From NCBI RefSeq assembly GCF_002968295.1, contig NZ_CP134399.1, positions 4,836,001-4,900,000 of the forward strand: a stretch of DNA of 64,000 bases, given 5' to 3'. Positions 1 through 64,000 of this stretch are shown here, piece after piece. Source of the DNA: Mycobacterium sp. ITM-2016-00317 (GTDB taxonomy: Bacteria; Actinomycetota; Actinomycetes; Mycobacteriales; Mycobacteriaceae). Numbering within the stretch: the stretch's first letter is position 1; each line of letters starts with the position of its first letter. Under the pieces are notes generated by a model. The model did not search any database, was not told where the DNA came from, and saw only the letters and a program-made list of their open reading frames with translations. A program made the position numbers and the translations under genes.

Positions 1-460
1 CGACGTCGTTGGTGGACCGGCTCACCACCCGGCCCGAGGTGTAGCGGTCGTGGAAGGCGATGTCGAGCCGGACGAACTGGCGGAAGACCCGGCGCCGCAG
101 TTCCAGCAGCACCTTCTGGCCGATCCGCCCGGACCGGCGCAGGAAGTACATCCGGCTGGTGGCCTGAACCACCACCACCGCGCACAACGCGACGACGACG
201 GTCAGCAGGGTGGTGGCCGGTCCCCCGTCGAGCAGCGGCGGGATCCCGTCGTCGATGCCCTTCTGCACCAGCAGCGGAACCGATAGGCGCGCCGCGTTCT
301 CCACCACGACGACGACGGCGAGCGCGGCGACCACCCAGCGGTAGGGACGCAGCAGCGAGTACAGCAGCGACCGCGCCTCGCGCTGCCGCGGCACCGTCTC
401 GTCGATCGGCAGATCCTGGCGTTCGTCGAACTTTCCGCGCCAGTCGGTTCCGGAACTCAC
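1..460 (-). CDS. ABC transporter half-molecule, N-terminal part (runs off left edge)
   Basis: Partial gene: the first 153 codons are present and the nucleotide-binding half lies outside the window. It starts at GTG 460, whose GTGA overlaps the stop of the next ABC gene, so the two are translationally coupled. The translation begins MSSGTDWRGKFDERQDLPI and continues into a hydrophobic helix (RWVVAALAVVVVVENAARLS), a second helix, and a DIAFHDRYTSGRVVSRSTND segment typical of the first intracellular loop of type IV ABC exporters. It is the third consecutive exporter gene of the operon and probably acts with one of the other two. Substrate unknown. Confidence 0.8.
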   Translation of the reverse strand, partial: MSSGTDWRGKFDERQDLPIDETVPRQREARSLLYSLLRPYRWVVAALAVVVVVENAARLSVPLLVQKGIDDGIPPLLDGGPATTLLTVVVALCAVVVVQATSRMYFLRRSGRIGQKVLLELRRRVFRQFVRLDIAFHDRYTSGRVVSRSTNDV

Positions 461-2418
461 CCGCGCCTCCCCAGGATCTCTTGGTCGAGGCGGCCGAGTT
501 CTTCGTCGTGGTCGAGTCGGGCGCGCTCCTCCTGTCCGATCGCCTGTTCTTCGCGCGAACGGTCGTCCTCCCAGTCGCATTCGCGTTCGCTGCCGTCGTC
601 GAGCTCGTCGTCGGCGGCCAGCAGGTAGCGGTACGCGGGCACCCCGGCCAGCAGTTCGGCGTGGGTGCCGGTGTGGGTGATGGTGCCGTTCTGCAGCAGC
701 GCCACCCGGTCGGCGAGAAGCACCGTCGACGCCCGGTGCGCCACCACGATGCCCGTCACCTGGTGCAGCACGCGGCGCAATGCCTCCTCGACGATCGCCT
801 CGGTGTGCACGTCGAGCGCGGACAGCGTGTCGTCGAGCACCAGGATGCGGGGTGCGGCCAGGATCGCGCGGGCCAGCGAAAGACGTTGGCGCTGACCGCC
901 GGACAGGCTCATGCCCTGCTCGCCGATGCGGGTGTCCAGGCCGAACGGAAGGTCGTAGACGAACTGCGCGGCAGCGACCTCGACGGCGCGGCGGACCTCG
1001 TCGTCGGTGGCCCGATCCTCACCGGAACGGCCCAGCGTGAGGTTCTCGGCGACCGACATCGAGAACAGCGTCGGATCCTCGAACGCGGTGGCCACCGTGC
1101 GGCGCAGCGCGTCCAGCGACAGCTCGCGGATGTCGTGCCCGTCAATGAGGATCTGGCCTTCGGTGACGTCGTAGAGCCGCGACATCAGCCCGGCCAGCAC
1201 CGACTTGCCCGACCCCGTCGCACCGACAAGCGCCACCGTCTCCCCGGGTTCGACGGTCAGGTTCACGTGCCGCAGGACCCATTTGTCCGGCTCGCCGGAC
1301 GGCGCCACTCGGTCCGAGTCGGGGAACCGGAAGCCCACGTCGACGAGTTCCAGCCGGCCGCTCTGCGGGGCCTGCGCGCGCGGGCCGTCGGTGATCTCCA
1401 GCGGCGCGTCGAAGATCTCGGCGATGCGGTTGGCCGCGGTGAACGACTCCTGGGTCATCGACAGCAGAAAGCCCAACGACGCGATCGGCCACACCAGCGA
1501 CAGCATCATCGTGATGAACGCGACCAGGGTGCCCATCGTGACGTATCCATGCCCGGCCGCGTAGGCGCCGAAGCCGAGCACCACGATCAGGGTCAGGTTC
1601 GGGATGATCTCCAGCAGCGTCCAGAATTTCGCCGACACCGACACCCGGCTGACCTGGGTGTCGTACAGGTTGGTGAGCTGCTGGTCGAACCGCTCGTAGA
1701 CGTAGTCCTCGCGGCCGAACGACTTGACCACGCGCAGGCCCAGGGCGGCCTCCTCGACGTGGGTGGCGACGTGGCCGGCCTGGTCCTGCGCGAGCCGGGA
1801 CAGCCGGGTGTACTCCTGCTGGAAATGCAGCACCGTCAGCGTGATCGGCACGATCGAGACCAGCACGACCACGCCCAGCGGCCAGTACATCACCAGCAGG
1901 ATCGCCGTCACGATGGTGATCTGCAGGACATTGAGCATCAGGAAGATCAGACCGAACGACGAGAACCGGCGAATCGTGCTCAGGTCGTTCATGATTCGAG
2001 ACAGCAGCTGACCGGACTGCCACCGGCCGTGGAACGACATCGGCAGGATCTGCAGGCGCGCGTAGAGCTGCTTGCGGATGTCGGCCTCGACGCCCATCGT
2101 GGCGCGGGCCACCAGCCAGCGGCGGATGAACCACAGCACCGCTTCGGTGACGCCGACACCGACCGCCGCGGCACCGACCACCCACAGGCCCTGCTGGTCC
2201 TGGTGGCGCACCGGACCGTCGATCACGGCCTTGGTCATCAGCGGGATCGAGATGGTGGCCGCCAGGCTGGCCAGTGCGATGACGATCATCGCGATCCAGC
2301 GGCCCCGGTAGGGCAGCAGGTATGGCAGCATCCGCCACAGATCCGAGCTCGGCTTCACCCGTTCGGGTGGGGGCGCGATCGCGGGCGGCGCATACAGGGA
2401 GTCCCGGGTGTCAGCCAC
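457..2418 (-). CDS. ABC exporter half-transporter with a degenerate ATPase site
   Basis: A 653-residue fused membrane/ATPase half-transporter. Six transmembrane helices lie in about residues 40-325 and the nucleotide-binding domain in about 355-595. Visible motifs are Walker A GATGSGKS (399-406), signature LSGGQRQR (505-512), Walker B ILVLDD (525-530) and an H-loop VVAHR. The catalytic glutamate after Walker B is Asp530, and the Q-loop reads TAFEDPT, with Glu where Gln is usual. Such substitutions mark the degenerate half of heterodimeric exporters. The C-terminus is an acidic/basic charged tail of about 50 residues. It starts at GTG 2418, overlapping the upstream ABC gene by 8 nt. Likely partner: the canonical half-transporter just upstream. 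Substrate unknown. Confidence 0.88.
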   Translation of the reverse strand: MADTRDSLYAPPAIAPPPERVKPSSDLWRMLPYLLPYRGRWIAMIVIALASLAATISIPLMTKAVIDGPVRHQDQQGLWVVGAAAVGVGVTEAVLWFIRRWLVARATMGVEADIRKQLYARLQILPMSFHGRWQSGQLLSRIMNDLSTIRRFSSFGLIFLMLNVLQITIVTAILLVMYWPLGVVVLVSIVPITLTVLHFQQEYTRLSRLAQDQAGHVATHVEEAALGLRVVKSFGREDYVYERFDQQLTNLYDTQVSRVSVSAKFWTLLEIIPNLTLIVVLGFGAYAAGHGYVTMGTLVAFITMMLSLVWPIASLGFLLSMTQESFTAANRIAEIFDAPLEITDGPRAQAPQSGRLELVDVGFRFPDSDRVAPSGEPDKWVLRHVNLTVEPGETVALVGATGSGKSVLAGLMSRLYDVTEGQILIDGHDIRELSLDALRRTVATAFEDPTLFSMSVAENLTLGRSGEDRATDDEVRRAVEVAAAQFVYDLPFGLDTRIGEQGMSLSGGQRQRLSLARAILAAPRILVLDDTLSALDVHTEAIVEEALRRVLHQVTGIVVAHRASTVLLADRVALLQNGTITHTGTHAELLAGVPAYRYLLAADDELDDGSERECDWEDDRSREEQAIGQEERARLDHDEELGRLDQEILGRRG

Positions 2419-4387
2419 TTAGGACATCTTCCCATTGCGCGCAAGCGGTTAACTCCTCCGCCGAACCGCCGTTCCGGCACCGGGAGCTTGCGTGCGTGCC
2501 TGCCGGCGGGCACGTCCCGCGGGAGATCCCGAACTGGGTGCGGTACAGCTCGGCGTACCGGCCGCCGCGCGCCAGCAGCTGCTGGTGGTCGCCACGCTCG
2601 ACGATGCGCCCGTCCTCGACGACGAGGATGACGTCGGCGGCGCGCACCGTGGACAGCCGGTGGGCGATCACGATCGACGTGCGCCCGGCGAGCGCCTCGG
2701 CCAGCGCAGCCTGCACCGCGGCCTCGGACTCGGAGTCCAGCGACGCGGTGGCCTCGTCGAGGATCACCACCTGCGGGGACGCCAGCAGCACCCGCGCGAT
2801 CGTCAGGCGCTGCCGCTGCCCGCCCGAGAGCCGGTAGCCGCGCTCCCCCACCACCGTGTCCAGACCGTCGGGCATCGCCGCGACGACGTCGTCGAGCCTG
2901 GCCCGGCGCAGCGCCTCCCACAGCTCGTCGTCGGTGGCGGCCGGCACCGCCAGGGTCAGGTTGGCGCGGATGGACTCGTGGAACAGGTGACCGTCCTGGG
3001 TGACCATGCCGACGGTGCGCTTCAACGACGCGAACGTCACGTCCCGGATGTCGACGCCGTTGAGTCGGATCGCACCGTCTTGGACGTCGTACAGGCGGGC
3101 CACCAGCGACGCGATCGTGGACTTGCCCGCCCCGGACGATCCGACCAACGCCACGACCTGCCCGGCCCGCGCGGTGAACGAGATGCCGTGCAGCACCTCT
3201 TCCCCGCCTCGGTCGTCCAGTTCGGCGACCTCCTCCAGCGAGGCCAACGACACCTGGTCGGCGGCCGGATACGAGAACCGGACATCGTCGAATTCCACGG
3301 TGACCGGCCCCCGCGGCACCTCGACCGCCCCGGGACGTTCCCGGATCAGCGGCACCAGGTCCAGTACCTCGAAGACCCGCTCGAAGCTGACCAGCGCCGT
3401 GGCGATCTCCACCCGGGCGTTGGCCAGCGCGGTCAGCGGCGCGTACAGCCGGGTCAGCAGCAACGCCAGCGACACGATCTCGCCCGCCTGCAGGTGCCCG
3501 CCGAGCGCGAGCGCGCCGCCGAGTCCGTAGACCAGCGCCAACGCCAGCGCCGACATCAACGTCAGCGAGTTCATGAACGTCGACTGCAGCATCGCGGTGC
3601 GCACCCCGATGTCGCGCACCCGACCGGCCCGTACGGCGAACTCGCGTGACTCGGCGCCGCTGTCGCCGAACAGTTTCACCAACGTCGCGCCCGGCGCGGA
3701 GAAACGTTCGGTCATCTGGGTGTTCATCGTCGCGTTGTGGGCGGCGGCCTCGCGTGAGAGCCGGGCCATCGCGGAGCCGATGCGGCGCGCGGGGATCAGG
3801 AAAAGCGGCAGTACCACCAGCGCCGAGAGCGTGATCTGCCACGAGATGCTGAGCATCACCGCCAGCGTCAAGGTCAGCGTGACCAGGTTGGACACGATGC
3901 CGGACAAGGTGTCGGAGAACGCGCGCTGAGCGCCCATCACGTCGTTGCCGAGTCGGCTGACCAGCGCGCCGGTGCGGGTGCGGGTGAAGAACGCCACGGG
4001 CATGCGCTGCACATGGTCGAACACCGCGGTGCGCAGGTCCAGGATCAGGCCCTCACCGATGTTCGACGACAGCCACCGGGTGAGCAGCGCGACGCCCGTC
4101 TCGGCGACCGCGACGGCGGCGATGATCCCGGCCAGCGCAACCACCACGCCCACGCTGCCCGCGCCGGTGATCTCGTCCACCACGCGCCCGGCCAGCAACG
4201 GGGTCGCCACCGTCAACACCGCACCCACCACGCTGACCGCGACGAACACCGCTAACCGCCGGTGGTGGCGGGCGGCGAACCGCCAGATCCTGCCGAGCAA
4301 CCGGCGGTCGGCCAGCGAATGCAGGTCGCCGCCGCGCGCGTGGGTCTGCCGGTACAGCGACTGCCGGGCGACCGTTTCCAAGCTCAT
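2411..4387 (-). CDS. ABC exporter half-transporter with canonical ATPase site
   Basis: Membrane domain followed by an NBD with Walker A (VGSSGAGKS), Q-loop VTQD, signature LSGGQRQR, Walker B VVILDE with the catalytic Glu intact, and IVIAHR. I place the start at ATG 4387 ([14 protein letters not shown]). A start seven codons upstream at 4408 would lie inside a palindrome in the promoter. A TACGGT hexamer ends 6 nt before this ATG, suggesting a leaderless transcript. The protein carries about 38 residues (from [10 protein letters not shown]) beyond the normal end of the ATPase domain, with two further Cys, of unknown role. It is first in the operon with the two ABC genes at lower coordinates and probably forms a heterodimer with the degenerate one. 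Substrate unknown. Confidence 0.88.
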
Positions 4388-4393
4388 ATTTTC

Positions 4394-4424
4394 ACCGTAG
4401 AACCTCAACGAACATTGAGGTCAA
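4394..4424 (-). promoter_or_regulatory. MerR/SoxR-type promoter and operator for the ABC operon
   Basis: On the minus strand a -35 TTGACC (4419-4424) and a -10 TACGGT (4394-4399) are separated by 19 bp, the long spacer typical of MerR-family-activated promoters. The spacer is almost filled by the 18-bp palindrome CCTCAACGAACATTGAGG (4403-4420). Its outer six bases on each side are those of the classical SoxR box (CCTCAA...TTGAGG). Six bases follow the -10 before ATG 4387, so the transcript would be leaderless. The bases are seen directly; the regulator is inferred, and no MerR gene is in the window. Confidence 0.65.
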
Positions 4425-4504
4425 TCGCTTCCCCAGGCCACCGTCGGCGATCCGCGGGCACTACCTCCCACGACGGCGCCGCTTCATCGGGCAAGATTGC
4501 GTGC

Positions 4505-5206
4505 ATGGAAAGTGGCGTGGGCTCACCCAGGGTGCTCGTGGTCGACGACGATCCCGACGTGCTCGCCTCGCTCGAGCGCGGCCTGCGACTGTCCGGATTC
4601 GAGGTCTACACCGCCGTCGACGGCGCCGAGGCGCTGCGCAGCGCCACCGAGACGCGACCGGACGCGATCGTCCTCGACATCAACATGCCCGTGCTGGACG
4701 GGGTGTCCGTGGTGACCGCGCTGCGGGCGATGGACAACGACGTGCCGGTGTGTGTGCTCTCGGCGCGCTCGTCGGTCGATGACCGGGTCGCCGGGCTGGA
4801 AGCCGGTGCGGACGACTATCTGGTCAAGCCGTTCGTGCTGGCCGAGCTGGTGGCCAGGGTGAAGGCGCTGCTGCGGCGGCGCGGTTCGACGGCGACGTTC
4901 TCGTCGGAGACCATCACGGTGGGCCCGCTCGAAGTGGATATCCCCGGCCGGCGCGCGCGGGTGGACGGCGTGGACGTCGACCTGACCAAGCGTGAGTTCG
5001 ACCTGCTGGCCGTGCTCGCCGAGCACAAGACCGCCGTGCTGTCCCGCGCGCAGCTGCTGGAGCTGGTGTGGGGATACGACTTCGCCGCCGACACCAATGT
5101 CGTCGACGTGTTCATCGGCTACCTGCGGCGCAAGTTGGAGGCCAACGGCGCCCCGCGGCTGTTGCACACCGTGCGTGGGGTGGGATTCGTCCTCAGGCAG
5201 CAGTGA
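4505..5206 (+). CDS. prrA: Two-component response regulator PrrA
   Basis: A 233-residue OmpR/PhoB-family regulator. The receiver domain (about 8-120) has acidic pocket residues DDD at 14-16, phosphoacceptor Asp58 in [11 protein letters not shown], and the conserved Lys in YLVKPF. A C-terminal winged helix (about 135-231) carries LTKREFDLL and VWGYDF...[13 protein letters not shown]. The sequence is nearly that of M. tuberculosis PrrA as I remember it. I chose ATG 4505, which gives the family's usual N-terminus; in-frame upstream sequence reaching back to 4262 is antisense to the ABC gene. It is followed after 35 nt by the sensor kinase gene prrB. PrrA is essential in mycobacteria and linked to early intracellular adaptation and nitrogen/respiratory control. 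Confidence 0.95.
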
Positions 5207-5241
5207 TGAGCGCTTGCGCGAAGAACAGACGGCAGTAGGAC

Positions 5242-6591
5242 ATGGTCGCGCTGTCCCGCATCTTCCGTCGCACACCGTCACTGCGCACGCGGGTCGCGTT
5301 CGCCACCGCCATCGCCGCCGCGATCGTCGTCGGGATCGTCGGCACCGTGGTCTGGGTCGGCATCACCAACGACCGCAAGGAGCGGCTGGACCGCCGGCTC
5401 GACGAGGCGGCCGGCTTCGCCATCCCGTTCCTGCCCCGCGGGCTCGACGAGATCCCGAAGTCGCCGAACGACCAGGACGCGGTCATCACCATGCGCAGTG
5501 GCGGGCAGGTGACCTCCAATTCGGACGTCGTGCTGCCCGAACTGGAACCGGGTTACGCCGACACCTATGTCGACGGGGTGCGGTACCGGGTGCGCACGGT
5601 GCAGTTGTCGGCGCCGGAGCCCATGTCGGTGGCCGTCGGCGCCACCTACGAGTCGACGATCGCCGACACCAACAACCTGCACCGCCGGGTGCTGATCATC
5701 TGCACGCTGGCGGTCGGGGCCGCGACGTTCGGCGGGTGGCTGCTGGCTGCGTTCGCGGTGCGCCCGTTCCGGCGGCTGGCCCAGCAGACCCGCCAGATCG
5801 ACGCGGGCGACGAGGCCCCGGACATCGACATCCGCGGCGCCACCGAGGCGGTGGAGATCGCCGACGCGGTCAAGGGACTGGTGGAACGGGTGTGGGAGGA
5901 GCAGGGCCGGACCAAAGCCGCGCTGGCGTCGGCGCGCGACTTCGCGTCGGTGTCGGCGCACGAACTGCGCACCCCGCTGACGGCGATGCGCACCAACCTC
6001 GAGGTGCTGGCGACGCTGGACCTCTCCGAGGAGGGCCGCAAGGAGGTCGTCAACGACGTCATCCGCACGCAGTCGCGGATCGAGGCCACCCTCGGCGCGC
6101 TGGAGCGTCTCGCCCAGGGTGAGCTGTCCACCCAGGACGATCACGTGCCCGTCGACATCACCGAACTACTCGACCGGGCGGCGCACGACGCGATGCGCGT
6201 GTATCCCGACCTGGAGGTGTCGTTGGTGCCCGCGCCGACGGTGATCATCGTCGGACTGCCCGCCGGGCTGCGGTTGGCCGTCGACAACGCGATCGCCAAC
6301 GCAGTCAAGCACGGCGGCGCGTCCCGGGTGCAGTTGTCCGCGGTCAGCTCCCGTGAAGGTGTGGAGATCGCGGTCGACGACGACGGCGTCGGGGTTCCCG
6401 AGGAGGAACGCACGGTGGTGTTCGACCGGTTCGCGCGCGGGTCGACGGCGTCACACTCGGGTTCGGGCCTTGGTCTTGCGCTGGTCGCGCAGCAGGCCGA
6501 ATTGCACGGCGGCACAGCGACGTTGGAGCCCAGTCCGCTGGGCGGGGCGCGCCTGCTGCTGCGCCTGCCCGGACCGGGCGGGCAGCGCTAG
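5242..6591 (+). CDS. prrB: Sensor histidine kinase PrrB
   Basis: A 449-residue membrane sensor kinase. The first transmembrane helix is near residues 17-41, an extracytoplasmic sensor segment spans about 45-148, and a second helix about 150-172. A HAMP region follows (RPFRRLAQQTRQIDAGDE), then a HisKA box SVSAHELRTPLTAMRTNLE with phospho-His near residue 240, and an HATPase domain with N box (AVDNAIANAVKHGG), G1 DDDGVGV and G2 GSGLGLALV. It follows prrA after a short gap and phosphorylates PrrA. The start at ATG 5242 gives a short basic N-terminus ahead of the first membrane helix. Confidence 0.94.
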   Translation: MVALSRIFRRTPSLRTRVAFATAIAAAIVVGIVGTVVWVGITNDRKERLDRRLDEAAGFAIPFLPRGLDEIPKSPNDQDAVITMRSGGQVTSNSDVVLPELEPGYADTYVDGVRYRVRTVQLSAPEPMSVAVGATYESTIADTNNLHRRVLIICTLAVGAATFGGWLLAAFAVRPFRRLAQQTRQIDAGDEAPDIDIRGATEAVEIADAVKGLVERVWEEQGRTKAALASARDFASVSAHELRTPLTAMRTNLEVLATLDLSEEGRKEVVNDVIRTQSRIEATLGALERLAQGELSTQDDHVPVDITELLDRAAHDAMRVYPDLEVSLVPAPTVIIVGLPAGLRLAVDNAIANAVKHGGASRVQLSAVSSREGVEIAVDDDGVGVPEEERTVVFDRFARGSTASHSGSGLGLALVAQQAELHGGTATLEPSPLGGARLLLRLPGPGGQR

Positions 6592-6601
6592 CGGGCAGTT
6601 C

Positions 6602-6964
6602 TTATCGGGCGTTGAGCAGGTCGATGACGAAGATCAGAGTCTTGCCGGAGAGCCGGTGCCCGCTGCCTGCCGGACCGTAGGCCAGCTCCGGCGGGATGAT
6701 GAGCTGGCGGCGACCACCGACCTTCATCCCGGGAATGCCCTCCTGCCAGCCCTGGATCAGGCCGCGCAGCGGGAACTCGATCGACTCACCGCGGTTCCAG
6801 GAGCTGTCGAACTCCTCGCCGGTGTCGTACTCCACCCCGACGTAGTGCACCTCGACGTTGCCGCCCGGGACCGCCTCGGCGCCGTCGCCCACCACCAGGT
6901 CGGTGATGACCAGCTCGGCCGGCGGGGGTCCGTCAATGAACTCGATCTCGGGTTTGGAAGCCAC
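6602..6964 (-). CDS. FKBP-type peptidyl-prolyl isomerase
   Basis: About 120 residues making a single FKBP domain. It has VHYVGVEYDTGEEFDSSWNRGESIEFPL, the active-site GLIQGWQEGIPGMKVGGRR with its conserved Trp, PPELAYGP and LIFVIDLL. It should catalyse cis-trans isomerisation of prolyl bonds; with no signal peptide it is probably cytosolic. I set the start at GTG 6964 (MASKPEIEFIDG), which matches the usual family N-terminus. A TACTGT hexamer (6971-6976) ends 6 nt before this GTG and no Shine-Dalgarno is seen, so the message is probably leaderless. It is convergent with prrB, with only 10 nt between the stops. Confidence 0.9.
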   Translation of the reverse strand: MASKPEIEFIDGPPPAELVITDLVVGDGAEAVPGGNVEVHYVGVEYDTGEEFDSSWNRGESIEFPLRGLIQGWQEGIPGMKVGGRRQLIIPPELAYGPAGSGHRLSGKTLIFVIDLLNAR

Positions 6965-7180
6965 GACGCCACAGTACTGCGTGGCGGAACCGGCCGGTCG
7001 CGGCACAGGCGGGCGCGCAGACGAGCGATCCGTTTTACCTGTGAGCGCTGAGGGTATGCGCCGCAGATCGTGGGGACATTCGGAGACAACGACGACGGCA
7101 GGCCGGCACCGCCTTCAGCAGAGAGCGGTTCCTAGGCACGTGTCGGCGCGCCGGATCCGGTAGTGGGCGAGGGGGTGGAG

Positions 7181-8779
7181 ATGTCGTCAGAGACCGGCGC
7201 GGCCCCCGTCCAGAGCATCGTCGATGCGTGGCGTGCGCGGGTGCGGCGCCACCCCGAACATCCCGCACTCGCCTACTTCGACACGGTGCTCACCGCCCGC
7301 GAGGTCGACGACGCTTCCGATGCGCTCGCCGTTGCGTTTTCGGACATGGGCGTCTCCCGTGGTGACCGCGTCGGGATCTATCTGCAGAACATCCCCCAGT
7401 ACGCGATCACGTTCCTCGCGCTATGGAAGATCGGTGCGGCTGCGCTGCTCCTCAACCCGATGTACCGCGGACGCGAACTGCGCACCATCGTCGACGACGC
7501 GCAACCGGTGGGAATCGTCTGCGACGAACACGACGTCGAGGCCACCACGGAAACACTGCGCGGCAGCAGCGTCCGGTTCACGATCAGCACCAGCGGTCTC
7601 GATTTCCAGTCGCGCAACGACCCACGGGTGTTCCGGTCCACGGCGCGGCCCACAACGGCCGCCGACGATCTGGTGGATCTCATCCGGCGCAACCGCGGCC
7701 GCAGGCCTGCAGCGGACCCGCCCGCCGGTGCTGATCTGGCGCTGCTCGCCTACACCTCGGGTACCACCGGTCCGCCCAAGGGTGCGATGAACTCCCACGC
7801 GAACCTGCTCGCCACGGCACTCGACTTCGGCGAGCGCGTCGGCCTCGCGGACGGCGACGTGGTGTTCGCCGTCGCTCCGCTGTTCCACATCACCGGCGCC
7901 ATGCTCAACGCCGCGGTGGCGCTCGTCCGCGACTGTCTGCTGGTGTTCGCGAACAGGTTCGACGCCGCAGTGACCCTCGACGCCTTCGTCGAGCACCGGG
8001 TGACCTACACCATCGGCTCGATCACGGTGTTCAACGCGATCTCGGCGCTGCCGGAGGCGAGCGCCGAGCACTTCGAATCGGTGAAGGCCTTGTACTCGGG
8101 CGGCGCGCCCATCCCGCCAGCCACCGTCAAGGCGTTCGCGGCACGCTTCGGCCATTACATCCACAACGCCTACGGCATGACCGAGACCACCGCCGGCGTC
8201 GTCGCCGTCCCCCCGGGCACCGAGGCACCGGTGGACGCGACCAGTGGATCCCTGTCGGTCGGGCTCGCCCTGCCCCGGGTGCGCCTGCGCACCCTCGATC
8301 CGGCCGGGGAGCCGACACCTCCCGGGATCGCCGGTGAGCTCGAAGTCTCTGGGCCGCAGGTCGTTTCCGGCTACTGGCGCAACCCCGACGCATCCATGTC
8401 GACGATGCCCGATGGCCGGCTCCGCACCGGTGACGTCGCAATCATCGACGAGCAGGGCTGGGTGTACATCGTGGATCGGCTGAAAGACCAGATCAACGTG
8501 TCCGGCTACAAGGTGTGGCCCCGCGAGGTCGAGGACGCCCTCTACGAACATCCCGCGGTGTTCGAAGTCGCAGTCGTCAGTCACCCCGACGACTACCAGG
8601 GCGAGGCCGTGGTCGCCTACGTCGCGCTGCAACCAGGCGCGACCGCAAGCGAAGACGAGCTGATCGACTTCACGCGCGAACGACTCGCCGCCTACAAGCG
8701 ACCGAGAACCGTGCACGTCATCGCCGAACTCCCCAAGACCCCCACCGGAAAGATCAAACGAGCCGAACTCCGGCAATAA
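7181..8779 (+). CDS. Class I adenylate-forming acyl-CoA ligase
   Basis: About 532 residues. It has the P-loop YTSGTTGPPKG (about 191-201), the adenylation motif YGMTETT, the hinge region RTGDVAIIDEQGWVYIVDRLKDQINVSGYKVWPREVE, and a C-terminal PTGKIKR bearing the catalytic Lys. It should activate a carboxylic acid to an acyl-AMP and then a CoA thioester; the substrate cannot be read from sequence. Start ATG 7181 is chosen because AGGGGG lies 5 nt upstream; a GTG at 7163 is an alternative. It is followed after 40 nt by an MHS-family transporter, so the pair may import and activate one acid. The genes sit where M. tuberculosis has Rv0899-Rv0901, so they look like a local insertion. Confidence 0.88.
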   Translation: MSSETGAAPVQSIVDAWRARVRRHPEHPALAYFDTVLTAREVDDASDALAVAFSDMGVSRGDRVGIYLQNIPQYAITFLALWKIGAAALLLNPMYRGRELRTIVDDAQPVGIVCDEHDVEATTETLRGSSVRFTISTSGLDFQSRNDPRVFRSTARPTTAADDLVDLIRRNRGRRPAADPPAGADLALLAYTSGTTGPPKGAMNSHANLLATALDFGERVGLADGDVVFAVAPLFHITGAMLNAAVALVRDCLLVFANRFDAAVTLDAFVEHRVTYTIGSITVFNAISALPEASAEHFESVKALYSGGAPIPPATVKAFAARFGHYIHNAYGMTETTAGVVAVPPGTEAPVDATSGSLSVGLALPRVRLRTLDPAGEPTPPGIAGELEVSGPQVVSGYWRNPDASMSTMPDGRLRTGDVAIIDEQGWVYIVDRLKDQINVSGYKVWPREVEDALYEHPAVFEVAVVSHPDDYQGEAVVAYVALQPGATASEDELIDFTRERLAAYKRPRTVHVIAELPKTPTGKIKRAELRQ

Positions 8780-8819
8780 CCCCGCGATGCTGCGGTATCT
8801 CGCGAGAAAGTGACCCACG

Positions 8820-10112
8820 ATGAGCACCAGGATCACCGGCGAGACAAAAGCCGCGCCGACCATGTCCTCCCGCAAGAAGTCCCTCGTCGCGAGCTCGGTG
8901 GGAAACGTCCTGGAATGGTACGAGTGGAGCGCTTACGCGGTCTTCGCGCCCTTCATCGCGGCCGCCATGTTCAGCCAGGACAATCCGGTGTCGGCTCTGC
9001 TGTCGACGCTCGCCGTGTTCGCCGTCGGTTTCCTGATGCGCCCGTTGGGCGGCATTGTGTTCGGACGGATAGCGGACAAACGGGGCCGCAAGTTCGTACT
9101 CGTGACGACCATGCTCATGATGGCCACCGGCAGCCTGCTGATCGGAATCATGCCGACCTACGCCGCGATCGGCACATGGGCCTCAGCCTTTCTGTTGCTG
9201 GCCCGCATGATGCAGGGGTTCGCCCACGGCGGCGAGTCGGCCACCGCGTACTCCTACGTCGGCGAGATCGCCCCACCCGATCGTCGCGGCATGTGGGGCA
9301 GCGTCGCCTTCATCGCGATCTTCGGCGGTTCGATCCTGGCGTACACCGTCGGCGGGGTCATCACCACCACCCTCACCGAATCCGCTGTCGGCCAATGGGG
9401 TTGGCGCATCCCGTTCCTGCTGGGCACCGTTCTGGCCCTGGTCGCGCTGTACCTACGCCGCAGCATGGACGAGAGTGACGTCTTCGACGCCGACCAGCAG
9501 ACCGCCGAGCCACCCTCGGTGCCGCGCAGGACGGTGGTACGGGCCATCCTGCTGATGATCGCCATGACCTCGGGAATCACTGCGGCGCATTACACCTGGA
9601 CGTCGTATGTGTCGACGTACGCGATCACGCAGCAGGACATGGATCCGGACACCGCCTACTGGATGCTGGTGATCGCGCAGGCGGTCGCGTTGCTGTCACT
9701 GCCGTTCCTGGGCCGTCTGTCCGACTCGATCGGTCGCCGGCCCATGCTGGCCGCGTTCGCCGTGTTGATGTTCGTCCTGCAGATCCCGTTGACGATGCTC
9801 ATCTCGTCGGAAGGTTGGACGTTGCTGGTCGCGACGACGGTGGCGCTGCTGGTGGTCGCGATCCCGGCATGCATCCTGTCCTCGACGCTTTCCGAGAGCT
9901 TTCCCACCCACCTCCGCACGCAGTCCATCGGGTTCGCCTACTCGTTCTCGGTCGCAGTATTCGGCGGTACCGCACCGTATTTGAACCAGTTGCTGCTGAG
10001 CTGGGACCTCGGCTGGGTGTTCGGCGTCTACATCATGGTCCTGTCGGCACTCACCGGCCTCGCGTGCATCTTCATGAACGAGACCAAGGGCATCAGACTG
10101 GAGGATGTCTGA
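8820..10112 (+). CDS. MFS transporter, metabolite:H+ symporter (MHS) family
   Basis: 430 residues with about 12 transmembrane helices. The N-terminal ASSVGNVLEWYEWSAYAVFAPFIA is the typical first helix of MHS carriers (shikimate, proline/betaine, alpha-ketoglutarate and aromatic acid permeases). The loop motifs GRIADKRGRKFVL (helix 2-3) and GRLSDSIGRRPML (helix 8-9) are intact. Probable function is proton-coupled uptake of an organic acid, which the preceding ligase could convert to its CoA ester. The stop overlaps the longest possible reading of the next gene by 8 nt. Start ATG 8820; GAGAAAG lies about 9 nt upstream. Confidence 0.85.
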   Translation: MSTRITGETKAAPTMSSRKKSLVASSVGNVLEWYEWSAYAVFAPFIAAAMFSQDNPVSALLSTLAVFAVGFLMRPLGGIVFGRIADKRGRKFVLVTTMLMMATGSLLIGIMPTYAAIGTWASAFLLLARMMQGFAHGGESATAYSYVGEIAPPDRRGMWGSVAFIAIFGGSILAYTVGGVITTTLTESAVGQWGWRIPFLLGTVLALVALYLRRSMDESDVFDADQQTAEPPSVPRRTVVRAILLMIAMTSGITAAHYTWTSYVSTYAITQQDMDPDTAYWMLVIAQAVALLSLPFLGRLSDSIGRRPMLAAFAVLMFVLQIPLTMLISSEGWTLLVATTVALLVVAIPACILSSTLSESFPTHLRTQSIGFAYSFSVAVFGGTAPYLNQLLLSWDLGWVFGVYIMVLSALTGLACIFMNETKGIRLEDV

Positions 10113-10176
10113 CGCCCACGAGCGATCAGTCCTCAAAGCACTGGGCAGACAGGACCAGGTGGGGCAGACTGGCGGA

Positions 10177-10425
10177 GTGGCATCTGACCGAGACATCCTC
10201 GAACGGGTCAACGAGTTGATCGCCGAGGAGAAGACCCTGCGTGACAAGATGCAGCACCGCGAGATCGACGAGTCCGAGGAGCACAAGCGGCTCCAGTCGA
10301 TCGAGGTGCAGCTCGACCAGTGCTGGGATCTGCTGCGGCAACGCCGGGCCCTGCGCGCCAGCGGAGGTGACCCGCAGGACGCGGCGGTCCGGCCCGAAGG
10401 CGAGGTCGAGGGCTACCTCAACTGA
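10177..10425 (+). CDS. DUF2630 family small protein (Rv0898c-like)
   Basis: About 82 residues, highly charged and helical: SDRDILERVNELIAEEKTLR, then DESEEHKRLQSIEVQLDQCWDLLRQRRALR and the terminal VEGYLN. It resembles the actinobacterial DUF2630 family, whose function is unknown; the heptad-like spacing suggests a coiled-coil or helical hairpin. The start is uncertain. GTG 10177 (MASDRDILERVN) matches the family N-terminus, while ATG 10105 would add 24 residues and overlap the transporter stop. The next gene begins 12 nt downstream, so the two are probably co-transcribed. Confidence 0.75.
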   Translation: MASDRDILERVNELIAEEKTLRDKMQHREIDESEEHKRLQSIEVQLDQCWDLLRQRRALRASGGDPQDAAVRPEGEVEGYLN

Positions 10426-10437
10426 GCCGGAATCGAC

Positions 10438-11991
10438 GTGACACGTGTTGACGTCGTCGTGGTCGGCGGCGGGCACAACGGGCTCGTCGCCGCGGCCTAC
10501 CTGGCGCAGGCCGGGCGCAGCGTGCGGGTCCTGGAGCGTCTCGGCCATGTCGGCGGCGCCGCGGTGTCGCAGCACCCGTTCGCCGGGGTGGACGCCCGCC
10601 TGTCCCGCTACTCCTATCTGGTCAGCCTGCTGCCGCGGCGCATCGTCGACGACCTCGGCGCGCGGGTACGGCTGGCCCGGCGCCGGTACTCGTCCTACAC
10701 ACCCAACCCGTCCGACGGCGGCCGCACCGGCCTGCTGATCGGGCCCGAGCCGACGTTCGCCGCGATCGGGGCGGCCGCCGACGAGACCGGCTTCGACGAG
10801 TTCTACCGGCGCTGCCGGGCCGTCACCTCGACGATGTGGCCCACGCTGACCGAGCCGCTGCGCACCCGCTCGGAAATGCTCGCCGCGGTGACCGGCGCCG
10901 CCGGCGACGAGGCGCGGACCGGCTGGCATCAGATGATCGAAACCCCCGTCGGCCGAGCGATCACGTCGGCCGTGCACGACGACCTGGTCCGCGGCGTGAT
11001 GGCCACCGACGCGTTGATCGGGACGTTCGCCCGCCTCGACGACACCTCCCTGGCGCAGAACCGCTGCTTCCTCTACCACCTGCTCGGGGGCGGCACCGGG
11101 GACTGGGACGTGCCGATCGGCGGGATGGGGGCGGTGTCCGGCGCACTGGCGGCCGCCGCCAGCGGATTCGGCGCCGAGATCGTCACCGGAGCGGAGGTCT
11201 CCGCGATCACCCCGGACGGCGAGGTGCGCTACCGCTACGGCGAGGCCGAGCACGTCGTCGCCGCCGGGCATGTGCTGGCCAACGTGACACCTGCGGTGCT
11301 CGCCGGCCTGCTCGGCGAGGACGAGCCCGAACTCGCTCCCGGCGCGCAGGTCAAGGTGAACCTGATGCTCACCCGCTTGCCCCGGCTGCGGGACGGGTCG
11401 GTGACGGCAGAACAGGCTTTCGGCGGCACCTTCCACATCAACGAGACCTACGGGCAACTCGACACCGCGTACCGGCAGGCGGCAGCCGGGTCGGTGCCCG
11501 ATCCCCTTCCGTGCGAGATCTACTGCCACACACTGGCCGATCCGACGATCCTGTCCGAGCCGCTGCAGGCGGCGGGTGCGCACACGCTGACGGTGTTCGG
11601 CCTGCACACCCCGCACGACTTGACCGCAACGGCACTGCCGGAGCGCCTGCGCGACACCTTGACCTCGGCGGCCTTGAAATCGCTCAATTCCGTTCTTGCC
11701 GAACCGATCCAGGACGTCCTCATGCAGGACGGCGAGGGCCGGCCGTGCATCGAGACCAAGACCACCGCCGATCTGGAGCACACCCTGGGCATGACGCGCG
11801 GCAACATCTTCCACGGCGCGCTGTCGTGGCCGTTCGCCGAGGACGGCGAGGAACTCCGCACGCCGGCTCAGCGCTGGGGCGTGGCCACCGCACACGAACG
11901 AATCTTGTTGTGTGGATCGGGTTCACGCCGTGGTGGCGCGGTATCGGGAATCGGCGGGCACAACGCCGCGATGGCCGTGCTGAACAACTAG
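10438..11991 (+). CDS. FAD-dependent oxidoreductase, phytoene-desaturase-like (Rv0897c-like)
   Basis: 517 residues. The N-terminal dinucleotide-binding motif is VVVVGGGHNGLVAAAYLAQAG, followed by ERLGHVGGAA; the C-terminal FAD motif region is LLCGSGSRRGGAVSGIGGHNAA. This is the layout of the NAD(P)/FAD oxidoreductase family that includes phytoene desaturases and PYROXD2. Substrate unknown; no carotenoid genes are nearby. Start GTG 10438. The stop overlaps by 4 nt the stop of the convergent MarR gene. Confidence 0.85.
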   Translation: MTRVDVVVVGGGHNGLVAAAYLAQAGRSVRVLERLGHVGGAAVSQHPFAGVDARLSRYSYLVSLLPRRIVDDLGARVRLARRRYSSYTPNPSDGGRTGLLIGPEPTFAAIGAAADETGFDEFYRRCRAVTSTMWPTLTEPLRTRSEMLAAVTGAAGDEARTGWHQMIETPVGRAITSAVHDDLVRGVMATDALIGTFARLDDTSLAQNRCFLYHLLGGGTGDWDVPIGGMGAVSGALAAAASGFGAEIVTGAEVSAITPDGEVRYRYGEAEHVVAAGHVLANVTPAVLAGLLGEDEPELAPGAQVKVNLMLTRLPRLRDGSVTAEQAFGGTFHINETYGQLDTAYRQAAAGSVPDPLPCEIYCHTLADPTILSEPLQAAGAHTLTVFGLHTPHDLTATALPERLRDTLTSAALKSLNSVLAEPIQDVLMQDGEGRPCIETKTTADLEHTLGMTRGNIFHGALSWPFAEDGEELRTPAQRWGVATAHERILLCGSGSRRGGAVSGIGGHNAAMAVLNN

Positions 11992-12401
11992 CCCAGCTTG
12001 TCCAGGATCGCGCGCAGCGCCGCGAGGTCGGCCGGGTCGAGCGCGGCCAGCACGTCGGGCGCCGGGTCGTGCACCGCGGCGATCGCCCGCACCGTGTCGC
12101 GGCCTGCGTCGGTCAGCGACACCAGCTTGCACCGCCGGTTCGACGGGTCGGTCCGGCGTACCACCAGCCCGCGCTCCTCCAGATCGTTGACCGCGACCGT
12201 GGCCGCCGGCGCGTCGACCGTGGCGGCCGCGGCGAGCTGCTTGACCGTCATCGGGCTGCCGCTCAGCCGCTTGAGGATGCGGATCCGGCTGAACGGCAGG
12301 CCGGTCTCCTCGACCACCGCGCGTCGCCACCCGTCGCGGTGATCGAGCACCAGCGACGCGAGGTCGCGCCAGACGTCGTCAGCGGCCGGGTTACCGGACA
12401 T
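11988..12401 (-). CDS. MarR-family transcriptional regulator
   Basis: About 137 residues with a MarR winged helix: GLPFSRIRILKRLSGSPMTVKQLAAAATVDAPAATVAVNDLEERGLVVRRTDPSNRRCKLVSLTDAG covers the recognition helix and the beta-wing with its DxRxx-like DPSNRR. It is likely a ligand-responsive repressor of the adjacent drug-efflux gene. The start at ATG 12401 lies inside the 3' end of that gene (ATG 11 nt upstream of its stop), so they are an operon with the transporter first. An alternative start is 12407. Confidence 0.88.
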   Translation of the reverse strand: MSGNPAADDVWRDLASLVLDHRDGWRRAVVEETGLPFSRIRILKRLSGSPMTVKQLAAAATVDAPAATVAVNDLEERGLVVRRTDPSNRRCKLVSLTDAGRDTVRAIAAVHDPAPDVLAALDPADLAALRAILDKLG

Positions 12402-13848
12402 GAGCACCGGTCACCGGATCCGCCGCGCCGGCCACCAGCGGCGCCAGCCGCTCCGCCGAGCGCATCGCCCGCTGCGACGTCGCGAACAGACCCACCCCGA
12501 GGATCACCAGCCCCAGCGCCATGCAGACGAACCACAGCGGACGGGCGGCCGCGGTGAAATCGGCGCCGCCCACGGCCATCGCCGACCCGGCCAGCGAACC
12601 GCACAGCGCCACACCGACACTCACCCCGACCTGGCGGCTCGTCGACGTCACCGCCGACGCCGCCCCCGCCCGGTCCAGCGGCATCCCGCTGACCGCCGCG
12701 TTGGTGATCGGCGCGTTGACCATCGAGAACCCGATGCCGAACACCGCGAAGATCACCAGCAGCAACCACACCGGCGTCGTCGCGGTCAGGAACGTCAACA
12801 TCGTCGCCGCCGCGGTGATCAACACCCCCGCCACCACCAGCGAGGGCCGCGCGCCGTAGCGGCCGACCAGCCGGCCCGACAACGGCGAGAACAGCAGCGC
12901 ACCCAACGCGATCGGCAGGTAGATCAGGCCGGTGTGCATTGCCGAGAACCCGCGCTCGCCCTGCAGGTACAGCGACATCATGAACAGGAACGCACCCCAC
13001 GCGGCAAAGGCACTGACCGCGTTCACGGTGGCAGTGGCGAACGGGATGCTGCGGAAGAACCGCAGATCCAGGAACGGGTCGTGGCGGCGCGATTCGAACC
13101 GCAGGAACACCGCCAGCGCCACCACGGCGACGACCACGATCGCGATCAGGCGCGGATTGGTCCACCCCAGCACCGGCCCCTCGATCAGGGCGAACACCGT
13201 GCCGAACAGGAACAGGATCGCCAGGCCCTGACCGATCGGGTCGACGTTGCGCATCGTGGCCGATTTCGACTCCGGGACGAACAGCGCGGTGAGCAGGATC
13301 GCCGCCGCGCAGATGGGCAGGTTGATCCAGAACACCCAGCGCCAGCCGATGGTCTCGATGATCAGACCGCCGACGATCGGACCGGCGGCCATCGAGATGC
13401 CGGTCACCCCGCCCCAGATCCCCAGTGCCCGCGCGCGCTCCACCGGCTTGCTGAAGATCTGCGAGATGATGGACAGTGCAACGGGATTGAGCATCGACCC
13501 GCCGATGCCCTGCAGGAAGCGCGCCCCGATCAGCGCGTCGATGGTGGGCGCCAGGCTGCACGCCAGCGATCCGAGCGCGAACAGGGCGAGTCCCGTCTGG
13601 AACACGCGGCGGCGACCGAACCGGTCCCCCGTCGCCCCCGACAGCATCAGCAGCGAGGCCAGCACCAGGGTGTAGATGTCCACGACCCACTGCATCTGCG
13701 CCGGTGTCGCGGACAGATCCTGGCGGATCGACGGGATCGCGACGTTGACGATGGTCGCGTCCATCGACACGATCAGCAGGCTCAGGCAGCAGGACACCAG
13801 GATGGTGGCCTTGCGCCTCGGTGTCATCGCGCCGACGGTGGTACTCAC
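12391..13848 (-). CDS. MFS drug-efflux transporter, DHA2 (14-TMS) type
   Basis: 485 residues, about 14 hydrophobic helices. It has motif D1 near LLIVSMDATIVNVAIPSIRQDL, motif A GDRFGRRRVF after helix 2, and the antiporter motif C region GVTGISMAAGPIVGGLI in helix 5. These are features of EmrB/QacA-type multidrug:H+ antiporters. Its gene lies upstream of and overlaps the MarR regulator, suggesting inducible efflux. Start GTG 13848; ATG 13827 (MTPRRKATILV) is an alternative. Confidence 0.88.
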   Translation of the reverse strand: MSTTVGAMTPRRKATILVSCCLSLLIVSMDATIVNVAIPSIRQDLSATPAQMQWVVDIYTLVLASLLMLSGATGDRFGRRRVFQTGLALFALGSLACSLAPTIDALIGARFLQGIGGSMLNPVALSIISQIFSKPVERARALGIWGGVTGISMAAGPIVGGLIIETIGWRWVFWINLPICAAAILLTALFVPESKSATMRNVDPIGQGLAILFLFGTVFALIEGPVLGWTNPRLIAIVVVAVVALAVFLRFESRRHDPFLDLRFFRSIPFATATVNAVSAFAAWGAFLFMMSLYLQGERGFSAMHTGLIYLPIALGALLFSPLSGRLVGRYGARPSLVVAGVLITAAATMLTFLTATTPVWLLLVIFAVFGIGFSMVNAPITNAAVSGMPLDRAGAASAVTSTSRQVGVSVGVALCGSLAGSAMAVGGADFTAAARPLWFVCMALGLVILGVGLFATSQRAMRSAERLAPLVAGAADPVTGAHVR

Positions 13849-13855
13849 TCAACGA

Positions 13856-13869
13856 TTGTGAAACTACAA
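13856..13869. promoter_or_regulatory. Candidate MarR operator upstream of the efflux gene
   Basis: TTGTGAAACTACAA is an inverted repeat with 4-bp arms (TTGT/ACAA), 8 nt upstream of the efflux gene start. The spacing and the TTGT/ACAA ends suit MarR-type operators, and a MarR gene is in the same operon. The repeat is seen; its use is inferred. Confidence 0.35.
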
Positions 13870-13995
13870 CTGTCGTGACGGCAAGTGACGCTGCTGTGAC
13901 ATTCGTCAGTGACGAGCGTGCGCCGAATCACCCCAGTCCGCGGCGTGCCGCCCGCAGACACGCACACTCGCGGCTGGGGAGCCGGCGGTGGTGGG

Positions 13996-15300
13996 CTAGC
14001 GGGAGTCGATGGGGTTGTAGTCGCGCTCGGTGTAGCCGGTGTAGATCTGCCGCGGCCGGCCGATCTTGTTCGGCTCGCCGTGCATCTCCCGCCAGTGCGC
14101 AATCCAGCCCGGCAGCCGCCCGAGCGCGAACAGCACCGTGAACATCCGGGTCGGGAAGCCCATGGCCCGGTAGATCACGCCGGTGTAGTAGTCGACGTTC
14201 GGGTAGAGCTTGCGCTCGACGAAGAAGTCGTCGGTCAGCGCGATCTCCTCGAGCTCCTTGGCGATGTCGAGCAGCTCGTCCTGGACGCCGATCTTGCCGA
14301 GGATCTTGTCGGCCTGCTCCTTGACGATGCGCGCCCGCGGGTCGTAGTTCTTGTACACCCGATGGCCGAAGCCCATCAGCTTGACGTTGTCCTCGCGGTT
14401 CTTGACCTTCTTGACGAAGGTCGCGACATCGTCGTCGCCGTCGCGGATCTTCGACAGCATCTCCAGCACGGCCTGGTTGGCGCCACCGTGCAGCGGACCC
14501 CACAGCGCGTTGATGCCGCCGGAGATCGACGTGAACAGGTTGGCCTGCGACGAACCCACCAACCGGACTGTCGATGTCGAGCAGTTCTGCTCGTGATCGG
14601 CGTGCAGGATGAACAGCATGTCCAAGGCCCGCACGATCTCCGGATCCACCTCGTAGGGCTCGGCCGGAAACCCGAACGTCATCCGCAGGAAGTTCTCCAC
14701 CAGCGTCAGCGAGTTGTCCGGGTACAGGAACGGCTGCCCCTCGGACTTCTTGTACGCATACGCCGCGATGGTCGGCAGCTTGGCCAGCAACCGGATGGTC
14801 GACAGCTCGACCTGGTGCGGGTCGAACGGGTCCAGCGAGTCCTGGTAGTACGCGCTCAGCGCGTTGACCGCGCTGGACAGCACCGGCATCGGGTGCGCGT
14901 TGCGCGGGAAACCGTCGAAGAATCGCTTGAGGTCCTCGTGCAGCAGCGTGTGCCGCTGGATCTGCGTGGTGAACTTCTCCAGTTGCTCGGCGGTCGGCAG
15001 TTCGCCGTAGATCAGCAGGTAGCTGACCTCGATGAACGTCGACTTCTCGGCAAGCTGCTCGATCGGGATTCCGCGGTAGCGCAGGATGCCGGCATCACCG
15101 TCGATGTAGGTGATGGCGCTCTTGGTCGACGCCGTGTTGACGAAGCCACCGTCGTACGTCGTGTAGCCGGTCTTGGCCAGCAGCGAACCCAGCGCAATGC
15201 CGTCTGCGCCTTCGGAAGCTTTGACGATGTCGAGTTCGAGCTCGCCGCCTGGGTAGACCAGGGTGGCGTGCTCCTGCCCGGCGTCGGCGTTATCGGCCAC
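13996..15300 (-). CDS. gltA2: Citrate synthase (type II) GltA2
   Basis: 434 residues. The catalytic histidine regions are present: [30 protein letters not shown] and [16 protein letters not shown], followed by PNVDYYTG with the catalytic Asp. It condenses oxaloacetate and acetyl-CoA at the entry to the TCA cycle. The length and the N-terminal [24 protein letters not shown] extension are those of hexameric bacterial citrate synthases, and the sequence closely matches mycobacterial GltA2. It lies 102 nt downstream of a TetR gene on the same strand. A second, shorter citrate synthase (citA) is 1.5 kb away on the other strand. Confidence 0.96.
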
Positions 15301-15402
15301 TGGATTCCCTTCAAGTTTGTCGGGTGGGTCGCAAGTCGCGGAGTCTGCCTACAGAAGGTAGTCCCATTCCAGGATGCACGCCCGCGGGGGGCCGCCACAG
15401 CG

Positions 15403-16053
15403 TCAGACGGGCTGGCCGAGACCCGCGATTTCGCCGATGAACTCCGCATAGGTCGACTCGAACGCCGCGATGAGGTCGTCGACGGTGACCGGTGCACCCG
15501 CGGCGGCCTGGATGCCCAGGTCCTGCAGCGCCGTCAGCAGCAGCGCGCCCCAGACCGCGGCGAGCAGCTTCACCCGCCGGTCGTCGACGGTGGCGCCCAT
15601 GCGCGCCGCGACCGCCTGGTCGACGGCGCTGGCACGGTATTCCACGGCGGCCTGCCGCAACGTCGGCGAGGATCCCGTGATCCGCAGGATCTGCAGCAAC
15701 CGCTTGGCCGACAGTCCGTGTTCCGGGGCCCGCTTGGTCGCCTCGGCCATCGCCACATAGGCGCGCCGCAGCGCCTCCAGGTGGGTCAGGTAGCGGGGCT
15801 GCACGGTCAACTCGGCGGCGGTGCGGGCATGCACCTCGTCGATGAGGGCGAGTGCGATCGCGTCCTTGGTGGCGAAGTAGCGGCTGAACGTCCTGGGCGA
15901 CACCTCGGCGATGGAGGCGATCTGGTCGACCGTGGTGCGGTCAAATCCCTGACGGTCACACAGCCCGAGCGCGGCGTCGATCAGCGTCGCGCGGGTCCGG
16001 CGCTTCTTGCGTTCCCGCAAACCGAGCGCCGGTTCCCCCCACGAATCACCCAC
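15403..16053 (-). CDS. TetR-family transcriptional regulator
   Basis: About 216 residues. The N-terminal helix-turn-helix is [48 protein letters not shown], a clear TetR DNA-binding domain. The C-terminal ligand-binding part is helical with no recognisable ligand signature. I set the start at GTG 16053 because TAGCAT (16061-16066) ends 7 nt before it, giving a leaderless transcript; 16086 is the longest alternative. It is followed on the same strand by gltA2, so it may regulate citrate synthase or itself. Confidence 0.85.
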
Positions 16054-16137
16054 GACCCGGATGCTATCCCGGTAAAGGCTGCCCACAGGGCGGAACGAGC
16101 ACCTTGCGACGAATGCCCGGGCCGCCGATTCAGCAGG

Positions 16138-16794
16138 TCAGGGCTGAAGACGCTCGAGGTGCCCGTCTCGGACGCGGATCCTGTTGTGCACCCGGTTCTC
16201 CCGTCCCTGCCAGAACTCCACCACCTCGGGTGCGATCAGGTAGCCGCCCCAGTGCGGCGGCACCGGAACCTCGTCGACGTCGGCGAACCGCTCGGTGACG
16301 TCGACAAGTTGCTGCATCAGCTCGGCGCGCGACGCGATCGGACGGCTCTGCCGGGACGCCCACGCCCCCAGCTGCGAGCCGCGCGGGCGCTTGCGCCAGT
16401 AGTCGACGGTCTGCTCGGCCGACACCTTGGTGACGGGGCCCCGGACATGGACCTGCCGACCGACCAGGTACCACGGGAAGGTGGCCGACGCGTACGGCAC
16501 GGCGGCCAGTTGCTCGCCCTTCTCGGAGTCGTAGTTGGTGTAGAACGAGATCCCGCTCTCGTCGACGCTCTTGCACAGCACGGTGCGGGTGACGGGGCGG
16601 CCCCGACCGTCGACGGTGCCGACCACCATCGCGTTGGGTTCTGCGACACCGGCCTGCTCGGCGTCGGCCAGCCACCGGTGCAGCAGCGCCACCCAGCCCT
16701 CGTCGAGCCAGTCGGTGTCGAGGTCGCCGCTGCCGTCTTTCTCCACCGACCCGTACTCCACGCGCATCCGCGCCAGGTAGTCAGAAGTGCCCAC
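16138..16794 (-). CDS. pdxH: Pyridoxamine 5'-phosphate oxidase PdxH
   Basis: About 218 residues. FMN-binding and substrate residues lie in [60 protein letters not shown] and the C-terminal [18 protein letters not shown]. It oxidises pyridoxamine/pyridoxine 5'-phosphate to PLP, the last step of the salvage pathway. Start GTG 16794 ([15 protein letters not shown]) is supported by TAGCGT (16802-16807) ending 7 nt upstream. Longer in-frame readings would run into the divergent citA gene. The two start codons are about 40 nt apart, so pdxH and citA share a very short divergent promoter region. Confidence 0.92.
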
Positions 16795-16835
16795 ATGCCA
16801 GACGCTACGCCGCGATTGGGTGCAACAATCGGCCC

Positions 16836-17954
16836 ATGACCACGGTGCCGAAGGATTTCGCCCCCGGACTGGCGGGCGTGGTGGCGTTCGAGACCGAGAT
16901 CGCCGAACCGGACAAGGACGGCGGCGCACTGCGCTACCGCGGCGTCGACATCGAGGACCTGGTGGCCCACCGGGTCACCTTCGGTGACGTCTGGGGGCTG
17001 CTGGTCGACGGCCGCTTCGGCCCGGGGCTGCCGCCCGCCGAACCGTTCCCGCTGCCCATCCACAGCGGCGACGTCCGCGTCGACGTGCAGGCCGGATTGG
17101 CGATGCTCGCGCCGATCTGGGGTTATCCCCCGCTGCTGGACATCGACGACGACACCGCGCGCGACCAGCTCGCCCGCGCGTCGGTGATGGCGCTGTCCTA
17201 CGTCGCCCAGTCCGCGCGCGGGATCTACCGGCAGGCCGTGCCGCAGCGCGCCGTCGACGAATGTGACACCGTCACAGAACGTTTCATGACGCGGTGGAAG
17301 GGCGACCCGGATCCGCGGCACGTCGAGGCGATCGACGCGTACTGGGTCAGCGCCGCCGAGCACGGGATGAACGCGTCGACGTTCACCGCCCGGGTCATCG
17401 CGTCGACCGGGGCCGACGTCGCCGCCGCGCTCTCGGGTGCGGTCGGGGCGATGAGCGGCCCGCTGCACGGCGGGGCGCCCGCGCGGGTGATCCCGATGAT
17501 CGAGGAGGCCGAGCAGACCGGTGACGCGCGCGCCGTGGTCAAGGGCATCCTGGACCGCGACGAGAAGCTGATGGGTTTCGGGCACCGCGTGTACCGGGCC
17601 GAGGACCCGCGGGCCCGGGTGCTGCGCGCCACGGCCGAACGACTGGCCGCACCGCGCTACGAGGTCGCGGCGGCGCTGGAACAGGCCGCACTGGCCGAAC
17701 TGCGGGAACGCCGACCGGACCGGGCGATCGAAACCAACGTCGAGTTCTGGGCGGCGGTGATCCTCGATTTCGCGGAGGTGCCGCCCAAGATGATGCCTGC
17801 GATGTTCACCTGCGGCCGCACCGCCGGCTGGTGTGCCCACATCCTGGAGCAGAAACGGCTCGGCAAGCTCGTGCGGCCGTCGGCGATCTACACCGGCCCC
17901 GAACCGCGCGGCCCCGAGTCGGTGCCGGGCTGGGACCTGCTGAACCGCCGATGA
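16836..17954 (+). CDS. citA: Citrate synthase 2 (CitA)
   Basis: 372 residues, shorter than GltA2 because it lacks the N-terminal domain. Catalytic segments are [45 protein letters not shown] and a late Asp region [10 protein letters not shown]. It corresponds to mycobacterial CitA (Rv0889c-like). The stop overlaps the start of the following gene (ATGA), so they are co-transcribed. The presence of two citrate synthases in mycobacteria is known; their division of labour is not settled by the sequence. Confidence 0.93.
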
Positions 17955-18571
17955 CCGCGCTCGGGCCGCAACTGGTGTTCGCTTCGGCGGCAGACCATTT
18001 CGTGGGCCTGGTCCGGCAGATCCCGGATGCCGCATGGGGCGACCCGGGTCTGGGCGAGTGGAACGTGCGCGACCTCGTCGGCCACGCCTCGCGATCGCTG
18101 ATCACGGTCAGCACCTACCTGCAGGCCCCGGCACAGCGCGAAGACGTCCCCGACGCAGTCGACTACTACGTCAGGATGCGCTCCTACGCCTCCGACATGG
18201 GCGAGGCGGCCGTCGTGGAACGCGGCAGGCAGGCCGGCCGGGGGCTGGGCGACGATCCGGCCGCCGCGGTCGAGACGCTCGCAGCGCGGGTGCAGGCGGA
18301 GCTGGCGGCCGTCGACGACCCGCTGATCGAGGTGATCGGCGGCCTGGGCATCCGGCTGAGCAGCTACCTGCCCACCCGGACCTTCGAGCTGGCCGTGCAC
18401 GGTCTGGACATCGCACGCGCAGTCGGCATCGACGTCGAACCGCCTGTCGAGGTGCTCGCCGACGCCGCGGCGCTGGCCGCCCGGATCGGTGTCGCGCTCG
18501 GCCAGGGCCCGACAGCCCTGCTCGCGCTCACCGGGCGCACCGCTCTACCCGTCGGGTTCTCCGTGGTCTGA
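17951..18571 (+). CDS. Maleylpyruvate isomerase-family, mycothiol-dependent-type protein
   Basis: About 206 residues of the DinB-like metal-binding four-helix bundle. GEWNVRDLVGHASRSLITV holds His45 and FELAVHGLDIARAV holds His150, the usual metal ligands of the mycothiol-dependent maleylpyruvate isomerase group. Actual substrates of most paralogues are unknown, and the thiol may be mycothiol. ATG 17951 overlaps the citA stop by 4 nt, so translation is coupled to citA. Confidence 0.78.
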   Translation: MTALGPQLVFASAADHFVGLVRQIPDAAWGDPGLGEWNVRDLVGHASRSLITVSTYLQAPAQREDVPDAVDYYVRMRSYASDMGEAAVVERGRQAGRGLGDDPAAAVETLAARVQAELAAVDDPLIEVIGGLGIRLSSYLPTRTFELAVHGLDIARAVGIDVEPPVEVLADAAALAARIGVALGQGPTALLALTGRTALPVGFSVV

Positions 18572-18591
18572 CCGCGCCGATGAGTTCTTCG

Positions 18592-18627
18592 ACCGGTGGT
18601 GGTCTGTATCGGAAATCCACCACCGGT
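18592..18627. promoter_or_regulatory. Perfect 11-bp inverted repeat ahead of the VOC gene
   Basis: ACCGGTGGTGG (18592-18602) and CCACCACCGGT (18617-18627) form a perfect inverted repeat around a 14-nt spacer. The right arm ends just before the GGAGAAA ribosome-binding site of the glyoxalase-fold gene. There is no T-run, so it is either a terminator-like hairpin for the upstream citA pair or an operator/attenuator for the downstream gene. Confidence 0.5.
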
Positions 18628-18638
18628 GAGGAGAAACC

Positions 18639-19091
18639 ATGGCGATCGACAACCAACCCATGCTGGTACCGCATCTCGTCGTCGAGGACGCCGCGGCCGC
18701 GCTCGACTTCTATGCCAAGGCGTTCGGCGCCGAGGAGATGGTGCGGATGCCCGGCCCGGAGGGCAAGCTGATCCACGCCGCCACCCGGATCAACGGCGCG
18801 ATGGTGTTCCTCAACGACGACTTCCCCGAGTTCAACGGCGGAAAGGCGAGCACGCCGACCGCGCTGGGCGGGTCGCCGGTGACCATCCACCTGCACGGCC
18901 CCGACGTCGACGGCCGGTTCCAGCGGGCCCTCGATGCCGGGGCCACCGTGGTCAATCCGCTCGAGGACCAGATCTGGGGCGACCGCTACGGGGTGCTGCG
19001 CGATCCGTTCGGTCACCTGTGGTCGCTGGCCGAGACCGTCCGCGAGGTCGACATGAACGAGGTGATGGAGCAGATGTCCGCGAGCGGCTAG
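18639..19091 (+). CDS. VOC-superfamily (glyoxalase/bleomycin-resistance fold) protein
   Basis: 150 residues with the paired beta-alpha-beta-beta-beta modules of the vicinal oxygen chelate fold: LVPHLVVEDAAAALDFYAKAFGAEE in the first half, and VTIHLHGPDVDGRFQRALDAGA with YGVLRDPFGHLWSLAE in the second. It resembles PhnB/glyoxalase-like small proteins and Rv0887c. Reaction unknown. The start ATG has a clear GGTGAGGAGAAA ribosome-binding site. The stop overlaps the stop of the convergent GH1 gene by 4 nt. Confidence 0.85.
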   Translation: MAIDNQPMLVPHLVVEDAAAALDFYAKAFGAEEMVRMPGPEGKLIHAATRINGAMVFLNDDFPEFNGGKASTPTALGGSPVTIHLHGPDVDGRFQRALDAGATVVNPLEDQIWGDRYGVLRDPFGHLWSLAETVREVDMNEVMEQMSASG

Positions 19092-21799
19092 CTCGGGATG
19101 TGGTTCTGTAGCAGCGCGACGGGCAGACCGTTCGCGACGGTGATCCCGCTCAGCGCCGCGATACTGGCCGGCTTCGGGATGCGTTCCAGCTCAGGGGTGT
19201 CCGGGTCCGAGCCGTACAGTCCGAACTGCAGTTCGTAGCCTTCGGACCATTCCAGATTGTCGACGAATGACCAGTAGGTGTAGCCGCGGATGTCGGTACC
19301 GTGGGCGACCAGGTCCTGCACCACCGCGACGTGGTTGACGATGTAGGACGGCCGCTTGGTGTCCTCGTCGTCGGCGATCCCGTTCTCGGTGACCCACAAC
19401 GGTTTCCCGTAGGACGCCGCGAGTTCGAGCACCTCCCGGAAACCACCGGGGTCGGTGGGCTGGTTGAAATCACTGCAGGTGGGTTCGTCCGCCGAGCACC
19501 GGATCGGGAACCCGCGCAGGAACGGGAAGCCCGGCAGCGGTGCGACCCCGAAACCCACCATCGGCTGCGACCCGTAGTACTGCACGCCGAGGAAGTCGAC
19601 CTTGCCTGCCATGTCGGGATCGACCTCGTCGGCGGTCTTGATTCCGTCGAAGTTCGCGTCGACCCAGCCGTCGATCACCGCGTTCGGGAACCATTGGTTG
19701 TAGAAGTGGTTCCAGGCGTCGGCGGCCTGCACGTCGAGCGGGTTGACCGGATTGGCCGGCCGGGCCGGGATCATGTTGTGGGTGAAGCCGACGAACGCCG
19801 CCGGCCCTCCCGGAGTGGTGGCGGTGATGTCCCAGGCGTGGATCGCGTCGTAGGCGGCGACGTGGCCGACGGCCTGGTTCACCAGGAACGTCGACGCCAG
19901 ATCGGGCCGGATCACCCCGGGCGGCCAGTTCGGCACTACCCACGGGATCGCGAGGAACTCGGTGAGCACCGGCGGGAACGGCTCGTTGAGCGTGGCCCAG
20001 TTGTCCACCTGGTCGCCGTACTTCCATGCGACATAGGCGGCGTACTTCTCGAATTCGCGGGCGGTGGTCGGCGACAGCCAGCCCGCCGCGGGTGCGGGCA
20101 GACCGAGCTGGATCAGCGGCCGCGCGACGATCGGGTCGTGTACCCACACCGGCAGCGTGAAGTGGTTGACGGTGACGAACGGGTCCAGGCCGTACTGCCG
20201 AAGCGTCGCGAACACCGACCGGTAGTGCGCCACCTCGTCCTGGTCGGCGAGCGCGTCGAGGGCCTCCAGGTCCGCGAGGCTGAGCGTTCCGCCCTCGTCG
20301 GAGATGTCCACCGCCGCGGTGGAGTCGGGGAAGATACGGCTCCATTCGATGCTCATCCGGAAAGTGTTCATCCCGAGCTCGTCGCGGGCGAGCGCCGCAT
20401 CGCCCTCGTAGGAGACGTAGGCGCCCGGCCCGTTCTCCGGCACCCCCTTGACGAGGCCGAGCAGCCGGTTCAGCGGGTCGTGCACCCAGCGGTACCAGTC
20501 CGAGCGGGTGTCCACGGGCGAGCCGGGTCCGCCTTCGGCCTGGAACCCTGAATGCGCGACACCCCAACGGAAGTCGTCGGGCAGGGACAGGTCGACACCG
20601 GCCACAGGCGTGACCTTGACGGTCACGGTGACGGTGCGGCCGTGGCCGCCGCCCGGGTTGAGCAGGTTGCCGAGGATCGGGACGAACTGCAGCAGGCCGA
20701 ACAACCCGTGCACGTGCGAGCCGTCGTGCTCGTCGCTGACGGCCACGGTGAACGTGTCCGTGCCGCCGACCGCGGCCATCGCGTTCATCGGCCGGTAGAC
20801 GAAGTTGCCGTCGGCGTCGACGGTGACGGTTCCGCCGTTGTGTGGGCGTCCGATCACCGTGTAGGTCAGCTCATCGCCGTCGTTGTCGACGATGCCGAGG
20901 TTCCCGGTGATCCGGACCTCGCCGTCGGCGGTCAGGCTCTGGGTGTGGGGCGGCGGATCCCCTGCGAGAGTGGGCGTGCTGTTGAAGAACTCGCGGCGCA
21001 CCCAGGCCAGCAGCGCCCAGCCCGACGGGTCGGCCGGCGGCCGGGGCGGGCCGGCGGCGAACGGCTTGAACACCGCGCCCAGGAAGCCGGTGGCGAGGTC
21101 CACCACGTAGGTCACGGCGCTGCGTAGATCGAACGCGGTCGGCCAGGGCCGCCATGACGGCACCGCCGGCGGGGTGGCCAGGGTCGTCGAGACGGTCGAG
21201 GCCGCGCCGGCCGACTCCGGGGTCAACGGCTGTGGGGTGGACGGCTCCGGAGTGGATCGCTCTGCCGCGGTGCGCATCTGGACCGATGCGGCCCCGTCAT
21301 CGTCGATCGTGGCGGCGTCGGATTCAGCAGCGTCGGATTCAGCGGCGTCGGATCCGGCGTCGGATCTATTGTCGGCCACGGCATCCCCGAGCGCGGCGTC
21401 GCGCCGCGGGCCGTCAGGGTCGCCGGTTCCGGCGGCCGTCTCTTCGCGAACCGCGGCGGGCTCGTCGTCCTCGACCGGAACGTCGGGTGGCCCGTCATCG
21501 GGCACCTCACCCTCGGCCTCGCCGTCAGCCGGCTCGGGCTCGGGGTCCGGTTCGTCGACGTCCTTGGTGTCGTCGACGTCCTTGGTGTCGTCGCCATCCT
21601 CGGTGTCGCCATCGGCCTGGTCGGCCGATTCGCCGACCGGGCCGGCCCGTTCGCCGGTGGCACCGCCGGCCTCCGAAACCGTTGCTGCGGGGCCGTCCTC
21701 ACCGGCCCATGCGACGCCGGATCCGGTGAGGACCGCTGCACCGACCCCCAGCGCGACCGCGAGAGCTCCGACCCGACCCACGCACTGCGCAGAACCCAT
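19088..21799 (-). CDS. Secreted GH1 beta-glycosidase with acidic linker and Ig/VCBS-like domain
   Basis: 903 residues from ATG 21799; upstream in-frame codons overlap a divergent gene and are dismissed. Order: signal peptide ending near SGVAWAGED; a long Asp/Glu/Pro/Ala-rich linker (roughly 35-260); a short REFFNSTPTLAG segment; a cadherin/VCBS-like domain with VDADGNFVYRP and GGTDTFTVAVSDEHDGSHVHG; then a C-terminal family 1 glycoside hydrolase. GH1 landmarks are DFRWGVAHSGFQAEG, FRMSIEWSRIFP, acid/base Glu in ATLNEPFPP and nucleophile Glu in WVTENGIADDED. It should hydrolyse a beta-glycoside outside the cell or at the envelope. The same non-catalytic layout recurs in the beta-helix protein at 45.1 kb. 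A GGAGG lies 11 nt upstream of the start, slightly far. Confidence 0.88.
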   Translation of the reverse strand: MGSAQCVGRVGALAVALGVGAAVLTGSGVAWAGEDGPAATVSEAGGATGERAGPVGESADQADGDTEDGDDTKDVDDTKDVDEPDPEPEPADGEAEGEVPDDGPPDVPVEDDEPAAVREETAAGTGDPDGPRRDAALGDAVADNRSDAGSDAAESDAAESDAATIDDDGAASVQMRTAAERSTPEPSTPQPLTPESAGAASTVSTTLATPPAVPSWRPWPTAFDLRSAVTYVVDLATGFLGAVFKPFAAGPPRPPADPSGWALLAWVRREFFNSTPTLAGDPPPHTQSLTADGEVRITGNLGIVDNDGDELTYTVIGRPHNGGTVTVDADGNFVYRPMNAMAAVGGTDTFTVAVSDEHDGSHVHGLFGLLQFVPILGNLLNPGGGHGRTVTVTVKVTPVAGVDLSLPDDFRWGVAHSGFQAEGGPGSPVDTRSDWYRWVHDPLNRLLGLVKGVPENGPGAYVSYEGDAALARDELGMNTFRMSIEWSRIFPDSTAAVDISDEGGTLSLADLEALDALADQDEVAHYRSVFATLRQYGLDPFVTVNHFTLPVWVHDPIVARPLIQLGLPAPAAGWLSPTTAREFEKYAAYVAWKYGDQVDNWATLNEPFPPVLTEFLAIPWVVPNWPPGVIRPDLASTFLVNQAVGHVAAYDAIHAWDITATTPGGPAAFVGFTHNMIPARPANPVNPLDVQAADAWNHFYNQWFPNAVIDGWVDANFDGIKTADEVDPDMAGKVDFLGVQYYGSQPMVGFGVAPLPGFPFLRGFPIRCSADEPTCSDFNQPTDPGGFREVLELAASYGKPLWVTENGIADDEDTKRPSYIVNHVAVVQDLVAHGTDIRGYTYWSFVDNLEWSEGYELQFGLYGSDPDTPELERIPKPASIAALSGITVANGLPVALLQNHIPS
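21553..21588. repeat. Two tandem 18-bp repeats in the GH1 linker
   Basis: The 18-bp unit CGTCGACGTCCTTGGTGT occurs twice in direct tandem (21553-21570, 21571-21588). It encodes a repeated DTKDVD in the acidic linker. A second, 15-bp, in-frame repeat near 21309-21356 encodes SDAAE. Both keep frame, so copy number can vary without breaking the gene. Confidence 0.8.
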
Positions 21800-21929
21800 G
21801 TCTTTGCATACCTCCGGCAGTTGGTCCCGGTTGGCGGTTTGCTCAAACTCAGGCTGAAGGTACGTGCCAACGGTAATAATTGGCGGGCTGCGTCGCGCAC
21901 GCCGGTGCAGTTTCAAGGGGGGCAGGTCC

Positions 21930-22706
21930 GTGCTGTGGTTACTCCAGATTCCTCCGCTTGTGCTGGGCACGTTGTGGGTGACCGTCATCGTCGGCATCTC
22001 CGTCGGCGGGCTGCTGCTGTTCCGCAAGGTGATGCCGGCAGAACGGTTCGACAGCGCCAACACGGTGTCCACCACCATGTTTCAGCTAGCCGGCACGCTG
22101 TATGCGGTGCTGGTCGCGTTCGTCGTGGTGGTGGTCTGGGAGCAATTCAGTGACGCCGAGGACGCCAGTGGGCAGGAGGCCGCCGCAATCGCCGACCTGC
22201 TGCGCGACTCGGCGGCGCTGCCGGCGCAGTCACAGTTGGCGGTGGAGCAGGCCCTGATCGACTACACCAGAACCGTGGTCGACAGCGAGTTCCCGCGCAT
22301 GCACCACGGCGAACACGTCGCCGAGCAGTCCCCCGAGCTGATCGCGGTGTGGGAAAACTATCTGCAGGTACAGCCGGAGACCCGTAATCAGATCGCGTTC
22401 TTCGACCACGCCATCGTGCGGCTGAACGACATGACCAGCTTTCGCAAGGCCCGGGTGTCCACCGGCGACTCGTCGGTACCCGTCGAGCTGTGGGTGCTGC
22501 TGGTTGGCGGCGGCGGCGTCGTGATGGCGTTCACGTTCCTGTCCGGCACCCGGGACCGGCTCGTGCACTCGCTCGGGGTCGGGCTGACCGCGGCGCTACT
22601 GTCATTCGTGCTGTACCTGATCTTCGCGCTGGAGCACCCGTACGTGGGCAAGCTCTCGGTGCAACCCACCGCCTACCTCAGCGTGCTGCAGTCCTGGGCC
22701 GACTGA
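21930..22706 (+). CDS. DUF4239 (bestrophin-like) membrane protein
   Basis: About 258 residues with four predicted transmembrane helices: two at the N-terminus (PPLVLGTLWVTVIVGISVGGLLLF and LAGTLYAVLVAFVVVVVWEQF) and two at the C-terminus (VELWVLLVGGGGVVMAFTFL and LTAALLSFVLYLIFAL). A soluble helical middle lies between. Length and layout fit DUF4239, whose function is unknown. I prefer GTG 21930 (MLWLLQIPP) because GGGGGG lies 7 nt upstream; GTG 21864 is possible but has no ribosome-binding site. It is divergent from the GH1 gene. Confidence 0.75.
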   Translation: MLWLLQIPPLVLGTLWVTVIVGISVGGLLLFRKVMPAERFDSANTVSTTMFQLAGTLYAVLVAFVVVVVWEQFSDAEDASGQEAAAIADLLRDSAALPAQSQLAVEQALIDYTRTVVDSEFPRMHHGEHVAEQSPELIAVWENYLQVQPETRNQIAFFDHAIVRLNDMTSFRKARVSTGDSSVPVELWVLLVGGGGVVMAFTFLSGTRDRLVHSLGVGLTAALLSFVLYLIFALEHPYVGKLSVQPTAYLSVLQSWAD

Positions 22707-22712
22707 TCACCC

Positions 22713-24389
22713 CTAGCGACGCAGCGCGGCCAGCACCCGTTTCGGTATCGGCGACGACGCCTCGCTCGCGGCCTCGGTCATGTCGGCGATCGAGGTGAAC
22801 TTGTCCCGCGGGCGCAACCCGGCGCCCCGGGCGGTCTCGGCCTCGTCGATGGCCTTCCAACCGGCGGCGTCGATGACTGCCGGCTGCCTGCCACGGACGA
22901 AGCGAGGCAACGCGGACGGCTTGTGCACCGGCGCCGGGAGGCGGCCGTCGTTGTAGTCGGCGACAAGGTTGTGCACGGTCTCGGCGGCACAGGATTTGTT
23001 GGTGCCGATGAAGCCGGTGGGTCCGCGTTTGATCCAGCCGGCCACATAGCTGCCCCGCACCGGTTCGCCCGCCTCGGGCTCGATCACGCGTCCGCCGTCG
23101 TTGGGCACGACCGCGGCCACCTCGTCAAAGGGCAGCCCACGAATGGGCTTGCCGCGGTAGCCGATCGAGGTCAGCACCAGCCCCGCGGCGATGTCACAGG
23201 TCTGGTCGGTACCGGTCACACCGAACCGCACCCCGGCGGCGCGCTGCTCCCCCAGCACCCGCTGCGGGGTCAGGTGATAGGCCAGCCTGATGCGCGGCCC
23301 GGTGATCGGTGCGGTCGCGTCACCCAGTTTGGCCAGCACCTCGAGCTTGTTGCGGGTGAGCGGATCGGTCGTCTCGGCCAGCGCGGTGAGCACGCGGTCG
23401 TGATCGGCAGGGTCGAGCACCACCTCACAGGTCGAGGTCAGGCCGATCAGTTCGGGCAGCGTGAACGCCGACGCTTCGGGTCCGCGCCGCGCCGCGATCA
23501 CCACCTCCCGCACGCGTGAGCCACGCAGCGCCGTCAGCGCATGATCGGCGATGTCGGTGCGCGCCAGCACGTCCGGATCCGTCGTCAGGATCCGGGCCAC
23601 GTCGAGGGCCACGTTTCCGTTACCGACGATCACCACGCGTTCGTCGCCGAGGTCGACCGGCAGATGCGCGAAATCGGGATGGGCGTTGTACCACGCCACC
23701 ACCTCGGTGGCCGTCGCCGTGCCCGGCAAGCCCATGCCGTCGACGTCCAGGCGGCGGTCGTCGGGGGCGCCCACCGCGTACAGAACAGCGTGATGGTGGG
23801 CCAGCAGCTCGTCGTGGGTGACGTCCGAGCCGACCTCGACGTTGAGGTAGAACGTGAACCCCGGCCGGGCGGCGATCTTGTCGAACAGCCCGGTCACCCG
23901 TTTGGTGCTCTGGTGGTCGGGCGCGACACCTGCCCGCACCAGCCCGTAGGGCGTCGGCAGTTTCTCGAACACGTTGACCCGCACACCCTTCTGGGTGAGC
24001 AGTTCGTCGGCGGCGTACATCGCCGCGGGTCCCGACCCGACGATCGCGACGGTCAACGGACCACCCGGTCGCGGATGGACCACGGGCGCTTCCTGCACCG
24101 GCGCCAGCTTCGACGTCGGCGGCAACTTACCTTCGCGCTTCGGGTAGAAGGCGGCGTTGAGCTCGACGAACGGCAGCTGCTCGGGTTCCAGCCGGGTGTC
24201 CGCGGAGATGGCCCCGACGGGGCAGGCCGAGACACACGCCCCGCAGTCCACACAGGCCACCGGGTCGATGTAGAGCATCTCGGCGGTCGCGAAGCCGGGC
24301 TCGTCGGGGGTGGGGTGAATGCAATTCACCGGGCATGCGTAGACGCAGGACCCGTCGCTGCAGCACGACTGGGTGATGACGTGAGGCAT
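22713..24389 (-). CDS. fprB: Ferredoxin/ferredoxin-NADP reductase fusion FprB
   Basis: 558 residues. An N-terminal ferredoxin domain (1-60) has two cluster motifs: Cys10-Cys15-Cys19-Cys23 (with Cys9 adjacent) and Cys46-Cys49-Cys52-Cys56. An adrenodoxin-reductase-type flavoprotein follows, with FAD motif VAIVGSGPAAMYAADELL, NADP motif VVIVGNGNVALDVARIL and the C-terminal GWIKRGPTGFIGTNKSCA. It transfers electrons between NADPH and ferredoxin-type carriers, using its own iron-sulphur domain as relay. The AurF-like diiron gene ends 3 nt upstream of its start on the same strand, so FprB is a good candidate electron donor to that oxygenase. Confidence 0.94.
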   Translation of the reverse strand: MPHVITQSCCSDGSCVYACPVNCIHPTPDEPGFATAEMLYIDPVACVDCGACVSACPVGAISADTRLEPEQLPFVELNAAFYPKREGKLPPTSKLAPVQEAPVVHPRPGGPLTVAIVGSGPAAMYAADELLTQKGVRVNVFEKLPTPYGLVRAGVAPDHQSTKRVTGLFDKIAARPGFTFYLNVEVGSDVTHDELLAHHHAVLYAVGAPDDRRLDVDGMGLPGTATATEVVAWYNAHPDFAHLPVDLGDERVVIVGNGNVALDVARILTTDPDVLARTDIADHALTALRGSRVREVVIAARRGPEASAFTLPELIGLTSTCEVVLDPADHDRVLTALAETTDPLTRNKLEVLAKLGDATAPITGPRIRLAYHLTPQRVLGEQRAAGVRFGVTGTDQTCDIAAGLVLTSIGYRGKPIRGLPFDEVAAVVPNDGGRVIEPEAGEPVRGSYVAGWIKRGPTGFIGTNKSCAAETVHNLVADYNDGRLPAPVHKPSALPRFVRGRQPAVIDAAGWKAIDEAETARGAGLRPRDKFTSIADMTEAASEASSPIPKRVLAALRR

Positions 24390-24392
24390 GGC

Positions 24393-25421
24393 TCAGGCGG
24401 CGCTCACCACGTGCTGGCGGGCGGGCTCGCTGCGGTACCGGCTGGGCGGGCCGTCGATCTTGCAGATCCGCCACATCAGCTTCGCGAACGGATTCATCAG
24501 ACCGGTGTCGTGACACAGCATCCGGACGTCGCCGAACATGTCGCGCAGGAACTGGCGCGCCTCCGGGGTGCCGAAGAAGATCTCCTTCTTCACCGAGCGT
24601 GGGATGTCGAACTCCCGCCAGAACGCCTTCGGCGGCACGATGATCGCCTGGCACAGCACCCGCATGATGATCGGCACGTTCACCGACAGCAGGAACTTCT
24701 GCCTGCGGTTCAGCTGCGGCACCCGCTTACGCAGGTACTCGTGTGCGAACGAGATGTGCCGGGCCTCCTCGGCGACGTGGATGGCCATCACGCGTTCCAT
24801 GATCGGATGCACGGCCTTGCCTTCGCGCAGGACGTTCTTCTGGGTGTGGTCGATCGGCTCCTCGCCGGCCAGCACGCCGAAGAAGAACGGGATCGGCAGC
24901 GGACCCGCCACCAGCGGGATGAACGGCGACAGCCACTTGAGCATCCGCGGCATCCCGGGGACGTCGGCGCCGATGCGGTTGACCATCTCCTGGAACATCA
25001 TCGTGTGGTTGCACTCTTCGACCGATTCGTGCAGGCAGTAGCGGTACTCCGGGGAGCCGTTGGGCACCCAGAACGCGTAGTTCATCAGCCCGCGGATCAG
25101 GATCGACTCGAAGTGCAGACCGACCTTGGCGACGTTGGCCTGCCGCCACATGCCGATCTCGATCTGCTTCTTCCTGGGCTGGGCCTGATACCAGGGATGC
25201 TTCCCGAACGGGTCGGTGGCGGGCAGGATCCACCGCTCGTCGTCCGGCGTCACCGCGAACTCCGGCGAATCCCAGTCGATGTCGGTGTAAGGGTCGAAAT
25301 TCCGGCGCACCGAGCCCTCGGACAGGGTGTTGAGCATGTCCACGTACTCGGTGTCGTCGAGCACGTCCATGTTCCTGCGCCAGCGCCGGATGATGCGCGT
25401 CCGAGCTTCCTTGACAGCCAT
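24393..25421 (-). CDS. AurF-like diiron oxygenase (ferritin-like fold)
   Basis: 342 residues. Diiron ligand motifs of the ferritin-like AurF group are visible: HESVEECNHTMMFQEM and HVAEEARHISFAHEYLRKR, each giving Glu and His ligands, with an earlier Glu in LHFESILIRG. Relatives include p-aminobenzoate N-oxygenase AurF. The mycobacterial homologue (Rv0885-like) has no settled substrate. It lies directly upstream of fprB on the same strand with a 3-nt gap and is transcribed first. ATG at residue 18 (MDVLDDTEYVDML) is an alternative start. Confidence 0.85.
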   Translation of the reverse strand: MAVKEARTRIIRRWRRNMDVLDDTEYVDMLNTLSEGSVRRNFDPYTDIDWDSPEFAVTPDDERWILPATDPFGKHPWYQAQPRKKQIEIGMWRQANVAKVGLHFESILIRGLMNYAFWVPNGSPEYRYCLHESVEECNHTMMFQEMVNRIGADVPGMPRMLKWLSPFIPLVAGPLPIPFFFGVLAGEEPIDHTQKNVLREGKAVHPIMERVMAIHVAEEARHISFAHEYLRKRVPQLNRRQKFLLSVNVPIIMRVLCQAIIVPPKAFWREFDIPRSVKKEIFFGTPEARQFLRDMFGDVRMLCHDTGLMNPFAKLMWRICKIDGPPSRYRSEPARQHVVSAA

Positions 25422-25457
25422 TGCGGCCTCCCGTCGGGGTTTACATACTTCTGGTCG

Positions 25458-25471
25458 CTGTCCAATGACAG
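25458..25471. promoter_or_regulatory. Palindromic candidate operator between aurF-like gene and serC
   Basis: CTGTCCAATGACAG is a perfect 5-bp-arm inverted repeat with a 4-nt centre, 37 nt upstream of the AurF-like start. Size and symmetry suit a TetR- or GntR-type repressor. The regulator is unknown. Confidence 0.35.
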
Positions 25472-25489
25472 TACCCGCGGTCCCAGTAA

Positions 25490-26746
<1,257 letters not shown>

Positions 26747-26835
26747 CCGGCTGCCGCGTGTCATCGCGGTTACGGGTTGATAACGCAGTAGGGTGACCTC
26801 TGTATCGGGCTCGCGCAAGCCCGGAGGAGGTCGCT

Positions 26836-27663
26836 ATGAGAGAACTCAAGGTCGTCGGTCTGGATGTCGACGGCAGGCGCATCATCTGCGAAACCAGCGA
26901 CTCCGACGAGAAATTCATCCTGCGGACCGACGACCGGCTCAAGGCCGCCGTGCGCGGCGACCGCGCCGGCTCGAACCAGACAACGATCGATGTCGAGGTC
27001 CCCAACTTGCTGCGTCCCAGAGAGATCCAGTCGAAGATCCGCGCCGGCGCGTCAGTGGAGCAGGTCGCCGCGGCCGCCGGCGTCGACTTCGCCCGGGTCG
27101 AACGCTTCGCCCACCCGGTGCTGCTGGAGCGCGCCCGCGCTGCCGAGCTGGCCACCGCCGCGCATCCGGTGCTGCCGGACGGCCCGTCGGTGCTGACGCT
27201 GCTGGAGACCGTCACCTCGTCGCTCATCGCGCGCGGCCTGGATCCCGACGGCACGAACTGGGACGCCTGGCGCAACGAGGACGGTCGGTGGACCGTGCAG
27301 CTGTCCTGGAAAGCCGGCCTGTCGGACAACGTCGCACACTTCCGGTACGCCCCCGGTGCGCACGGTGGCACCGTCACCGCCTTCGACGATGCCGCAGCCG
27401 AGCTGATCGATCCGAACTTCGCCCGCCCGCTGCGCCCGCTGGCCGCGGTCGCGCAGCTCGCCCTGGGCGAGCCCGAAGAGGTGCACGCCCCGGCTCCCGA
27501 ACCTCAGCGCGCGCCCGAGCCCGAGCCGCAACCCGAGCCGGTCGAGGTGGCCGAAACCGCCCCGGCCGCGAAGGCAACCCGCCCACGCAAGAGCCGGCCC
27601 ACCGTTCCCGCCTGGGAGGACGTGCTGCTGGGTGTCCGGTCCAGCGGAGGCGGACAGCGCTGA
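26836..27663 (+). CDS. sepH: Cell-division protein SepH (DUF3071)
   Basis: 275 residues. The conserved N-terminal DUF3071 domain covers about 1-175, with a helix-turn-helix-like segment (LRPREIQSKIRAGASVEQVAAAAGV). A Pro/Glu-rich linker (APEPQRAPEPEPQPEPVEV) follows, then the short conserved C-terminal motif RPTVPAWEDVLLG. SepH binds FtsZ and stimulates its assembly in actinobacteria. The start ATG has a strong GGAGGAGG ribosome-binding site 5 nt upstream. It lies 89 nt after serC. Confidence 0.93.
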   Translation: MRELKVVGLDVDGRRIICETSDSDEKFILRTDDRLKAAVRGDRAGSNQTTIDVEVPNLLRPREIQSKIRAGASVEQVAAAAGVDFARVERFAHPVLLERARAAELATAAHPVLPDGPSVLTLLETVTSSLIARGLDPDGTNWDAWRNEDGRWTVQLSWKAGLSDNVAHFRYAPGAHGGTVTAFDDAAAELIDPNFARPLRPLAAVAQLALGEPEEVHAPAPEPQRAPEPEPQPEPVEVAETAPAAKATRPRKSRPTVPAWEDVLLGVRSSGGGQR

Positions 27664-27684
27664 AGTCCTACCCGGACAACGTTT

Positions 27685-27957
27685 TCACACGCCCGAAGCG
27701 GTAATCGCGACCAGCGCGATCCACGCCACGGCGACCCCGACACCGGTGCCGAGCACGAACCACCGCCACACCGGGATCCGGCGCCACCCCCACACCGTGG
27801 GCGCCAATCCGCCCACCGCAACCAGATTCAGTCCGGCCGCGAGCAGCGGATGCACCCGGATCAGCCCGATGCTGAGCACGATGACCGCGGCGGCGACCAC
27901 CGCCGCGACGAACGCCGCGACCGTCAGGCCGGTCGCCCACGGCGTCTGATCGCTCAC
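27685..27957 (-). CDS. Small three-helix membrane protein (DUF2537, Rv0882-like)
   Basis: 90 residues, three hydrophobic helices: LTVAAFVAAVVAAAVIVLSIGL, LLAAGLNLVAVGGLAPTVWGW and FVLGTGVGVAVAWIALVAI. It matches the size and layout of the mycobacterial DUF2537 protein next to the rRNA methyltransferase gene. The start overlaps the stop of that upstream gene by 4 nt, so translation is coupled. Function unknown. Confidence 0.75.
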   Translation of the reverse strand: MSDQTPWATGLTVAAFVAAVVAAAVIVLSIGLIRVHPLLAAGLNLVAVGGLAPTVWGWRRIPVWRWFVLGTGVGVAVAWIALVAITASGV

Positions 27958-28781
27958 CGGGCGAGCCTATCCCGCTCATAGAACGCCAGGGCCGCGGCCG
28001 TGGCGACGTTGAGCGAGTCCGTGCCCCGCGACATCGGAATGCGCACGCGCACATCGCTGGCCCGCATGGTGTGTTCCTTCAGCCCTGGCCCCTCGGCGCC
28101 CACCAGGATGGCCAGGCGTTGCTCGGCGAGACCCGTCATCGCCTGGGCGAGGGTCTGCGCCGCAGGATCGGGGGTCATCGCGAGAATGCGAAAGCCGTTC
28201 TCCCGCAACAATTCCAGATCACCGGGCCAGTTCCCGGCCTTGGCGAACGGCACCAGCAGCGCATGCCCCATCGACACCCGCACGGCCCTCCGATACAGCG
28301 GGTCGGCACAGCCGCTGCCGAAGATCACCCCGTCGACGCCGAGCCCGGCGGCGTTGCGGAAGACCGAGCCGAGATTCTCGTGGTCGTTGACGCCTTCCAG
28401 CACCGCGACGGTGCGCGCCCGGTCCAGCACCTCGGGCACGGTGAGGTCGGGCGCGCGCGAGGCCGACGCGAGCACGCCGCGGTTGAGGTGGAAGCCGACG
28501 ACCTCGGCCATCACCTCCGCCGACGCGCGGTAGAACGGTGCGGCAACGCCGTTGAGGTCGGCGCCGAGCTCGGTCAGCCGTCGATCGGTGCCCAGCAGCG
28601 CCCGCGGCACGAACCGTGACGCCAGCATGCGCTGCACCACCAGCACACCCTCGGCGATCACCAGACCCTTGCCGCTGGGCAGATCCGGTCTGCGGTCGAC
28701 ACTGTTGAGGTCGCGGAAGTCGTCGAGTCGCGGGTCCGCCGGGTCACTGACGTCGACGACCTTAACGTCGTTGACGATCAC
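27954..28781 (-). CDS. TrmH/SpoU-family RNA 2'-O-methyltransferase (Rv0881-like)
   Basis: 275 residues. An N-terminal substrate-binding part is followed by a SPOUT domain with its three motifs: ENLGSVFRNAAGLGVDGVIF, AILVGAEGPGLKE and RIPMSRGTDSLNVATAAALAFYE. It should use S-adenosylmethionine to methylate the ribose 2'-OH of a tRNA or rRNA nucleotide; the target is not readable. Start GTG 28781. It is divergent from the small membrane gene at 28856, with 74 nt between. Confidence 0.9.
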   Translation of the reverse strand: MIVNDVKVVDVSDPADPRLDDFRDLNSVDRRPDLPSGKGLVIAEGVLVVQRMLASRFVPRALLGTDRRLTELGADLNGVAAPFYRASAEVMAEVVGFHLNRGVLASASRAPDLTVPEVLDRARTVAVLEGVNDHENLGSVFRNAAGLGVDGVIFGSGCADPLYRRAVRVSMGHALLVPFAKAGNWPGDLELLRENGFRILAMTPDPAAQTLAQAMTGLAEQRLAILVGAEGPGLKEHTMRASDVRVRIPMSRGTDSLNVATAAALAFYERDRLAR

Positions 28782-28855
28782 GCTGTTTCGAGACGGACGG
28801 CGACGAACACAGCGCTGAGAGTACCTACCACCGCGCGGTTGTTAAGTTGGAGGCG

Positions 28856-29107
28856 ATGGACACCGACTCCGCACCGCAGCCACCTCCGTTGCCCGCGGCG
28901 CTGCTCACACCGTGGCCGGTCATCGTGGTGATCGCGTGCGGGTGGCTGGTCGCGGCGGTGCTGGCGTTCACCGTCGGCGCGCTGCACGAATGGCGTCCGA
29001 TCACGGTGGCGGGGCTGGGCGTCGGGGTGCTTGGCACGACGATCTTTCTGTGGCAACGTCACGCGGTGCGCCGCGGGCACCGCGGTGCGCAACAGGGCTT
29101 GACCTAG
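28856..29107 (+). CDS. Small membrane protein, DUF2530 (Rv0879c-like)
   Basis: 83 residues with two hydrophobic helices (WPVIVVIACGWLVAAVLAFTVGAL and PITVAGLGVGVLGTTIFLW) and a basic C-terminus. It fits the actinobacterial DUF2530 family. The start ATG is preceded by TTGGAGGCG, and almost the same nonamer precedes the DUF3027 start at 30436. It ends 11 nt before the next gene, so they are co-transcribed. Confidence 0.75.
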   Translation: MDTDSAPQPPPLPAALLTPWPVIVVIACGWLVAAVLAFTVGALHEWRPITVAGLGVGVLGTTIFLWQRHAVRRGHRGAQQGLT

Positions 29108-29118
29108 GAGGAAATACG

Positions 29119-29571
29119 ATGGCAGCGCCGGTCTTGCAGGCCGAGATCGACATCAACGCGCCGGTGTCCAAGGTCTGGGCGCTGGTCTCGGACCTGAGCA
29201 GGATGCCGCAGTGGAGCCCTCAGTGCCGGCTGATGAAGCCGCTCGGACAGCTGCGCCAGGGTGCCCGCACCGTGAACTTCAACAGGCGCGGATTCCTGTT
29301 CTGGCCCACCACATGCCGCATCACCGAGTTCGTCCCGGAGGAGAAGCTGGCGTTCCGGGTCAACGAGAACCACACGGTGTGGACCTACGAGCTGGAGCCG
29401 ACGGAGGCCGGGACCCGGCTGGTCGAGACCCGCCACGCCGAGAACGGCACGACGGCGGTGTCGAACTTCCTGGTCGGCAAGTTCATGGGCGGCGTGCCCA
29501 GTTTCGAGCAGGAACTCCTCGAGGGGATGAACGCGTCGCTGACGCGCATCAAGTCGGCCGCCGAGAGTTAG
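29119..29571 (+). CDS. SRPBCC-family (START-like) lipid/ligand-binding protein
   Basis: 150 residues with the START/Bet v1-like pattern: AEIDINAPVSKVWALVSDLSRMPQWSPQC at the N-terminus, a central sheet with TCRITEFVPEEKLAFRVNENHTVWTYELEP, and a long C-terminal helix (FEQELLEGMNASLTRIKSA). Typical members bind a hydrophobic ligand or act as cyclases; no catalytic residue is evident. AGGAGGAAATACG precedes the ATG. In-frame sequence upstream overlaps the DUF2530 gene and is discounted. Confidence 0.85.
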   Translation: MAAPVLQAEIDINAPVSKVWALVSDLSRMPQWSPQCRLMKPLGQLRQGARTVNFNRRGFLFWPTTCRITEFVPEEKLAFRVNENHTVWTYELEPTEAGTRLVETRHAENGTTAVSNFLVGKFMGGVPSFEQELLEGMNASLTRIKSAAES

Positions 29572-29577
29572 CGCTGC

Positions 29578-29640
29578 CTACTCGCTCCGCTCGGAGCTGT
29601 CTACTCGCTCCGCTCGGAGCTGTCTACTCGCTCCGCTCGA
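29578..29640. repeat. 2.7 tandem copies of a 23-bp palindromic unit
   Basis: A 23-bp unit starting CTACTCGCTCCGCTCGGAGC occurs at 29578-29600 and 29601-29623, then partially at 29624-29640. Each contains the self-complementary GCTCCGCTCGGAGC. It lies between the stops of two convergent genes; the partial third copy encodes the last residues (VERSE) and stop of the DUF3027 gene. Confidence 0.85.
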
Positions 29641-30436
29641 CGAGATCGAGGACCCCGTCGTCGTACGGATCGAACTGCGGGGACCCGGTACCCGGGGGTG
29701 CCGGCGTCTCCGAGTGCGCACCACACCCGTATTCGGCGTCCACGACATGGCCGTCCGCGGAGTACTCGTTGGCGCACACCCCGAACATCACGCCGAGCGC
29801 GCCGCCGAGCGGCAGGTAGAAGCCGCAATCGCGGCACATGCGGCGGGTCGCGCGGGCCATCGCGGAGCCAGGGCCGTACTCGCCGTCGTGCCAGCGCTGC
29901 GCGGCGTCGCCGCGGCCCCACAGGCTCAGCACCTGACGCCGGCCCAGGCCCACCTCGACCGCGACCTCGTCGATCTGCGGGTCGCCGGTGGCGGTGTAGC
30001 CCGGCACCAGCCGCGGATCCTCGGCAGGCGGCGCGAGCAGATCACCGGGACCGAGGTCGCCCGGGCGTACCCGTTCGTCCCAGGGCACCCACTTCGGGGC
30101 CAGCAACGCCGTCGGGCCGGGCACGAGGACGACCTCGCTGATGGTGGCGTGCGCCGCGCCGGGGCAGGCGGCCACCACGACGGCCCACTGCCACCCGCGA
30201 TAGCCGGGCATCTCCGCCAGGAATCGGTGGGTGGCCGAGCTCGGATCCTCGAACTCCACGCCGAGGTACTCGCCGACGGCGTCCTCGCCGCTGCCCTCGA
30301 TGATCGCGGCGCGGGCCTGCTCGACCGCGCCCGAGAGCACGGCCTCCTGGTCGGGGCCGGGGGCGTCGAGCGCCGGTTGTTCCGACGCGTGCCCGGGGTC
30401 GGTTGCCTGCGGATCGGGTTGGGTCATGCTGTCCAT
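29624..30436 (-). CDS. DUF3027 family protein (Rv0877-like)
   Basis: About 270 residues; function unknown. Visible parts are a disordered N-terminus, a conserved core (VGEYLGVEFEDPSSATHRFLAEMPGYRGWQWAVV), a segment RQVLSLWGRGDAAQRWHDGEYGPGSAM, and a Cys pair region MCRDCGFYLPLGGALGVMFGVCANEYSADGHVVDAEYGCGAH that could bind a metal. I choose ATG 30436 (MDSMTQPDPQ) with GGAGG just upstream; ATG 30427 is possible, and longer readings run into the divergent MFS gene. The C-terminus lies in the 23-bp repeats. Confidence 0.75.
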   Translation of the reverse strand: MDSMTQPDPQATDPGHASEQPALDAPGPDQEAVLSGAVEQARAAIIEGSGEDAVGEYLGVEFEDPSSATHRFLAEMPGYRGWQWAVVVAACPGAAHATISEVVLVPGPTALLAPKWVPWDERVRPGDLGPGDLLAPPAEDPRLVPGYTATGDPQIDEVAVEVGLGRRQVLSLWGRGDAAQRWHDGEYGPGSAMARATRRMCRDCGFYLPLGGALGVMFGVCANEYSADGHVVDAEYGCGAHSETPAPPGTGSPQFDPYDDGVLDLVERSE

Positions 30437-30525
30437 CGCCTCCAATACTGCCTGAGCCGGGCTGGGGCCAGCCACACCGGTCGGCCAGACGGCCGCTGTC
30501 GTTCGCATAGGGGAGAATCGACGGC

Positions 30526-32205
30526 GTGACCGGATCGCGGAGTGACCACCGGGACCCTGACGGTCAGCAGGGCGGACGCTACTACCCGCCGCGCCCCCCT
30601 GCGGGCGAACATCCGGGAATGGCGAACTACCCGAGTGACCCGGCGATGCGTCCGGGCAATCGCGGATCGCGCCCCTACTCGCCCAGCCAGGGCGGCAACC
30701 GGTGGCTGCCGCCGCTCGACGACCACGGCGGCGATCACGACCGCTACCCGCCGCCACCGCCGGGCCGGGCCGGCGACAAGGTCACGGTGACGCGCGCGGC
30801 CGCACAGCGCAGCCGGGAGATGGGCTCGAAGATGTACGGCCTGGTGCACCGGGCCGCGACCGCCGACGGCGCCGACAAGTCCGGGCTGACCGCGCTGACG
30901 TGGCCGGTGGTGGCGAACTTCGCGGTGGACGCCGCGATGGCCGTGGCACTGGCCAACACGCTGTTCTTCGCGGCGGCCTCCGGTGAGAGCAAGAGCCGGG
31001 TGGCCCTGTACCTGCTGATCACCATCGCCCCGTTCGCCGTCATCGCGCCGCTGATCGGACCGGCGCTGGACCGCCTGCAACACGGTCGACGGGTCGCGCT
31101 GGCGGCGTCGTTCGCGCTGCGCACGGTGCTGGCCGTGGTGCTCATCGCGAACTTCGACAGCGCGACAGGCAGTTTCCCGTCGTGGGTGTTGTATCCGTGC
31201 GCACTCGGGATGATGGTGTTGTCCAAATCGTTCTCGGTCTTGCGCAGCGCCGTCACGCCGCGTGTGCTGCCACCGTCGATCGACCTGGTCCGGGTGAACT
31301 CCCGGTTGACGACGTTCGGGCTGTTGGGCGGCACGATGATCGGCGGTGGCATCGCCGCGGCCGCCGAGTGGGGATTCCAGCTGTTCCGGATGCCGGGCGC
31401 CCTGTATGTCGTGGTCGCCATGACGATCGGCGGCGCGGTCCTGGCGATGCGCATTCCGAAGTGGGTGGAGGTCACCGAGGGCGAGGTGCCCGCGACGCTG
31501 AGCTATCACGGCCAGACCGAGGTGCTCGGGCGTCCACCGCACGGAGGCGTCTCCGCCAAGGCCCGCCAGCCGCTGGGCCGCAACATCATCACCTCGCTGT
31601 GGGGCAACTGCACCGTCAAGGTGATGGTCGGCTTCCTGTTCCTGTACCCGGCCTTCGTCGCGAAGGCCCATGACGCCGGCGGGTGGGAGCAACTGCGGAT
31701 CCTGGGAATGATCGGCGCCGCGGCGGCCATCGGGAACTTCGCCGGAAACTTCACCGCGGCCCGGCTCAAACTCGGGCATCCCGCCCGCCTGGTGGTGCGC
31801 TGCGCGGTTGCGGTCACCGCAGCGGCGCTGGTGACCGCGCTGACCGGCAGCCTGCTGGTGGCCGCGGTCGCGACCTTGATCACGTCGGGCTGCAGCGCGA
31901 TCGCGAAGGCGTCGCTGGATGCGTCACTGCAGGACGATCTGCCCGAGGAGTCGCGCGCGTCGGCGTTCGGCAGATCGGAATCGCTGCTGCAGCTGGCCTG
32001 GGTCGCCGGCGGCGCCACAGGGGTGCTGATCTACACCGAGCTGTATGCGGGCTTCACCACGATCACCGCGATCCTGATCCTCGGATTGGCCCAGACGGTG
32101 CTGAGCTATCGTGGCGAGTCACTGGTACCGGGCTTCGGCGGCAACCGACCGGTGCTTGCCGAACAGGAAGGTGTACGGACGGATGCGGCGGTGACCCGGG
32201 AGTGA
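30526..32205 (+). CDS. MFS membrane protein with long Pro-rich N-terminus (Rv0876c-like)
   Basis: 559 residues. About 110 residues of hydrophilic, Pro/Gly/Asp-rich sequence precede roughly 12 hydrophobic helices (LTWPVVANFAVDAAMAVALANTLFF onward). The family is an MFS-type transporter conserved across mycobacteria with unknown substrate. Start GTG 30526. The stop overlaps the start of the next gene (GTGA), so they are translationally coupled; it is divergent from the DUF3027 gene. Confidence 0.82.
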   Translation: MTGSRSDHRDPDGQQGGRYYPPRPPAGEHPGMANYPSDPAMRPGNRGSRPYSPSQGGNRWLPPLDDHGGDHDRYPPPPPGRAGDKVTVTRAAAQRSREMGSKMYGLVHRAATADGADKSGLTALTWPVVANFAVDAAMAVALANTLFFAAASGESKSRVALYLLITIAPFAVIAPLIGPALDRLQHGRRVALAASFALRTVLAVVLIANFDSATGSFPSWVLYPCALGMMVLSKSFSVLRSAVTPRVLPPSIDLVRVNSRLTTFGLLGGTMIGGGIAAAAEWGFQLFRMPGALYVVVAMTIGGAVLAMRIPKWVEVTEGEVPATLSYHGQTEVLGRPPHGGVSAKARQPLGRNIITSLWGNCTVKVMVGFLFLYPAFVAKAHDAGGWEQLRILGMIGAAAAIGNFAGNFTAARLKLGHPARLVVRCAVAVTAAALVTALTGSLLVAAVATLITSGCSAIAKASLDASLQDDLPEESRASAFGRSESLLQLAWVAGGATGVLIYTELYAGFTTITAILILGLAQTVLSYRGESLVPGFGGNRPVLAEQEGVRTDAAVTRE

Positions 32206-32690
32206 AACGTGTGGTCGCTGTACTCGCTACGGTGGCACTGCTCTCGTCGATCGGTACCGGCGTACTGATTTGGCAGATGTCCCGCGATCATGGTCCGCAG
32301 TACCCCGAGATCTCGGCGTTCTCGCACGGTGAGCTGACCCGGGTGGGCCCCTACCGGTTCTGTCAGGTGCTCAACCCGACCGACTGCGTGGTCCCCGCCG
32401 ACCAGGGTGAGCTTCCGATCTCCGGCGGCTACCCCGTCCAGCTGTCCATCCCGGGCGAGATCGGCCAGGCGCCGTGGGTGCTGATCCGGGCCTACGAGGA
32501 CGCGGACGTGATCGAGGAGTTCCGCCCCGGCACCCGGCTGGCGGTGACGATCCCGACCGTGGACGCCCAGCACGGCCGGCTCACCGGGTTCGCGGTGCAG
32601 CTGCCGACGCTGGTCCGCGATCAGGACGGAAACGAGTTCCCGGTGCCGCACGCCGAGTGGTCGGTGCGCACGGTGTGGCAGCAGGCCTAG
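32202..32690 (+). CDS. Membrane-anchored exported protein, DUF2771 (Rv0875c-like)
   Basis: 162 residues. A single N-terminal hydrophobic segment (VVAVLATVALLSSIGTGVLIW) acts as signal anchor, then an extracytoplasmic beta-rich domain with a likely disulphide (FCQVLNPTDC). It matches DUF2771, found downstream of the Rv0876c-like transporter in mycobacteria. Function unknown. GTG 32202 overlaps the MFS stop by 4 nt. Its 3' end overlaps the convergent hydroquinone reductase gene by 4 nt. Confidence 0.75.
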   Translation: MKRVVAVLATVALLSSIGTGVLIWQMSRDHGPQYPEISAFSHGELTRVGPYRFCQVLNPTDCVVPADQGELPISGGYPVQLSIPGEIGQAPWVLIRAYEDADVIEEFRPGTRLAVTIPTVDAQHGRLTGFAVQLPTLVRDQDGNEFPVPHAEWSVRTVWQQA

Positions 32691-33721
32691 CCAGACGACG
32701 GTGGCGCGGCCGCTGAGTGGGCGTCGGGCACGCGCTCGGACCCACGCGGCGGGCCCGGCGGTGTGCCATCACCGAATGGTCTGCCGCCCAACGCTTCCCG
32801 ACCGTGCGGGGTCAACCAGTTCGACAGGTCCGGCCCCTTCGGCACGACGCCGGTCGGATTGATGTCCGAATGCACGATGTAGTAGTGCTGCTTGATCTGG
32901 ACGAAGTCGGTGGTGTCGCCGAACCCTGGGGTCTGGAACAGGTCACGCGCGTAGGCCCACAGCACCGGCATCTCCGAGAGCTTGCTGCGATTGGTCTTGA
33001 AATGGCCGTGATAGACCGGGTCGAACCGCGCCAGCGTGGTGAACAGCCGCACGTCGGCTTCGGTGATGGTGTCCCCGACCAGGTAGCGCTGGTTCTCCAG
33101 TCGCTCCGTCAACCAGTCCAGCGCGGTGAACAACCGGTCGTAGGCCTTCTCGTACGCCTTCTGTGAGCCGGCGAACCCGCACCGGTATACGCCGTTGTTC
33201 ACCTCGGTGTAGATGCGCTGGGCGACCTCGTCGATCTCGTCGCGCAGCGGCTCGGGGTACAGCTGCGGCGCGCCGTCACGGTGGTAGGCGGTCCACTCGG
33301 TGGAGAAGTCGAGGGTGATCTGAGCGAAGTCGTTGGTCACCACCTGCCCGGTCTCGATCTCGACGATCGCCGGAACGGTGACGCCCTTCGGATAGTCCGG
33401 GATGCGCTTGTTGTAGGCGTCGCGCAGGAAGTGGATGCCCAGCACCGGGTCCACCCCGCCGGGGTCCAGGTCGAAGGTCCAGCTGCGTTCGTCGTGGGTG
33501 GGTCCGCAGAAGCCGATGGACAACGCGTCCTCCAGCCCCAGCAGCCGCCGCACGATGATCGTCCGGTTGGCCCACGGGCAGGCGCGCGCCACGATCAGCC
33601 GGTAGCGGCCGGCCTCGACGGGGTATCCGTCGCGCCCGTCCGCGGTGATCCGCGTGGCGATGTACTCGGTGTCCCGGCTGAACTCGCCGTCGGAACTCGA
33701 GGGGTCGGCGACATAGCTCAT
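32687..33721 (-). CDS. Glutathionyl-hydroquinone reductase-type (YqjG/Ecm4) protein, probably mycothiol-using
   Basis: 344 residues of the Xi-class glutathione S-transferase family. The catalytic cysteine is in VARACPWANRTIIVRRLLGLE, followed by RDAYNKRIPDYPKGVTVPAIVE and the C-terminal helical domain with YLVGDTITEADVRLFTTLARFDPVYHGHFKTN. The family reduces thiol-hydroquinone conjugates. Mycobacteria lack glutathione, so the thiol is probably mycothiol (inference). The C-terminus carries about 35 Pro/Gly-rich residues beyond the fold. It is divergent from the DUF559 gene. Confidence 0.88.
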   Translation of the reverse strand: MSYVADPSSSDGEFSRDTEYIATRITADGRDGYPVEAGRYRLIVARACPWANRTIIVRRLLGLEDALSIGFCGPTHDERSWTFDLDPGGVDPVLGIHFLRDAYNKRIPDYPKGVTVPAIVEIETGQVVTNDFAQITLDFSTEWTAYHRDGAPQLYPEPLRDEIDEVAQRIYTEVNNGVYRCGFAGSQKAYEKAYDRLFTALDWLTERLENQRYLVGDTITEADVRLFTTLARFDPVYHGHFKTNRSKLSEMPVLWAYARDLFQTPGFGDTTDFVQIKQHYYIVHSDINPTGVVPKGPDLSNWLTPHGREALGGRPFGDGTPPGPPRGSERVPDAHSAAAPPSSG

Positions 33722-33753
33722 AGCTGCCTTGATACCCGCATCCGGCGCCCAAT

Positions 33754-33800
33754 CTGAACTTGATGACGATTCCCGGCCGCGACATGACGAACAACTTCAG
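33754..33800. repeat. Hairpin element, upstream copy (flanks the DUF559 gene)
   Basis: CTGAACTTG (33754-33762) and CAACTTCAG (33792-33800) form an inverted repeat with one mismatch around 29 nt. A matching hairpin with the same arms and the same 29-nt spacing lies at the other end of the DUF559 gene (34712-34758). This copy sits between divergent starts. Confidence 0.6.
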
Positions 33801-33847
33801 AGTCGGGCACGGAGGAACCCGCGGGCCGACGCCCACGTCCTATAGCC

Positions 33848-34723
33848 GTGGACCCGTTCCTCGGCACAGAAGCCCTCGACGCGGGCACGGTCACCCGCTA
33901 CCAGCTCTCGACGCGGTACCGGTCGGTGCACCGGAATGTCTATGTGCCCAGGGATCAGCACCTCGACCCGGTGCAGAGAGCGAAGGCAGCGTGGCTGTGG
34001 TCGCGGCGGCGGGCCACCGTGGTCGGAGTGTCCGCCGCCGCGCTGCACGGCGCGCTGTGGATCGACCGACGGCTGCCGGCCGAGCTGAACCAGGCAAGTC
34101 AGCACAAGACCGCCGGGATCGTCCTGCACAACAACACCCTTGCCCCGCACGAGCTGGCGCGCCTGCGAGGTATCACGGTGACGACGCCGGCGCGGACGGC
34201 CTTCGACCTCGGCCGCCGGGCAGGTCTCACCCGCGCCGTGGTCCGGCTGGATGCGCTCATGCGGGCGACCAGGATCACCGCGGCCGACGTGCGTGGCGTC
34301 GCCGACCAGCACGGCGGCGCCCGCGGGATCGTGCAGCTGCGCGCGGCTCTCGACCTCGCCGATGCCGGCGCCGAGTCACCTCAGGAGACGCGCACCCGCC
34401 TCGTCCTCGTCAAGGCCGGGTTGCCGCCGGAGCACACCCAGATCGACGTGTACGACCGGTACGGCTACCACGTCGGCCGCGTCGACATGGGCTGGGAGAG
34501 CTGGAAGGTCGGCGTCGAGTACGACGGAGAGCACCATTGGGCCGACCCCCGGCAGCGCGCCCGCGACATCGACCGCATCGCGGAGTTGGAGAATCAGGGC
34601 TGGCGGATCATCCGCGTCAGCGCCGAGATCCTCCGCAACCGCCCGGCCACCATCGCAGCCCGCACCTACGCGGCGCTGTGCGCGGCGGGGGCGCCGGTGC
34701 GGCCGCCGAATCTGAACTTGTGA
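33848..34723 (+). CDS. DUF559 / PD-(D/E)XK nuclease-like protein with AbiEi-type N-terminus
   Basis: 291 residues. The N-terminal part (YQLSTRYRSVHRNVYVP...VVGVSAAALHGALW) resembles the AbiEi-type winged helix region common in mycobacterial DUF559 proteins. The C-terminal part has a Vsr/MutH-like core: Glu in ESPQETRTRLVLVKAGLP, Asp in VDMGWESWKVGVEYDGEHHW, and IAELENQGWRIIRVSAEIL. These fit a PD-(D/E)XK nuclease fold. Such genes are scattered and multicopy in mycobacteria and their function is not established. Start GTG 33848. The gene is bracketed by two copies of one hairpin. Confidence 0.75.
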   Translation: MDPFLGTEALDAGTVTRYQLSTRYRSVHRNVYVPRDQHLDPVQRAKAAWLWSRRRATVVGVSAAALHGALWIDRRLPAELNQASQHKTAGIVLHNNTLAPHELARLRGITVTTPARTAFDLGRRAGLTRAVVRLDALMRATRITAADVRGVADQHGGARGIVQLRAALDLADAGAESPQETRTRLVLVKAGLPPEHTQIDVYDRYGYHVGRVDMGWESWKVGVEYDGEHHWADPRQRARDIDRIAELENQGWRIIRVSAEILRNRPATIAARTYAALCAAGAPVRPPNLNL

Positions 34724-34758
34724 GCGTGTTGCCGGCCCCGGCTCGCGAACAAGTTCAG
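34712..34758. repeat. Hairpin element, downstream copy (flanks the DUF559 gene)
   Basis: CTGAACTTG (34712-34720) and CAAGTTCAG (34750-34758) form a perfect 9-bp inverted repeat around 29 nt, with GCCGGCCCCGGC in the loop. The left arm overlaps the last three codons of the DUF559 gene. No T-run follows. It shares arms and spacing with the element at 33754-33800. Confidence 0.65.
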
Positions 34759-34782
34759 TCTCGGCCGCAGCGGACCGACGGT

Positions 34783-35193
34783 TTAGGCGTCGAGCTCGCG
34801 GGCGACGGCCTTCACCACTTCGGACACCCGGCGGGCGACCTTGCGGTCCGGGTACTTGCCCTTGCGGAGCTCGGGCTGCACCGCGCTCTCCAGCAGCGTG
34901 ATCATGTCCTCGACCATGCCGTGCAGCTCGTCGGGAGTGTGCTTGTGCTCGACGGTGGTGGCTTCGCGTCGGGTCTTGCTCAGGCTCGGCGGCGGGTCGA
35001 TCAGCTTCAGGCTCAACGCCTGCGGACCGCGACGGCCCGCGGCCACCCCGAACTCCACACGCTGACCCGCCTTGAGCCCCTCGACACCGGCGGGCAGCGC
35101 CGAGGAACGCACATAGACGTCCTCTCCCTCTTCCTGCGAGAGGAATCCGAAGCCCTTCTCGGCGTCGTACCACTTCACCCGGCCGGTCGGCAC
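34783..35193 (-). CDS. cspB: Cold-shock-domain protein CspB (long mycobacterial form)
   Basis: 136 residues. The N-terminal cold-shock domain starts [36 protein letters not shown]1 (KGFGFL) is intact, and RNP2 reads DVYVRSSAL, with Tyr and Arg where Phe and His are usual. A helical C-terminal extension (about 75-136) follows that is absent from classical CspA. It should bind single-stranded RNA/DNA. I choose GTG 35193 with AGGTGAG upstream; the in-frame ATG at 35235 would start inside a likely leader. Confidence 0.88.
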
Positions 35194-35230
35194 TGGTCTC
35201 ACCTGCTGTCTGTCTGAACCGATAGATATC

Positions 35231-35279
35231 TGCACCCGTACGGGTACATAAAGTAAGCGTCCCGCCTGCGTCGGGACGC
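35231..35279. promoter_or_regulatory. 18-bp palindrome and 8-bp-stem hairpin upstream of cspB
   Basis: TGCACCCGTACGGGTACA (35231-35248) is a palindrome with one mismatched pair and a perfect 12-bp core. Next to it GCGTCCCG (35257-35264) and CGGGACGC (35272-35279) form a perfect 8-bp stem with a 7-nt loop. Both lie in the divergent region between cspB and the YccF gene. The first looks like an operator; the second may be a structured leader or terminator. Confidence 0.45.
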
Positions 35280-35362
35280 GTCCTGGGAGATCCTACTCGG
35301 ACGGCAGCACAGCCAGCATCCCCTTATGTCGGTAGGCTGCGGTTCACCGCTGGAGGAAGAAA

Positions 35363-35776
35363 ATGCGACTGATCCTGAACGTCATCTGGCTCGTCTTCGG
35401 CGGGCTGTGGCTGGCTCTCGGCTATCTTCTCGCCGCGCTCATCTGCTTCGTGCTGATCGTCACGATCCCGTTCGGGTTCGCCTCCCTGCGCATCGCGGCC
35501 TACGCGCTGTGGCCGTTCGGCCGCACCATCGTCGAGAAGCCCGGGCCCCGTCCCGGCGCACTGATCGGCAACGTCATCTGGGTCATCGTGGCCGGGGTGT
35601 GGCTGGCGATCGGGCACATCGTCAGCGCGGTCGCGATGGCCGTCACCATCATCGGGATCCCGCTGGCGCTGGCCAACCTGAAGATGATCCCGGTGTCGCT
35701 GATGCCGCTGGGCAAGGAGATCGTGCCGGTAGACGAGGCGCAGGCGCAGGGCCGCGTGGTCGGGGCGGTGCCGTGA
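35363..35776 (+). CDS. YccF-family inner-membrane protein
   Basis: 137 residues of two similar halves, each with the YccF pattern: NVIWLVFGGLWLALGYLLAALICFVLIVTIPFG in the first and NVIWVIVAGVWLAIGHIVSAVAMAVTIIGIPL in the second, followed by LKMIPVSLMPLGKEIV. Membrane protein of unknown role (Rv0870c-like). TGGAGGAAG lies just upstream of the ATG. The stop overlaps the moaA2 start (GTGA), so the two are coupled. Confidence 0.85.
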   Translation: MRLILNVIWLVFGGLWLALGYLLAALICFVLIVTIPFGFASLRIAAYALWPFGRTIVEKPGPRPGALIGNVIWVIVAGVWLAIGHIVSAVAMAVTIIGIPLALANLKMIPVSLMPLGKEIVPVDEAQAQGRVVGAVP

Positions 35777-36833
35777 CAGTCGTCGGCCTGGGCGTGCCGT
35801 CGGTGCACCGGCCGTCGTCGCCGGCCCCGGGCGAGGGGCCGCTGGTCGACACGTTCGGCCGGGTCGCGACCGATCTACGGGTCTCGCTGACCGACCTGTG
35901 CAATCTGCGCTGCACCTACTGCATGCCCGCCGAAGGGCTCGACTGGCTTCCCAACGACCAGAAGCTGCACCCCGACGAACTGATCCGGTTACTCGGCATC
36001 GCGGTCACCCGCCTCGGCATCACCGGTGTCCGGTTCACCGGCGGCGAGCCGCTGGTGGTGCCGCACCTGGAACGCATCGTGGCCGCGACGGCCGCGCTGC
36101 GACCGCGACCCGAGATCACCCTGACGACCAACGGCATCGGCCTGGCCAAGCGCGCAGTCGCCCTCAAGGCGGCCGGACTGGACCGCATCAACGTCTCGCT
36201 GGACACCGTCGATCCCGCGCGGTTCGCCGCGATCACGCGTCGCGACCGGTTCACCGACGTGGTGGCCGGGCTGCAGGCGGCGCAGGACGCCGGCCTGCAC
36301 CCGGTGAAGGTCAACGCCGTGCTGGATCCGGTCACCGGCCTCGACGACGTGGTGTCGCTGGCGAGGTTCTGCGTCGACCACGGATACCAGTTGCGGGTCA
36401 TCGAACAGATGCCGCTCGATGCCGGACACTCCTGGCAGCGCGAACGCGCACTCAGCGCCGAGGCCATCCTGGGCGCGTTGGAGGCTCACTTCACGTTGAC
36501 GCCCGACCCACGTCCGCGGGGGTCGGCGCGGCCCAGCTGTGGCAGGTCCACGAGGGCGGCGAGGTGGTGGGCCACATCGGGGTCATCGCGTCGGTCTCCC
36601 ACGCGTTCTGCGCCACCTGCGACCGCAGCAGGCTGACCGCCGACGGGCAGGTCCGCAACTGTCTGTTCGCGCGTGAGGAGACCGATCTGCGTGCGCTGCT
36701 GCGTTCCGGCGCGGACGACGCCGCGCTGGAGGCCGCGTGGCGTACCGCGATGTGGGAGAAGGCCGCGGGTCACGGCATCAACGATCCGGGTTTCGTCCAG
36801 CCGGATCGCCCGATGAGCGCAATCGGAGGATGA
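35773..36833 (+). pseudogene. moaA2: GTP 3',8-cyclase MoaA2, frameshifted in this sequence
   Basis: Radical SAM enzyme making 3',8-cH2GTP in molybdopterin synthesis. The N-terminal frame has the SAM cluster motif LCNLRCTYC (Cys43, 47, 50) and FTGGEPLVVPHLERI. The C-terminal frame has the second cluster segment AFCATCDRSRLTADGQVRNC and ends PMSAIGG. The two parts are in different frames, and the switch near 36518-36530 is restored by adding one G to GGGGG (36518-36522), giving PRGVGAAQLWQVHEGG. As read, the enzyme lacks its C-terminal cluster and essential tail. Either a sequencing error or real inactivation; moaD2 follows immediately and is intact. Confidence 0.85.
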
Positions 36834-37103
36834 GTGGCGTCAACTGACAGCGGTACCCGGGTCACCATCCGCTATTTCGCCGCCGCGCGCGCGGCCGCGG
36901 GCACCGAATCCGAGACGCTCGACATCGGCGACGGCGCGACGGTGGCCGACCTTGTCGGCGTCCTGACCGCGCGGGATGCCGCGCTGGCCCGGGTGCTGGC
37001 CCGCTGTTCTTATTTGCGTGACGGAGTTGCGGTGCGGGACATGGATTCTGAACTGCGTGATGCACAGACCATCGACGTGCTTCCACCGTTCGCCGGGGGT
37101 TGA
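36834..37103 (+). CDS. moaD2: Molybdopterin synthase small subunit MoaD2
   Basis: 89 residues of the ubiquitin-like ThiS/MoaD fold: VTIRYFAAARAAAGTESETLDI, then a helix, and the required C-terminal Gly-Gly (DVLPPFAGG), which is adenylated and thiocarboxylated to donate sulphur to the pterin. It starts at GTG 36834 directly after the moaA2 stop. Confidence 0.92.
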   Translation: MASTDSGTRVTIRYFAAARAAAGTESETLDIGDGATVADLVGVLTARDAALARVLARCSYLRDGVAVRDMDSELRDAQTIDVLPPFAGG

Positions 37104-37125
37104 GCCGGCCTAACCGTTTCTATTT

Positions 37126-37141
37126 CGTGATTTGCATCACA
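37126..37141. promoter_or_regulatory. CRP/cAMP-receptor-type site upstream of rpfA
   Basis: CGTGATTTGCATCACA contains the perfect inverted repeat GTGA-N6-TCAC of the CRP family. In M. tuberculosis CRP (Rv3676) is reported to control rpfA. The site lies about 106 bp upstream of a TAGTAT -10-like hexamer at 37232-37237. Activity here is inferred. Confidence 0.7.
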
Positions 37142-37231
37142 TAACGGAATGGTCACGAGATGGCTACAGCGCGGTTGAGGCGTGGTGCACCTGCAGGAAC
37201 AACGGTCCTTCCAGGTCTTTTAGAGAATTTT

Positions 37232-37237
37232 TAGTAT
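37232..37237 (+). promoter_or_regulatory. Probable -10 element for the rpfA leader
   Basis: TAGTAT sits in an AT-rich patch (TTTTAGAGAATTTTTAGTAT), rare in this GC-rich window. A start about 7 nt downstream would give a leader of roughly 320 nt containing the whole riboswitch. Confidence 0.45.
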
Positions 37238-37355
37238 TTGCCGCCGCCGGACACACGGCGTCGAGCAAAAGATGACGGGACCCAGGCGAGCCGTTACGGT
37301 CTTGAATCAGGCCGATCAACCCCCCACTTCGCGACCGGCCTGCCGCGACACCAAT

Positions 37356-39046
<1,691 letters not shown>

Positions 39047-39472
39047 CTAGGCGGAGTTGACCCACTCGTCGGAGCCGTCGGCGAAGTGCTGGTGCTTCCA
39101 CACCGGTAGCCGTTCCTTGACCCGGTCGACGAGGCGCGCACAGGTGTCGAACGCCGCGCCGCGGTGGTCTGCCGCGACCGCGGCGACGAGTGCGGCGTCC
39201 CCGATGTTCAGTGTGCCCACCCGGTGGCTGACGGCGATCGCGCGGACGCCCTGACTCTCGGCGGCGATCTCGGCGGCCACTTCGGCCAGGGTCTGTTCGG
39301 CCAGCGGGTGCGCCGAGTACTCCAGCCTGGTGACGGTCCGTCCACCGTCGTGGTCACGCACCACTCCGGCGAAGGCGACCACCGCGCCGGCGGCGTGGTG
39401 GGCCACGAGACTCTCGTGCTCGGCCGAGTCGATGGATTGATCGGTCAACGCGGCGCGCAGGACGGCGGTCAT
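39047..39472 (-). CDS. moaE2: Molybdopterin synthase catalytic subunit MoaE2
   Basis: 141 residues. Family segments are [60 protein letters not shown] and [22 protein letters not shown], which include the active-site Lys residues. It transfers sulphur from MoaD thiocarboxylate to cPMP. It overlaps the upstream mog gene by 4 nt in the operon moaC2-mog-moaE2. Confidence 0.93.
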
Positions 39473-39948
39473 CGCGGGTGATCCTTGCCTTGGAGTTGGT
39501 CCAGGGCATGCTCGAGCACCTCGGCGAGAACGGCGATGCCGTCCTTGACGCCGCCCAGCGAGCCCGGGAGGTTGACGATCAGCGTGTGGCCCGCGACACC
39601 GCAGACCCCGCGGGACAGGACGGACGTCGGCACCTTGGGGAGCCCGGAGCGCCGGATAGCGTCGGCCAGGCCGGGGATCTCGTAGTCCAGCAGTGCGGCG
39701 GTCAGTTGTGGGGTGGCGTCGGTGGGCGAGATTCCGGTGCCGCCGGACGTCAGGATGACGTCGTGCCGGGCGCTGATGCCCGCGCGCAGCGCCGCGGCGA
39801 CGGGCTCACCGTCGGCCACTACGACGGGCGCGGCGGTCCTGATGCCCCGTTCGTTGAGCCAGTCGGCCAGGACCGGGCCGCACCGGTCTTCGTACACACC
39901 GCCCGCGGCCCGGGTCGACGCGATGATGACCAGGCCCGAACGCGTCAT
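39469..39948 (-). CDS. mog: Molybdopterin adenylyltransferase Mog
   Basis: 159 residues of the MogA/MoaB fold. It has the signature [18 protein letters not shown] with the catalytic Asp, [26 protein letters not shown], and an N-terminal [19 protein letters not shown]. It adenylates molybdopterin ahead of metal insertion. Start overlaps the moaC2 stop by 4 nt. Confidence 0.92.
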
Positions 39949-40427
39949 CTGACCCAGGTCCCTGTCTTGCCGCCTTCCTTGCGCACGACGCGGATGTCGT
40001 CGATGCGGGCCGCGCGGTCGACGGCCTTGATCATGTCGTAGACGGTGAGCGCGGCCACGCTGACCGCGGTGAGCGCTTCCATCTCCACGCCCGTGCGGTC
40101 GGTGGTACGCACGGTCGCGGTGATTCGGACCGCGCCGGGGTCGTCGTCACCGCCGACATTGAAGTCGATGTCCACGCCCGTGATCGCGAGCGGGTGGCAC
40201 AGCGGGACGAGGTCGCTGGTGCGCTTCGCGGCCAGGATCCCTGCGACACGGGCGGTCGCCAACGCGTCGCCCTTGGGCAGCCCGTTGGCCGTGATCATCG
40301 CGACCACGTCCGAAGTGGTGTGCACGGTTCCGGCGGCCACCGCGACCCGCTTGGTGGCGTCCTTGGCCGTGACGTCGACCATGTGAGCCGCGCCGGTCTC
40401 GTCGAGATGCGAGAGGCGGTCGGTCAC
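39945..40427 (-). CDS. moaC2: Cyclic pyranopterin monophosphate synthase MoaC2
   Basis: 160 residues. Conserved blocks are LSHLDETGAAHMVDVTAKDATKRVAVA, LVPLCHPLAITGVDIDF, VRTTDRTGVEMEALTAVSVAALTVYDMIKAVDR and VRKEGGKTGTW. It rearranges 3',8-cH2GTP to cPMP, acting directly after MoaA. Start GTG 40427, two nt after the Rv0863-like gene. Confidence 0.94.
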   Translation of the reverse strand: MTDRLSHLDETGAAHMVDVTAKDATKRVAVAAGTVHTTSDVVAMITANGLPKGDALATARVAGILAAKRTSDLVPLCHPLAITGVDIDFNVGGDDDPGAVRITATVRTTDRTGVEMEALTAVSVAALTVYDMIKAVDRAARIDDIRVVRKEGGKTGTWVR

Positions 40428-40429
40428 CG

Positions 40430-40615
40430 TTACCTGTTGACGACGGTGACGGCCTGGATGAAGGGCAGTTCCTCGGCCGGTAGCGGGAACGTCACGTCAC
40501 CGAACGGCGACAGTGCGCCGGTGCGGTCGGTCGCGAGCTCGCTGACCGCGTGGTCGTCGGGGTCCGTCGTGGGCCAACCCGGGTCGACGTATCGGTTCTT
40601 CTTGTCATCAGCCAC
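40430..40615 (-). CDS. Small conserved protein (Rv0863-like)
   Basis: 61 residues: [31 protein letters not shown] and so on, ending [17 protein letters not shown]. No known domain. It is first in the moaC2-mog-moaE2 operon. Start GTG 40615 is the most plausible; upstream in-frame codons overlap the divergent gene. A CACAAT hexamer ends 6 nt before GTG, possibly a leaderless promoter. Function unknown. Confidence 0.7.
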
Positions 40616-40680
40616 GGTGCCATTGTGGCAAACCACTCGTCGGCGGGCGACCTCGGGAGCCTCCTTTACGCTGGTCAGCA

Positions 40681-42950
40681 ATGAGCGCGAAGAGTCCGGG
40701 TGTTCCGCTGGGCGCCTGGTTGGCCGAACTGGACGACGAGCGGCTGATCCGGCTGCTGCGGTTGCGGCCCGATCTGACCCAGCCGCCGCCGGGCACCGTC
40801 GCCGCGTTGGCGGCGCGCGCGGCCTCACGCCAGTCGGTGAAAGTCGCGACCGACGACCTGGATTTCCGCCACCTGGTGGTGCTCGACGCGCTGCTCAGCC
40901 TGCATGCCGACACCACGGTGGTGAGTTTCGCCGAGCTGGCGGGAGCCTTGGCCGGGCGGGGCGCAGATACCGCGGACGTGCGCGCCGCGGTCGACGATCT
41001 CGCCGCGCGCGCTCTGGTCTGGGGTGATCTTGAGGGCGGGGGTGCGCTGCGGGTGGTGGCCGAGGCGGCGTCGAGCCTGCCCTGGTACCCCGGGCAGGCC
41101 ACCGCCGAGAACACGTCGCAGACCGGCGCCGAGATCACCGCGGCCCTCGAGTCGGTGGACGAGACCGCCCGGGATCTGCTGGACAAGCTGTTGGAGGGGT
41201 CGCCGATAGGGCGGACCCGCGACGCCATGCCGGGAACCCCGCCGGACCGCCCGGTCCCCCGCCTGCTGGCGGCCGGGTTGCTCCGCAGGATCGACGACGA
41301 CACCGTGATACTCCCCCGCCTCGTCGGCCAGGTGCTGCGGGGCGAGCACCCGGGTCCGGTCAGCCTGGCCGATCCCGACCCGACCGTGACGTCCACCACC
41401 GCGACCGACGTGGACGCGGTGGCCGCAGGCGCTGCGCTCGACTTTCTCCGCGAGGTCGAGGTCGTTCTCGAAACACTCAGTGACACACCGGTTCCCGAGC
41501 TGCGAAGCGGCGGGCTCGGCGTACGCGAGGTCAAACGGCTGGCCAAGGTCACCGGTATCGACGAGCGGCGTCTCGGACTGATCCTGGAGGTCAGCGCCGG
41601 CGCCGGGCTGATCGCCCCGGGCGTGCCGGAGCCGGACCCGTCCGACGGCGCGGGGTCACACTGGGCGCCGACCGTGGCGTTCGACCGGTTCGTCGAGTCC
41701 CCCACCTCCGCGAAATGGCACCTCCTGGTGTCGGCGTGGCTGGAGCTGCCCAGCCGCCCGAGCCTGATCGGCACCCGGGGAGTGGACAACAAACCCTATG
41801 CGGCGCTGTCGGATTCATTGTTCTCGACCGCGGCGCCGCTGGACCGCCGACTGCTGCTCGAGCTGCTCGCCGAGCTGCCGCCGGCGCCGGGGTCGATACG
41901 GACAGCGCCTCGCAGGCGCTGGTCTGGAAGCGGACGCGCTGGGCGGCGCGGCTGCAACCCGGTCCGGTCGGCGACATGCTCACCGAGGCCCACGCCGTCG
42001 GCGCAGTCGGCCGGGGCGCGATCGCGTCCCCGCTGCGCCGCCTGCTTGCCGGTGACGGCGACGATGCGGTGGTCGCGGCGATGGCCAAGGTGCTGCCCGC
42101 GCCGATCGATCATTTCCTGTTGCAGGCCGATCTGACGGTCGTCGTGCCCGGCCCGCTGGAACGCGGGCTCGCCGAGCAATTGGCGGCGGTGGCCAACGTC
42201 GAGTCGGCGGGCGCGGCCATGGTGTACCGGATCGACGAGGCGTCGGTGCGCCGCGCCCTCGACAGCGGCAAGACCGCAGGCGAGATCCACGCGTTGTTCG
42301 ACCGTCATTCGAGAACGCCTGTGCCGCAGGCGCTGACCTACCTGATCGACGATGTTGCGAGGCGCCACGGCCAGCTTCGGGTCGGGATGGCATCAGCGTT
42401 CGTGCGGTGCGAGGACGCCGCGCTGCTCGCCCAGGCCGTCGCGGCGCCCGCAACCGAGTCGGTGGAGCTACGCCTGCTGGCGCCGACCGTGGCGGTGTCC
42501 CAGGCGCCGATCGCGGACGTGCTCACCGCGCTGCGCACCGCCGGCTTCGCCCCGGCGGCCGAGGATGCGAGCGGCGCGATCGTCGATCTGCGCAGCCGGG
42601 GCACCCGCGTGCCGTCCCCGGGCCGACGGCGCGGATACCGGCACAACCCGGTGCCCACAGATCAGACCCTGGCCGCGATCGTGGCCGTCCTGCGTAAGGT
42701 CGCGTCGACGCCGTCGACCGGCTTGCGGCTGGATCCCGCGGTGGCGATCTCGGAGCTGCAGCAGGCGGCGCACCTCCAGGAGTCGGTGGTCATCGGCTAC
42801 GTCGATCCGGCGGGTGTGGCCACGCAGCGGGTGGTGGCCCCGATCAACGTGCGGGGCGGCCAGTTGACCGCCTACGACCCGGCGTCTGGCCGGGTGCGCG
42901 AGTTCGCCATCCACCGGGTCACATCGGTGGTGTCGGCGGAATCCGGATAA
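40681..42950 (+). pseudogene. Helicase-associated domain protein (Rv0862c-like), frameshifted in this sequence
   Basis: About 755 residues when joined. The N-terminal frame ([23 protein letters not shown]...) continues to ELPP; the C-terminal frame takes over at GAGVDTDSASQALVWKRTRWAARLQPGPVG and runs to VTSVVSAESG. The switch lies at 41883 and is repaired by one extra G (CCGCCGGG for CCGCCGG). The protein family carries a helicase C-terminal-like domain next to the XPB gene in mycobacteria, so it may work with XPB. Either a sequencing error or a real inactivation. Confidence 0.8.
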
Positions 42951-42981
42951 TGGGTGGGATGACTTACCACCGAGGTGCCGC

Positions 42982-44631
42982 GTGACTGACGGCCCGCTGA
43001 TCGTGCAGTCCGACAAGACGGTGCTGCTCGAAGTCGACCACGAGCTCGCCGGGGAGGCCCGCGCGGCGATCGCGCCGTTCGCCGAGCTCGAGCGTGCGCC
43101 TGAGCACATCCACACCTATCGCATCACCCCGCTGGCGCTCTGGAATGCCCGCGCCGCAGGTCACGACGCCGAACAGGTGGTGGATGCGCTGGTCACGTAC
43201 TCCCGCTACGCGGTGCCGCAGCCCCTGCTCGTCGACATCGTCGACACGATGGGCCGTTACGGACGGCTGCAGCTGGTCAAGCACCCGGCGCACGGCCTGA
43301 CCCTGGTCAGTTTCGATCGCGCCGTGCTCGAAGAGGTGCTGCGGAACAAGAAGATCGCGCCCATGCTCGGCGCCCGCCTCGACGACGACACCGTCGTCGT
43401 GCACAACAGCGAGCGCGGCCGGGTCAAGCAGATGCTGCTCAAGATCGGCTGGCCGGCGGAGGACCTCGCCGGCTACGTCGACGGGGAAGCCCACCCGATC
43501 GAGCTCGCGCAGGACGGCTGGCAGCTGCGCGACTATCAGCAGATGGCCGCCGACTCGTTCTGGGACGGTGGATCCGGTGTGGTGGTGCTGCCCTGCGGTG
43601 CCGGAAAGACGCTGGTGGGCGCCGCCGCCATGGCCAAGGCGGGGGCCACCACGTTGATCCTGGTGACGAACACCGTCGCCGGCCGGCAGTGGAAACGCGA
43701 GCTCATCGCGCGGACCTCGCTGACCGAGGAGGAGATCGGCGAGTACTCCGGCGAGCGCAAGGAGATCCGGCCGGTTACCATCGCGACCTACCAGGTGATC
43801 ACCCGCCGCACCAAGGGCGAGTACAAGCACCTGGAGTTGTTCGACAGCCGGGACTGGGGCCTGATCGTCTATGACGAGGTGCACCTGCTGCCCGCGCCGG
43901 TGTTCCGGATGACGGCCGACCTGCAGTCACGCAGGCGCCTCGGCCTGACCGCCACCCTGATCCGTGAGGACGGGCGCGAGGGCGACGTGTTCTCGCTGAT
44001 CGGCCCGAAGCGCTACGACGCGCCGTGGAAGGACATCGAGGCGCAGGGCTGGATCGCCCCCGCCGAGTGCATCGAGGTCCGCGTCACGATGACCGACAAC
44101 GAACGCATGCTCTACGCCACCTCCGAACCCGAGGAGCGGTACAAGTTGTGTGCGACGGCACACACCAAGATCGCCGTGGTGAAGTCGATCCTGGAGCGAC
44201 ATCCCGACGAGCCGACGTTGGTGATCGGCGCCTACCTCGATCAACTCGACGAGTTGGGTGCCGAGTTGGACGCCCCGGTGATCCAGGGGTCGACGAAGAA
44301 CGCCGAGCGTGAGGCTCTGTTCGACGGTTTCCGGCGCGGTGAGATCCGCACCCTGGTGGTGTCCAAGGTGGCGAACTTCTCCATTGATCTGCCCGAGGCC
44401 AGCGTGGCCGTGCAGGTGTCCGGGACGTTCGGGTCGCGGCAGGAAGAGGCGCAGCGGCTGGGGAGGTTGCTGCGACCGAAGGCAGACGGCGGCGGCGCGG
44501 TTTTCTACTCGGTGGTCTCCCGGGACAGCCTGGACGCCGAGTACGCCGCACACCGGCAGCGCTTCCTCGCCGAACAGGGGTATGCCTACATCATCAAGGA
44601 CGCCGACGACCTGCTCGGGCCCGCGATCTGA
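42982..44631 (+). CDS. xpb: XPB/Ercc3-type DNA helicase
   Basis: 549 residues, superfamily 2. After an N-terminal damage-recognition-like part (1-170) come the motifs: WQLRDYQQMAADSFW, Walker A VLPCGAGKTLVG, the DEVH box in LIVYDEVHLL, GLTATLIREDGR with the RED motif, and C-terminal helicase motifs KVANFSIDLPEASVAVQVSG and EAQRLGRLLRPK. It is a 3'-5' DNA unwinding enzyme implicated in repair. Start GTG 42982 with GAGGTG upstream. It is the last gene of the conserved block before accessory DNA begins. Confidence 0.93.
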   Translation: MTDGPLIVQSDKTVLLEVDHELAGEARAAIAPFAELERAPEHIHTYRITPLALWNARAAGHDAEQVVDALVTYSRYAVPQPLLVDIVDTMGRYGRLQLVKHPAHGLTLVSFDRAVLEEVLRNKKIAPMLGARLDDDTVVVHNSERGRVKQMLLKIGWPAEDLAGYVDGEAHPIELAQDGWQLRDYQQMAADSFWDGGSGVVVLPCGAGKTLVGAAAMAKAGATTLILVTNTVAGRQWKRELIARTSLTEEEIGEYSGERKEIRPVTIATYQVITRRTKGEYKHLELFDSRDWGLIVYDEVHLLPAPVFRMTADLQSRRRLGLTATLIREDGREGDVFSLIGPKRYDAPWKDIEAQGWIAPAECIEVRVTMTDNERMLYATSEPEERYKLCATAHTKIAVVKSILERHPDEPTLVIGAYLDQLDELGAELDAPVIQGSTKNAEREALFDGFRRGEIRTLVVSKVANFSIDLPEASVAVQVSGTFGSRQEEAQRLGRLLRPKADGGGAVFYSVVSRDSLDAEYAAHRQRFLAEQGYAYIIKDADDLLGPAI

Positions 44632-45108
44632 CCGTCCGGCCCGTCCGCGCGCGGTCGAACCCTGATGTAAACCTGGGCACGAGCGAAGTGCAAATCGAAT
44701 TCAGGACCTTGCTGGGCGATAACCTGAAGTCAGTAATGATCGCCAGAAAATATTTGCTAGCCAACGATCAAGCATCTCTACATCAGTAGAGCCGAGGGAC
44801 TATCGGCATCGGCGCACAATCGGGCACCGACGGCTCAACACATATGCCAATCGAGTACATCGGCACTGCCAGACCATAATTCCGTCACGTCTTGCTGAGA
44901 CCCTGGAGAGTGGCTGACCAAACAGCCGCCACCGCGTCCCCACCTCGCCATTAGCGCTCAGTGGAAATTCTGGCAATGACATTCGGGTTTGCTCTAATTG
45001 CGTTTATGTGCGCGGAGTTCGAAATTGCTGCACAAATTCTTCTCATGGCAGAGCATGTGGATGCCGGGGCTGCAGCCAGGGGAGATTTCTACATCACGGG
45101 GGTCGCAC
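44632..45108. other. Noncoding AT-richer boundary segment
   Basis: No convincing gene. Composition is visibly more AT-rich than the flanks (for example GCCAGAAAATATTTGCTAG). It contains a hairpin CTCTACATCAGTAGAG (44776-44791; 6-bp arms, 4-nt loop) without a T-run, and TTCAGG...CCTGAA arms near 44700. It separates the conserved xpb block from the accessory region and probably holds the promoter of the beta-helix gene. Confidence 0.5.
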
Positions 45109-47613
45109 ATGGACCGCGTCGTTCGCGATACGAACAACACGGGGAACATTCCGTCACCGCCAGTCGCTCAGCAGCCCCACCGGCGCAATCACCGCAAACA
45201 CCGACGGGTCGAGCCCTATGCGTGGCTGGCCGCGGGCGCGGTGAGCGTCGGTATCGCCGCCGCGATCTCCGGCTCCGGAATCGCCTACGCCGACGAGACG
45301 GCCGGATCCGTCGGGCCGGCCAGCAGCCCGTCGTCGCAGAGCGGTGCGACATCCGGTGGAGCCGCCGACGCCACGGCTGACCAGGATCCTGAGCCGCAGG
45401 ATGACAGCGACTCCGAAGAAGAGGCCACCGACCTCGACGACACCGACGGCGGGCACACCGAACAGGACACGCCCGAGGTTCCGGCCGAGGACACCGTCGA
45501 CGACGATTCCGACGCCCCGATCGACCCGGATGCCGATGACGAAGCAGCCGACTCGGACAACGACGGACCCGCACCGACCCGGCCGGACGCCGCGGAGGTC
45601 GAGGAACGCGACACCACACGACCGAAGAGTGACGCCGACGAGGACCTGGTCTCCGAGGGTTCGGCTTCCGAGGACACGGTCTCCGGGACCGACTCCGAGC
45701 CGGTCGTCGACGCCGATCCGGAACCGGTCACCCCGCGCGAGGAGGACGCGGCCGCGAGCGAGCCGGCGGCTGCTCCGGCGGTGACGGTGGCGCCGGCCGC
45801 CGCCCAGGCCGGCCGCTCGACGGTGTCCCAGGCGTCGCGAACGGTCACGACCCTGCAGACAGCGGCCGTGTCGGCGGCGGAGACACCGGCAGCGCCGAAG
45901 ACTCTGGCGGAACTTCTCCGAGCACTCTTCCTGAACTTCCAGCGCACGTACTTCAACAAGACGCCGACGGCGAAACCTGTTCAGAAGCCAGGCCAGTCCA
46001 GCCAGGGTGTGGTCACCGGCACTGTCGGCGCGAAGGATCCCGACGGGGATCCCCTCGAGGTGGAGCTGTCGACCGGACCCAAGCGCGGCAGCGTGCAGGT
46101 AGACGCTGCCGGCAACTACACCTACACCCCCTCGGAGTCGTTGGCGGCCAGCGGAGGGACCGACACGTTCACAGTGGTGGTTCGCGAAACCAACGCCGAC
46201 TCCCACACCCACGGTTTCCAGGGCATGTGGAACAAGATGGTTCGCGCGTTGACCGGCGCGACGGTGGGCATGCCCGACGGCACCGTCCTGCAGACGGTGA
46301 CCGTGACCATCGCGAAGGTGGGCACGGGCACGCCGGGCGGTGGCCCGGGAGAACAGCCCTCCCAGAGTCCGGGCGGCTACGACGCAGGGCTGAAGGATCC
46401 GTTCCAGCACCCCGACGAGGCGACCGGAAAGACACACAACGTCCGCGATTACGGTGCCACGTCGGACAAGCGGGGCGACAACGACGCCGCCGCGATCCAG
46501 CGGGCCATCGACGCCGCCGAAGCCGGTGACGTCGTGTACATCCCCGACGGCGTGTATCACGTGAAGTCGAGGATCACGCTCAAGACCGGGGTTTCGCTGA
46601 TCGGTCAGTCGCAGGAATCGACCGTACTGGCCAGCGCCTTCTCCGGACTCTCCTATCTGTTCACGAACCCGTACGCGGTGATCTATGCAGGCGCCGGCAC
46701 GACCAACCTGACGGTTTCGAGCTTCACCATCACGAAGGCCTCGGGCAAGATCTACAACGCCGCGGTCAGTCTCGGCTCGGAGAACGGCGGTCAGGTCTCG
46801 CGAATCGCGGTCAAGGACCTGTTCATCGAGAAGCACCGCCGCTTCGGCATCCAGCTGCAGAACGCCGACAACGTCCTGGTCGACGGGAACGTGATCAGGA
46901 ATGCCTCCGCACTCGACGGCGGCGGGTCGGGGTACGGCGTGATCATCGATCAGGCGGGCTCGCACAACAATTGGGTCAGGAACAACACCATCGGCCCGGT
47001 CATCCGTCACGGCATCCTCATCCAGGAGTATGCGCACCACAACCTGATCGAGCACAACACCATCACCGGCGCGGTGTCCGGCGCGATCGACCTGCACGGC
47101 GAGGACGAGTACAGCAATGAGATCCGGTACAACACCGTCTCCGACTGTGTCCGCAACGGAACCTCGGTGAGCCCCAACGGGGCCGGTATCGAGATCGGTG
47201 AGTACAGCGGAGTCATCGGGACCGACAAGTTCCACGACAATTCCGGACCCAACAACTGGATTCACCACAACATCGTCTACAACTGCACCTGCGGCCTGCG
47301 GATCGTCAACAACAGCAACAACACCTGGATCGAAGACAACATCTTCTACGACAATCTGGAAGCCGGCATCAAGGCCGACCTGGCCCCGCTCGAAGACCTC
47401 TACATCCGACGCAACACGATCTACGGCAACGGCAACGGCATCCTGCTCAACGATGTCCGCGGCGCCGTGCTCGAAGACAACAAGGTGACGGACAACCGCA
47501 AGTACGGCATCTGGACCAACAGTGGTGTCACCGAATTCCTCATCTCCGGCAACACCGTCACCGGCAACGGGACGAACCTCGTCATCGGTAGCGAAGACGG
47601 GACGGTGACCTAG
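45109..47613 (+). CDS. Secreted right-handed beta-helix protein with acidic linker and Ig/VCBS-like domain
   Basis: 834 residues. A long basic n-region (HRRNHRKHRRVEPY) precedes the signal helix, with cleavage near GIAYADE. An Asp/Glu-rich linker covers about 65-230, then RTYFNKTPTAKP, an Ig/VCBS-like domain (VDAAGNYTYTP, GGTDTFTVVVRETNADSHTHG), and a pectate-lyase-like start (HNVRDYGATSDKRGDNDAAAIQRAIDAAEAGDVVYIPDG). Many parallel beta-helix turns follow (NTWIEDNIFYDNLEAGIKA and similar). Such folds occur in polysaccharide lyases and epimerases; no catalytic residues can be assigned. GGGGG lies 6 nt before ATG 45109. It sits beside the polysaccharide locus. Confidence 0.85.
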   Translation: MDRVVRDTNNTGNIPSPPVAQQPHRRNHRKHRRVEPYAWLAAGAVSVGIAAAISGSGIAYADETAGSVGPASSPSSQSGATSGGAADATADQDPEPQDDSDSEEEATDLDDTDGGHTEQDTPEVPAEDTVDDDSDAPIDPDADDEAADSDNDGPAPTRPDAAEVEERDTTRPKSDADEDLVSEGSASEDTVSGTDSEPVVDADPEPVTPREEDAAASEPAAAPAVTVAPAAAQAGRSTVSQASRTVTTLQTAAVSAAETPAAPKTLAELLRALFLNFQRTYFNKTPTAKPVQKPGQSSQGVVTGTVGAKDPDGDPLEVELSTGPKRGSVQVDAAGNYTYTPSESLAASGGTDTFTVVVRETNADSHTHGFQGMWNKMVRALTGATVGMPDGTVLQTVTVTIAKVGTGTPGGGPGEQPSQSPGGYDAGLKDPFQHPDEATGKTHNVRDYGATSDKRGDNDAAAIQRAIDAAEAGDVVYIPDGVYHVKSRITLKTGVSLIGQSQESTVLASAFSGLSYLFTNPYAVIYAGAGTTNLTVSSFTITKASGKIYNAAVSLGSENGGQVSRIAVKDLFIEKHRRFGIQLQNADNVLVDGNVIRNASALDGGGSGYGVIIDQAGSHNNWVRNNTIGPVIRHGILIQEYAHHNLIEHNTITGAVSGAIDLHGEDEYSNEIRYNTVSDCVRNGTSVSPNGAGIEIGEYSGVIGTDKFHDNSGPNNWIHHNIVYNCTCGLRIVNNSNNTWIEDNIFYDNLEAGIKADLAPLEDLYIRRNTIYGNGNGILLNDVRGAVLEDNKVTDNRKYGIWTNSGVTEFLISGNTVTGNGTNLVIGSEDGTVT

Positions 47614-47949
47614 TCGCAGCGATGACAATGTCGGGCCCTGCCTGACCGGACCGTGTGGTCACGGTTGCTACAGACTCGATCGAAGTCAAGCCTCCGAGAC
47701 CGGCCCAGCGACGGTGGCGGTAGGAGCATTCGATCCAGATTTACCGTTGAGCGCGCGGAGAAACGTTTCAGCTGCGAACCGACTCGCCGGGTCGGTCACG
47801 TCGCCGATCAATTCGCTAGGCTGCAGACAGATATCAGACTTCGCCACCAGCCCGCCTCGGCCGGGCACAACGGGAAAGGGCTGACTGCGATAGCTACTCG
47901 TGCGGTTGACTATCGCGGCGCCGGTGGCACACTCCGCGGTAGCGAATAG
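47614..47949. other. Gap between beta-helix gene and lipase remnant
   Basis: No secure gene. On the minus strand 47686-47958 can be read as about 90 residues (MTHLFATAECATGAAIV... to the C-terminal TATVAGPVSEA) with protein-like composition, but it has no ribosome-binding site, overlaps the lipase start and matches nothing I recognise. I leave it uncalled. Confidence 0.4.
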
Positions 47950-49266
47950 ATGCGTCATCGTCAGAGCAGCAGAAGTACTGCGCCACGCGCGGCGCTGGCA
48001 GCTTTCGCCAGATCGAGCTGGCGTCTGGTCTTTCCACTTCTCTTGATTCTTTCGATGTTCGGCTTGACCACCGCTGACCCGCCGTTTCCGTCCGCACCGA
48101 TCGCTACCCCGATCGTGGTGCCGTTGCCTGATGTCCCCGCAGATGTCTGGCAGAGCCGTGGCCTGATCGTCCGCAAGGAATCCTACGACCCGCCGCTTGC
48201 TGACCCTGAGTCGGTACTTGGTGGCGCGTGGCGTGCCGTCTATAGGTCGGTCTCCGGCGTGGACGGCGGAGAACGCGAGGTTACCGGGGCATTCTTCCTC
48301 CCCGCGGAACCCGCCGGCTGATGGCTGGCCGGTTGTTTCGCTTGCACACGGAACGACCGGCATCGGCACCGACTGCGGTCCCTCCTACCAGCCGGATCTT
48401 CAGGGATACTCGCCGATCGTCGAGTCATTGCTCGACAGGAAGTACGCCGTCGCGCTCAGTGATTACGAAGGACTCGGCCCCTTTGGTACACATCTGTACC
48501 TCGAACAACGGACTGCGGCATTCAACACGATCGATGCCGTCCGTGCCCTACGCGAGATCTCGCCCACTGTGTCCACACGCTGGGCAGCGATCGGTTATTC
48601 ACAGGGCGGACAGGCGGTGTGGGCCGCCAACGAGTTGAACCCGTACTACGGCGGTGGTCTCGACCTGGTGGGGAGCGTCGCGCTCGCTCCAGCGGCGAAT
48701 GTGACGGCCACGGCGGACCTCATCTGGTCGCGTTCGGTCACGGAAGAACAGCTAGCGCTGTACCCGCTGTTCATCGTCGGCTTGGGCCGGTACAACCCAG
48801 ATCTCGACCAGAAGGCCTTTCTGCATGGTGCAGCCGAGGCCCAGCGGAAACGCCTGAGCCACTGTGCGCAACGGCGTGAGCCGCAGCAACCCCAAGAAGC
48901 ATCCCAGCGCCGGTCCCGTGGAAAACCGTCGTCGATCAGCTGAGCGGGACGAACGAGACCACGCCGAACTCCCCCCACGACATCGCCGACCTGCGGAATG
49001 CGATGCGCAAAATCGCGCTACCCCAACGCCCCTTGGACCGGCCGATGCTCGTCGTCTCCGGTGCCGTGGACACCCTCGTCTTTCCGCAATGGGTGCGCAC
49101 CGCGGTAGCCGGCAGCTGCTCACTAGGCGGACACGTCGAGTACCGACAGATTCCGGGCGCCGATCACGCCAATGTTCTGTGGAAAGCCTCCTCGATAGTG
49201 GCGAGGTGGGTGGCCGCTCGATTCGACGGGGTCCCTGCGCCATCGAACTGTCCAACCCGGCATTGA
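47950..49266 (+). pseudogene. Secretory lipase-family alpha/beta hydrolase remnant
   Basis: A signal peptide (LVFPLLLILSMFGLTTADPP) and the N-terminal domain lie in one frame to a stop at 48319-48321. The nucleophile region GYSQGGQAVWAANEL and its surroundings lie in a second frame (one extra C in the run at 48310-48312 would explain the switch). The C-terminal part (RPMLVVSGAVDTLVFPQWV...IPGADHANVLW, with acid Asp and His) is back in the first frame after a second shift near 48860-48900. Family resemblance is to mycobacterial secretory lipases. Two frameshifts make it non-functional unless both are sequencing errors. Confidence 0.78.
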
Positions 49267-49526
49267 GGCTGAGCACGTCCGCCGGCCAAGGGTAAGAACG
49301 CGATCACCCGCCTGCAACGGCTGTTCCGGTTATCCGGCCAACGCTCCGGCGAGCGCGGACATTTGGCTTGGGTTGACCGGTGTTGGAACAGCAGGCCTAG
49401 CCGGTCAGAATAAGTTGTTTGCCGAAGTATGTTGCGGCGGTGCGCAGATAGTCGCCTTTGGCGTGGGCTCCGCTACGTGGATCACACCCGCGCTAATGCG
49501 CAACTACCCGCTCAGCCGCACAACTG

Positions 49527-50201
49527 TTAGGCGAAGCTCCCCTCCAGGGGTTCGAAGGTGACGCGCTGACGAAACAGGCGCCAGCGCTCCACGCGTCTGA
49601 ATTGTCGTGTCCATCCGGCTCTTTCAGCCACCTTGAACGTGCCGAGATTCTTCTCGCCCGCGACGCCGATTGCAGATCGCATGCCGAGTTTTCGAGCCTC
49701 GTCCAATATCTTGGTGCCGGCATCCATGAACACCCCCAGCCCTCGATGACGCTCCGACGTGAAAATGCCCTCGACCAACGCTTCACCCGGCTTGAGCACC
49801 GGAGCCAGTGGGCCCCACAGCGCTTGCATGCGCGGGTTGTCTTCGGCCGTGAACAGATACGCGATAAAACACACAGCTCCGTCGGGATCGACGGCGACCC
49901 AAGGCGCAGGAAGGTCGGAGTTCAACAGCCAACGCTGGTCCGCGCGATGTCGGGCAACCTCTGGGGGCAGGCCCGGGACGTCGGCGACCAGCGAAAGGTC
50001 ATCGTCGGGTTGAAGCTTTCGCACGACCAGGGGAATCTTCGCCGACGGCGCAGGAAAAGGGACACTCAGGTCATCGCGAATTCCGATCGACACCGTAGTC
50101 GAGTGGAAACGCTTGCGCGCGGTCCGCCATAGCCACCGGCGTCCCCGCCCGGTGCGCAGGAGCTCGATGAGGAGTCCGATGTTGTCCCGGAGTCGCTTCA
50201 T
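49527..50201 (-). CDS. GNAT-family N-acetyltransferase
   Basis: About 224 residues. A basic N-terminal segment (MKRLRDNIGLLIELLRTGRGRRWLWRTARKRF) precedes a GNAT core: PWVAVDPDGAVCFIAYLFTAEDN, ALVEGIFTSERHRGLGVFMDAGTKILDEARKLG with an acetyl-CoA-loop-like RHRGLG, and GVAGEKNLGTFKVAERAGW. Substrate unknown; the context suggests a sugar or small amine. Start ATG 50201 is preferred. It lies just outside the left end of the polysaccharide cluster, pointing the same way. Confidence 0.78.
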   Translation of the reverse strand: MKRLRDNIGLLIELLRTGRGRRWLWRTARKRFHSTTVSIGIRDDLSVPFPAPSAKIPLVVRKLQPDDDLSLVADVPGLPPEVARHRADQRWLLNSDLPAPWVAVDPDGAVCFIAYLFTAEDNPRMQALWGPLAPVLKPGEALVEGIFTSERHRGLGVFMDAGTKILDEARKLGMRSAIGVAGEKNLGTFKVAERAGWTRQFRRVERWRLFRQRVTFEPLEGSFA

Positions 50202-50507
50202 GCGGTTTCGCCACCGCGTCCGGGGCCTGCTTGAACATCGCCGGCTCGACAACCGAAGTTCGCCCAAACCATCGGAATCGGATCACTCGCCACGTCTTTC
50301 CCCCTCAACGACCGTGTGCCCAGATGTCAACCACGCCCCCCGTTGCGAGACGCTATCACGCGCCATGATGTGGTGTTTTCGTCTCAGCGAACTTCGTTCG
50401 GTGAAACGACGACCGATATGCAACGGCCCATCCTCAACGGTTGATCTGACCACCGGTGACGCACTCAGCCTCCGTTGCTGTGCTCTCCGCTGCGGTACCG
50501 TATCGAC
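50202..50507. other. Divergent promoter region
   Basis: 306 bp between divergent starts. On the plus strand TACCGT (50496-50501) ends 6 nt before ATG 50508, giving a leaderless promoter for the following gene. No other clear structure seen. Confidence 0.5.
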
Positions 50508-51452
50508 ATGCCAGAGGTCCGCCCCGTGGAGGTCCTGCCGATTGCCGAAGCCGACATACCTGAGGTGGCTGAATTCCTGCACAGCGAGATCGGGCCGGAA
50601 GTGTCAGCGGCCGACTGGCGTCGCGCCATGACCGCGACATGGGATTTCGTCCAACCCAACTACGGTTACCTCCTGCGCGATAACGGGCGCCTCGTCGGCG
50701 CGCATCTGGCGTTGTATTCAAAACGAACGATCGATGGCCGAGAGCACCGCATCTGTAACCTCGGGACCTGGTGCGTCGCAGAAGAACACCGCGCTGCCGG
50801 ATTGCGATTGCTGCGGAAACTGCTTCGCCAGAAGGGATACACCTTCACCGACCTGACGCCGAACCGCAAGATCGTGGCACTGAACGCCCGCCTCGGGTTC
50901 GCAAAACTCGACACGACGCGATCGCTGGCCCCCAACATTCCGTGGCCGTTGTGGTCGAGTGGGGTACGAGTTGTCCGTACCCCGAAGGGGATCGAGGACT
51001 TGCTCCACGGGCAAGACCGGACGATATATCTCGACCACTCCCGGGCTGCCGCTGCTCACCATGTGGTGCTCACCAAGGGTGAGCGCAGCTGTTACGTGAT
51101 GTTCCGGCTGGACTATGGCCGGATCAAGCGTCGACCGACGTTCGCGTCGATCCTCTATGTCGGCGATCCCGACGTGTTTCGGGACTGTGCGCCGCACTTC
51201 TACCGTTACCTTCTGCTGCGGCACGGGATACCCGCTACCTTGGGCGAGATCAGGGTGGTGGGGCACCGACTGCCGAGGTCGGTTCCGGTGGCAGGTCCGG
51301 CGAAGATGTACCTGTCCGATGACCTTGAGGCGGCCCAGATCGACGATCTCTACAGCGAGCTGACCTGTTTCGAGTTCCAGGGCCGCTTTCCCCATCACGA
51401 CGCACCGAAACCCGGCCTGTCGCACGTCTCGGAGAACGCGCTCGGCAGTTAG
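50508..51452 (+). CDS. GNAT-like acyltransferase, paralogue A
   Basis: 314 residues. The N-terminal half is GNAT-like: PIAEADIPEVAEFLHSEIG, NYGYLLRDNGRLVGAHLALYSKR, and CVAEEHRAAGLRLLRKLLRQKGYTFTDLTPN, then LNARLGFAKLD. The C-terminal half (about 165-300) has RGDRSYVMFR-like LTKGERSCYVMFRLDY and FLSDDL-like MYLSDDLEAAQIDDLYSEL. It is clearly homologous along its length to the gene at 57188-58078. ATG 50508 has a TACCGT -10 six nt upstream. It is convergent with the acyl carrier protein gene, overlapping it by 4 nt. Likely acylates or aminoacylates a sugar or carrier-bound group (inference). Confidence 0.78.
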   Translation: MPEVRPVEVLPIAEADIPEVAEFLHSEIGPEVSAADWRRAMTATWDFVQPNYGYLLRDNGRLVGAHLALYSKRTIDGREHRICNLGTWCVAEEHRAAGLRLLRKLLRQKGYTFTDLTPNRKIVALNARLGFAKLDTTRSLAPNIPWPLWSSGVRVVRTPKGIEDLLHGQDRTIYLDHSRAAAAHHVVLTKGERSCYVMFRLDYGRIKRRPTFASILYVGDPDVFRDCAPHFYRYLLLRHGIPATLGEIRVVGHRLPRSVPVAGPAKMYLSDDLEAAQIDDLYSELTCFEFQGRFPHHDAPKPGLSHVSENALGS

Positions 51453-51709
51453 TTCGTACTCTGCTCGACGAATTCGGCGAGAGAGCCGATCGTCTCGAAG
51501 ACGTCTCCAGTGAAGTCCTCGTCGTCGATCTCGAAGTCGAACTCTTTCTCCAGATTGACGGAGAGGGCGACAACGGCCATCGAATCGAGTTCCGGCATGC
51601 TGCCGAACAGTTCAGTGGACGCATCAAGGGTGTCGGCGCGATCCTGGATCGCGAGGGTCTTCACGAGTACCACCTTCACGCGTTCCAGCGTGTCCGTGCT
51701 GTAGGTCAT
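51449..51709 (-). CDS. Acyl carrier protein
   Basis: 86 residues, acidic, three or four helices. The phosphopantetheine site is Ser43 in GSMPELDSMAVVALSVNLEKEF (DSM in place of the common DSL). It should carry an acyl or aminoacyl group as a thioester. It is the last gene of the minus-strand cluster, 80 nt after the ATP-grasp gene and downstream of an AMP-forming ligase and a PLP decarboxylase. This context suggests it holds an amino acid during decarboxylation or transfer, rather than serving fatty-acid synthesis. Confidence 0.9.
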   Translation of the reverse strand: MTYSTDTLERVKVVLVKTLAIQDRADTLDASTELFGSMPELDSMAVVALSVNLEKEFDFEIDDEDFTGDVFETIGSLAEFVEQSTN

Positions 51710-51789
51710 CGAACTGCTTCCTCCCTAATGCGTTACAAAGCCTATAACCAGTGTGCGACCCGCGGTGCGGCCCCGGGGCGCGCGGTCGC

Positions 51790-52743
51790 TCAGTGGACAT
51801 CTCGGTTCGGTGCTTTGCAGACGAATTCGTCATTGAAACTGGCGCTCAAAATTTTCACCGCCTGCTCGCTCTCGGCCTTACCGAGGTGATTGGGCGGGCC
51901 ACACGGAGTGTTGTTCACATCGACGATGTAGATCTGCCCGTCGTCGACGTCCCTGAGGACGTCGAGCTCACCGAAATCCAGCCCGAGTTTCTTCGCGAAT
52001 TGCCGTATCAGGACCAATTCGTGATCCGAGAACGCCGAATCGGGGGATCCGACCTTGGCGCGGGCGTTCCGGTTGCTGAACCGATATCTCGCGTCGCGGT
52101 ACTTCCAATAGACAAGCGGTATCGAGCTGCCGACGATCGGAACCCTGATGTCGACAACCTCATCTCCGGTCGTGTTGTTTATCAGTCTCTGGAACACGAC
52201 ATCGTTTCTCGTAGTGATCGTCGGACATTCGATGAGAGTCCCGTCATGCATCGCGTTGTCGTCGGACTTCATGACACATGCCCCCTCGTATGTGCGGGGA
52301 TCGACGAAAGTGCCGTAGCCAAAGACGTCTCGAAAGACCTTCTCCACGTGGGTCTTGCTGATGTCGTTGCAGTGTTGATTCACCACGAAGTGGTCGTCGG
52401 AGAGTTCGGCGAGGAGTGGGTTGTGCCGACGTTTGGTCACATCCTCGAAGGACACCACCACATCCGGGCGAATCGTGGCCGAGGACGTGATCGTAAGGCC
52501 CAGTGAGTTGCAGATCTTGTAGAGGATCTGAGAGTAATCGGGGCGGTCCGGATGGAACAGAACGGTGGCGGCACGATGATTCTGGTCGAACCTCTTCCGA
52601 AGGTATTTCGTGCGGTATTTGATTCTCACTGTCGTTCCGATGATCCTGTCGTGATAGATCTTTCCCGCGTACTTGTAGGCAGGGTGCTCCTGGAGTTCTT
52701 TCACGGTGAACCCCCTGTCAGAAATGAAATCTCTCAGTCTCAT
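51790..52743 (-). CDS. ATP-grasp-fold ligase
   Basis: 317 residues. The C-terminal half shows the ATP-grasp metal-binding core: FGELDVLRDVDDGQIYIVDVNNTPCGPPNHL (Glu/Asp/Asn pattern), preceded by TTRNDVVFQRLINN and DIRVPIVG strands. The N-terminal part (AATVLFHPDRPDYSQILYKICNSLGL) resembles a pre-ATP-grasp domain. It should join a carboxylate to an amine or thiol with ATP. By position beside an acyl carrier protein and a PLP decarboxylase it recalls BtrJ of butirosin synthesis, which loads glutamate onto the carrier BtrI. It starts 4 nt after the decarboxylase gene. Confidence 0.78.
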   Translation of the reverse strand: MRLRDFISDRGFTVKELQEHPAYKYAGKIYHDRIIGTTVRIKYRTKYLRKRFDQNHRAATVLFHPDRPDYSQILYKICNSLGLTITSSATIRPDVVVSFEDVTKRRHNPLLAELSDDHFVVNQHCNDISKTHVEKVFRDVFGYGTFVDPRTYEGACVMKSDDNAMHDGTLIECPTITTRNDVVFQRLINNTTGDEVVDIRVPIVGSSIPLVYWKYRDARYRFSNRNARAKVGSPDSAFSDHELVLIRQFAKKLGLDFGELDVLRDVDDGQIYIVDVNNTPCGPPNHLGKAESEQAVKILSASFNDEFVCKAPNRDVH

Positions 52744-52747
52744 CGCG

Positions 52748-53974
52748 CTACACCAGTACTTCGGCGGGTGCGGGATGGCCCAGGAATGCAGTGGGGCTTG
52801 CGGTCAGACCGTAGGCGCCCGCCTGGAACAGCACGATCGAGTCGCCGATCTCGGCGTCCGGCAGCCGGACGCCGTCGCCCAGCAGATCCAGCGGGGTGCA
52901 CAGGCAACCGACCACGGTCACCTCCGAGTCCGGCGCCTCGGTGAGGCGGTTACCGACCGCGATCGGGTAGTTCCGCCGGATCACCTGCCCGAAGTTTCCG
53001 GATGCGGCCAGCTGATGGTGCATACCGCCGTCGACGACGAGGTATGTACGGCCACGAGATATCTTGCGGTCGACGATCCGGGTGACGTAGACACCGCACT
53101 CCCCGACGATGTAGCGGCCGAGCTCGATCACCACCTTCGTATCCGGCAGCTGCGGCTGGATACGATCCTGTACGAGCTCGGTCAGATTGTTCCCGATCGC
53201 GCCGAGGTCGAGCGGAGAGTCCTTGTCGAAGTAGGGGATACCGAAACCGCCGCCGAGATTCACATACCGGACCGGGGCGGGCGACTTGTCGGCCAGTCCG
53301 AGAACAAGCTCCACCGTCTTCTGCTGTGCCTCACAGAGAATCTCGGCATTGAGGTTCTGCGAACCTGCGAACACATGGAACCCGAGGAACTCCAGATCGG
53401 CGGTGTCGACCAGGCTGAGCAGTTCGGGCACCTGTTCGGCGTCGACACCGAACTGCTGTGGCCCCCCGCCCATTCGCATCCCGGAGCCCTTCACCTGGAA
53501 GTCGGGATTCACCCGGACCGCGACGCGCGGTCGCACCCCCAACATCTCTCCGGCCTCGATGACACGTCGGGCTTCCGTCGAGGATTCCATCTCGATGGTC
53601 ACACCCGCCGCGACGGCCTGTGCGATCTCCGCGACGGTCTTGCCCGGTCCGGCGAAGCTGATCCGGTCCGCGGACAGCGGAGTGTCCAGGGCGGTTCGCA
53701 TCTCGAGCGTCGAGGCCACATCCAGGGCATCGACCAGGCCGGCGAGGTGTTGCACGACCGCCGGCATTGGGTTTGCCTTGACCGCGTAGCTCAGATGTAT
53801 CGCCGACGGCAGCGCGGCGCGCAATGCCGCGACACGATCACTCAGCAAGCGCCTGTCGTAGGCGAAATAGGGCGTCGACCCGACGCGGGCGGTAAGTCGG
53901 TCGAGTGGCATTCCACCGACCGCGAGTTGCCCTTCGGCGGTGCCGAAGGCAGCGATCATCGGGCGCAGGTTCAT
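52748..53974 (-). CDS. Fold-type III PLP-dependent decarboxylase
   Basis: 408 residues of the alanine-racemase-like/diaminopimelate-decarboxylase family. PLP lysine is Lys66 in HLSYAVKANPMPAVV. A glycine loop occurs in YVNLGGGFGIPYF, a phosphate-binding region in ELGRYIVGECGVYV, and the dimer-interface Cys in GCLCTPLDLLGDGV. It should decarboxylate a D- or L-amino acid or a carrier-bound one. The overall sequence resembles the decarboxylase family associated with exosortase-A polysaccharide loci, and by context BtrK. The ligase gene upstream overlaps its start by 4 nt. Confidence 0.88.
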   Translation of the reverse strand: MNLRPMIAAFGTAEGQLAVGGMPLDRLTARVGSTPYFAYDRRLLSDRVAALRAALPSAIHLSYAVKANPMPAVVQHLAGLVDALDVASTLEMRTALDTPLSADRISFAGPGKTVAEIAQAVAAGVTIEMESSTEARRVIEAGEMLGVRPRVAVRVNPDFQVKGSGMRMGGGPQQFGVDAEQVPELLSLVDTADLEFLGFHVFAGSQNLNAEILCEAQQKTVELVLGLADKSPAPVRYVNLGGGFGIPYFDKDSPLDLGAIGNNLTELVQDRIQPQLPDTKVVIELGRYIVGECGVYVTRIVDRKISRGRTYLVVDGGMHHQLAASGNFGQVIRRNYPIAVGNRLTEAPDSEVTVVGCLCTPLDLLGDGVRLPDAEIGDSIVLFQAGAYGLTASPTAFLGHPAPAEVLV

Positions 53975-55542
53975 GTGGCAAGCTCCTCGCGCAGTGCTGT
54001 CCGGTCGAATTTCCCGTTGGGTGAACGGGGGATCTCCGCACGAATCACGACGGAGCCGGGCACCATGTAGAGCGGCAGCCCGGAGCGCATCGCATCGAGC
54101 AGGGCATCGATGGCAAAGTCCTCGGCGGTCGGTGCCACCACCAGCAGCACCCGTTCCCCTAGCGCGGCGTCCTCGACACCGAGCGCCACCGCGTCGCGGA
54201 CCATGCCGGTGGCATAAGCGGCTTCTTCTATCTCGGTCGGGCTGACGCGGTACCCGGACGTCTTGATCATGTCGTCGCGGCGGCCGACGAAGTACAGGTA
54301 TCCGTCGGCGTCGGCGACCACCGCGTCGCCCGAAAAGACCGCGAGCTCCGGTGTGCGCCAGGGCTCGTCGCGCCCCGGAACCGGACGAAACCGTTCCGCG
54401 GTTCGTGCCGGGTCGTTCCAGTAGCCCAGCGCCACATGTGGACCTCGATGGACGAGTTCGCCCTCTTCGCCCGGATCACATGTCGACCCATCGGGCCGGA
54501 CCACGAGGATCTCGGCACCCGGGATGGCCTTGCCGATTGAGCCGGGCCGTTGATCGATCTGGGCGGGATCGAGGTAGGTAGATCGGAATGCCTCGGTGAG
54601 CCCGTACATGAGATACGGCTTCGCCGTGGGGAACACCTCACGTAGTCGGTCCAGGACCGGCTTGGGCATCCGGCCGCCGGTGTTCGCGAAGTACCGTAGC
54701 GAGGCCCGCGCGTTATCGGGCCAGTTCTGCTCTGCGATCTGGATCCACAGTGGTGGCACGCAGGTGAGGCCGGTCACCCGGTGCCGAGCGCAGAGCCGGG
54801 GAATGTCGCCGGGCAGAAGGTAGTTCGTCAGGATGACGTGGGCGCCGACCGAGAAAGATGTCGTCAGCTGGCTGAATCCCGCGTCGAAACTCAGCGGCAG
54901 CGCGGCCAGTAGGATGTCGTCCGCCGAGTTCTCCAGATACGTCGACACGCTCTCCGCGCCGGCGATCAGATTGCGGTGGCTGAGCACTACGCCTTTGGGC
55001 TTGCCCGTACTCCCGGAGGTGTACAGGATGGCCGCGATGTCGAGGTCGATGGCCGCGACCGGGTCAGGGCTGCCACCGTGTGCAGCGACCAGCTGATCCC
55101 AGCTCAGGGTCGGCAGTCGCCCGCCGGGGCCAGGCCCCCCGGCTCGGGCACCCACGAGCACGATGTTCTCGAGTGCCGGACAAATCGCCAGTTCGTCGGC
55201 CAACAGCGTCAGCCGATCGGGAGTGGTGACGAGGACGCTGACGTCGCAATCGCGCAGGATGTGGCCGACCTGCGGGGACCTCAGCAACGGGTTGATCGGC
55301 ACAAACACGCCGCCCGCCGACGATGCACCGAAGATGGCCGTCACCGTCTCGATCCTCTTGTCGAGGTAGACCGCGACTCGCTGTCCGCGCCCGACGCCGA
55401 GCTCGGTGAACCCAGCCGCCACGTCCTGCACCTGCGACCACAGCTCACCGTAGGTGAGCGTTGCCTTCTTGAACGTCAGCGCGGCGAGCTCGGGACAGGA
55501 CAGCGCGCGATCCTGAACGAGGTGATGGAGGTTTGTCCGCAC
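53971..55542 (-). CDS. AMP-forming acyl-CoA/aminoacyl ligase (exosortase-A-associated type)
   Basis: 523 residues. P-loop ILYTSGSTGKPKGVVLSH (about 172-190), LPLSFDAGFSQLTTSF, VTGLTCVPPLWIQIAEQ, YGLTEAFRSTYLDP, and the C-terminal PNGKFDRTALREEL with the catalytic Lys. The string LPGDIPRLCARHRVTGLTCVPP is close to what I recall for the AMP-ligase family found in exosortase-A loci. It probably activates a carboxylate for transfer to the carrier protein at 51449. Start GTG/ATG at 55542, 3 nt after the asparagine-synthase-fold gene. Confidence 0.87.
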   Translation of the reverse strand: MRTNLHHLVQDRALSCPELAALTFKKATLTYGELWSQVQDVAAGFTELGVGRGQRVAVYLDKRIETVTAIFGASSAGGVFVPINPLLRSPQVGHILRDCDVSVLVTTPDRLTLLADELAICPALENIVLVGARAGGPGPGGRLPTLSWDQLVAAHGGSPDPVAAIDLDIAAILYTSGSTGKPKGVVLSHRNLIAGAESVSTYLENSADDILLAALPLSFDAGFSQLTTSFSVGAHVILTNYLLPGDIPRLCARHRVTGLTCVPPLWIQIAEQNWPDNARASLRYFANTGGRMPKPVLDRLREVFPTAKPYLMYGLTEAFRSTYLDPAQIDQRPGSIGKAIPGAEILVVRPDGSTCDPGEEGELVHRGPHVALGYWNDPARTAERFRPVPGRDEPWRTPELAVFSGDAVVADADGYLYFVGRRDDMIKTSGYRVSPTEIEEAAYATGMVRDAVALGVEDAALGERVLLVVAPTAEDFAIDALLDAMRSGLPLYMVPGSVVIRAEIPRSPNGKFDRTALREELAT

Positions 55543-55545
55543 AGT

Positions 55546-57108
55546 TCACCCCGCTGCCGCAGGAGGCGCCGACAGCGTCTCCCGCCACGTCTCGACCGCG
55601 CCTTGGTAGCGCGGATTGATGCACTCGATCGCCCAGAGTGTCGGTAGCGGGCCGAGGTGCGTGTGGCTGTGGATCTCCAGCGGTCTGGTCGCCAGTGCCG
55701 GCGCGAGGCGCAACAGGTTCAGTTTGCGCAACACGCGGTAGGTGAAGGATCGCGACGATTCGGCTGCCGCGTCGAGGAGGTAGCTCAGGCGGGTACGCAG
55801 CGGCAGCCGCTGCGCCCGGGCGTAATCGCGAACGGCGTCCCGCGTCCGTGCCGTCCACGCGGCGTCCCCCGGCACGTGCAGGAGCGCGGTCGTCGCACGC
55901 TTCTTGTGCCCGAAGTCGTCGCGTGGCACACCGGCGTCCTCGGCGATGCGACGGGGAACGGGGCGGTCGTAGTCGGTTCCGGTCGACCAGGCCTTCATCG
56001 TGTCGCTCCGGGCAATCTCAAGGAGCTTCGGATGCCGGCGCGCGCCGATGAACGGAGCCGGCACATGAACGAAATCGGTTCGCAGCCGGAACTCGTTCAT
56101 CGAAGCGCCGCTCATATCCCCCCGGCGCAGCAACTCGTCGGGATAGGTGTGCAGGTCCCAGACCCGGCCTCCGTAATGGCCACTGAAGAAGACGGTCCGG
56201 CCTACCACGTTCTCCAATCCCGCCATGTTCAGATCTTCACCACTCATACCGGTCGCGAGGAACTCGGCTTCGGGGAATCCACCGGCGTCGCGGTACGCCA
56301 TTCGGTCGAACTCCTCGAGTTCATAGCCCAGAGCCGCCGCTATCGGCTTTCCGGAGTCGTCCTCCTGATGGCCACCCCGGGTGCGGGCGTGGGTGAAGGT
56401 GAACGCCTTGTCGCAACCGACCCGGCGGGCCAGGGCTGCCACCGCCGGGGAGTCGTAACCGGAGGAGATGGACGCCAGCGGCGAGTACGTCACCGAACGG
56501 CACGGCGCCACCGCGTTGTCCACCGTTCGCTCCAGGACGTCGGCGAGCAGTGCGACGTACTCGTCGTACGTCTCGTATGGCCGCCCTGAGGATTTGTCCA
56601 GGAAGGAGATCCGGCCGTCGTGGTGAAAGCGCACGTTGTGCACATAGACGAGGTGTGCTTCAGCCCCGCCCGGTCCGGGATCCCCGGTGAAGCGGACGGG
56701 GATGATCGTGTCGAACTCGCGGATGCCGTCATAGATGATCCCGGCGAAGTCGGTCGCGTAACCGGGATGGTGCGGATCGAGTTCTGCGCGGGCGGCCGCC
56801 AGGAGGAACACCAAGGAATTCGAGACCAGGATCTCGGCCCCGCGCCTGATGTACTGGATCCGCTCCAGGGTGTGACTCGGGGGCACGACGATCAGATCAT
56901 CTCCGGCGATCCGGCCGCCCGAGCCGAAAACGTCGACCGCATCGGCGAACCCGAAGGAGCGCGCGTCGCCAGCCCACGCTCCTTCGAAGAAACCGTCGTC
57001 ACGGACCTCGACGCTGGTGCCACACAGGAGTTCGGCATCGCCGCGACCCAGCCTCACACACCACGCCAACGGTGGGAGACCGGGTTCACAGCTGACGCTC
57101 ATTCGCAT
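55546..57108 (-). CDS. Asparagine-synthase-fold ATP-dependent amide-forming enzyme lacking a glutaminase Cys
   Basis: 520 residues. The central PP-loop reads SSGYDSPAV (215-223), the second of the usual SGGxDS glycines being kept in variant form, with FTFTHARTRGGHQEDDS following. The N-terminal part has the beta-sandwich look of class II amidotransferases but begins MRMSVSCEPG, with no Cys2 nucleophile, so it probably cannot use glutamine. Such enzymes (for example beta-lactam or carbapenam synthetases) make amide bonds with another amine. It could couple the carrier-bound amine to a uronic acid (inference). It precedes the ligase gene by 3 nt. Confidence 0.8.
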   Translation of the reverse strand: MRMSVSCEPGLPPLAWCVRLGRGDAELLCGTSVEVRDDGFFEGAWAGDARSFGFADAVDVFGSGGRIAGDDLIVVPPSHTLERIQYIRRGAEILVSNSLVFLLAAARAELDPHHPGYATDFAGIIYDGIREFDTIIPVRFTGDPGPGGAEAHLVYVHNVRFHHDGRISFLDKSSGRPYETYDEYVALLADVLERTVDNAVAPCRSVTYSPLASISSGYDSPAVAALARRVGCDKAFTFTHARTRGGHQEDDSGKPIAAALGYELEEFDRMAYRDAGGFPEAEFLATGMSGEDLNMAGLENVVGRTVFFSGHYGGRVWDLHTYPDELLRRGDMSGASMNEFRLRTDFVHVPAPFIGARRHPKLLEIARSDTMKAWSTGTDYDRPVPRRIAEDAGVPRDDFGHKKRATTALLHVPGDAAWTARTRDAVRDYARAQRLPLRTRLSYLLDAAAESSRSFTYRVLRKLNLLRLAPALATRPLEIHSHTHLGPLPTLWAIECINPRYQGAVETWRETLSAPPAAAG

Positions 57109-57187
57109 AGCGGATCCTTACGTGACGGGTGGAGCGGACCTGAGGTGCCCTGCAGCCAGGTGTCGTGCGCACGCTCAACTGATCGAG

Positions 57188-58078
57188 TCATTCCAAACAC
57201 GTCAATTCGCTGTAGAGATAGTCCACCTGTGCTGCGTCGACGTCGTCGCTGAAGTACATCCTGGGACGGCCCGGAACCGATACCGACCTGGGTGGGCGTC
57301 GCCCGGCGACCCTGACCTCCACCAATGTCGCCAGAATTCGTTGCCTCACCAACAGGTACCGGTGGAAATGCGGCGCCCACCGCGTGAACAACTCGGTGTC
57401 GCCGACGTGAAGTATTGAGGCGAGAACCCAGAGATGCCTGTACCGCTCACGCCGGTACATCACATAGCAGTTCTGATCGCCGTCGGTGAGCACGACGTGG
57501 CGCGCGGCCGTCGTCGCGTGGTCGCGGTAAATCTGTTGGTCCCGGCCCGAGAGCAGCCCATCGATTTCGTTCGTGGTGTCGATGACCCGGACCCCTCGCG
57601 ACCACACCGGCCAGGGCAAATTGGGCACCAGCATCGTCGCGGTGTCGAGCGCGGCGAACCCGAGCCGCGTGTTCAATGTCACGACATTCGGGTTCGGGGT
57701 GAGATCCGTGAAGGTGTAACCCTTTTGGCGGAGCAGCGACCGGAGCAGGCGCATTCCGGACGCGCGGTGCGGTTCTTCAACACACCACACACCGAGGTTG
57801 CAGATACGTCGCACGCGGTCATCGATTACACGTTCCGAGTACAGCGCGAGATGCACGCCGACGACACGCCCGTTTTCGCGCAGCAGATAGCCGTGGTTGG
57901 GCTGCTCAACGGCCCAGGGCGGGTTCATCACCCGTAGCCAATCGGTGACCGGTCTGGTTCTCGTGACGCCGAGGTTCAAGAACTCGGCATGCAAGAACTC
58001 GGCAACCGTCCGCACGTCGGCATCGGTGATCGGCTTGACCTCGAGGACTGGAACGTTTGACACGAACAGCTTGGACAC
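57188..58078 (-). CDS. GNAT-like acyltransferase, paralogue B
   Basis: 296 residues, paralogue of the gene at 50508-51452: ITDADVRTVAEFLHAEF, NHGYLLRENGRVVGVHLALYSER, ICNLGVWCVEEPHRASGMRLLRSLLRQKGYTFTDLTPN, LNTRLGFAALD and [19 protein letters not shown] match its counterpart throughout. I place the start at GTG 58078 (MSKLFVSNVPVLEVKP), 8 nt after GGAG; longer reading into the SGNH gene is in the wrong frame for that gene. It is embedded in the minus-strand cluster. Confidence 0.78.
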   Translation of the reverse strand: MSKLFVSNVPVLEVKPITDADVRTVAEFLHAEFLNLGVTRTRPVTDWLRVMNPPWAVEQPNHGYLLRENGRVVGVHLALYSERVIDDRVRRICNLGVWCVEEPHRASGMRLLRSLLRQKGYTFTDLTPNPNVVTLNTRLGFAALDTATMLVPNLPWPVWSRGVRVIDTTNEIDGLLSGRDQQIYRDHATTAARHVVLTDGDQNCYVMYRRERYRHLWVLASILHVGDTELFTRWAPHFHRYLLVRQRILATLVEVRVAGRRPPRSVSVPGRPRMYFSDDVDAAQVDYLYSELTCLE

Positions 58079-58089
58079 CGTGGATGCTC

Positions 58090-59157
58090 CTACTCCATAG
58101 CGGGTGCAAGTGCCTCGGCGACGGCACCGCTGAGGTAAACGGCGTACCTCTTCGTGAAGTGGAACGGGTTGTAGTAGACGATGGTGTCGGCGACGACCGG
58201 CTGGCATTTCTCGGCGCACACCCATGGCACGGTGTCCACGTAGTGAGCGCCCGCCGCGGCCGCCGCCGCCTTCTCGGCGTCGAAGAATTCCGACACCGCA
58301 TTCGCGCGGTCGGTGCTGCATGCCTGGACGTCCTGGGTGTGGGCGGCGAGGCATTGCGCATCGTTGTTGGCCCAGGTGGGGATGGCCCCGAGCATCGCAA
58401 GCCGGGTGCCCGGCTGCGTCAACTTCTGGAATGTCGACACCCACGCGTCCTGCCATTGGGCGGGTGTGGGTGTTTCGCCAGTGGCGAGTTTGTGGCCGAC
58501 GTTGCTCGCGGTGACCACGAGCTGCGGATGCAGTTTGTTGATCTCGTCGATCGCGGTCGCGTGGAACTCGTCGCACGCGGCATCCGGCACCCCCGTTCTG
58601 TTGTCCCGGAATTGCAGATCCGCCACGGGGCAGCCGCCCTGCGCGAACATCCGCACCTTCCAGCCGGTGATCGCGCTGACTCTCTCCAGGGCGCTCACCC
58701 ACATCTGGGCGCGCGAATCCCCGTAAATCACCATGAGTTTCGTTCCGTTCGGATCGCCGTACGCGCAGTCGCCGAGACTCGTGTAGGGCGCCGAGGACTT
58801 GATGTCGAGCTTGTCGAAGCACTTCTCCGGCCCGGCTTCCTCAGCGTTGCTGTTGGAGCGGGCCACCTGACTCATCGCGACCAACTGTTCGGAGGCGCCG
58901 GGCGTGAGCGCCTGGGTACTTTGGGCGGCGGTCACGGCCGCCAGCACTTCCGCCGTGGTGGCGTACTTCTGGTTGGTCAGATCAGTGTTCGCCGATTCGG
59001 CAGCGTACTGGTCCGACTGGTATGCAGGCATGTCGGATCCCCCGCCGGACGACGAACACGCCGCCAAGGCGACGACGACACCCGCGAGCAGCGGGATGAT
59101 TCGCCCGAGCCGCCGCCTGCCCGACGATGAACGACGGATTGAATCAGTGCTCGTCAC
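58090..59157 (-). CDS. SGNH-hydrolase-fold lipoprotein (acyltransferase-3 partner)
   Basis: 355 residues. A basic N-terminus and hydrophobic helix end in a lipobox ALAAC (Cys34). The SGNH catalytic region has VIYGDSRAQMW (Ser148), VVTASNVGH (Asn), and the C-terminal YYNPFHFTKRYAVYLSGAV, where the expected DxxH is NPFH. Two Cys pairs (CFDK...DCAYG) suggest an exported disulphide-bonded domain. In many bacteria this domain is fused to the acyltransferase-3 membrane domain; here it is a separate gene directly downstream of one, so the two probably O-acetylate the polysaccharide together. Confidence 0.82.
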   Translation of the reverse strand: MTSTDSIRRSSSGRRRLGRIIPLLAGVVVALAACSSSGGGSDMPAYQSDQYAAESANTDLTNQKYATTAEVLAAVTAAQSTQALTPGASEQLVAMSQVARSNSNAEEAGPEKCFDKLDIKSSAPYTSLGDCAYGDPNGTKLMVIYGDSRAQMWVSALERVSAITGWKVRMFAQGGCPVADLQFRDNRTGVPDAACDEFHATAIDEINKLHPQLVVTASNVGHKLATGETPTPAQWQDAWVSTFQKLTQPGTRLAMLGAIPTWANNDAQCLAAHTQDVQACSTDRANAVSEFFDAEKAAAAAAGAHYVDTVPWVCAEKCQPVVADTIVYYNPFHFTKRYAVYLSGAVAEALAPAME

Positions 59158-59217
59158 GATCTTTGCTCTCCCGTTCTAGTTCCAAACTCGACGACAAGGT
59201 TGACATCCCGCTGGGGA

Positions 59218-60474
59218 TCAGTTGAACAGATCCCACGACCCGTAGTGGGACGCGATAAGCCACTGCGCGGCAAGAATTGTGATGGCCACGAGGGATGCGC
59301 CCATCGCCAAACTCAACCCGGTACGTGCGGACAGGAATCTGGATCTGCGGATCGGGTCCTCCACCAGACGAAACGTGAGCGCGGACGCCAGCACGGCCAG
59401 CGCAACCAGACCGGTCGTCTGCAGTAGGTCGAGATCCTTGTTCAGATACCGGGCGGGAATGATGAGAAGTGGCCAGTGCCAGAGGTACATCGAGTAGGAC
59501 CGGGCGCCGATCCACTGCATCGGTCGTACCGAAAGCACCCGACCGATCCAAGTGGGCTTGGCGATGCAGCCAGCCGCGACCAATGCCGCGCCACCGGCGA
59601 CGGGCAGGATCACAGCCGAGCCCGGATAGCGGGTGTCGGGAGTGAGCAGGAATGCGGCCACGGTGATTGCGCACAGACCCCCAACCGACAAAACCGTTGG
59701 CAGCCAGGCATATTTCAACCGAGCGATACTAGGCGCCAGCACGGCGACCAGCGCGCCCAGTGCCAGCTCCCATGCTCGTGTCAGAGGCGAGAAGTAGGCC
59801 CAGGTCTCATTGATCGCCGTCTGGAGGATCGACCAGGACAAGGAGGCGACGATGATCACCGACAGGGCCCCGGCGAGTGCCCGACGATGCCGGGCGCCGC
59901 GGGCAATGAAGACCAGGATCAGGAACAGGGCCGGCCACACGAAGTAGAACTGCTCCTCGACACCGAGCGACCACATGTGCTGCAGCGGCGACGGGGGCAA
60001 CTGGGCGCCGAAGTAGTCCGTCCCGAGGACAGCGAAATGGACGTTGGCCGCGAATATCGCGGTCCATTTGGCGTCCTCGGCCACGTTGTTCCCATTGATG
60101 AACCCCAGCCAGTGATACGTCGCCAACACCGTCACCAGAACCACCACGGTCGACGCCGGCAGTATTCGCCGCACGCGTCGGGCATAGAAGCGGGATATGG
60201 AGACGCGACCTTCTCTTTCGCTCTCTCTCACAAGCAGACTCGTGATCAGGAAGCCGGAGATCACGAAGAAGATGTCGACGCCGACGAAGCCGCCGGTGAA
60301 TGGCTGGTGGTAGGCGTGGAACAGGATCACCAGGACCACGGCGATCGCGCGCATACCCTCGATGTCCGGCCGGAACTGTGCCCGAGCCCTGTCTACCGTC
60401 GCACGGTGTCTTCCCGGGGCCGCGACTGTGCTCACGGAGCCTGCAAGGGGCTCCGCGGTCACGGTGCCCACCAC
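59218..60474 (-). CDS. Acyltransferase-3 family membrane O-acyltransferase
   Basis: 418 residues with about ten to eleven membrane helices. The opening is typical: FRPDIEGMRAIAVVLVILFHAYHQPFTGGFVGVDIFFVISGFLI, with RFYARRVRRILPAS and SLGVEEQFYFVWP. These are conserved features of the Acyltransferase_3 family (OafA/NolL type), which transfers acyl groups to extracytoplasmic sugars. The separate SGNH lipoprotein gene follows. Its 3' end is in the cluster between the GH113-like gene and the SGNH gene, and its start overlaps the GH113-like gene by 16 nt. Confidence 0.87.
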   Translation of the reverse strand: MVGTVTAEPLAGSVSTVAAPGRHRATVDRARAQFRPDIEGMRAIAVVLVILFHAYHQPFTGGFVGVDIFFVISGFLITSLLVRESEREGRVSISRFYARRVRRILPASTVVVLVTVLATYHWLGFINGNNVAEDAKWTAIFAANVHFAVLGTDYFGAQLPPSPLQHMWSLGVEEQFYFVWPALFLILVFIARGARHRRALAGALSVIIVASLSWSILQTAINETWAYFSPLTRAWELALGALVAVLAPSIARLKYAWLPTVLSVGGLCAITVAAFLLTPDTRYPGSAVILPVAGGAALVAAGCIAKPTWIGRVLSVRPMQWIGARSYSMYLWHWPLLIIPARYLNKDLDLLQTTGLVALAVLASALTFRLVEDPIRRSRFLSARTGLSLAMGASLVAITILAAQWLIASHYGSWDLFN

Positions 60475-61493
60475 CGGCGTATCACGGCTTCGGCTTCCTT
60501 ACCGCGAGGCGAGAAATCCAGTGGTTCGGCTTCGGTGTACGGCGGGGTTGCCCACACCCACCAGAAGATCCCGGCCCAGAACGGCTGGTCGCTGGCGGCC
60601 GCCAGCAGCGCTTCATATGCCGCCGCCTGCTCAGCCTGGGCCGGTACCGTGCTGATCCGCCAACTGGAGGGATCGGTCGCCGTCCCCCGCTGGCTGGTGT
60701 AGCCGGCCTCGGTGAAAAGGATCTTGCGGTCGTATCTCGCCGACAGCGCGGCGATTCGGGGAATGAAGGATTCTGCGGCCTGCTGCAGCGCCTGTACGTC
60801 CGTCGTGGGCGTAGCGCTCAACGGCGCGTAGGCGTCCAGGCCGATCAGATCGAGGGCATCCCAGAACGGGACCCGCTCCCAGTCGGTGCTGGACGCGTAA
60901 GTCAGTTGGCCGTCGTAGCGTTCGCGCACGGCCTGGATCACTTGCAACCACGCCGGGCGGTCGTCGGTCATCCGGGCCAGCTCTGTGGCGATGGCGAACT
61001 GCTCGACCCCGAGGCGCTGCGCTATCGAGGCGTAGTGACTGATGAATGCGGTATATGAGGCGAACCACGCCGGACGGTCCTGCGCGGCGATCTTGTTGCT
61101 GCCGTGCGGTGACAGATTGAGATGAGGCTTCAGCAGCACCTTCAACCCCAGATCATGGGCCAGCGTGATCGCCCGCTCCTGGCCGGAGTCGCTGACCGTC
61201 CTGTCCGTTCGGTAGATGTCGCTGGAAGTTGTCGTCTGCTGATACCAGGTGGGCGTGAACTGCACCCAGTTCGCGCCCAGCGCACGGATTTCCTTCAGGG
61301 ACTGCTCAACCGCGGGTCCGTCGTAACCGTTGACCTCCCAACTCGGTAACGCGAATCCTCGCTGTTGTCCTGCGGGCACCTCGGCACCCGAAGGCTGGCA
61401 ACCCAGCGACATAGCCAGCACCGACATGATTGTCAGGAAGATCGCGACGACCGTCGCCGGGCGTGCTGTCCGGCGCTCAGAGATGCATGACAC
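60459..61493 (-). CDS. GH113-like glycoside hydrolase, exported
   Basis: About 344 residues from GTG 61493. A signal/anchor segment (VVAIFLTIMSVLAMSLGC) precedes a TIM-barrel: NGYDGPAVEQSLKEIRALGANWVQFTPTWYQQT, LLKPHLNLSPHG, EQFAIATELARM with a likely acid/base Glu, LIGLDAYAPL, ILFTEAGYTSQRG with a likely nucleophile Glu, and FWAGIFWWVWATPPY. This fits glycoside hydrolase family 113 or a close relative (beta-mannanase type). A Cys (SLGC) could be lipidated, though the lipobox is imperfect. It may trim or release the polysaccharide. It overlaps the nucleotide-sugar dehydrogenase stop by 17 nt. Confidence 0.78.
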   Translation of the reverse strand: MSCISERRTARPATVVAIFLTIMSVLAMSLGCQPSGAEVPAGQQRGFALPSWEVNGYDGPAVEQSLKEIRALGANWVQFTPTWYQQTTTSSDIYRTDRTVSDSGQERAITLAHDLGLKVLLKPHLNLSPHGSNKIAAQDRPAWFASYTAFISHYASIAQRLGVEQFAIATELARMTDDRPAWLQVIQAVRERYDGQLTYASSTDWERVPFWDALDLIGLDAYAPLSATPTTDVQALQQAAESFIPRIAALSARYDRKILFTEAGYTSQRGTATDPSSWRISTVPAQAEQAAAYEALLAAASDQPFWAGIFWWVWATPPYTEAEPLDFSPRGKEAEAVIRRWWAP

Positions 61494-62733
61494 GGGGACC
61501 CCTGACTCGGTGGCGGCAATCGAGGACGAGTCTCGAGTGCTCGACGACCGCGTCGTACTCGAACGCATCGTGGTCGGTGAGCAGCACGACGGCGTCGGCT
61601 GCCGCGAGTTCCTCAGGGGTGACTTCGACGCGCGTCAGCAGCCCGTCGACAGAGGCGGTCTCGACCACATGGGGGTCGGCGCCGCAAACCTCGGCGCCCA
61701 TCCCGGCGAGCAGCTGGGCAACCCGCACCGCCGGCGACTCCCGGGCATCTCCGGTGTTCTTCTTGTAGGACAGGCCCAGCAGCAGAATCCGCGACCCGTT
61801 GACCGAACATTTCTGGTCGTTCAGGGCTAGCGTGACCCGGCGTACCACATGGTCGGGCATGTGCTCGTTGATGTCGTTGGCCAACTCGACGAATCGGAAA
61901 CTGTGACCGAGTGTCCGCTCCACGCACCACGACAGATAGGACGGATCGATCGGAAGGCAGTGCCCGCCGACTCCCGGTCCGGGCGTGAATCGCATGAATC
62001 CGAACGGCTTCGTCGCGGCGGCGTCGATCGCTTCCCAGACGTCGATGCCGAGTTCGTGCGCGAATATCGCGACCTCGTTGACGAGCGCGATGTTGACGTG
62101 CCGAAAGGTGTTCTCCAGCAACTTGGCCAATTCGGCCTCGCGTGGCGAGGCCACCGGGATCGTGGTGTCCACGATCGTGTCGTAGAACGCCTGAACGGAT
62201 GCCAGTGAGGCCTCGTCTACACCCGAGATGATCTTCGGTGTGTTGACCAGGGTCCAGGTGACGTTGCCCGGGTCGATGCGCTCGGGACTGAACCCGAGGT
62301 GGAAGTCACTACCGGCGAGCAGGCCGGAGCCATCCTCGAGGATGGGCGCGACCAACTCCTGGGTGGTCCCCGGGTAGGTGGTCGACTCCACGATGACGGT
62401 CGCACCGGGCCGGAGGTAGCGCGCGAGTGTCTGCGCGGATTCCTCGATGTAGCGCAGATCGGGCACGCCCTCGCGAAGCGGCGTCGGTACGGCGATGATC
62501 GCGACGTCGAAATCGACGCAGGCGCCTGCGTCTGACGACGGGTGGAAGGCGCCCGACTCCAGGATCGCGCTGAGGACGTCGTCCGCGATGTCCTCTATGT
62601 ACGAGTCCGCGGCCAGGAGCCTCTTCATGCGATTCTCGTCGATGTCGTACGCCACCACGCGATGGCCGACCTGGGCGGCGCGAACCGCGAGCGGCAGGCC
62701 GACATAGCCCTGCCCGACAACAACGACTCTCAT
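61477..62733 (-). CDS. UDP-sugar 6-dehydrogenase (UDP-ManNAc/GlcNAc dehydrogenase type)
   Basis: 418 residues. N-terminal Rossmann motif VVVVGQGYVGLPLAVRAA, VPTPLREGVPDLRYIEESAQ, VESTTYPGTT, FSPERIDPGN, the central helix LLENTFRHVNIALVNEVA, and the catalytic Cys259 in GVGGHCLPIDPSYLSW; the C-terminal domain has GLSYKKNTGDARESPA. It oxidises the C6 alcohol of a UDP-sugar to a uronic acid. Sequence details resemble WecC/WbpA/TviB more than UDP-glucose dehydrogenase, so UDP-N-acetylmannosamine or UDP-GlcNAc is the likelier substrate. Start ATG 62733 overlaps the deacetylase stop by one base (TGATG). Confidence 0.87.
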   Translation of the reverse strand: MRVVVVGQGYVGLPLAVRAAQVGHRVVAYDIDENRMKRLLAADSYIEDIADDVLSAILESGAFHPSSDAGACVDFDVAIIAVPTPLREGVPDLRYIEESAQTLARYLRPGATVIVESTTYPGTTQELVAPILEDGSGLLAGSDFHLGFSPERIDPGNVTWTLVNTPKIISGVDEASLASVQAFYDTIVDTTIPVASPREAELAKLLENTFRHVNIALVNEVAIFAHELGIDVWEAIDAAATKPFGFMRFTPGPGVGGHCLPIDPSYLSWCVERTLGHSFRFVELANDINEHMPDHVVRRVTLALNDQKCSVNGSRILLLGLSYKKNTGDARESPAVRVAQLLAGMGAEVCGADPHVVETASVDGLLTRVEVTPEELAAADAVVLLTDHDAFEYDAVVEHSRLVLDCRHRVRGPRVMHL

Positions 62734-63509
62734 CAGTGACCTCCCCGGTACCGTCGGACGCCATGGCGGTTACCGACCGTGAGCAGTGAGACGACCCGCT
62801 TCGCGTCGAGGCGCCACGTCGTGTCCCCCTCGTGCACCAGCGTTCTGGGTATGGCGTGGCGGCCGATCTCGGGGCCCGCCTTCACCGCGCATGCGTAGTC
62901 GTAGCCCGCGCCCCGAGCAGCATCCACGACGCGCGCATCCAGGTATCCGTACGGGTAGCAGAAGCCCTGCACTGGTCGAGAAATCAACTCCTGCAGCACC
63001 TCTCGGCTTTGTGACACTTCCGATGTGAGCATTGCTTCGTCCGCCTTCAGCAGTGAGATGTGCTTGAGCCCGTGCGACCCGATCTCCATTCCGGCCTCGG
63101 CAATCTGCTTCACCTCGTCCGCGGTCAACAGTGCCTTGTTCGGTCCGGGACGGCTCCACTCGTTCTCCCCGCCGAGCCGCCCTGCAAGAATGAAAACTGT
63201 TGCGGTGTAACCATATCGTTGCAGCACCGGCAACGCGTTGGGGATGAAGTCCTGGTAGCCGTCATCGAACGTCAACCCGACCAGCCCGCGCGCCCGGCCC
63301 TCGGCAGAGGCTCGGAGGAGTTCCTGCATCGAGACGCCGCGCAGTCTCCTTCTCCGCAACCAGCGCATCTGACTCTCGAATCGCTGCGGAGTCATCGTCA
63401 CTTCGTACGGATCCTCGTCGTAGGTTGCGATCGAGTGATACATCCACACCAGCGGGACAGTGTCCAGGTCGCGAGATGTGGACGCCCCTCCAGCGATCGA
63501 AGCGGTCAT
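62733..63509 (-). CDS. NodB-type polysaccharide deacetylase
   Basis: 258 residues, carbohydrate esterase 4 fold. Metal triad residues are visible: TFDDGYQD (Asp82/Asp83), GSHGLKHISL (His146, His150), and CYPYGYLD and TLVHEGDTTWRLD in later motifs. No signal peptide, so it may act in the cytoplasm or be associated with the polymerisation machinery. It should remove N-acetyl groups from a hexosamine. Start ATG 63509 overlaps the upstream glycosyltransferase stop (ATGA), with GGGAG 6 nt ahead. Confidence 0.87.
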   Translation of the reverse strand: MTASIAGGASTSRDLDTVPLVWMYHSIATYDEDPYEVTMTPQRFESQMRWLRRRRLRGVSMQELLRASAEGRARGLVGLTFDDGYQDFIPNALPVLQRYGYTATVFILAGRLGGENEWSRPGPNKALLTADEVKQIAEAGMEIGSHGLKHISLLKADEAMLTSEVSQSREVLQELISRPVQGFCYPYGYLDARVVDAARGAGYDYACAVKAGPEIGRHAIPRTLVHEGDTTWRLDAKRVVSLLTVGNRHGVRRYRGGH

Positions 63510-64000
63510 GTTCGACTCCCATCTCTGCCGCAAGGCTGACCATCTACCACACTGATAGGGAACGGAATTCGCGTGGGGAGGGCGGACGCCGCCTTGTGGT
63601 CCAGGGCTCGTAGGTAGACCTCGTCGAGCGCAGGTATCACCTGAGACAGCGTGAAACGAGCGGCTTTGGCAGGTCCGGCCGCGCCCAGTCGCAGCCGCAG
63701 CGGTTCGTCCTCCAGAATCCGCCGGATGGCCCCGGCCAGGGCCGCCGCGTCTCCCGGCGGCACGTGAAGCCCATCCACCTCGTCCGTGACGATGTCCAGC
63801 AGACCACCCAGGGCTGAGACCACGCACGGCGTTCCCGCCGCCAGGCATTCCACAGCCACTCGACCAAATCCCTCGGGAACCACGCTCGGTACGACCCCGA
63901 CAACGGCGTGCCGCCATGCAGCGATCACATCCGGCATTGCGACGTTGGTCGCGACCATCACCCCCGGTCGGTTGTCGATCTGGAAATCTTCACGGGGCAG
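63506..64000 (-). CDS. GT4-family glycosyltransferase, C-terminal part (runs off right edge)
   Basis: Only the last 164 or so codons are present. The GT4 nucleotide-sugar-binding core is clear: VVPSVVPEGFGRVAVECLAAGTPCVVSALGGLLDIVTDEVDGLHVPPGD, with the EX7E pair at the two Glu residues (PEGFGRVAVE). It transfers a sugar from a nucleotide donor to a growing glycan. The stop overlaps the deacetylase start. The cluster continues beyond the window on this side. Confidence 0.85.
   Translation of the reverse strand: MPREDFQIDNRPGVMVATNVAMPDVIAAWRHAVVGVVPSVVPEGFGRVAVECLAAGTPCVVSALGGLLDIVTDEVDGLHVPPGDAAALAGAIRRILEDEPLRLRLGAAGPAKAARFTLSQVIPALDEVYLRALDHKAASALPTRIPFPISVVDGQPCGRDGSRT

Follow-up and report, generated by a model that had tools for sequence, protein, structure and literature searches.

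The window, i.e., the whole 64-kb stretch of DNA analyzed here, comes from a genome close to Mycolicibacterium vaccae and contains a block of 12 minus-strand genes that runs from 51.4 kb to beyond the window edge with gaps of no more than 80 nt, as a sequence-only reading of this DNA had described. From the lower coordinates upward, the block encodes an acyl carrier protein (ACP, 86 aa; 51449-51709; PF00550, 29.5 bits vs. a cut-off of 20.8) with the attachment motif LDSM, an ATP-grasp-like ligase (317 aa; 51790-52743; NCBIfam MptN at E = 0.0037, far under the cut-off), a PLP-dependent, BtrK-like decarboxylase (52748-53974; TIGR03099), an AMP-forming ligase predicted to be an amino-acid:ACP ligase (53971-55542; TIGR03098, with an AMP-binding Pfam match), and a PP-loop/asparagine-synthetase-like protein with an SSGYDS motif (55546-57108). 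These are followed by a tandem-GNAT acyltransferase, called GNAT57 (57188-58078), which was recognized from its AlphaFold model and Foldseek search, an SGNH-domain protein with a lipoprotein-like N terminus and a hydrophobic N-terminal segment (58090-59157; PF19040, 97.9 bits), an acyltransferase-3 membrane protein (59218-60474; PF01757, 124 bits), a GH113-like glycoside hydrolase with an N-terminal hydrophobic segment (60459-61568; PF22612, 190 bits), a UDP-sugar 6-dehydrogenase for uronic acid formation (61477-62733; TIGR03026, 407 bits vs. a cut-off of 190), a NodB-type polysaccharide deacetylase (62733 to about 63509; PF01522, 100 bits vs. 23), and a GT4 glycosyltransferase (63506-64687) that leaves the window. 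Eleven of these functions had already been named in the sequence-only reading, but the twelfth, the tandem GNAT, had not. A second copy of the GNAT57 family lies on the plus strand (50475-51452), convergent with the ACP gene, and shows 61% identity to GNAT57 and 436.9 bits to the family profile.

Past the window edge, the GT4 gene is followed by genes for a Wzx-like flippase (PF01943, 29.7 bits vs. a cut-off of 28.2; 12 hydrophobic segments), two multi-membrane proteins without a Pfam match over the cut-off, and further GT4 and GT2 glycosyltransferases. The proposed extension to this side was therefore fruitful with respect to the flippase, glycosyltransferases and membrane proteins, but none of the genes within the block could be recognized as encoding Wzy, Wzz or a sugar-phosphate transferase for initiation, so that a long polymer is only a possible product. 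No PKS or multidomain NRPS gene is present in the block either. The ligase gene closely overlaps the decarboxylase gene, as the deacetylase gene does the glycosyltransferase gene. The sole long overlap (92 nt, between the GH113 and dehydrogenase genes) suggests that the true GH113 start is downstream and that a later start codon is probably used. The G+C content is 0.61-0.67 over 44-64 kb vs. 0.65-0.75 in the preceding 2-kb steps, which is compatible with an accessory region and no proof of one. Hydrophobic segments are absent from the ligase, decarboxylase, ACP, GNAT57 and deacetylase; the GH113-like hydrolase is probably exported, and the SGNH protein may have an exported O-acylation role. 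Together with the acyltransferase-3 protein, the latter resembles a split SucT-like enzyme, the two proteins matching the halves of the SucT model, both under the cut-off. The deacetylase scores far below the cut-offs of both the NodB model TIGR04243 (29.2 vs. 240 bits) and the XrtA-type model TIGR03006 (32.6 vs. 276.2).

The ligase and the decarboxylase both exceed the curated cut-offs of their families (TIGR03098, 732.2 vs. 592.35 bits; TIGR03099, 585.3 vs. 478.45 bits), which confirms their suspected membership in exosortase-A-associated families; ordinary fatty-acid or amino-acid enzymes, named in advance, together with a lack of glycan polymerisation genes on the far side, as what would contradict the sequence-only reading of the locus, were not the best family matches. 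The best PDB match of the decarboxylase is BtrK, a glutamyl-ACP decarboxylase (253 bits; next match, 148). The C, T, P and D of the CTPxD motif of BtrK are found in 87 of 87 aligned decarboxylase rows (two rows representing one genome). A separate lysA region is located elsewhere in the host genome, and this LysA has CES where the decarboxylase has CTP. A plain diaminopimelate decarboxylase was rejected on this replacement and on the score to the lysA model TIGR01048, which is under the cut-off (229.9 vs. 297.9 bits). BtrK and VinO are described as acting on ACP-bound substrates in PMC7857480 and PMC11284099. With BtrK as its closest solved relative and an ACP encoded nearby, the decarboxylase matches this group in sequence and is predicted to work on a carrier-bound substrate.

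Among the stand-alone PDB entries that match the ligase over its full length, 3wvn (VinN), which is annotated as a non-ribosomal peptide synthetase, scores best. Five near-identical gramicidin synthetases are also among its PDB matches. Against the amino-acid adenylation model the ligase scores 266 bits, under the cut-off of 317, and it resembles amino-acid adenylating enzymes. In its pocket, as assigned by GrsA positions, D220 is found in 76 of 76 and R320 in 77 of 77 aligned ligases, and this Asp and Arg are missing from all seven paralogues looked at. This agrees with a VinN-type amino-acid:carrier ligase, in which the substrate amine is bound by an Asp and a substrate carboxylate by a basic residue. 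As for the carrier, the best NCBIfam match is the cispentacin ACP AmcB (under the cut-off), and the best PDB match is 2lki.

GNAT57 proved to be the most informative gene of the block. It starts with GTG, has GGAG upstream, and gave no match in Pfam and NCBIfam searches; a few of the 29 members of its alignment have weak Pfam matches. Its AlphaFold model (pLDDT 91, pTM 0.87) retrieved tandem GNATs and N-myristoyltransferases in Foldseek with E-values of about 1e-9 and TM-scores of only 0.36-0.60. The alignments to tandem GNATs are near full-length, and the chain contains two GNAT folds. We predict that GNAT57 is a carrier-dependent aminoacyltransferase. Its closest folds are acyl-CoA enzymes (Eis-type and N-myristoyltransferase), so CoA may instead be its donor. 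Distant relatives (27-32% identity) are found in glycan loci of Shinella with no carrier gene annotated nearby, and one lies in a halogenase cluster of Rhizobium, in which the small adjoining gene is not a recognized carrier.

A GNAT57 paralogue is also encoded in another exopolysaccharide (EPS) locus of the same genome, where it adjoins an A-domain, a PCP, an amine oxidase and an aminomutase-like enzyme. Mycobacteria have GNAT genes at 14 surveyed sites that are not part of the decarboxylase cassette, and these sites include the aminomutase-like gene in all 14 cases, the A-domain and PCP in 13 and the amine oxidase in 12; at 13 sites the A-domain, PCP and aminomutase-like gene all accompany the GNAT. 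The aminomutase-like protein is under the cut-off of its model and has no Pfam match.

The cassette of GNAT, ligase, decarboxylase and carrier recurs in Actinobacteria and Rhizobiales, the latter including the Sinorhizobium meliloti strains Rm41 and SM11. Two sets of loci (40 and 44, the second proteobacterial) were drawn after the fact, 80 loci being the best of a longer list, and rates are thus biased to close relatives. Within the flanks examined, an ACP was found in 36 of the 40 first-set loci, four of them weak (22-28 bits); a GNAT was present in 30, and a contiguous same-strand cassette in 22. The other ten first-set decarboxylases have no GNAT in the flanks examined, some of which are short, and eight of them form a separate clade. 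A sister clade of decarboxylases from Streptomyces, Nonomuraea, Herbidospora and others has no GNAT there. No GNAT was found near the decarboxylase in any of the 44 proteobacterial loci. Deacetylases were observed within the flanks of 23/40 first-set vs. 12/44 second-set loci, and an amidotransferase accompanies the ligase and decarboxylase in 21/44 loci of the second set. G066 and G229 have the genes between GT2 and ACP in the same order. Copies of the block do exist in other mycobacteria, as the suggested survey was meant to find, but the module is not peculiar to them.

The two remaining enzymes of the module region are less constant. The ATP-grasp-like protein is present in the window, L025, L026 and L039/G066, and the PP-loop protein has orthologues in the same three loci, its position varying among mycobacteria; neither is matched in G229, and the non-mycobacterial loci examined gave no match to them. 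The ATP-grasp-like gene is accessory, occurring only in some mycobacterial copies, and so is the PP-loop gene. Both assignments are motif-based: the ATP-grasp-like protein has no Pfam or PDB match and a structure prediction (from only four sequences) with a pLDDT of 40, and the PP-loop protein has no Pfam or NCBIfam match and does not qualify as an amidotransferase of TIGR03108.

The absence of a visible exosortase, noted before for the window, holds for the whole host genome, in which the best PF09721 match reaches 13.6 bits vs. a cut-off of 25.7 and has a stop inside. We analyzed 50 genomes (36 of the first set and 14 of the second, some of which may be incomplete). None of the 36 first-set genomes with the decarboxylase has an exosortase over the cut-off (four have weak matches below it), vs. 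13 of the 14 second-set genomes. FemAB (TIGR03019) is over its cut-off in exactly the same 13 genomes and in none of the 36 related ones, M. vaccae L025 among them (three weak matches). An exosortase linkage in the host genome was rejected on the lack of a PF09721 match over the cut-off here or in the 36 relatives.

Several known systems share parts of this arrangement. XrtA/PEP-CTERM EPS loci also have a TIGR03099 decarboxylase, an AMP ligase and an ACP (the example L024 additionally has a deacetylase, FemAB and an amidotransferase), whereas our genome has no exosortase over the cut-off, the tandem GNAT belongs to a different family, and a hydrolase of the XrtA type was not seen in the block. 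In butirosin synthesis (BtrI-BtrJ-BtrK), from which by far the closest solved decarboxylase comes, the side chain goes to an aminoglycoside amine; its loader BtrJ is an ATP-grasp ligase, whereas we predict loading by an AMP ligase. Nod factor synthesis (NodB-NodA-NodF) involves a deacetylase that frees an amine and an acyltransferase that uses a dedicated ACP, but it transfers a fatty acyl group where an amino acyl group is proposed here, and our deacetylase is far from the NodB cut-off (29 vs. 240 bits). In the Dlt system, the adenylating enzyme DltA and the carrier DltC supply D-alanine to teichoic acids, a surface polymer; Dlt makes esters outside the cell via a membrane acyltransferase, unlike the soluble GNAT, cytosolic N-acylation and decarboxylation proposed here. 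The vicenistatin system VinN-VinL-VinO likewise comprises a stand-alone adenylating enzyme, a stand-alone ACP and a PLP decarboxylase acting on an ACP-bound amino acid, according to PMC11284099. Its group primes a polyketide synthase, in contrast to the glycan genes and tandem GNAT that are the partners here.

Starting from the observed gene identities, operon packing, family placements, cassette recurrence and exosortase absence, we consider it fairly probable that the block builds a cell-surface glycan decorated with a beta- or gamma-amino acid that is formed by decarboxylation, and we infer the substrate, the decarboxylation on the carrier, the donor and acceptor of the GNAT, the order of steps and the product as follows. 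The ligase would adenylate a dicarboxylic amino acid, most likely aspartate, 3-methylaspartate or glutamate, and load it onto the ACP through its side-chain carboxyl. The PLP decarboxylase would then strip the alpha-carboxyl on the carrier, giving an omega-aminoacyl-ACP. The cytosolic deacetylase, or an amino-sugar pathway, would expose an amine on a lipid-linked sugar, to which the tandem GNAT would move the aminoacyl group from the ACP, and the flippase would then export the product. In mycobacteria, the group may be capped or amidated by the ATP-grasp-like and PP-loop enzymes, with possible O-acylation outside the cell by the SGNH protein and the acyltransferase-3 protein.

A different use of the same aminoacyl-ACP has to be weighed, in which GNAT57 is an ordinary acetyl-CoA/acyl-CoA sugar N-acetyltransferase and the PP-loop or ATP-grasp enzyme consumes the aminoacyl group, for instance by coupling it in amide linkage to the uronic acid from the UDP-sugar dehydrogenase. 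The acyl-CoA enzymes among the nearest folds of GNAT57, the dehydrogenase gene within the window operon and the amidotransferase of the second-set loci are consistent with this idea; however, the PP-loop and ATP-grasp proteins are unmatched in G229 and in non-mycobacterial loci, the GNAT is more constant (30/40), and the paralogous GNAT likewise sits with a carrier-loading module, so that we regard it as unlikely, though with an appreciable chance. It is improbable that the ligase, decarboxylase and ACP form a vicenistatin- or butirosin-like secondary-metabolite pathway merely adjoining the glycan genes, because the block lacks PKS and multidomain NRPS genes, its GT2-to-ACP order is kept in G066 and G229, and the ligase/decarboxylase and deacetylase/glycosyltransferase pairs overlap tightly in the operon, even though the enzymes are like BtrK and 3wvn and the sister decarboxylase clade has no GNAT in the flanks examined.

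General metabolism, with the ligase as a fatty or aromatic acyl-CoA ligase and the decarboxylase yielding a free polyamine or lysine, would agree with the AMP-ligase superfamily of the former and the relationship of the latter to diaminopimelate decarboxylases. We judge it very improbable given the low lysA score (230 vs. 298), the CTP in place of CES, the separate lysA region and a ligase pocket unlike that of the seven paralogues. Finally, the pair could serve protein sorting of the exosortase type by making a linker or carrier, which the names of its families and the exosortases of 13/14 second-set genomes would imply; with no exosortase over the cut-off here or in 36 related genomes (four weak) and with the module placed in a glycan operon, the probability of this explanation is close to negligible.

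Beyond the reading of the block as a source of an aminoacylated glycan, chances seem about even for a broader proposal: a new tandem-GNAT family would take non-alpha amino acids from carrier proteins and attach them by N-acylation to the amino sugars in surface glycans. The supply modules would be interchangeable, consisting of ligase, decarboxylase and ACP in this block and of A-domain, PCP, amine oxidase and aminomutase in the second EPS locus. TIGR03098 and TIGR03099 would then be glycan-decoration enzymes everywhere, FemAB would replace the GNAT in exosortase loci, and these families would be connected only indirectly with protein sorting. Our literature searches, which covered one library, found no paper joining exosortase with the TIGR03098 ligase or the TIGR03099 decarboxylase, none naming either family, none on carrier-dependent aminoacylation of amino sugars and, judged by titles and the beginnings of abstracts, no relevant one joining aminomutase, mycobacteria and exopolysaccharide; PMC1569441 does not mention a ligase, decarboxylase, acyl carrier, asparagine, AMP-binding or FemAB. 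The proposal would offer a function for TIGR03098 and TIGR03099, which are named only for their association with exosortase A, and would part them from protein sorting. It also predicts that some mycobacteria and Sinorhizobium meliloti have a surface glycan bearing an amino acid, and it hints at a new acyltransferase family whose suppliers of aminoacyl carriers are exchangeable, which may be useful for genome annotation and glycan chemistry.

The window spans G000:C1:4836001-4900000 of a source genome that comprises 6.06 Mb on one contig, and by the decarboxylase its nearest named organism is Mycolicibacterium vaccae (L025, 96%). Twelve consecutive minus-strand genes, with a G+C content below that of most of the window, occupy the stretch from 51.4 kb to beyond the edge of the window; the sequence-only reading, which described them as a polysaccharide block with an acyl carrier protein (ACP) module, was right. 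Past the edge, the operon continues with the remainder of a GT4 gene, a Wzx-like flippase, two multi-membrane proteins, a second GT4 and a GT2. The rightward extension proposed in that reading yielded a flippase and no recognisable Wzy or Wzz; an initiating transferase was also not recognised within the block, and therefore a long polymer is not claimed. Directly behind the GT2 are two giant repeat-containing proteins, secreted by appearance (3011 and 1286 aa as read; L009:9128-18163 and L010, G000:C1:4908128-4921152), which are possibly surface partners of the glycan.

The twelfth gene, not named in the sequence-only reading, is located at 57188-58078 on the minus strand and encodes a predicted tandem-GNAT acyltransferase (here GNAT57); a second copy (50475-51452) lies on the opposite strand. 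The GNAT57 protein has no Pfam or NCBIfam family match, and among 29 members of its alignment three weakly match one GNAT model and one weakly matches another. Its AlphaFold model (pLDDT 91.1, pTM 0.87) was matched by Foldseek over approximately its full length to tandem-GNAT enzymes and N-myristoyltransferases (E ~1e-9, TM-scores 0.36-0.60). A further GNAT-like gene with weak Pfam matches was observed at 49527-50267, with counterparts near the block in genomes G066, G145 and G229.

Both the ligase and the decarboxylase exceed the curated cut-offs of the families named after exosortase A (XrtA), TIGR03098 and TIGR03099, respectively, as had been suspected from the sequence. The best full-length stand-alone PDB match of the ligase is 3wvn, listed as a non-ribosomal peptide synthetase, which we take to be VinN. 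Ligase residues Asp220 and Arg320, presumably equivalent to GrsA positions 235 and 330, are invariant in 76/76 ungapped and 77/77 aligned ligases, respectively (duplicate G066/L039 included), and both are absent in all seven own-genome paralogues inspected (taken from 86 other own-genome matches, some being pieces of one gene). These residues fit an amino dicarboxylic acid substrate. The closest solved structure to the decarboxylase is BtrK, which decarboxylates glutamyl-ACP (253 bits; next matches ≤148), and the two have in common a CTPxD motif and an FLGHPxPxE tail. All four fixed residues of this motif (C, T, P, D) and the PLP lysine are kept in 87/87 aligned rows, with G066 and L039 (one genome) counted as two, and the LysA region of the same genome has CES at the motif position. 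This lysA region (L105, ~G000:C1:4216401-4217450) appears in two overlapping reading frames, which is a frameshift or assembly error.

In the proposed mechanism, the ligase would load an amino acid onto the ACP, the decarboxylase would trim it there, and GNAT57 would move the aminoacyl group, still in the cytosol and ahead of the flipping step, to the amine of a sugar; a simple scan revealed no hydrophobic segment in the ligase, decarboxylase, ACP, GNAT57 or deacetylase. NodB exposes the amine used by NodA, and the deacetylase of the block could likewise expose the acceptor amine for GNAT57. In XrtA loci, FemAB (TIGR03019) may take the role of GNAT57. In the vicenistatin system, 3-methylaspartate is loaded on an ACP and decarboxylated there by VinN, VinL and VinO (PMC11284099).

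Searching GTDB contigs with the decarboxylase yielded a long list of loci, of which the best 80 were used. Loci were split by relatedness, after the fact, into sets of 40 (the window, G229, two plasmid loci, L025-L059 and L065) and 44 (L060-L104 minus L065); because L039 and G066 are one genome, the latter was not counted, and L023 and L024 were left out. Within the flanks compared, which were often short, the first set contains GNAT57 in 30/40 loci, the ligase in 36/40, the ACP in 36/40 (four weak), the deacetylase in 23/40 and the amidotransferase in 2/40. The corresponding values for the second set are 0/44, 40/44, 18/44, 12/44 and 21/44, with a hydrolase in 12/44. A contiguous same-strand GNAT-ligase-decarboxylase-ACP cassette, permitting an ATP-grasp gene before the ACP, is present in 22/40 loci of the first set; the window and M. 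vaccae copies are not counted because a PP-loop gene is inserted. Exosortase was searched in 50 of the 80 genomes, whose completeness was not established, and exceeded the cut-off in 0/36 first-set genomes (26 with GNAT in the flanks; four with weak sub-cut-off matches) versus 13/14 second-set genomes, L060 being the exception. FemAB exceeded its cut-off in precisely these 13 genomes and was matched weakly below it in three of the 36.

In the decarboxylase tree (86 rows), rows of the XrtA set, as which L023, L024 and L054 are labelled, are set apart from the rest (support 99/97), and 30 cassette rows plus the GNAT-less L046 are grouped at 84/90, not a starred branch. Rhizobiales rows are nested among Actinobacteria, which suggests transfer between phyla. 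Among the plasmid records listed, 29 carry a close GNAT57 (45-52% identity), all inside the 31 with a decarboxylase of 60-80% identity. Sinorhizobium meliloti megaplasmids (L021, RCAM1115 plasmid p_2) have the cassette together with GT2 and deacetylase genes; in L021, the wider region contains IS elements and the GNAT is annotated as a hypothetical protein.

The decarboxylase is rare, with TIGR03099 over the cut-off in 4/297 mycobacterial and 2/396 phylum-wide genomes (window genome counted in each), and the survey of mycobacteria suggested earlier recovered the whole block in G066 and G229. Gene order from GT2 to ACP is kept in both; in G066, the PP-loop gene is on the opposite flank of the ACP, the G229 stretch has no PP-loop or ATP-grasp match, and neither genome has an acyltransferase-3 or SGNH match. 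G145 carries the decarboxylase on a contig of 3.8 kb and yielded no match to GNAT57. In the phylum survey, 22 genomes belonging to one family (f18, L109-L130) have sub-cut-off TIGR03099 relatives (407-424 bits). GNAT57 occurs in at least 16/297 mycobacterial and at least 3/396 phylum genomes, window genome counted; scoring was limited to the top 8 or 6 first-look candidates of each genome, and some may be missed.

A third GNAT57 gene of the source genome (G000:C1:5177918-5178745) provides an independent second case and belongs to another exopolysaccharide locus (L137, G000:C1:5168000-5187999) that also contains a polyprenyl sugar transferase (over cut-off), a Wzy_C protein, GT4 glycosyltransferases and, by sequence assignment, an epimerase-like gene. 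Beside it are GlmS (over cut-off), a stand-alone amino-acid A-domain, a PCP carrying GGDSLL whose gene overlaps each neighbour by four bases, a flavin amine oxidase and a lysine-2,3-aminomutase-like protein (155 bits versus a cut-off of 525; CxxxCxxC present, no Pfam match). Of the 19 mycobacterial GNAT57 places, five are within decarboxylase cassettes. At the remaining 14 (L137 and 13 further sites), the aminomutase-like protein is found at 14/14, A-domain plus PCP at 13/14 and amine oxidase at 12/14; glycan genes, sought by likeness to L137 proteins only, were not seen at every site. The presence of GNAT57 beside both modules points to one acyltransferase family with two unrelated routes to a carrier-bound, probably non-alpha, amino acid.

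Several observations count against the proposed mechanism. The association of the deacetylase is moderate. The closest folds to GNAT57 are acyl-CoA enzymes, and distant relatives occur in Shinella glycan loci without an annotated carrier and in a Rhizobium halogenase cluster whose adjoining small gene is no recognised carrier. Eight tree rows, seven from Actinobacteria and one under the name Melainabacteria, form a sister clade in which the decarboxylase, in most cases accompanied by the ligase, stands without a GNAT across the flanks compared. On the Shinella plasmids (L172, L173), glycan genes and a gene for a GINT1_N-domain protein come after the relatives; the Rhizobium sp. T136 cluster (plasmid pT136b, L174) resembles a natural-product pathway and includes an adenylate-forming enzyme as well as a CmlS-like halogenase. 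At locus L139 (G376:C64), a GNAT57 relative adjoins the exosortase-A-associated hydrolases hydr1_PEP and hydr2_PEP, which both exceed their cut-offs, and an amidotransferase that is TIGR03108-like but scores below the cut-off; this locus connects the exosortase-A toolkit with that of the GNAT, but is also evidence that partners vary.

Overall, the module of the block is most likely a carrier-protein-based system for amino-acid decoration in a glycan locus, and the earlier interpretation was largely borne out. Decoration by a carrier-bound amino acid is most likely a variation on chemistry already known; the novel part would be an acyltransferase family with exchangeable suppliers.
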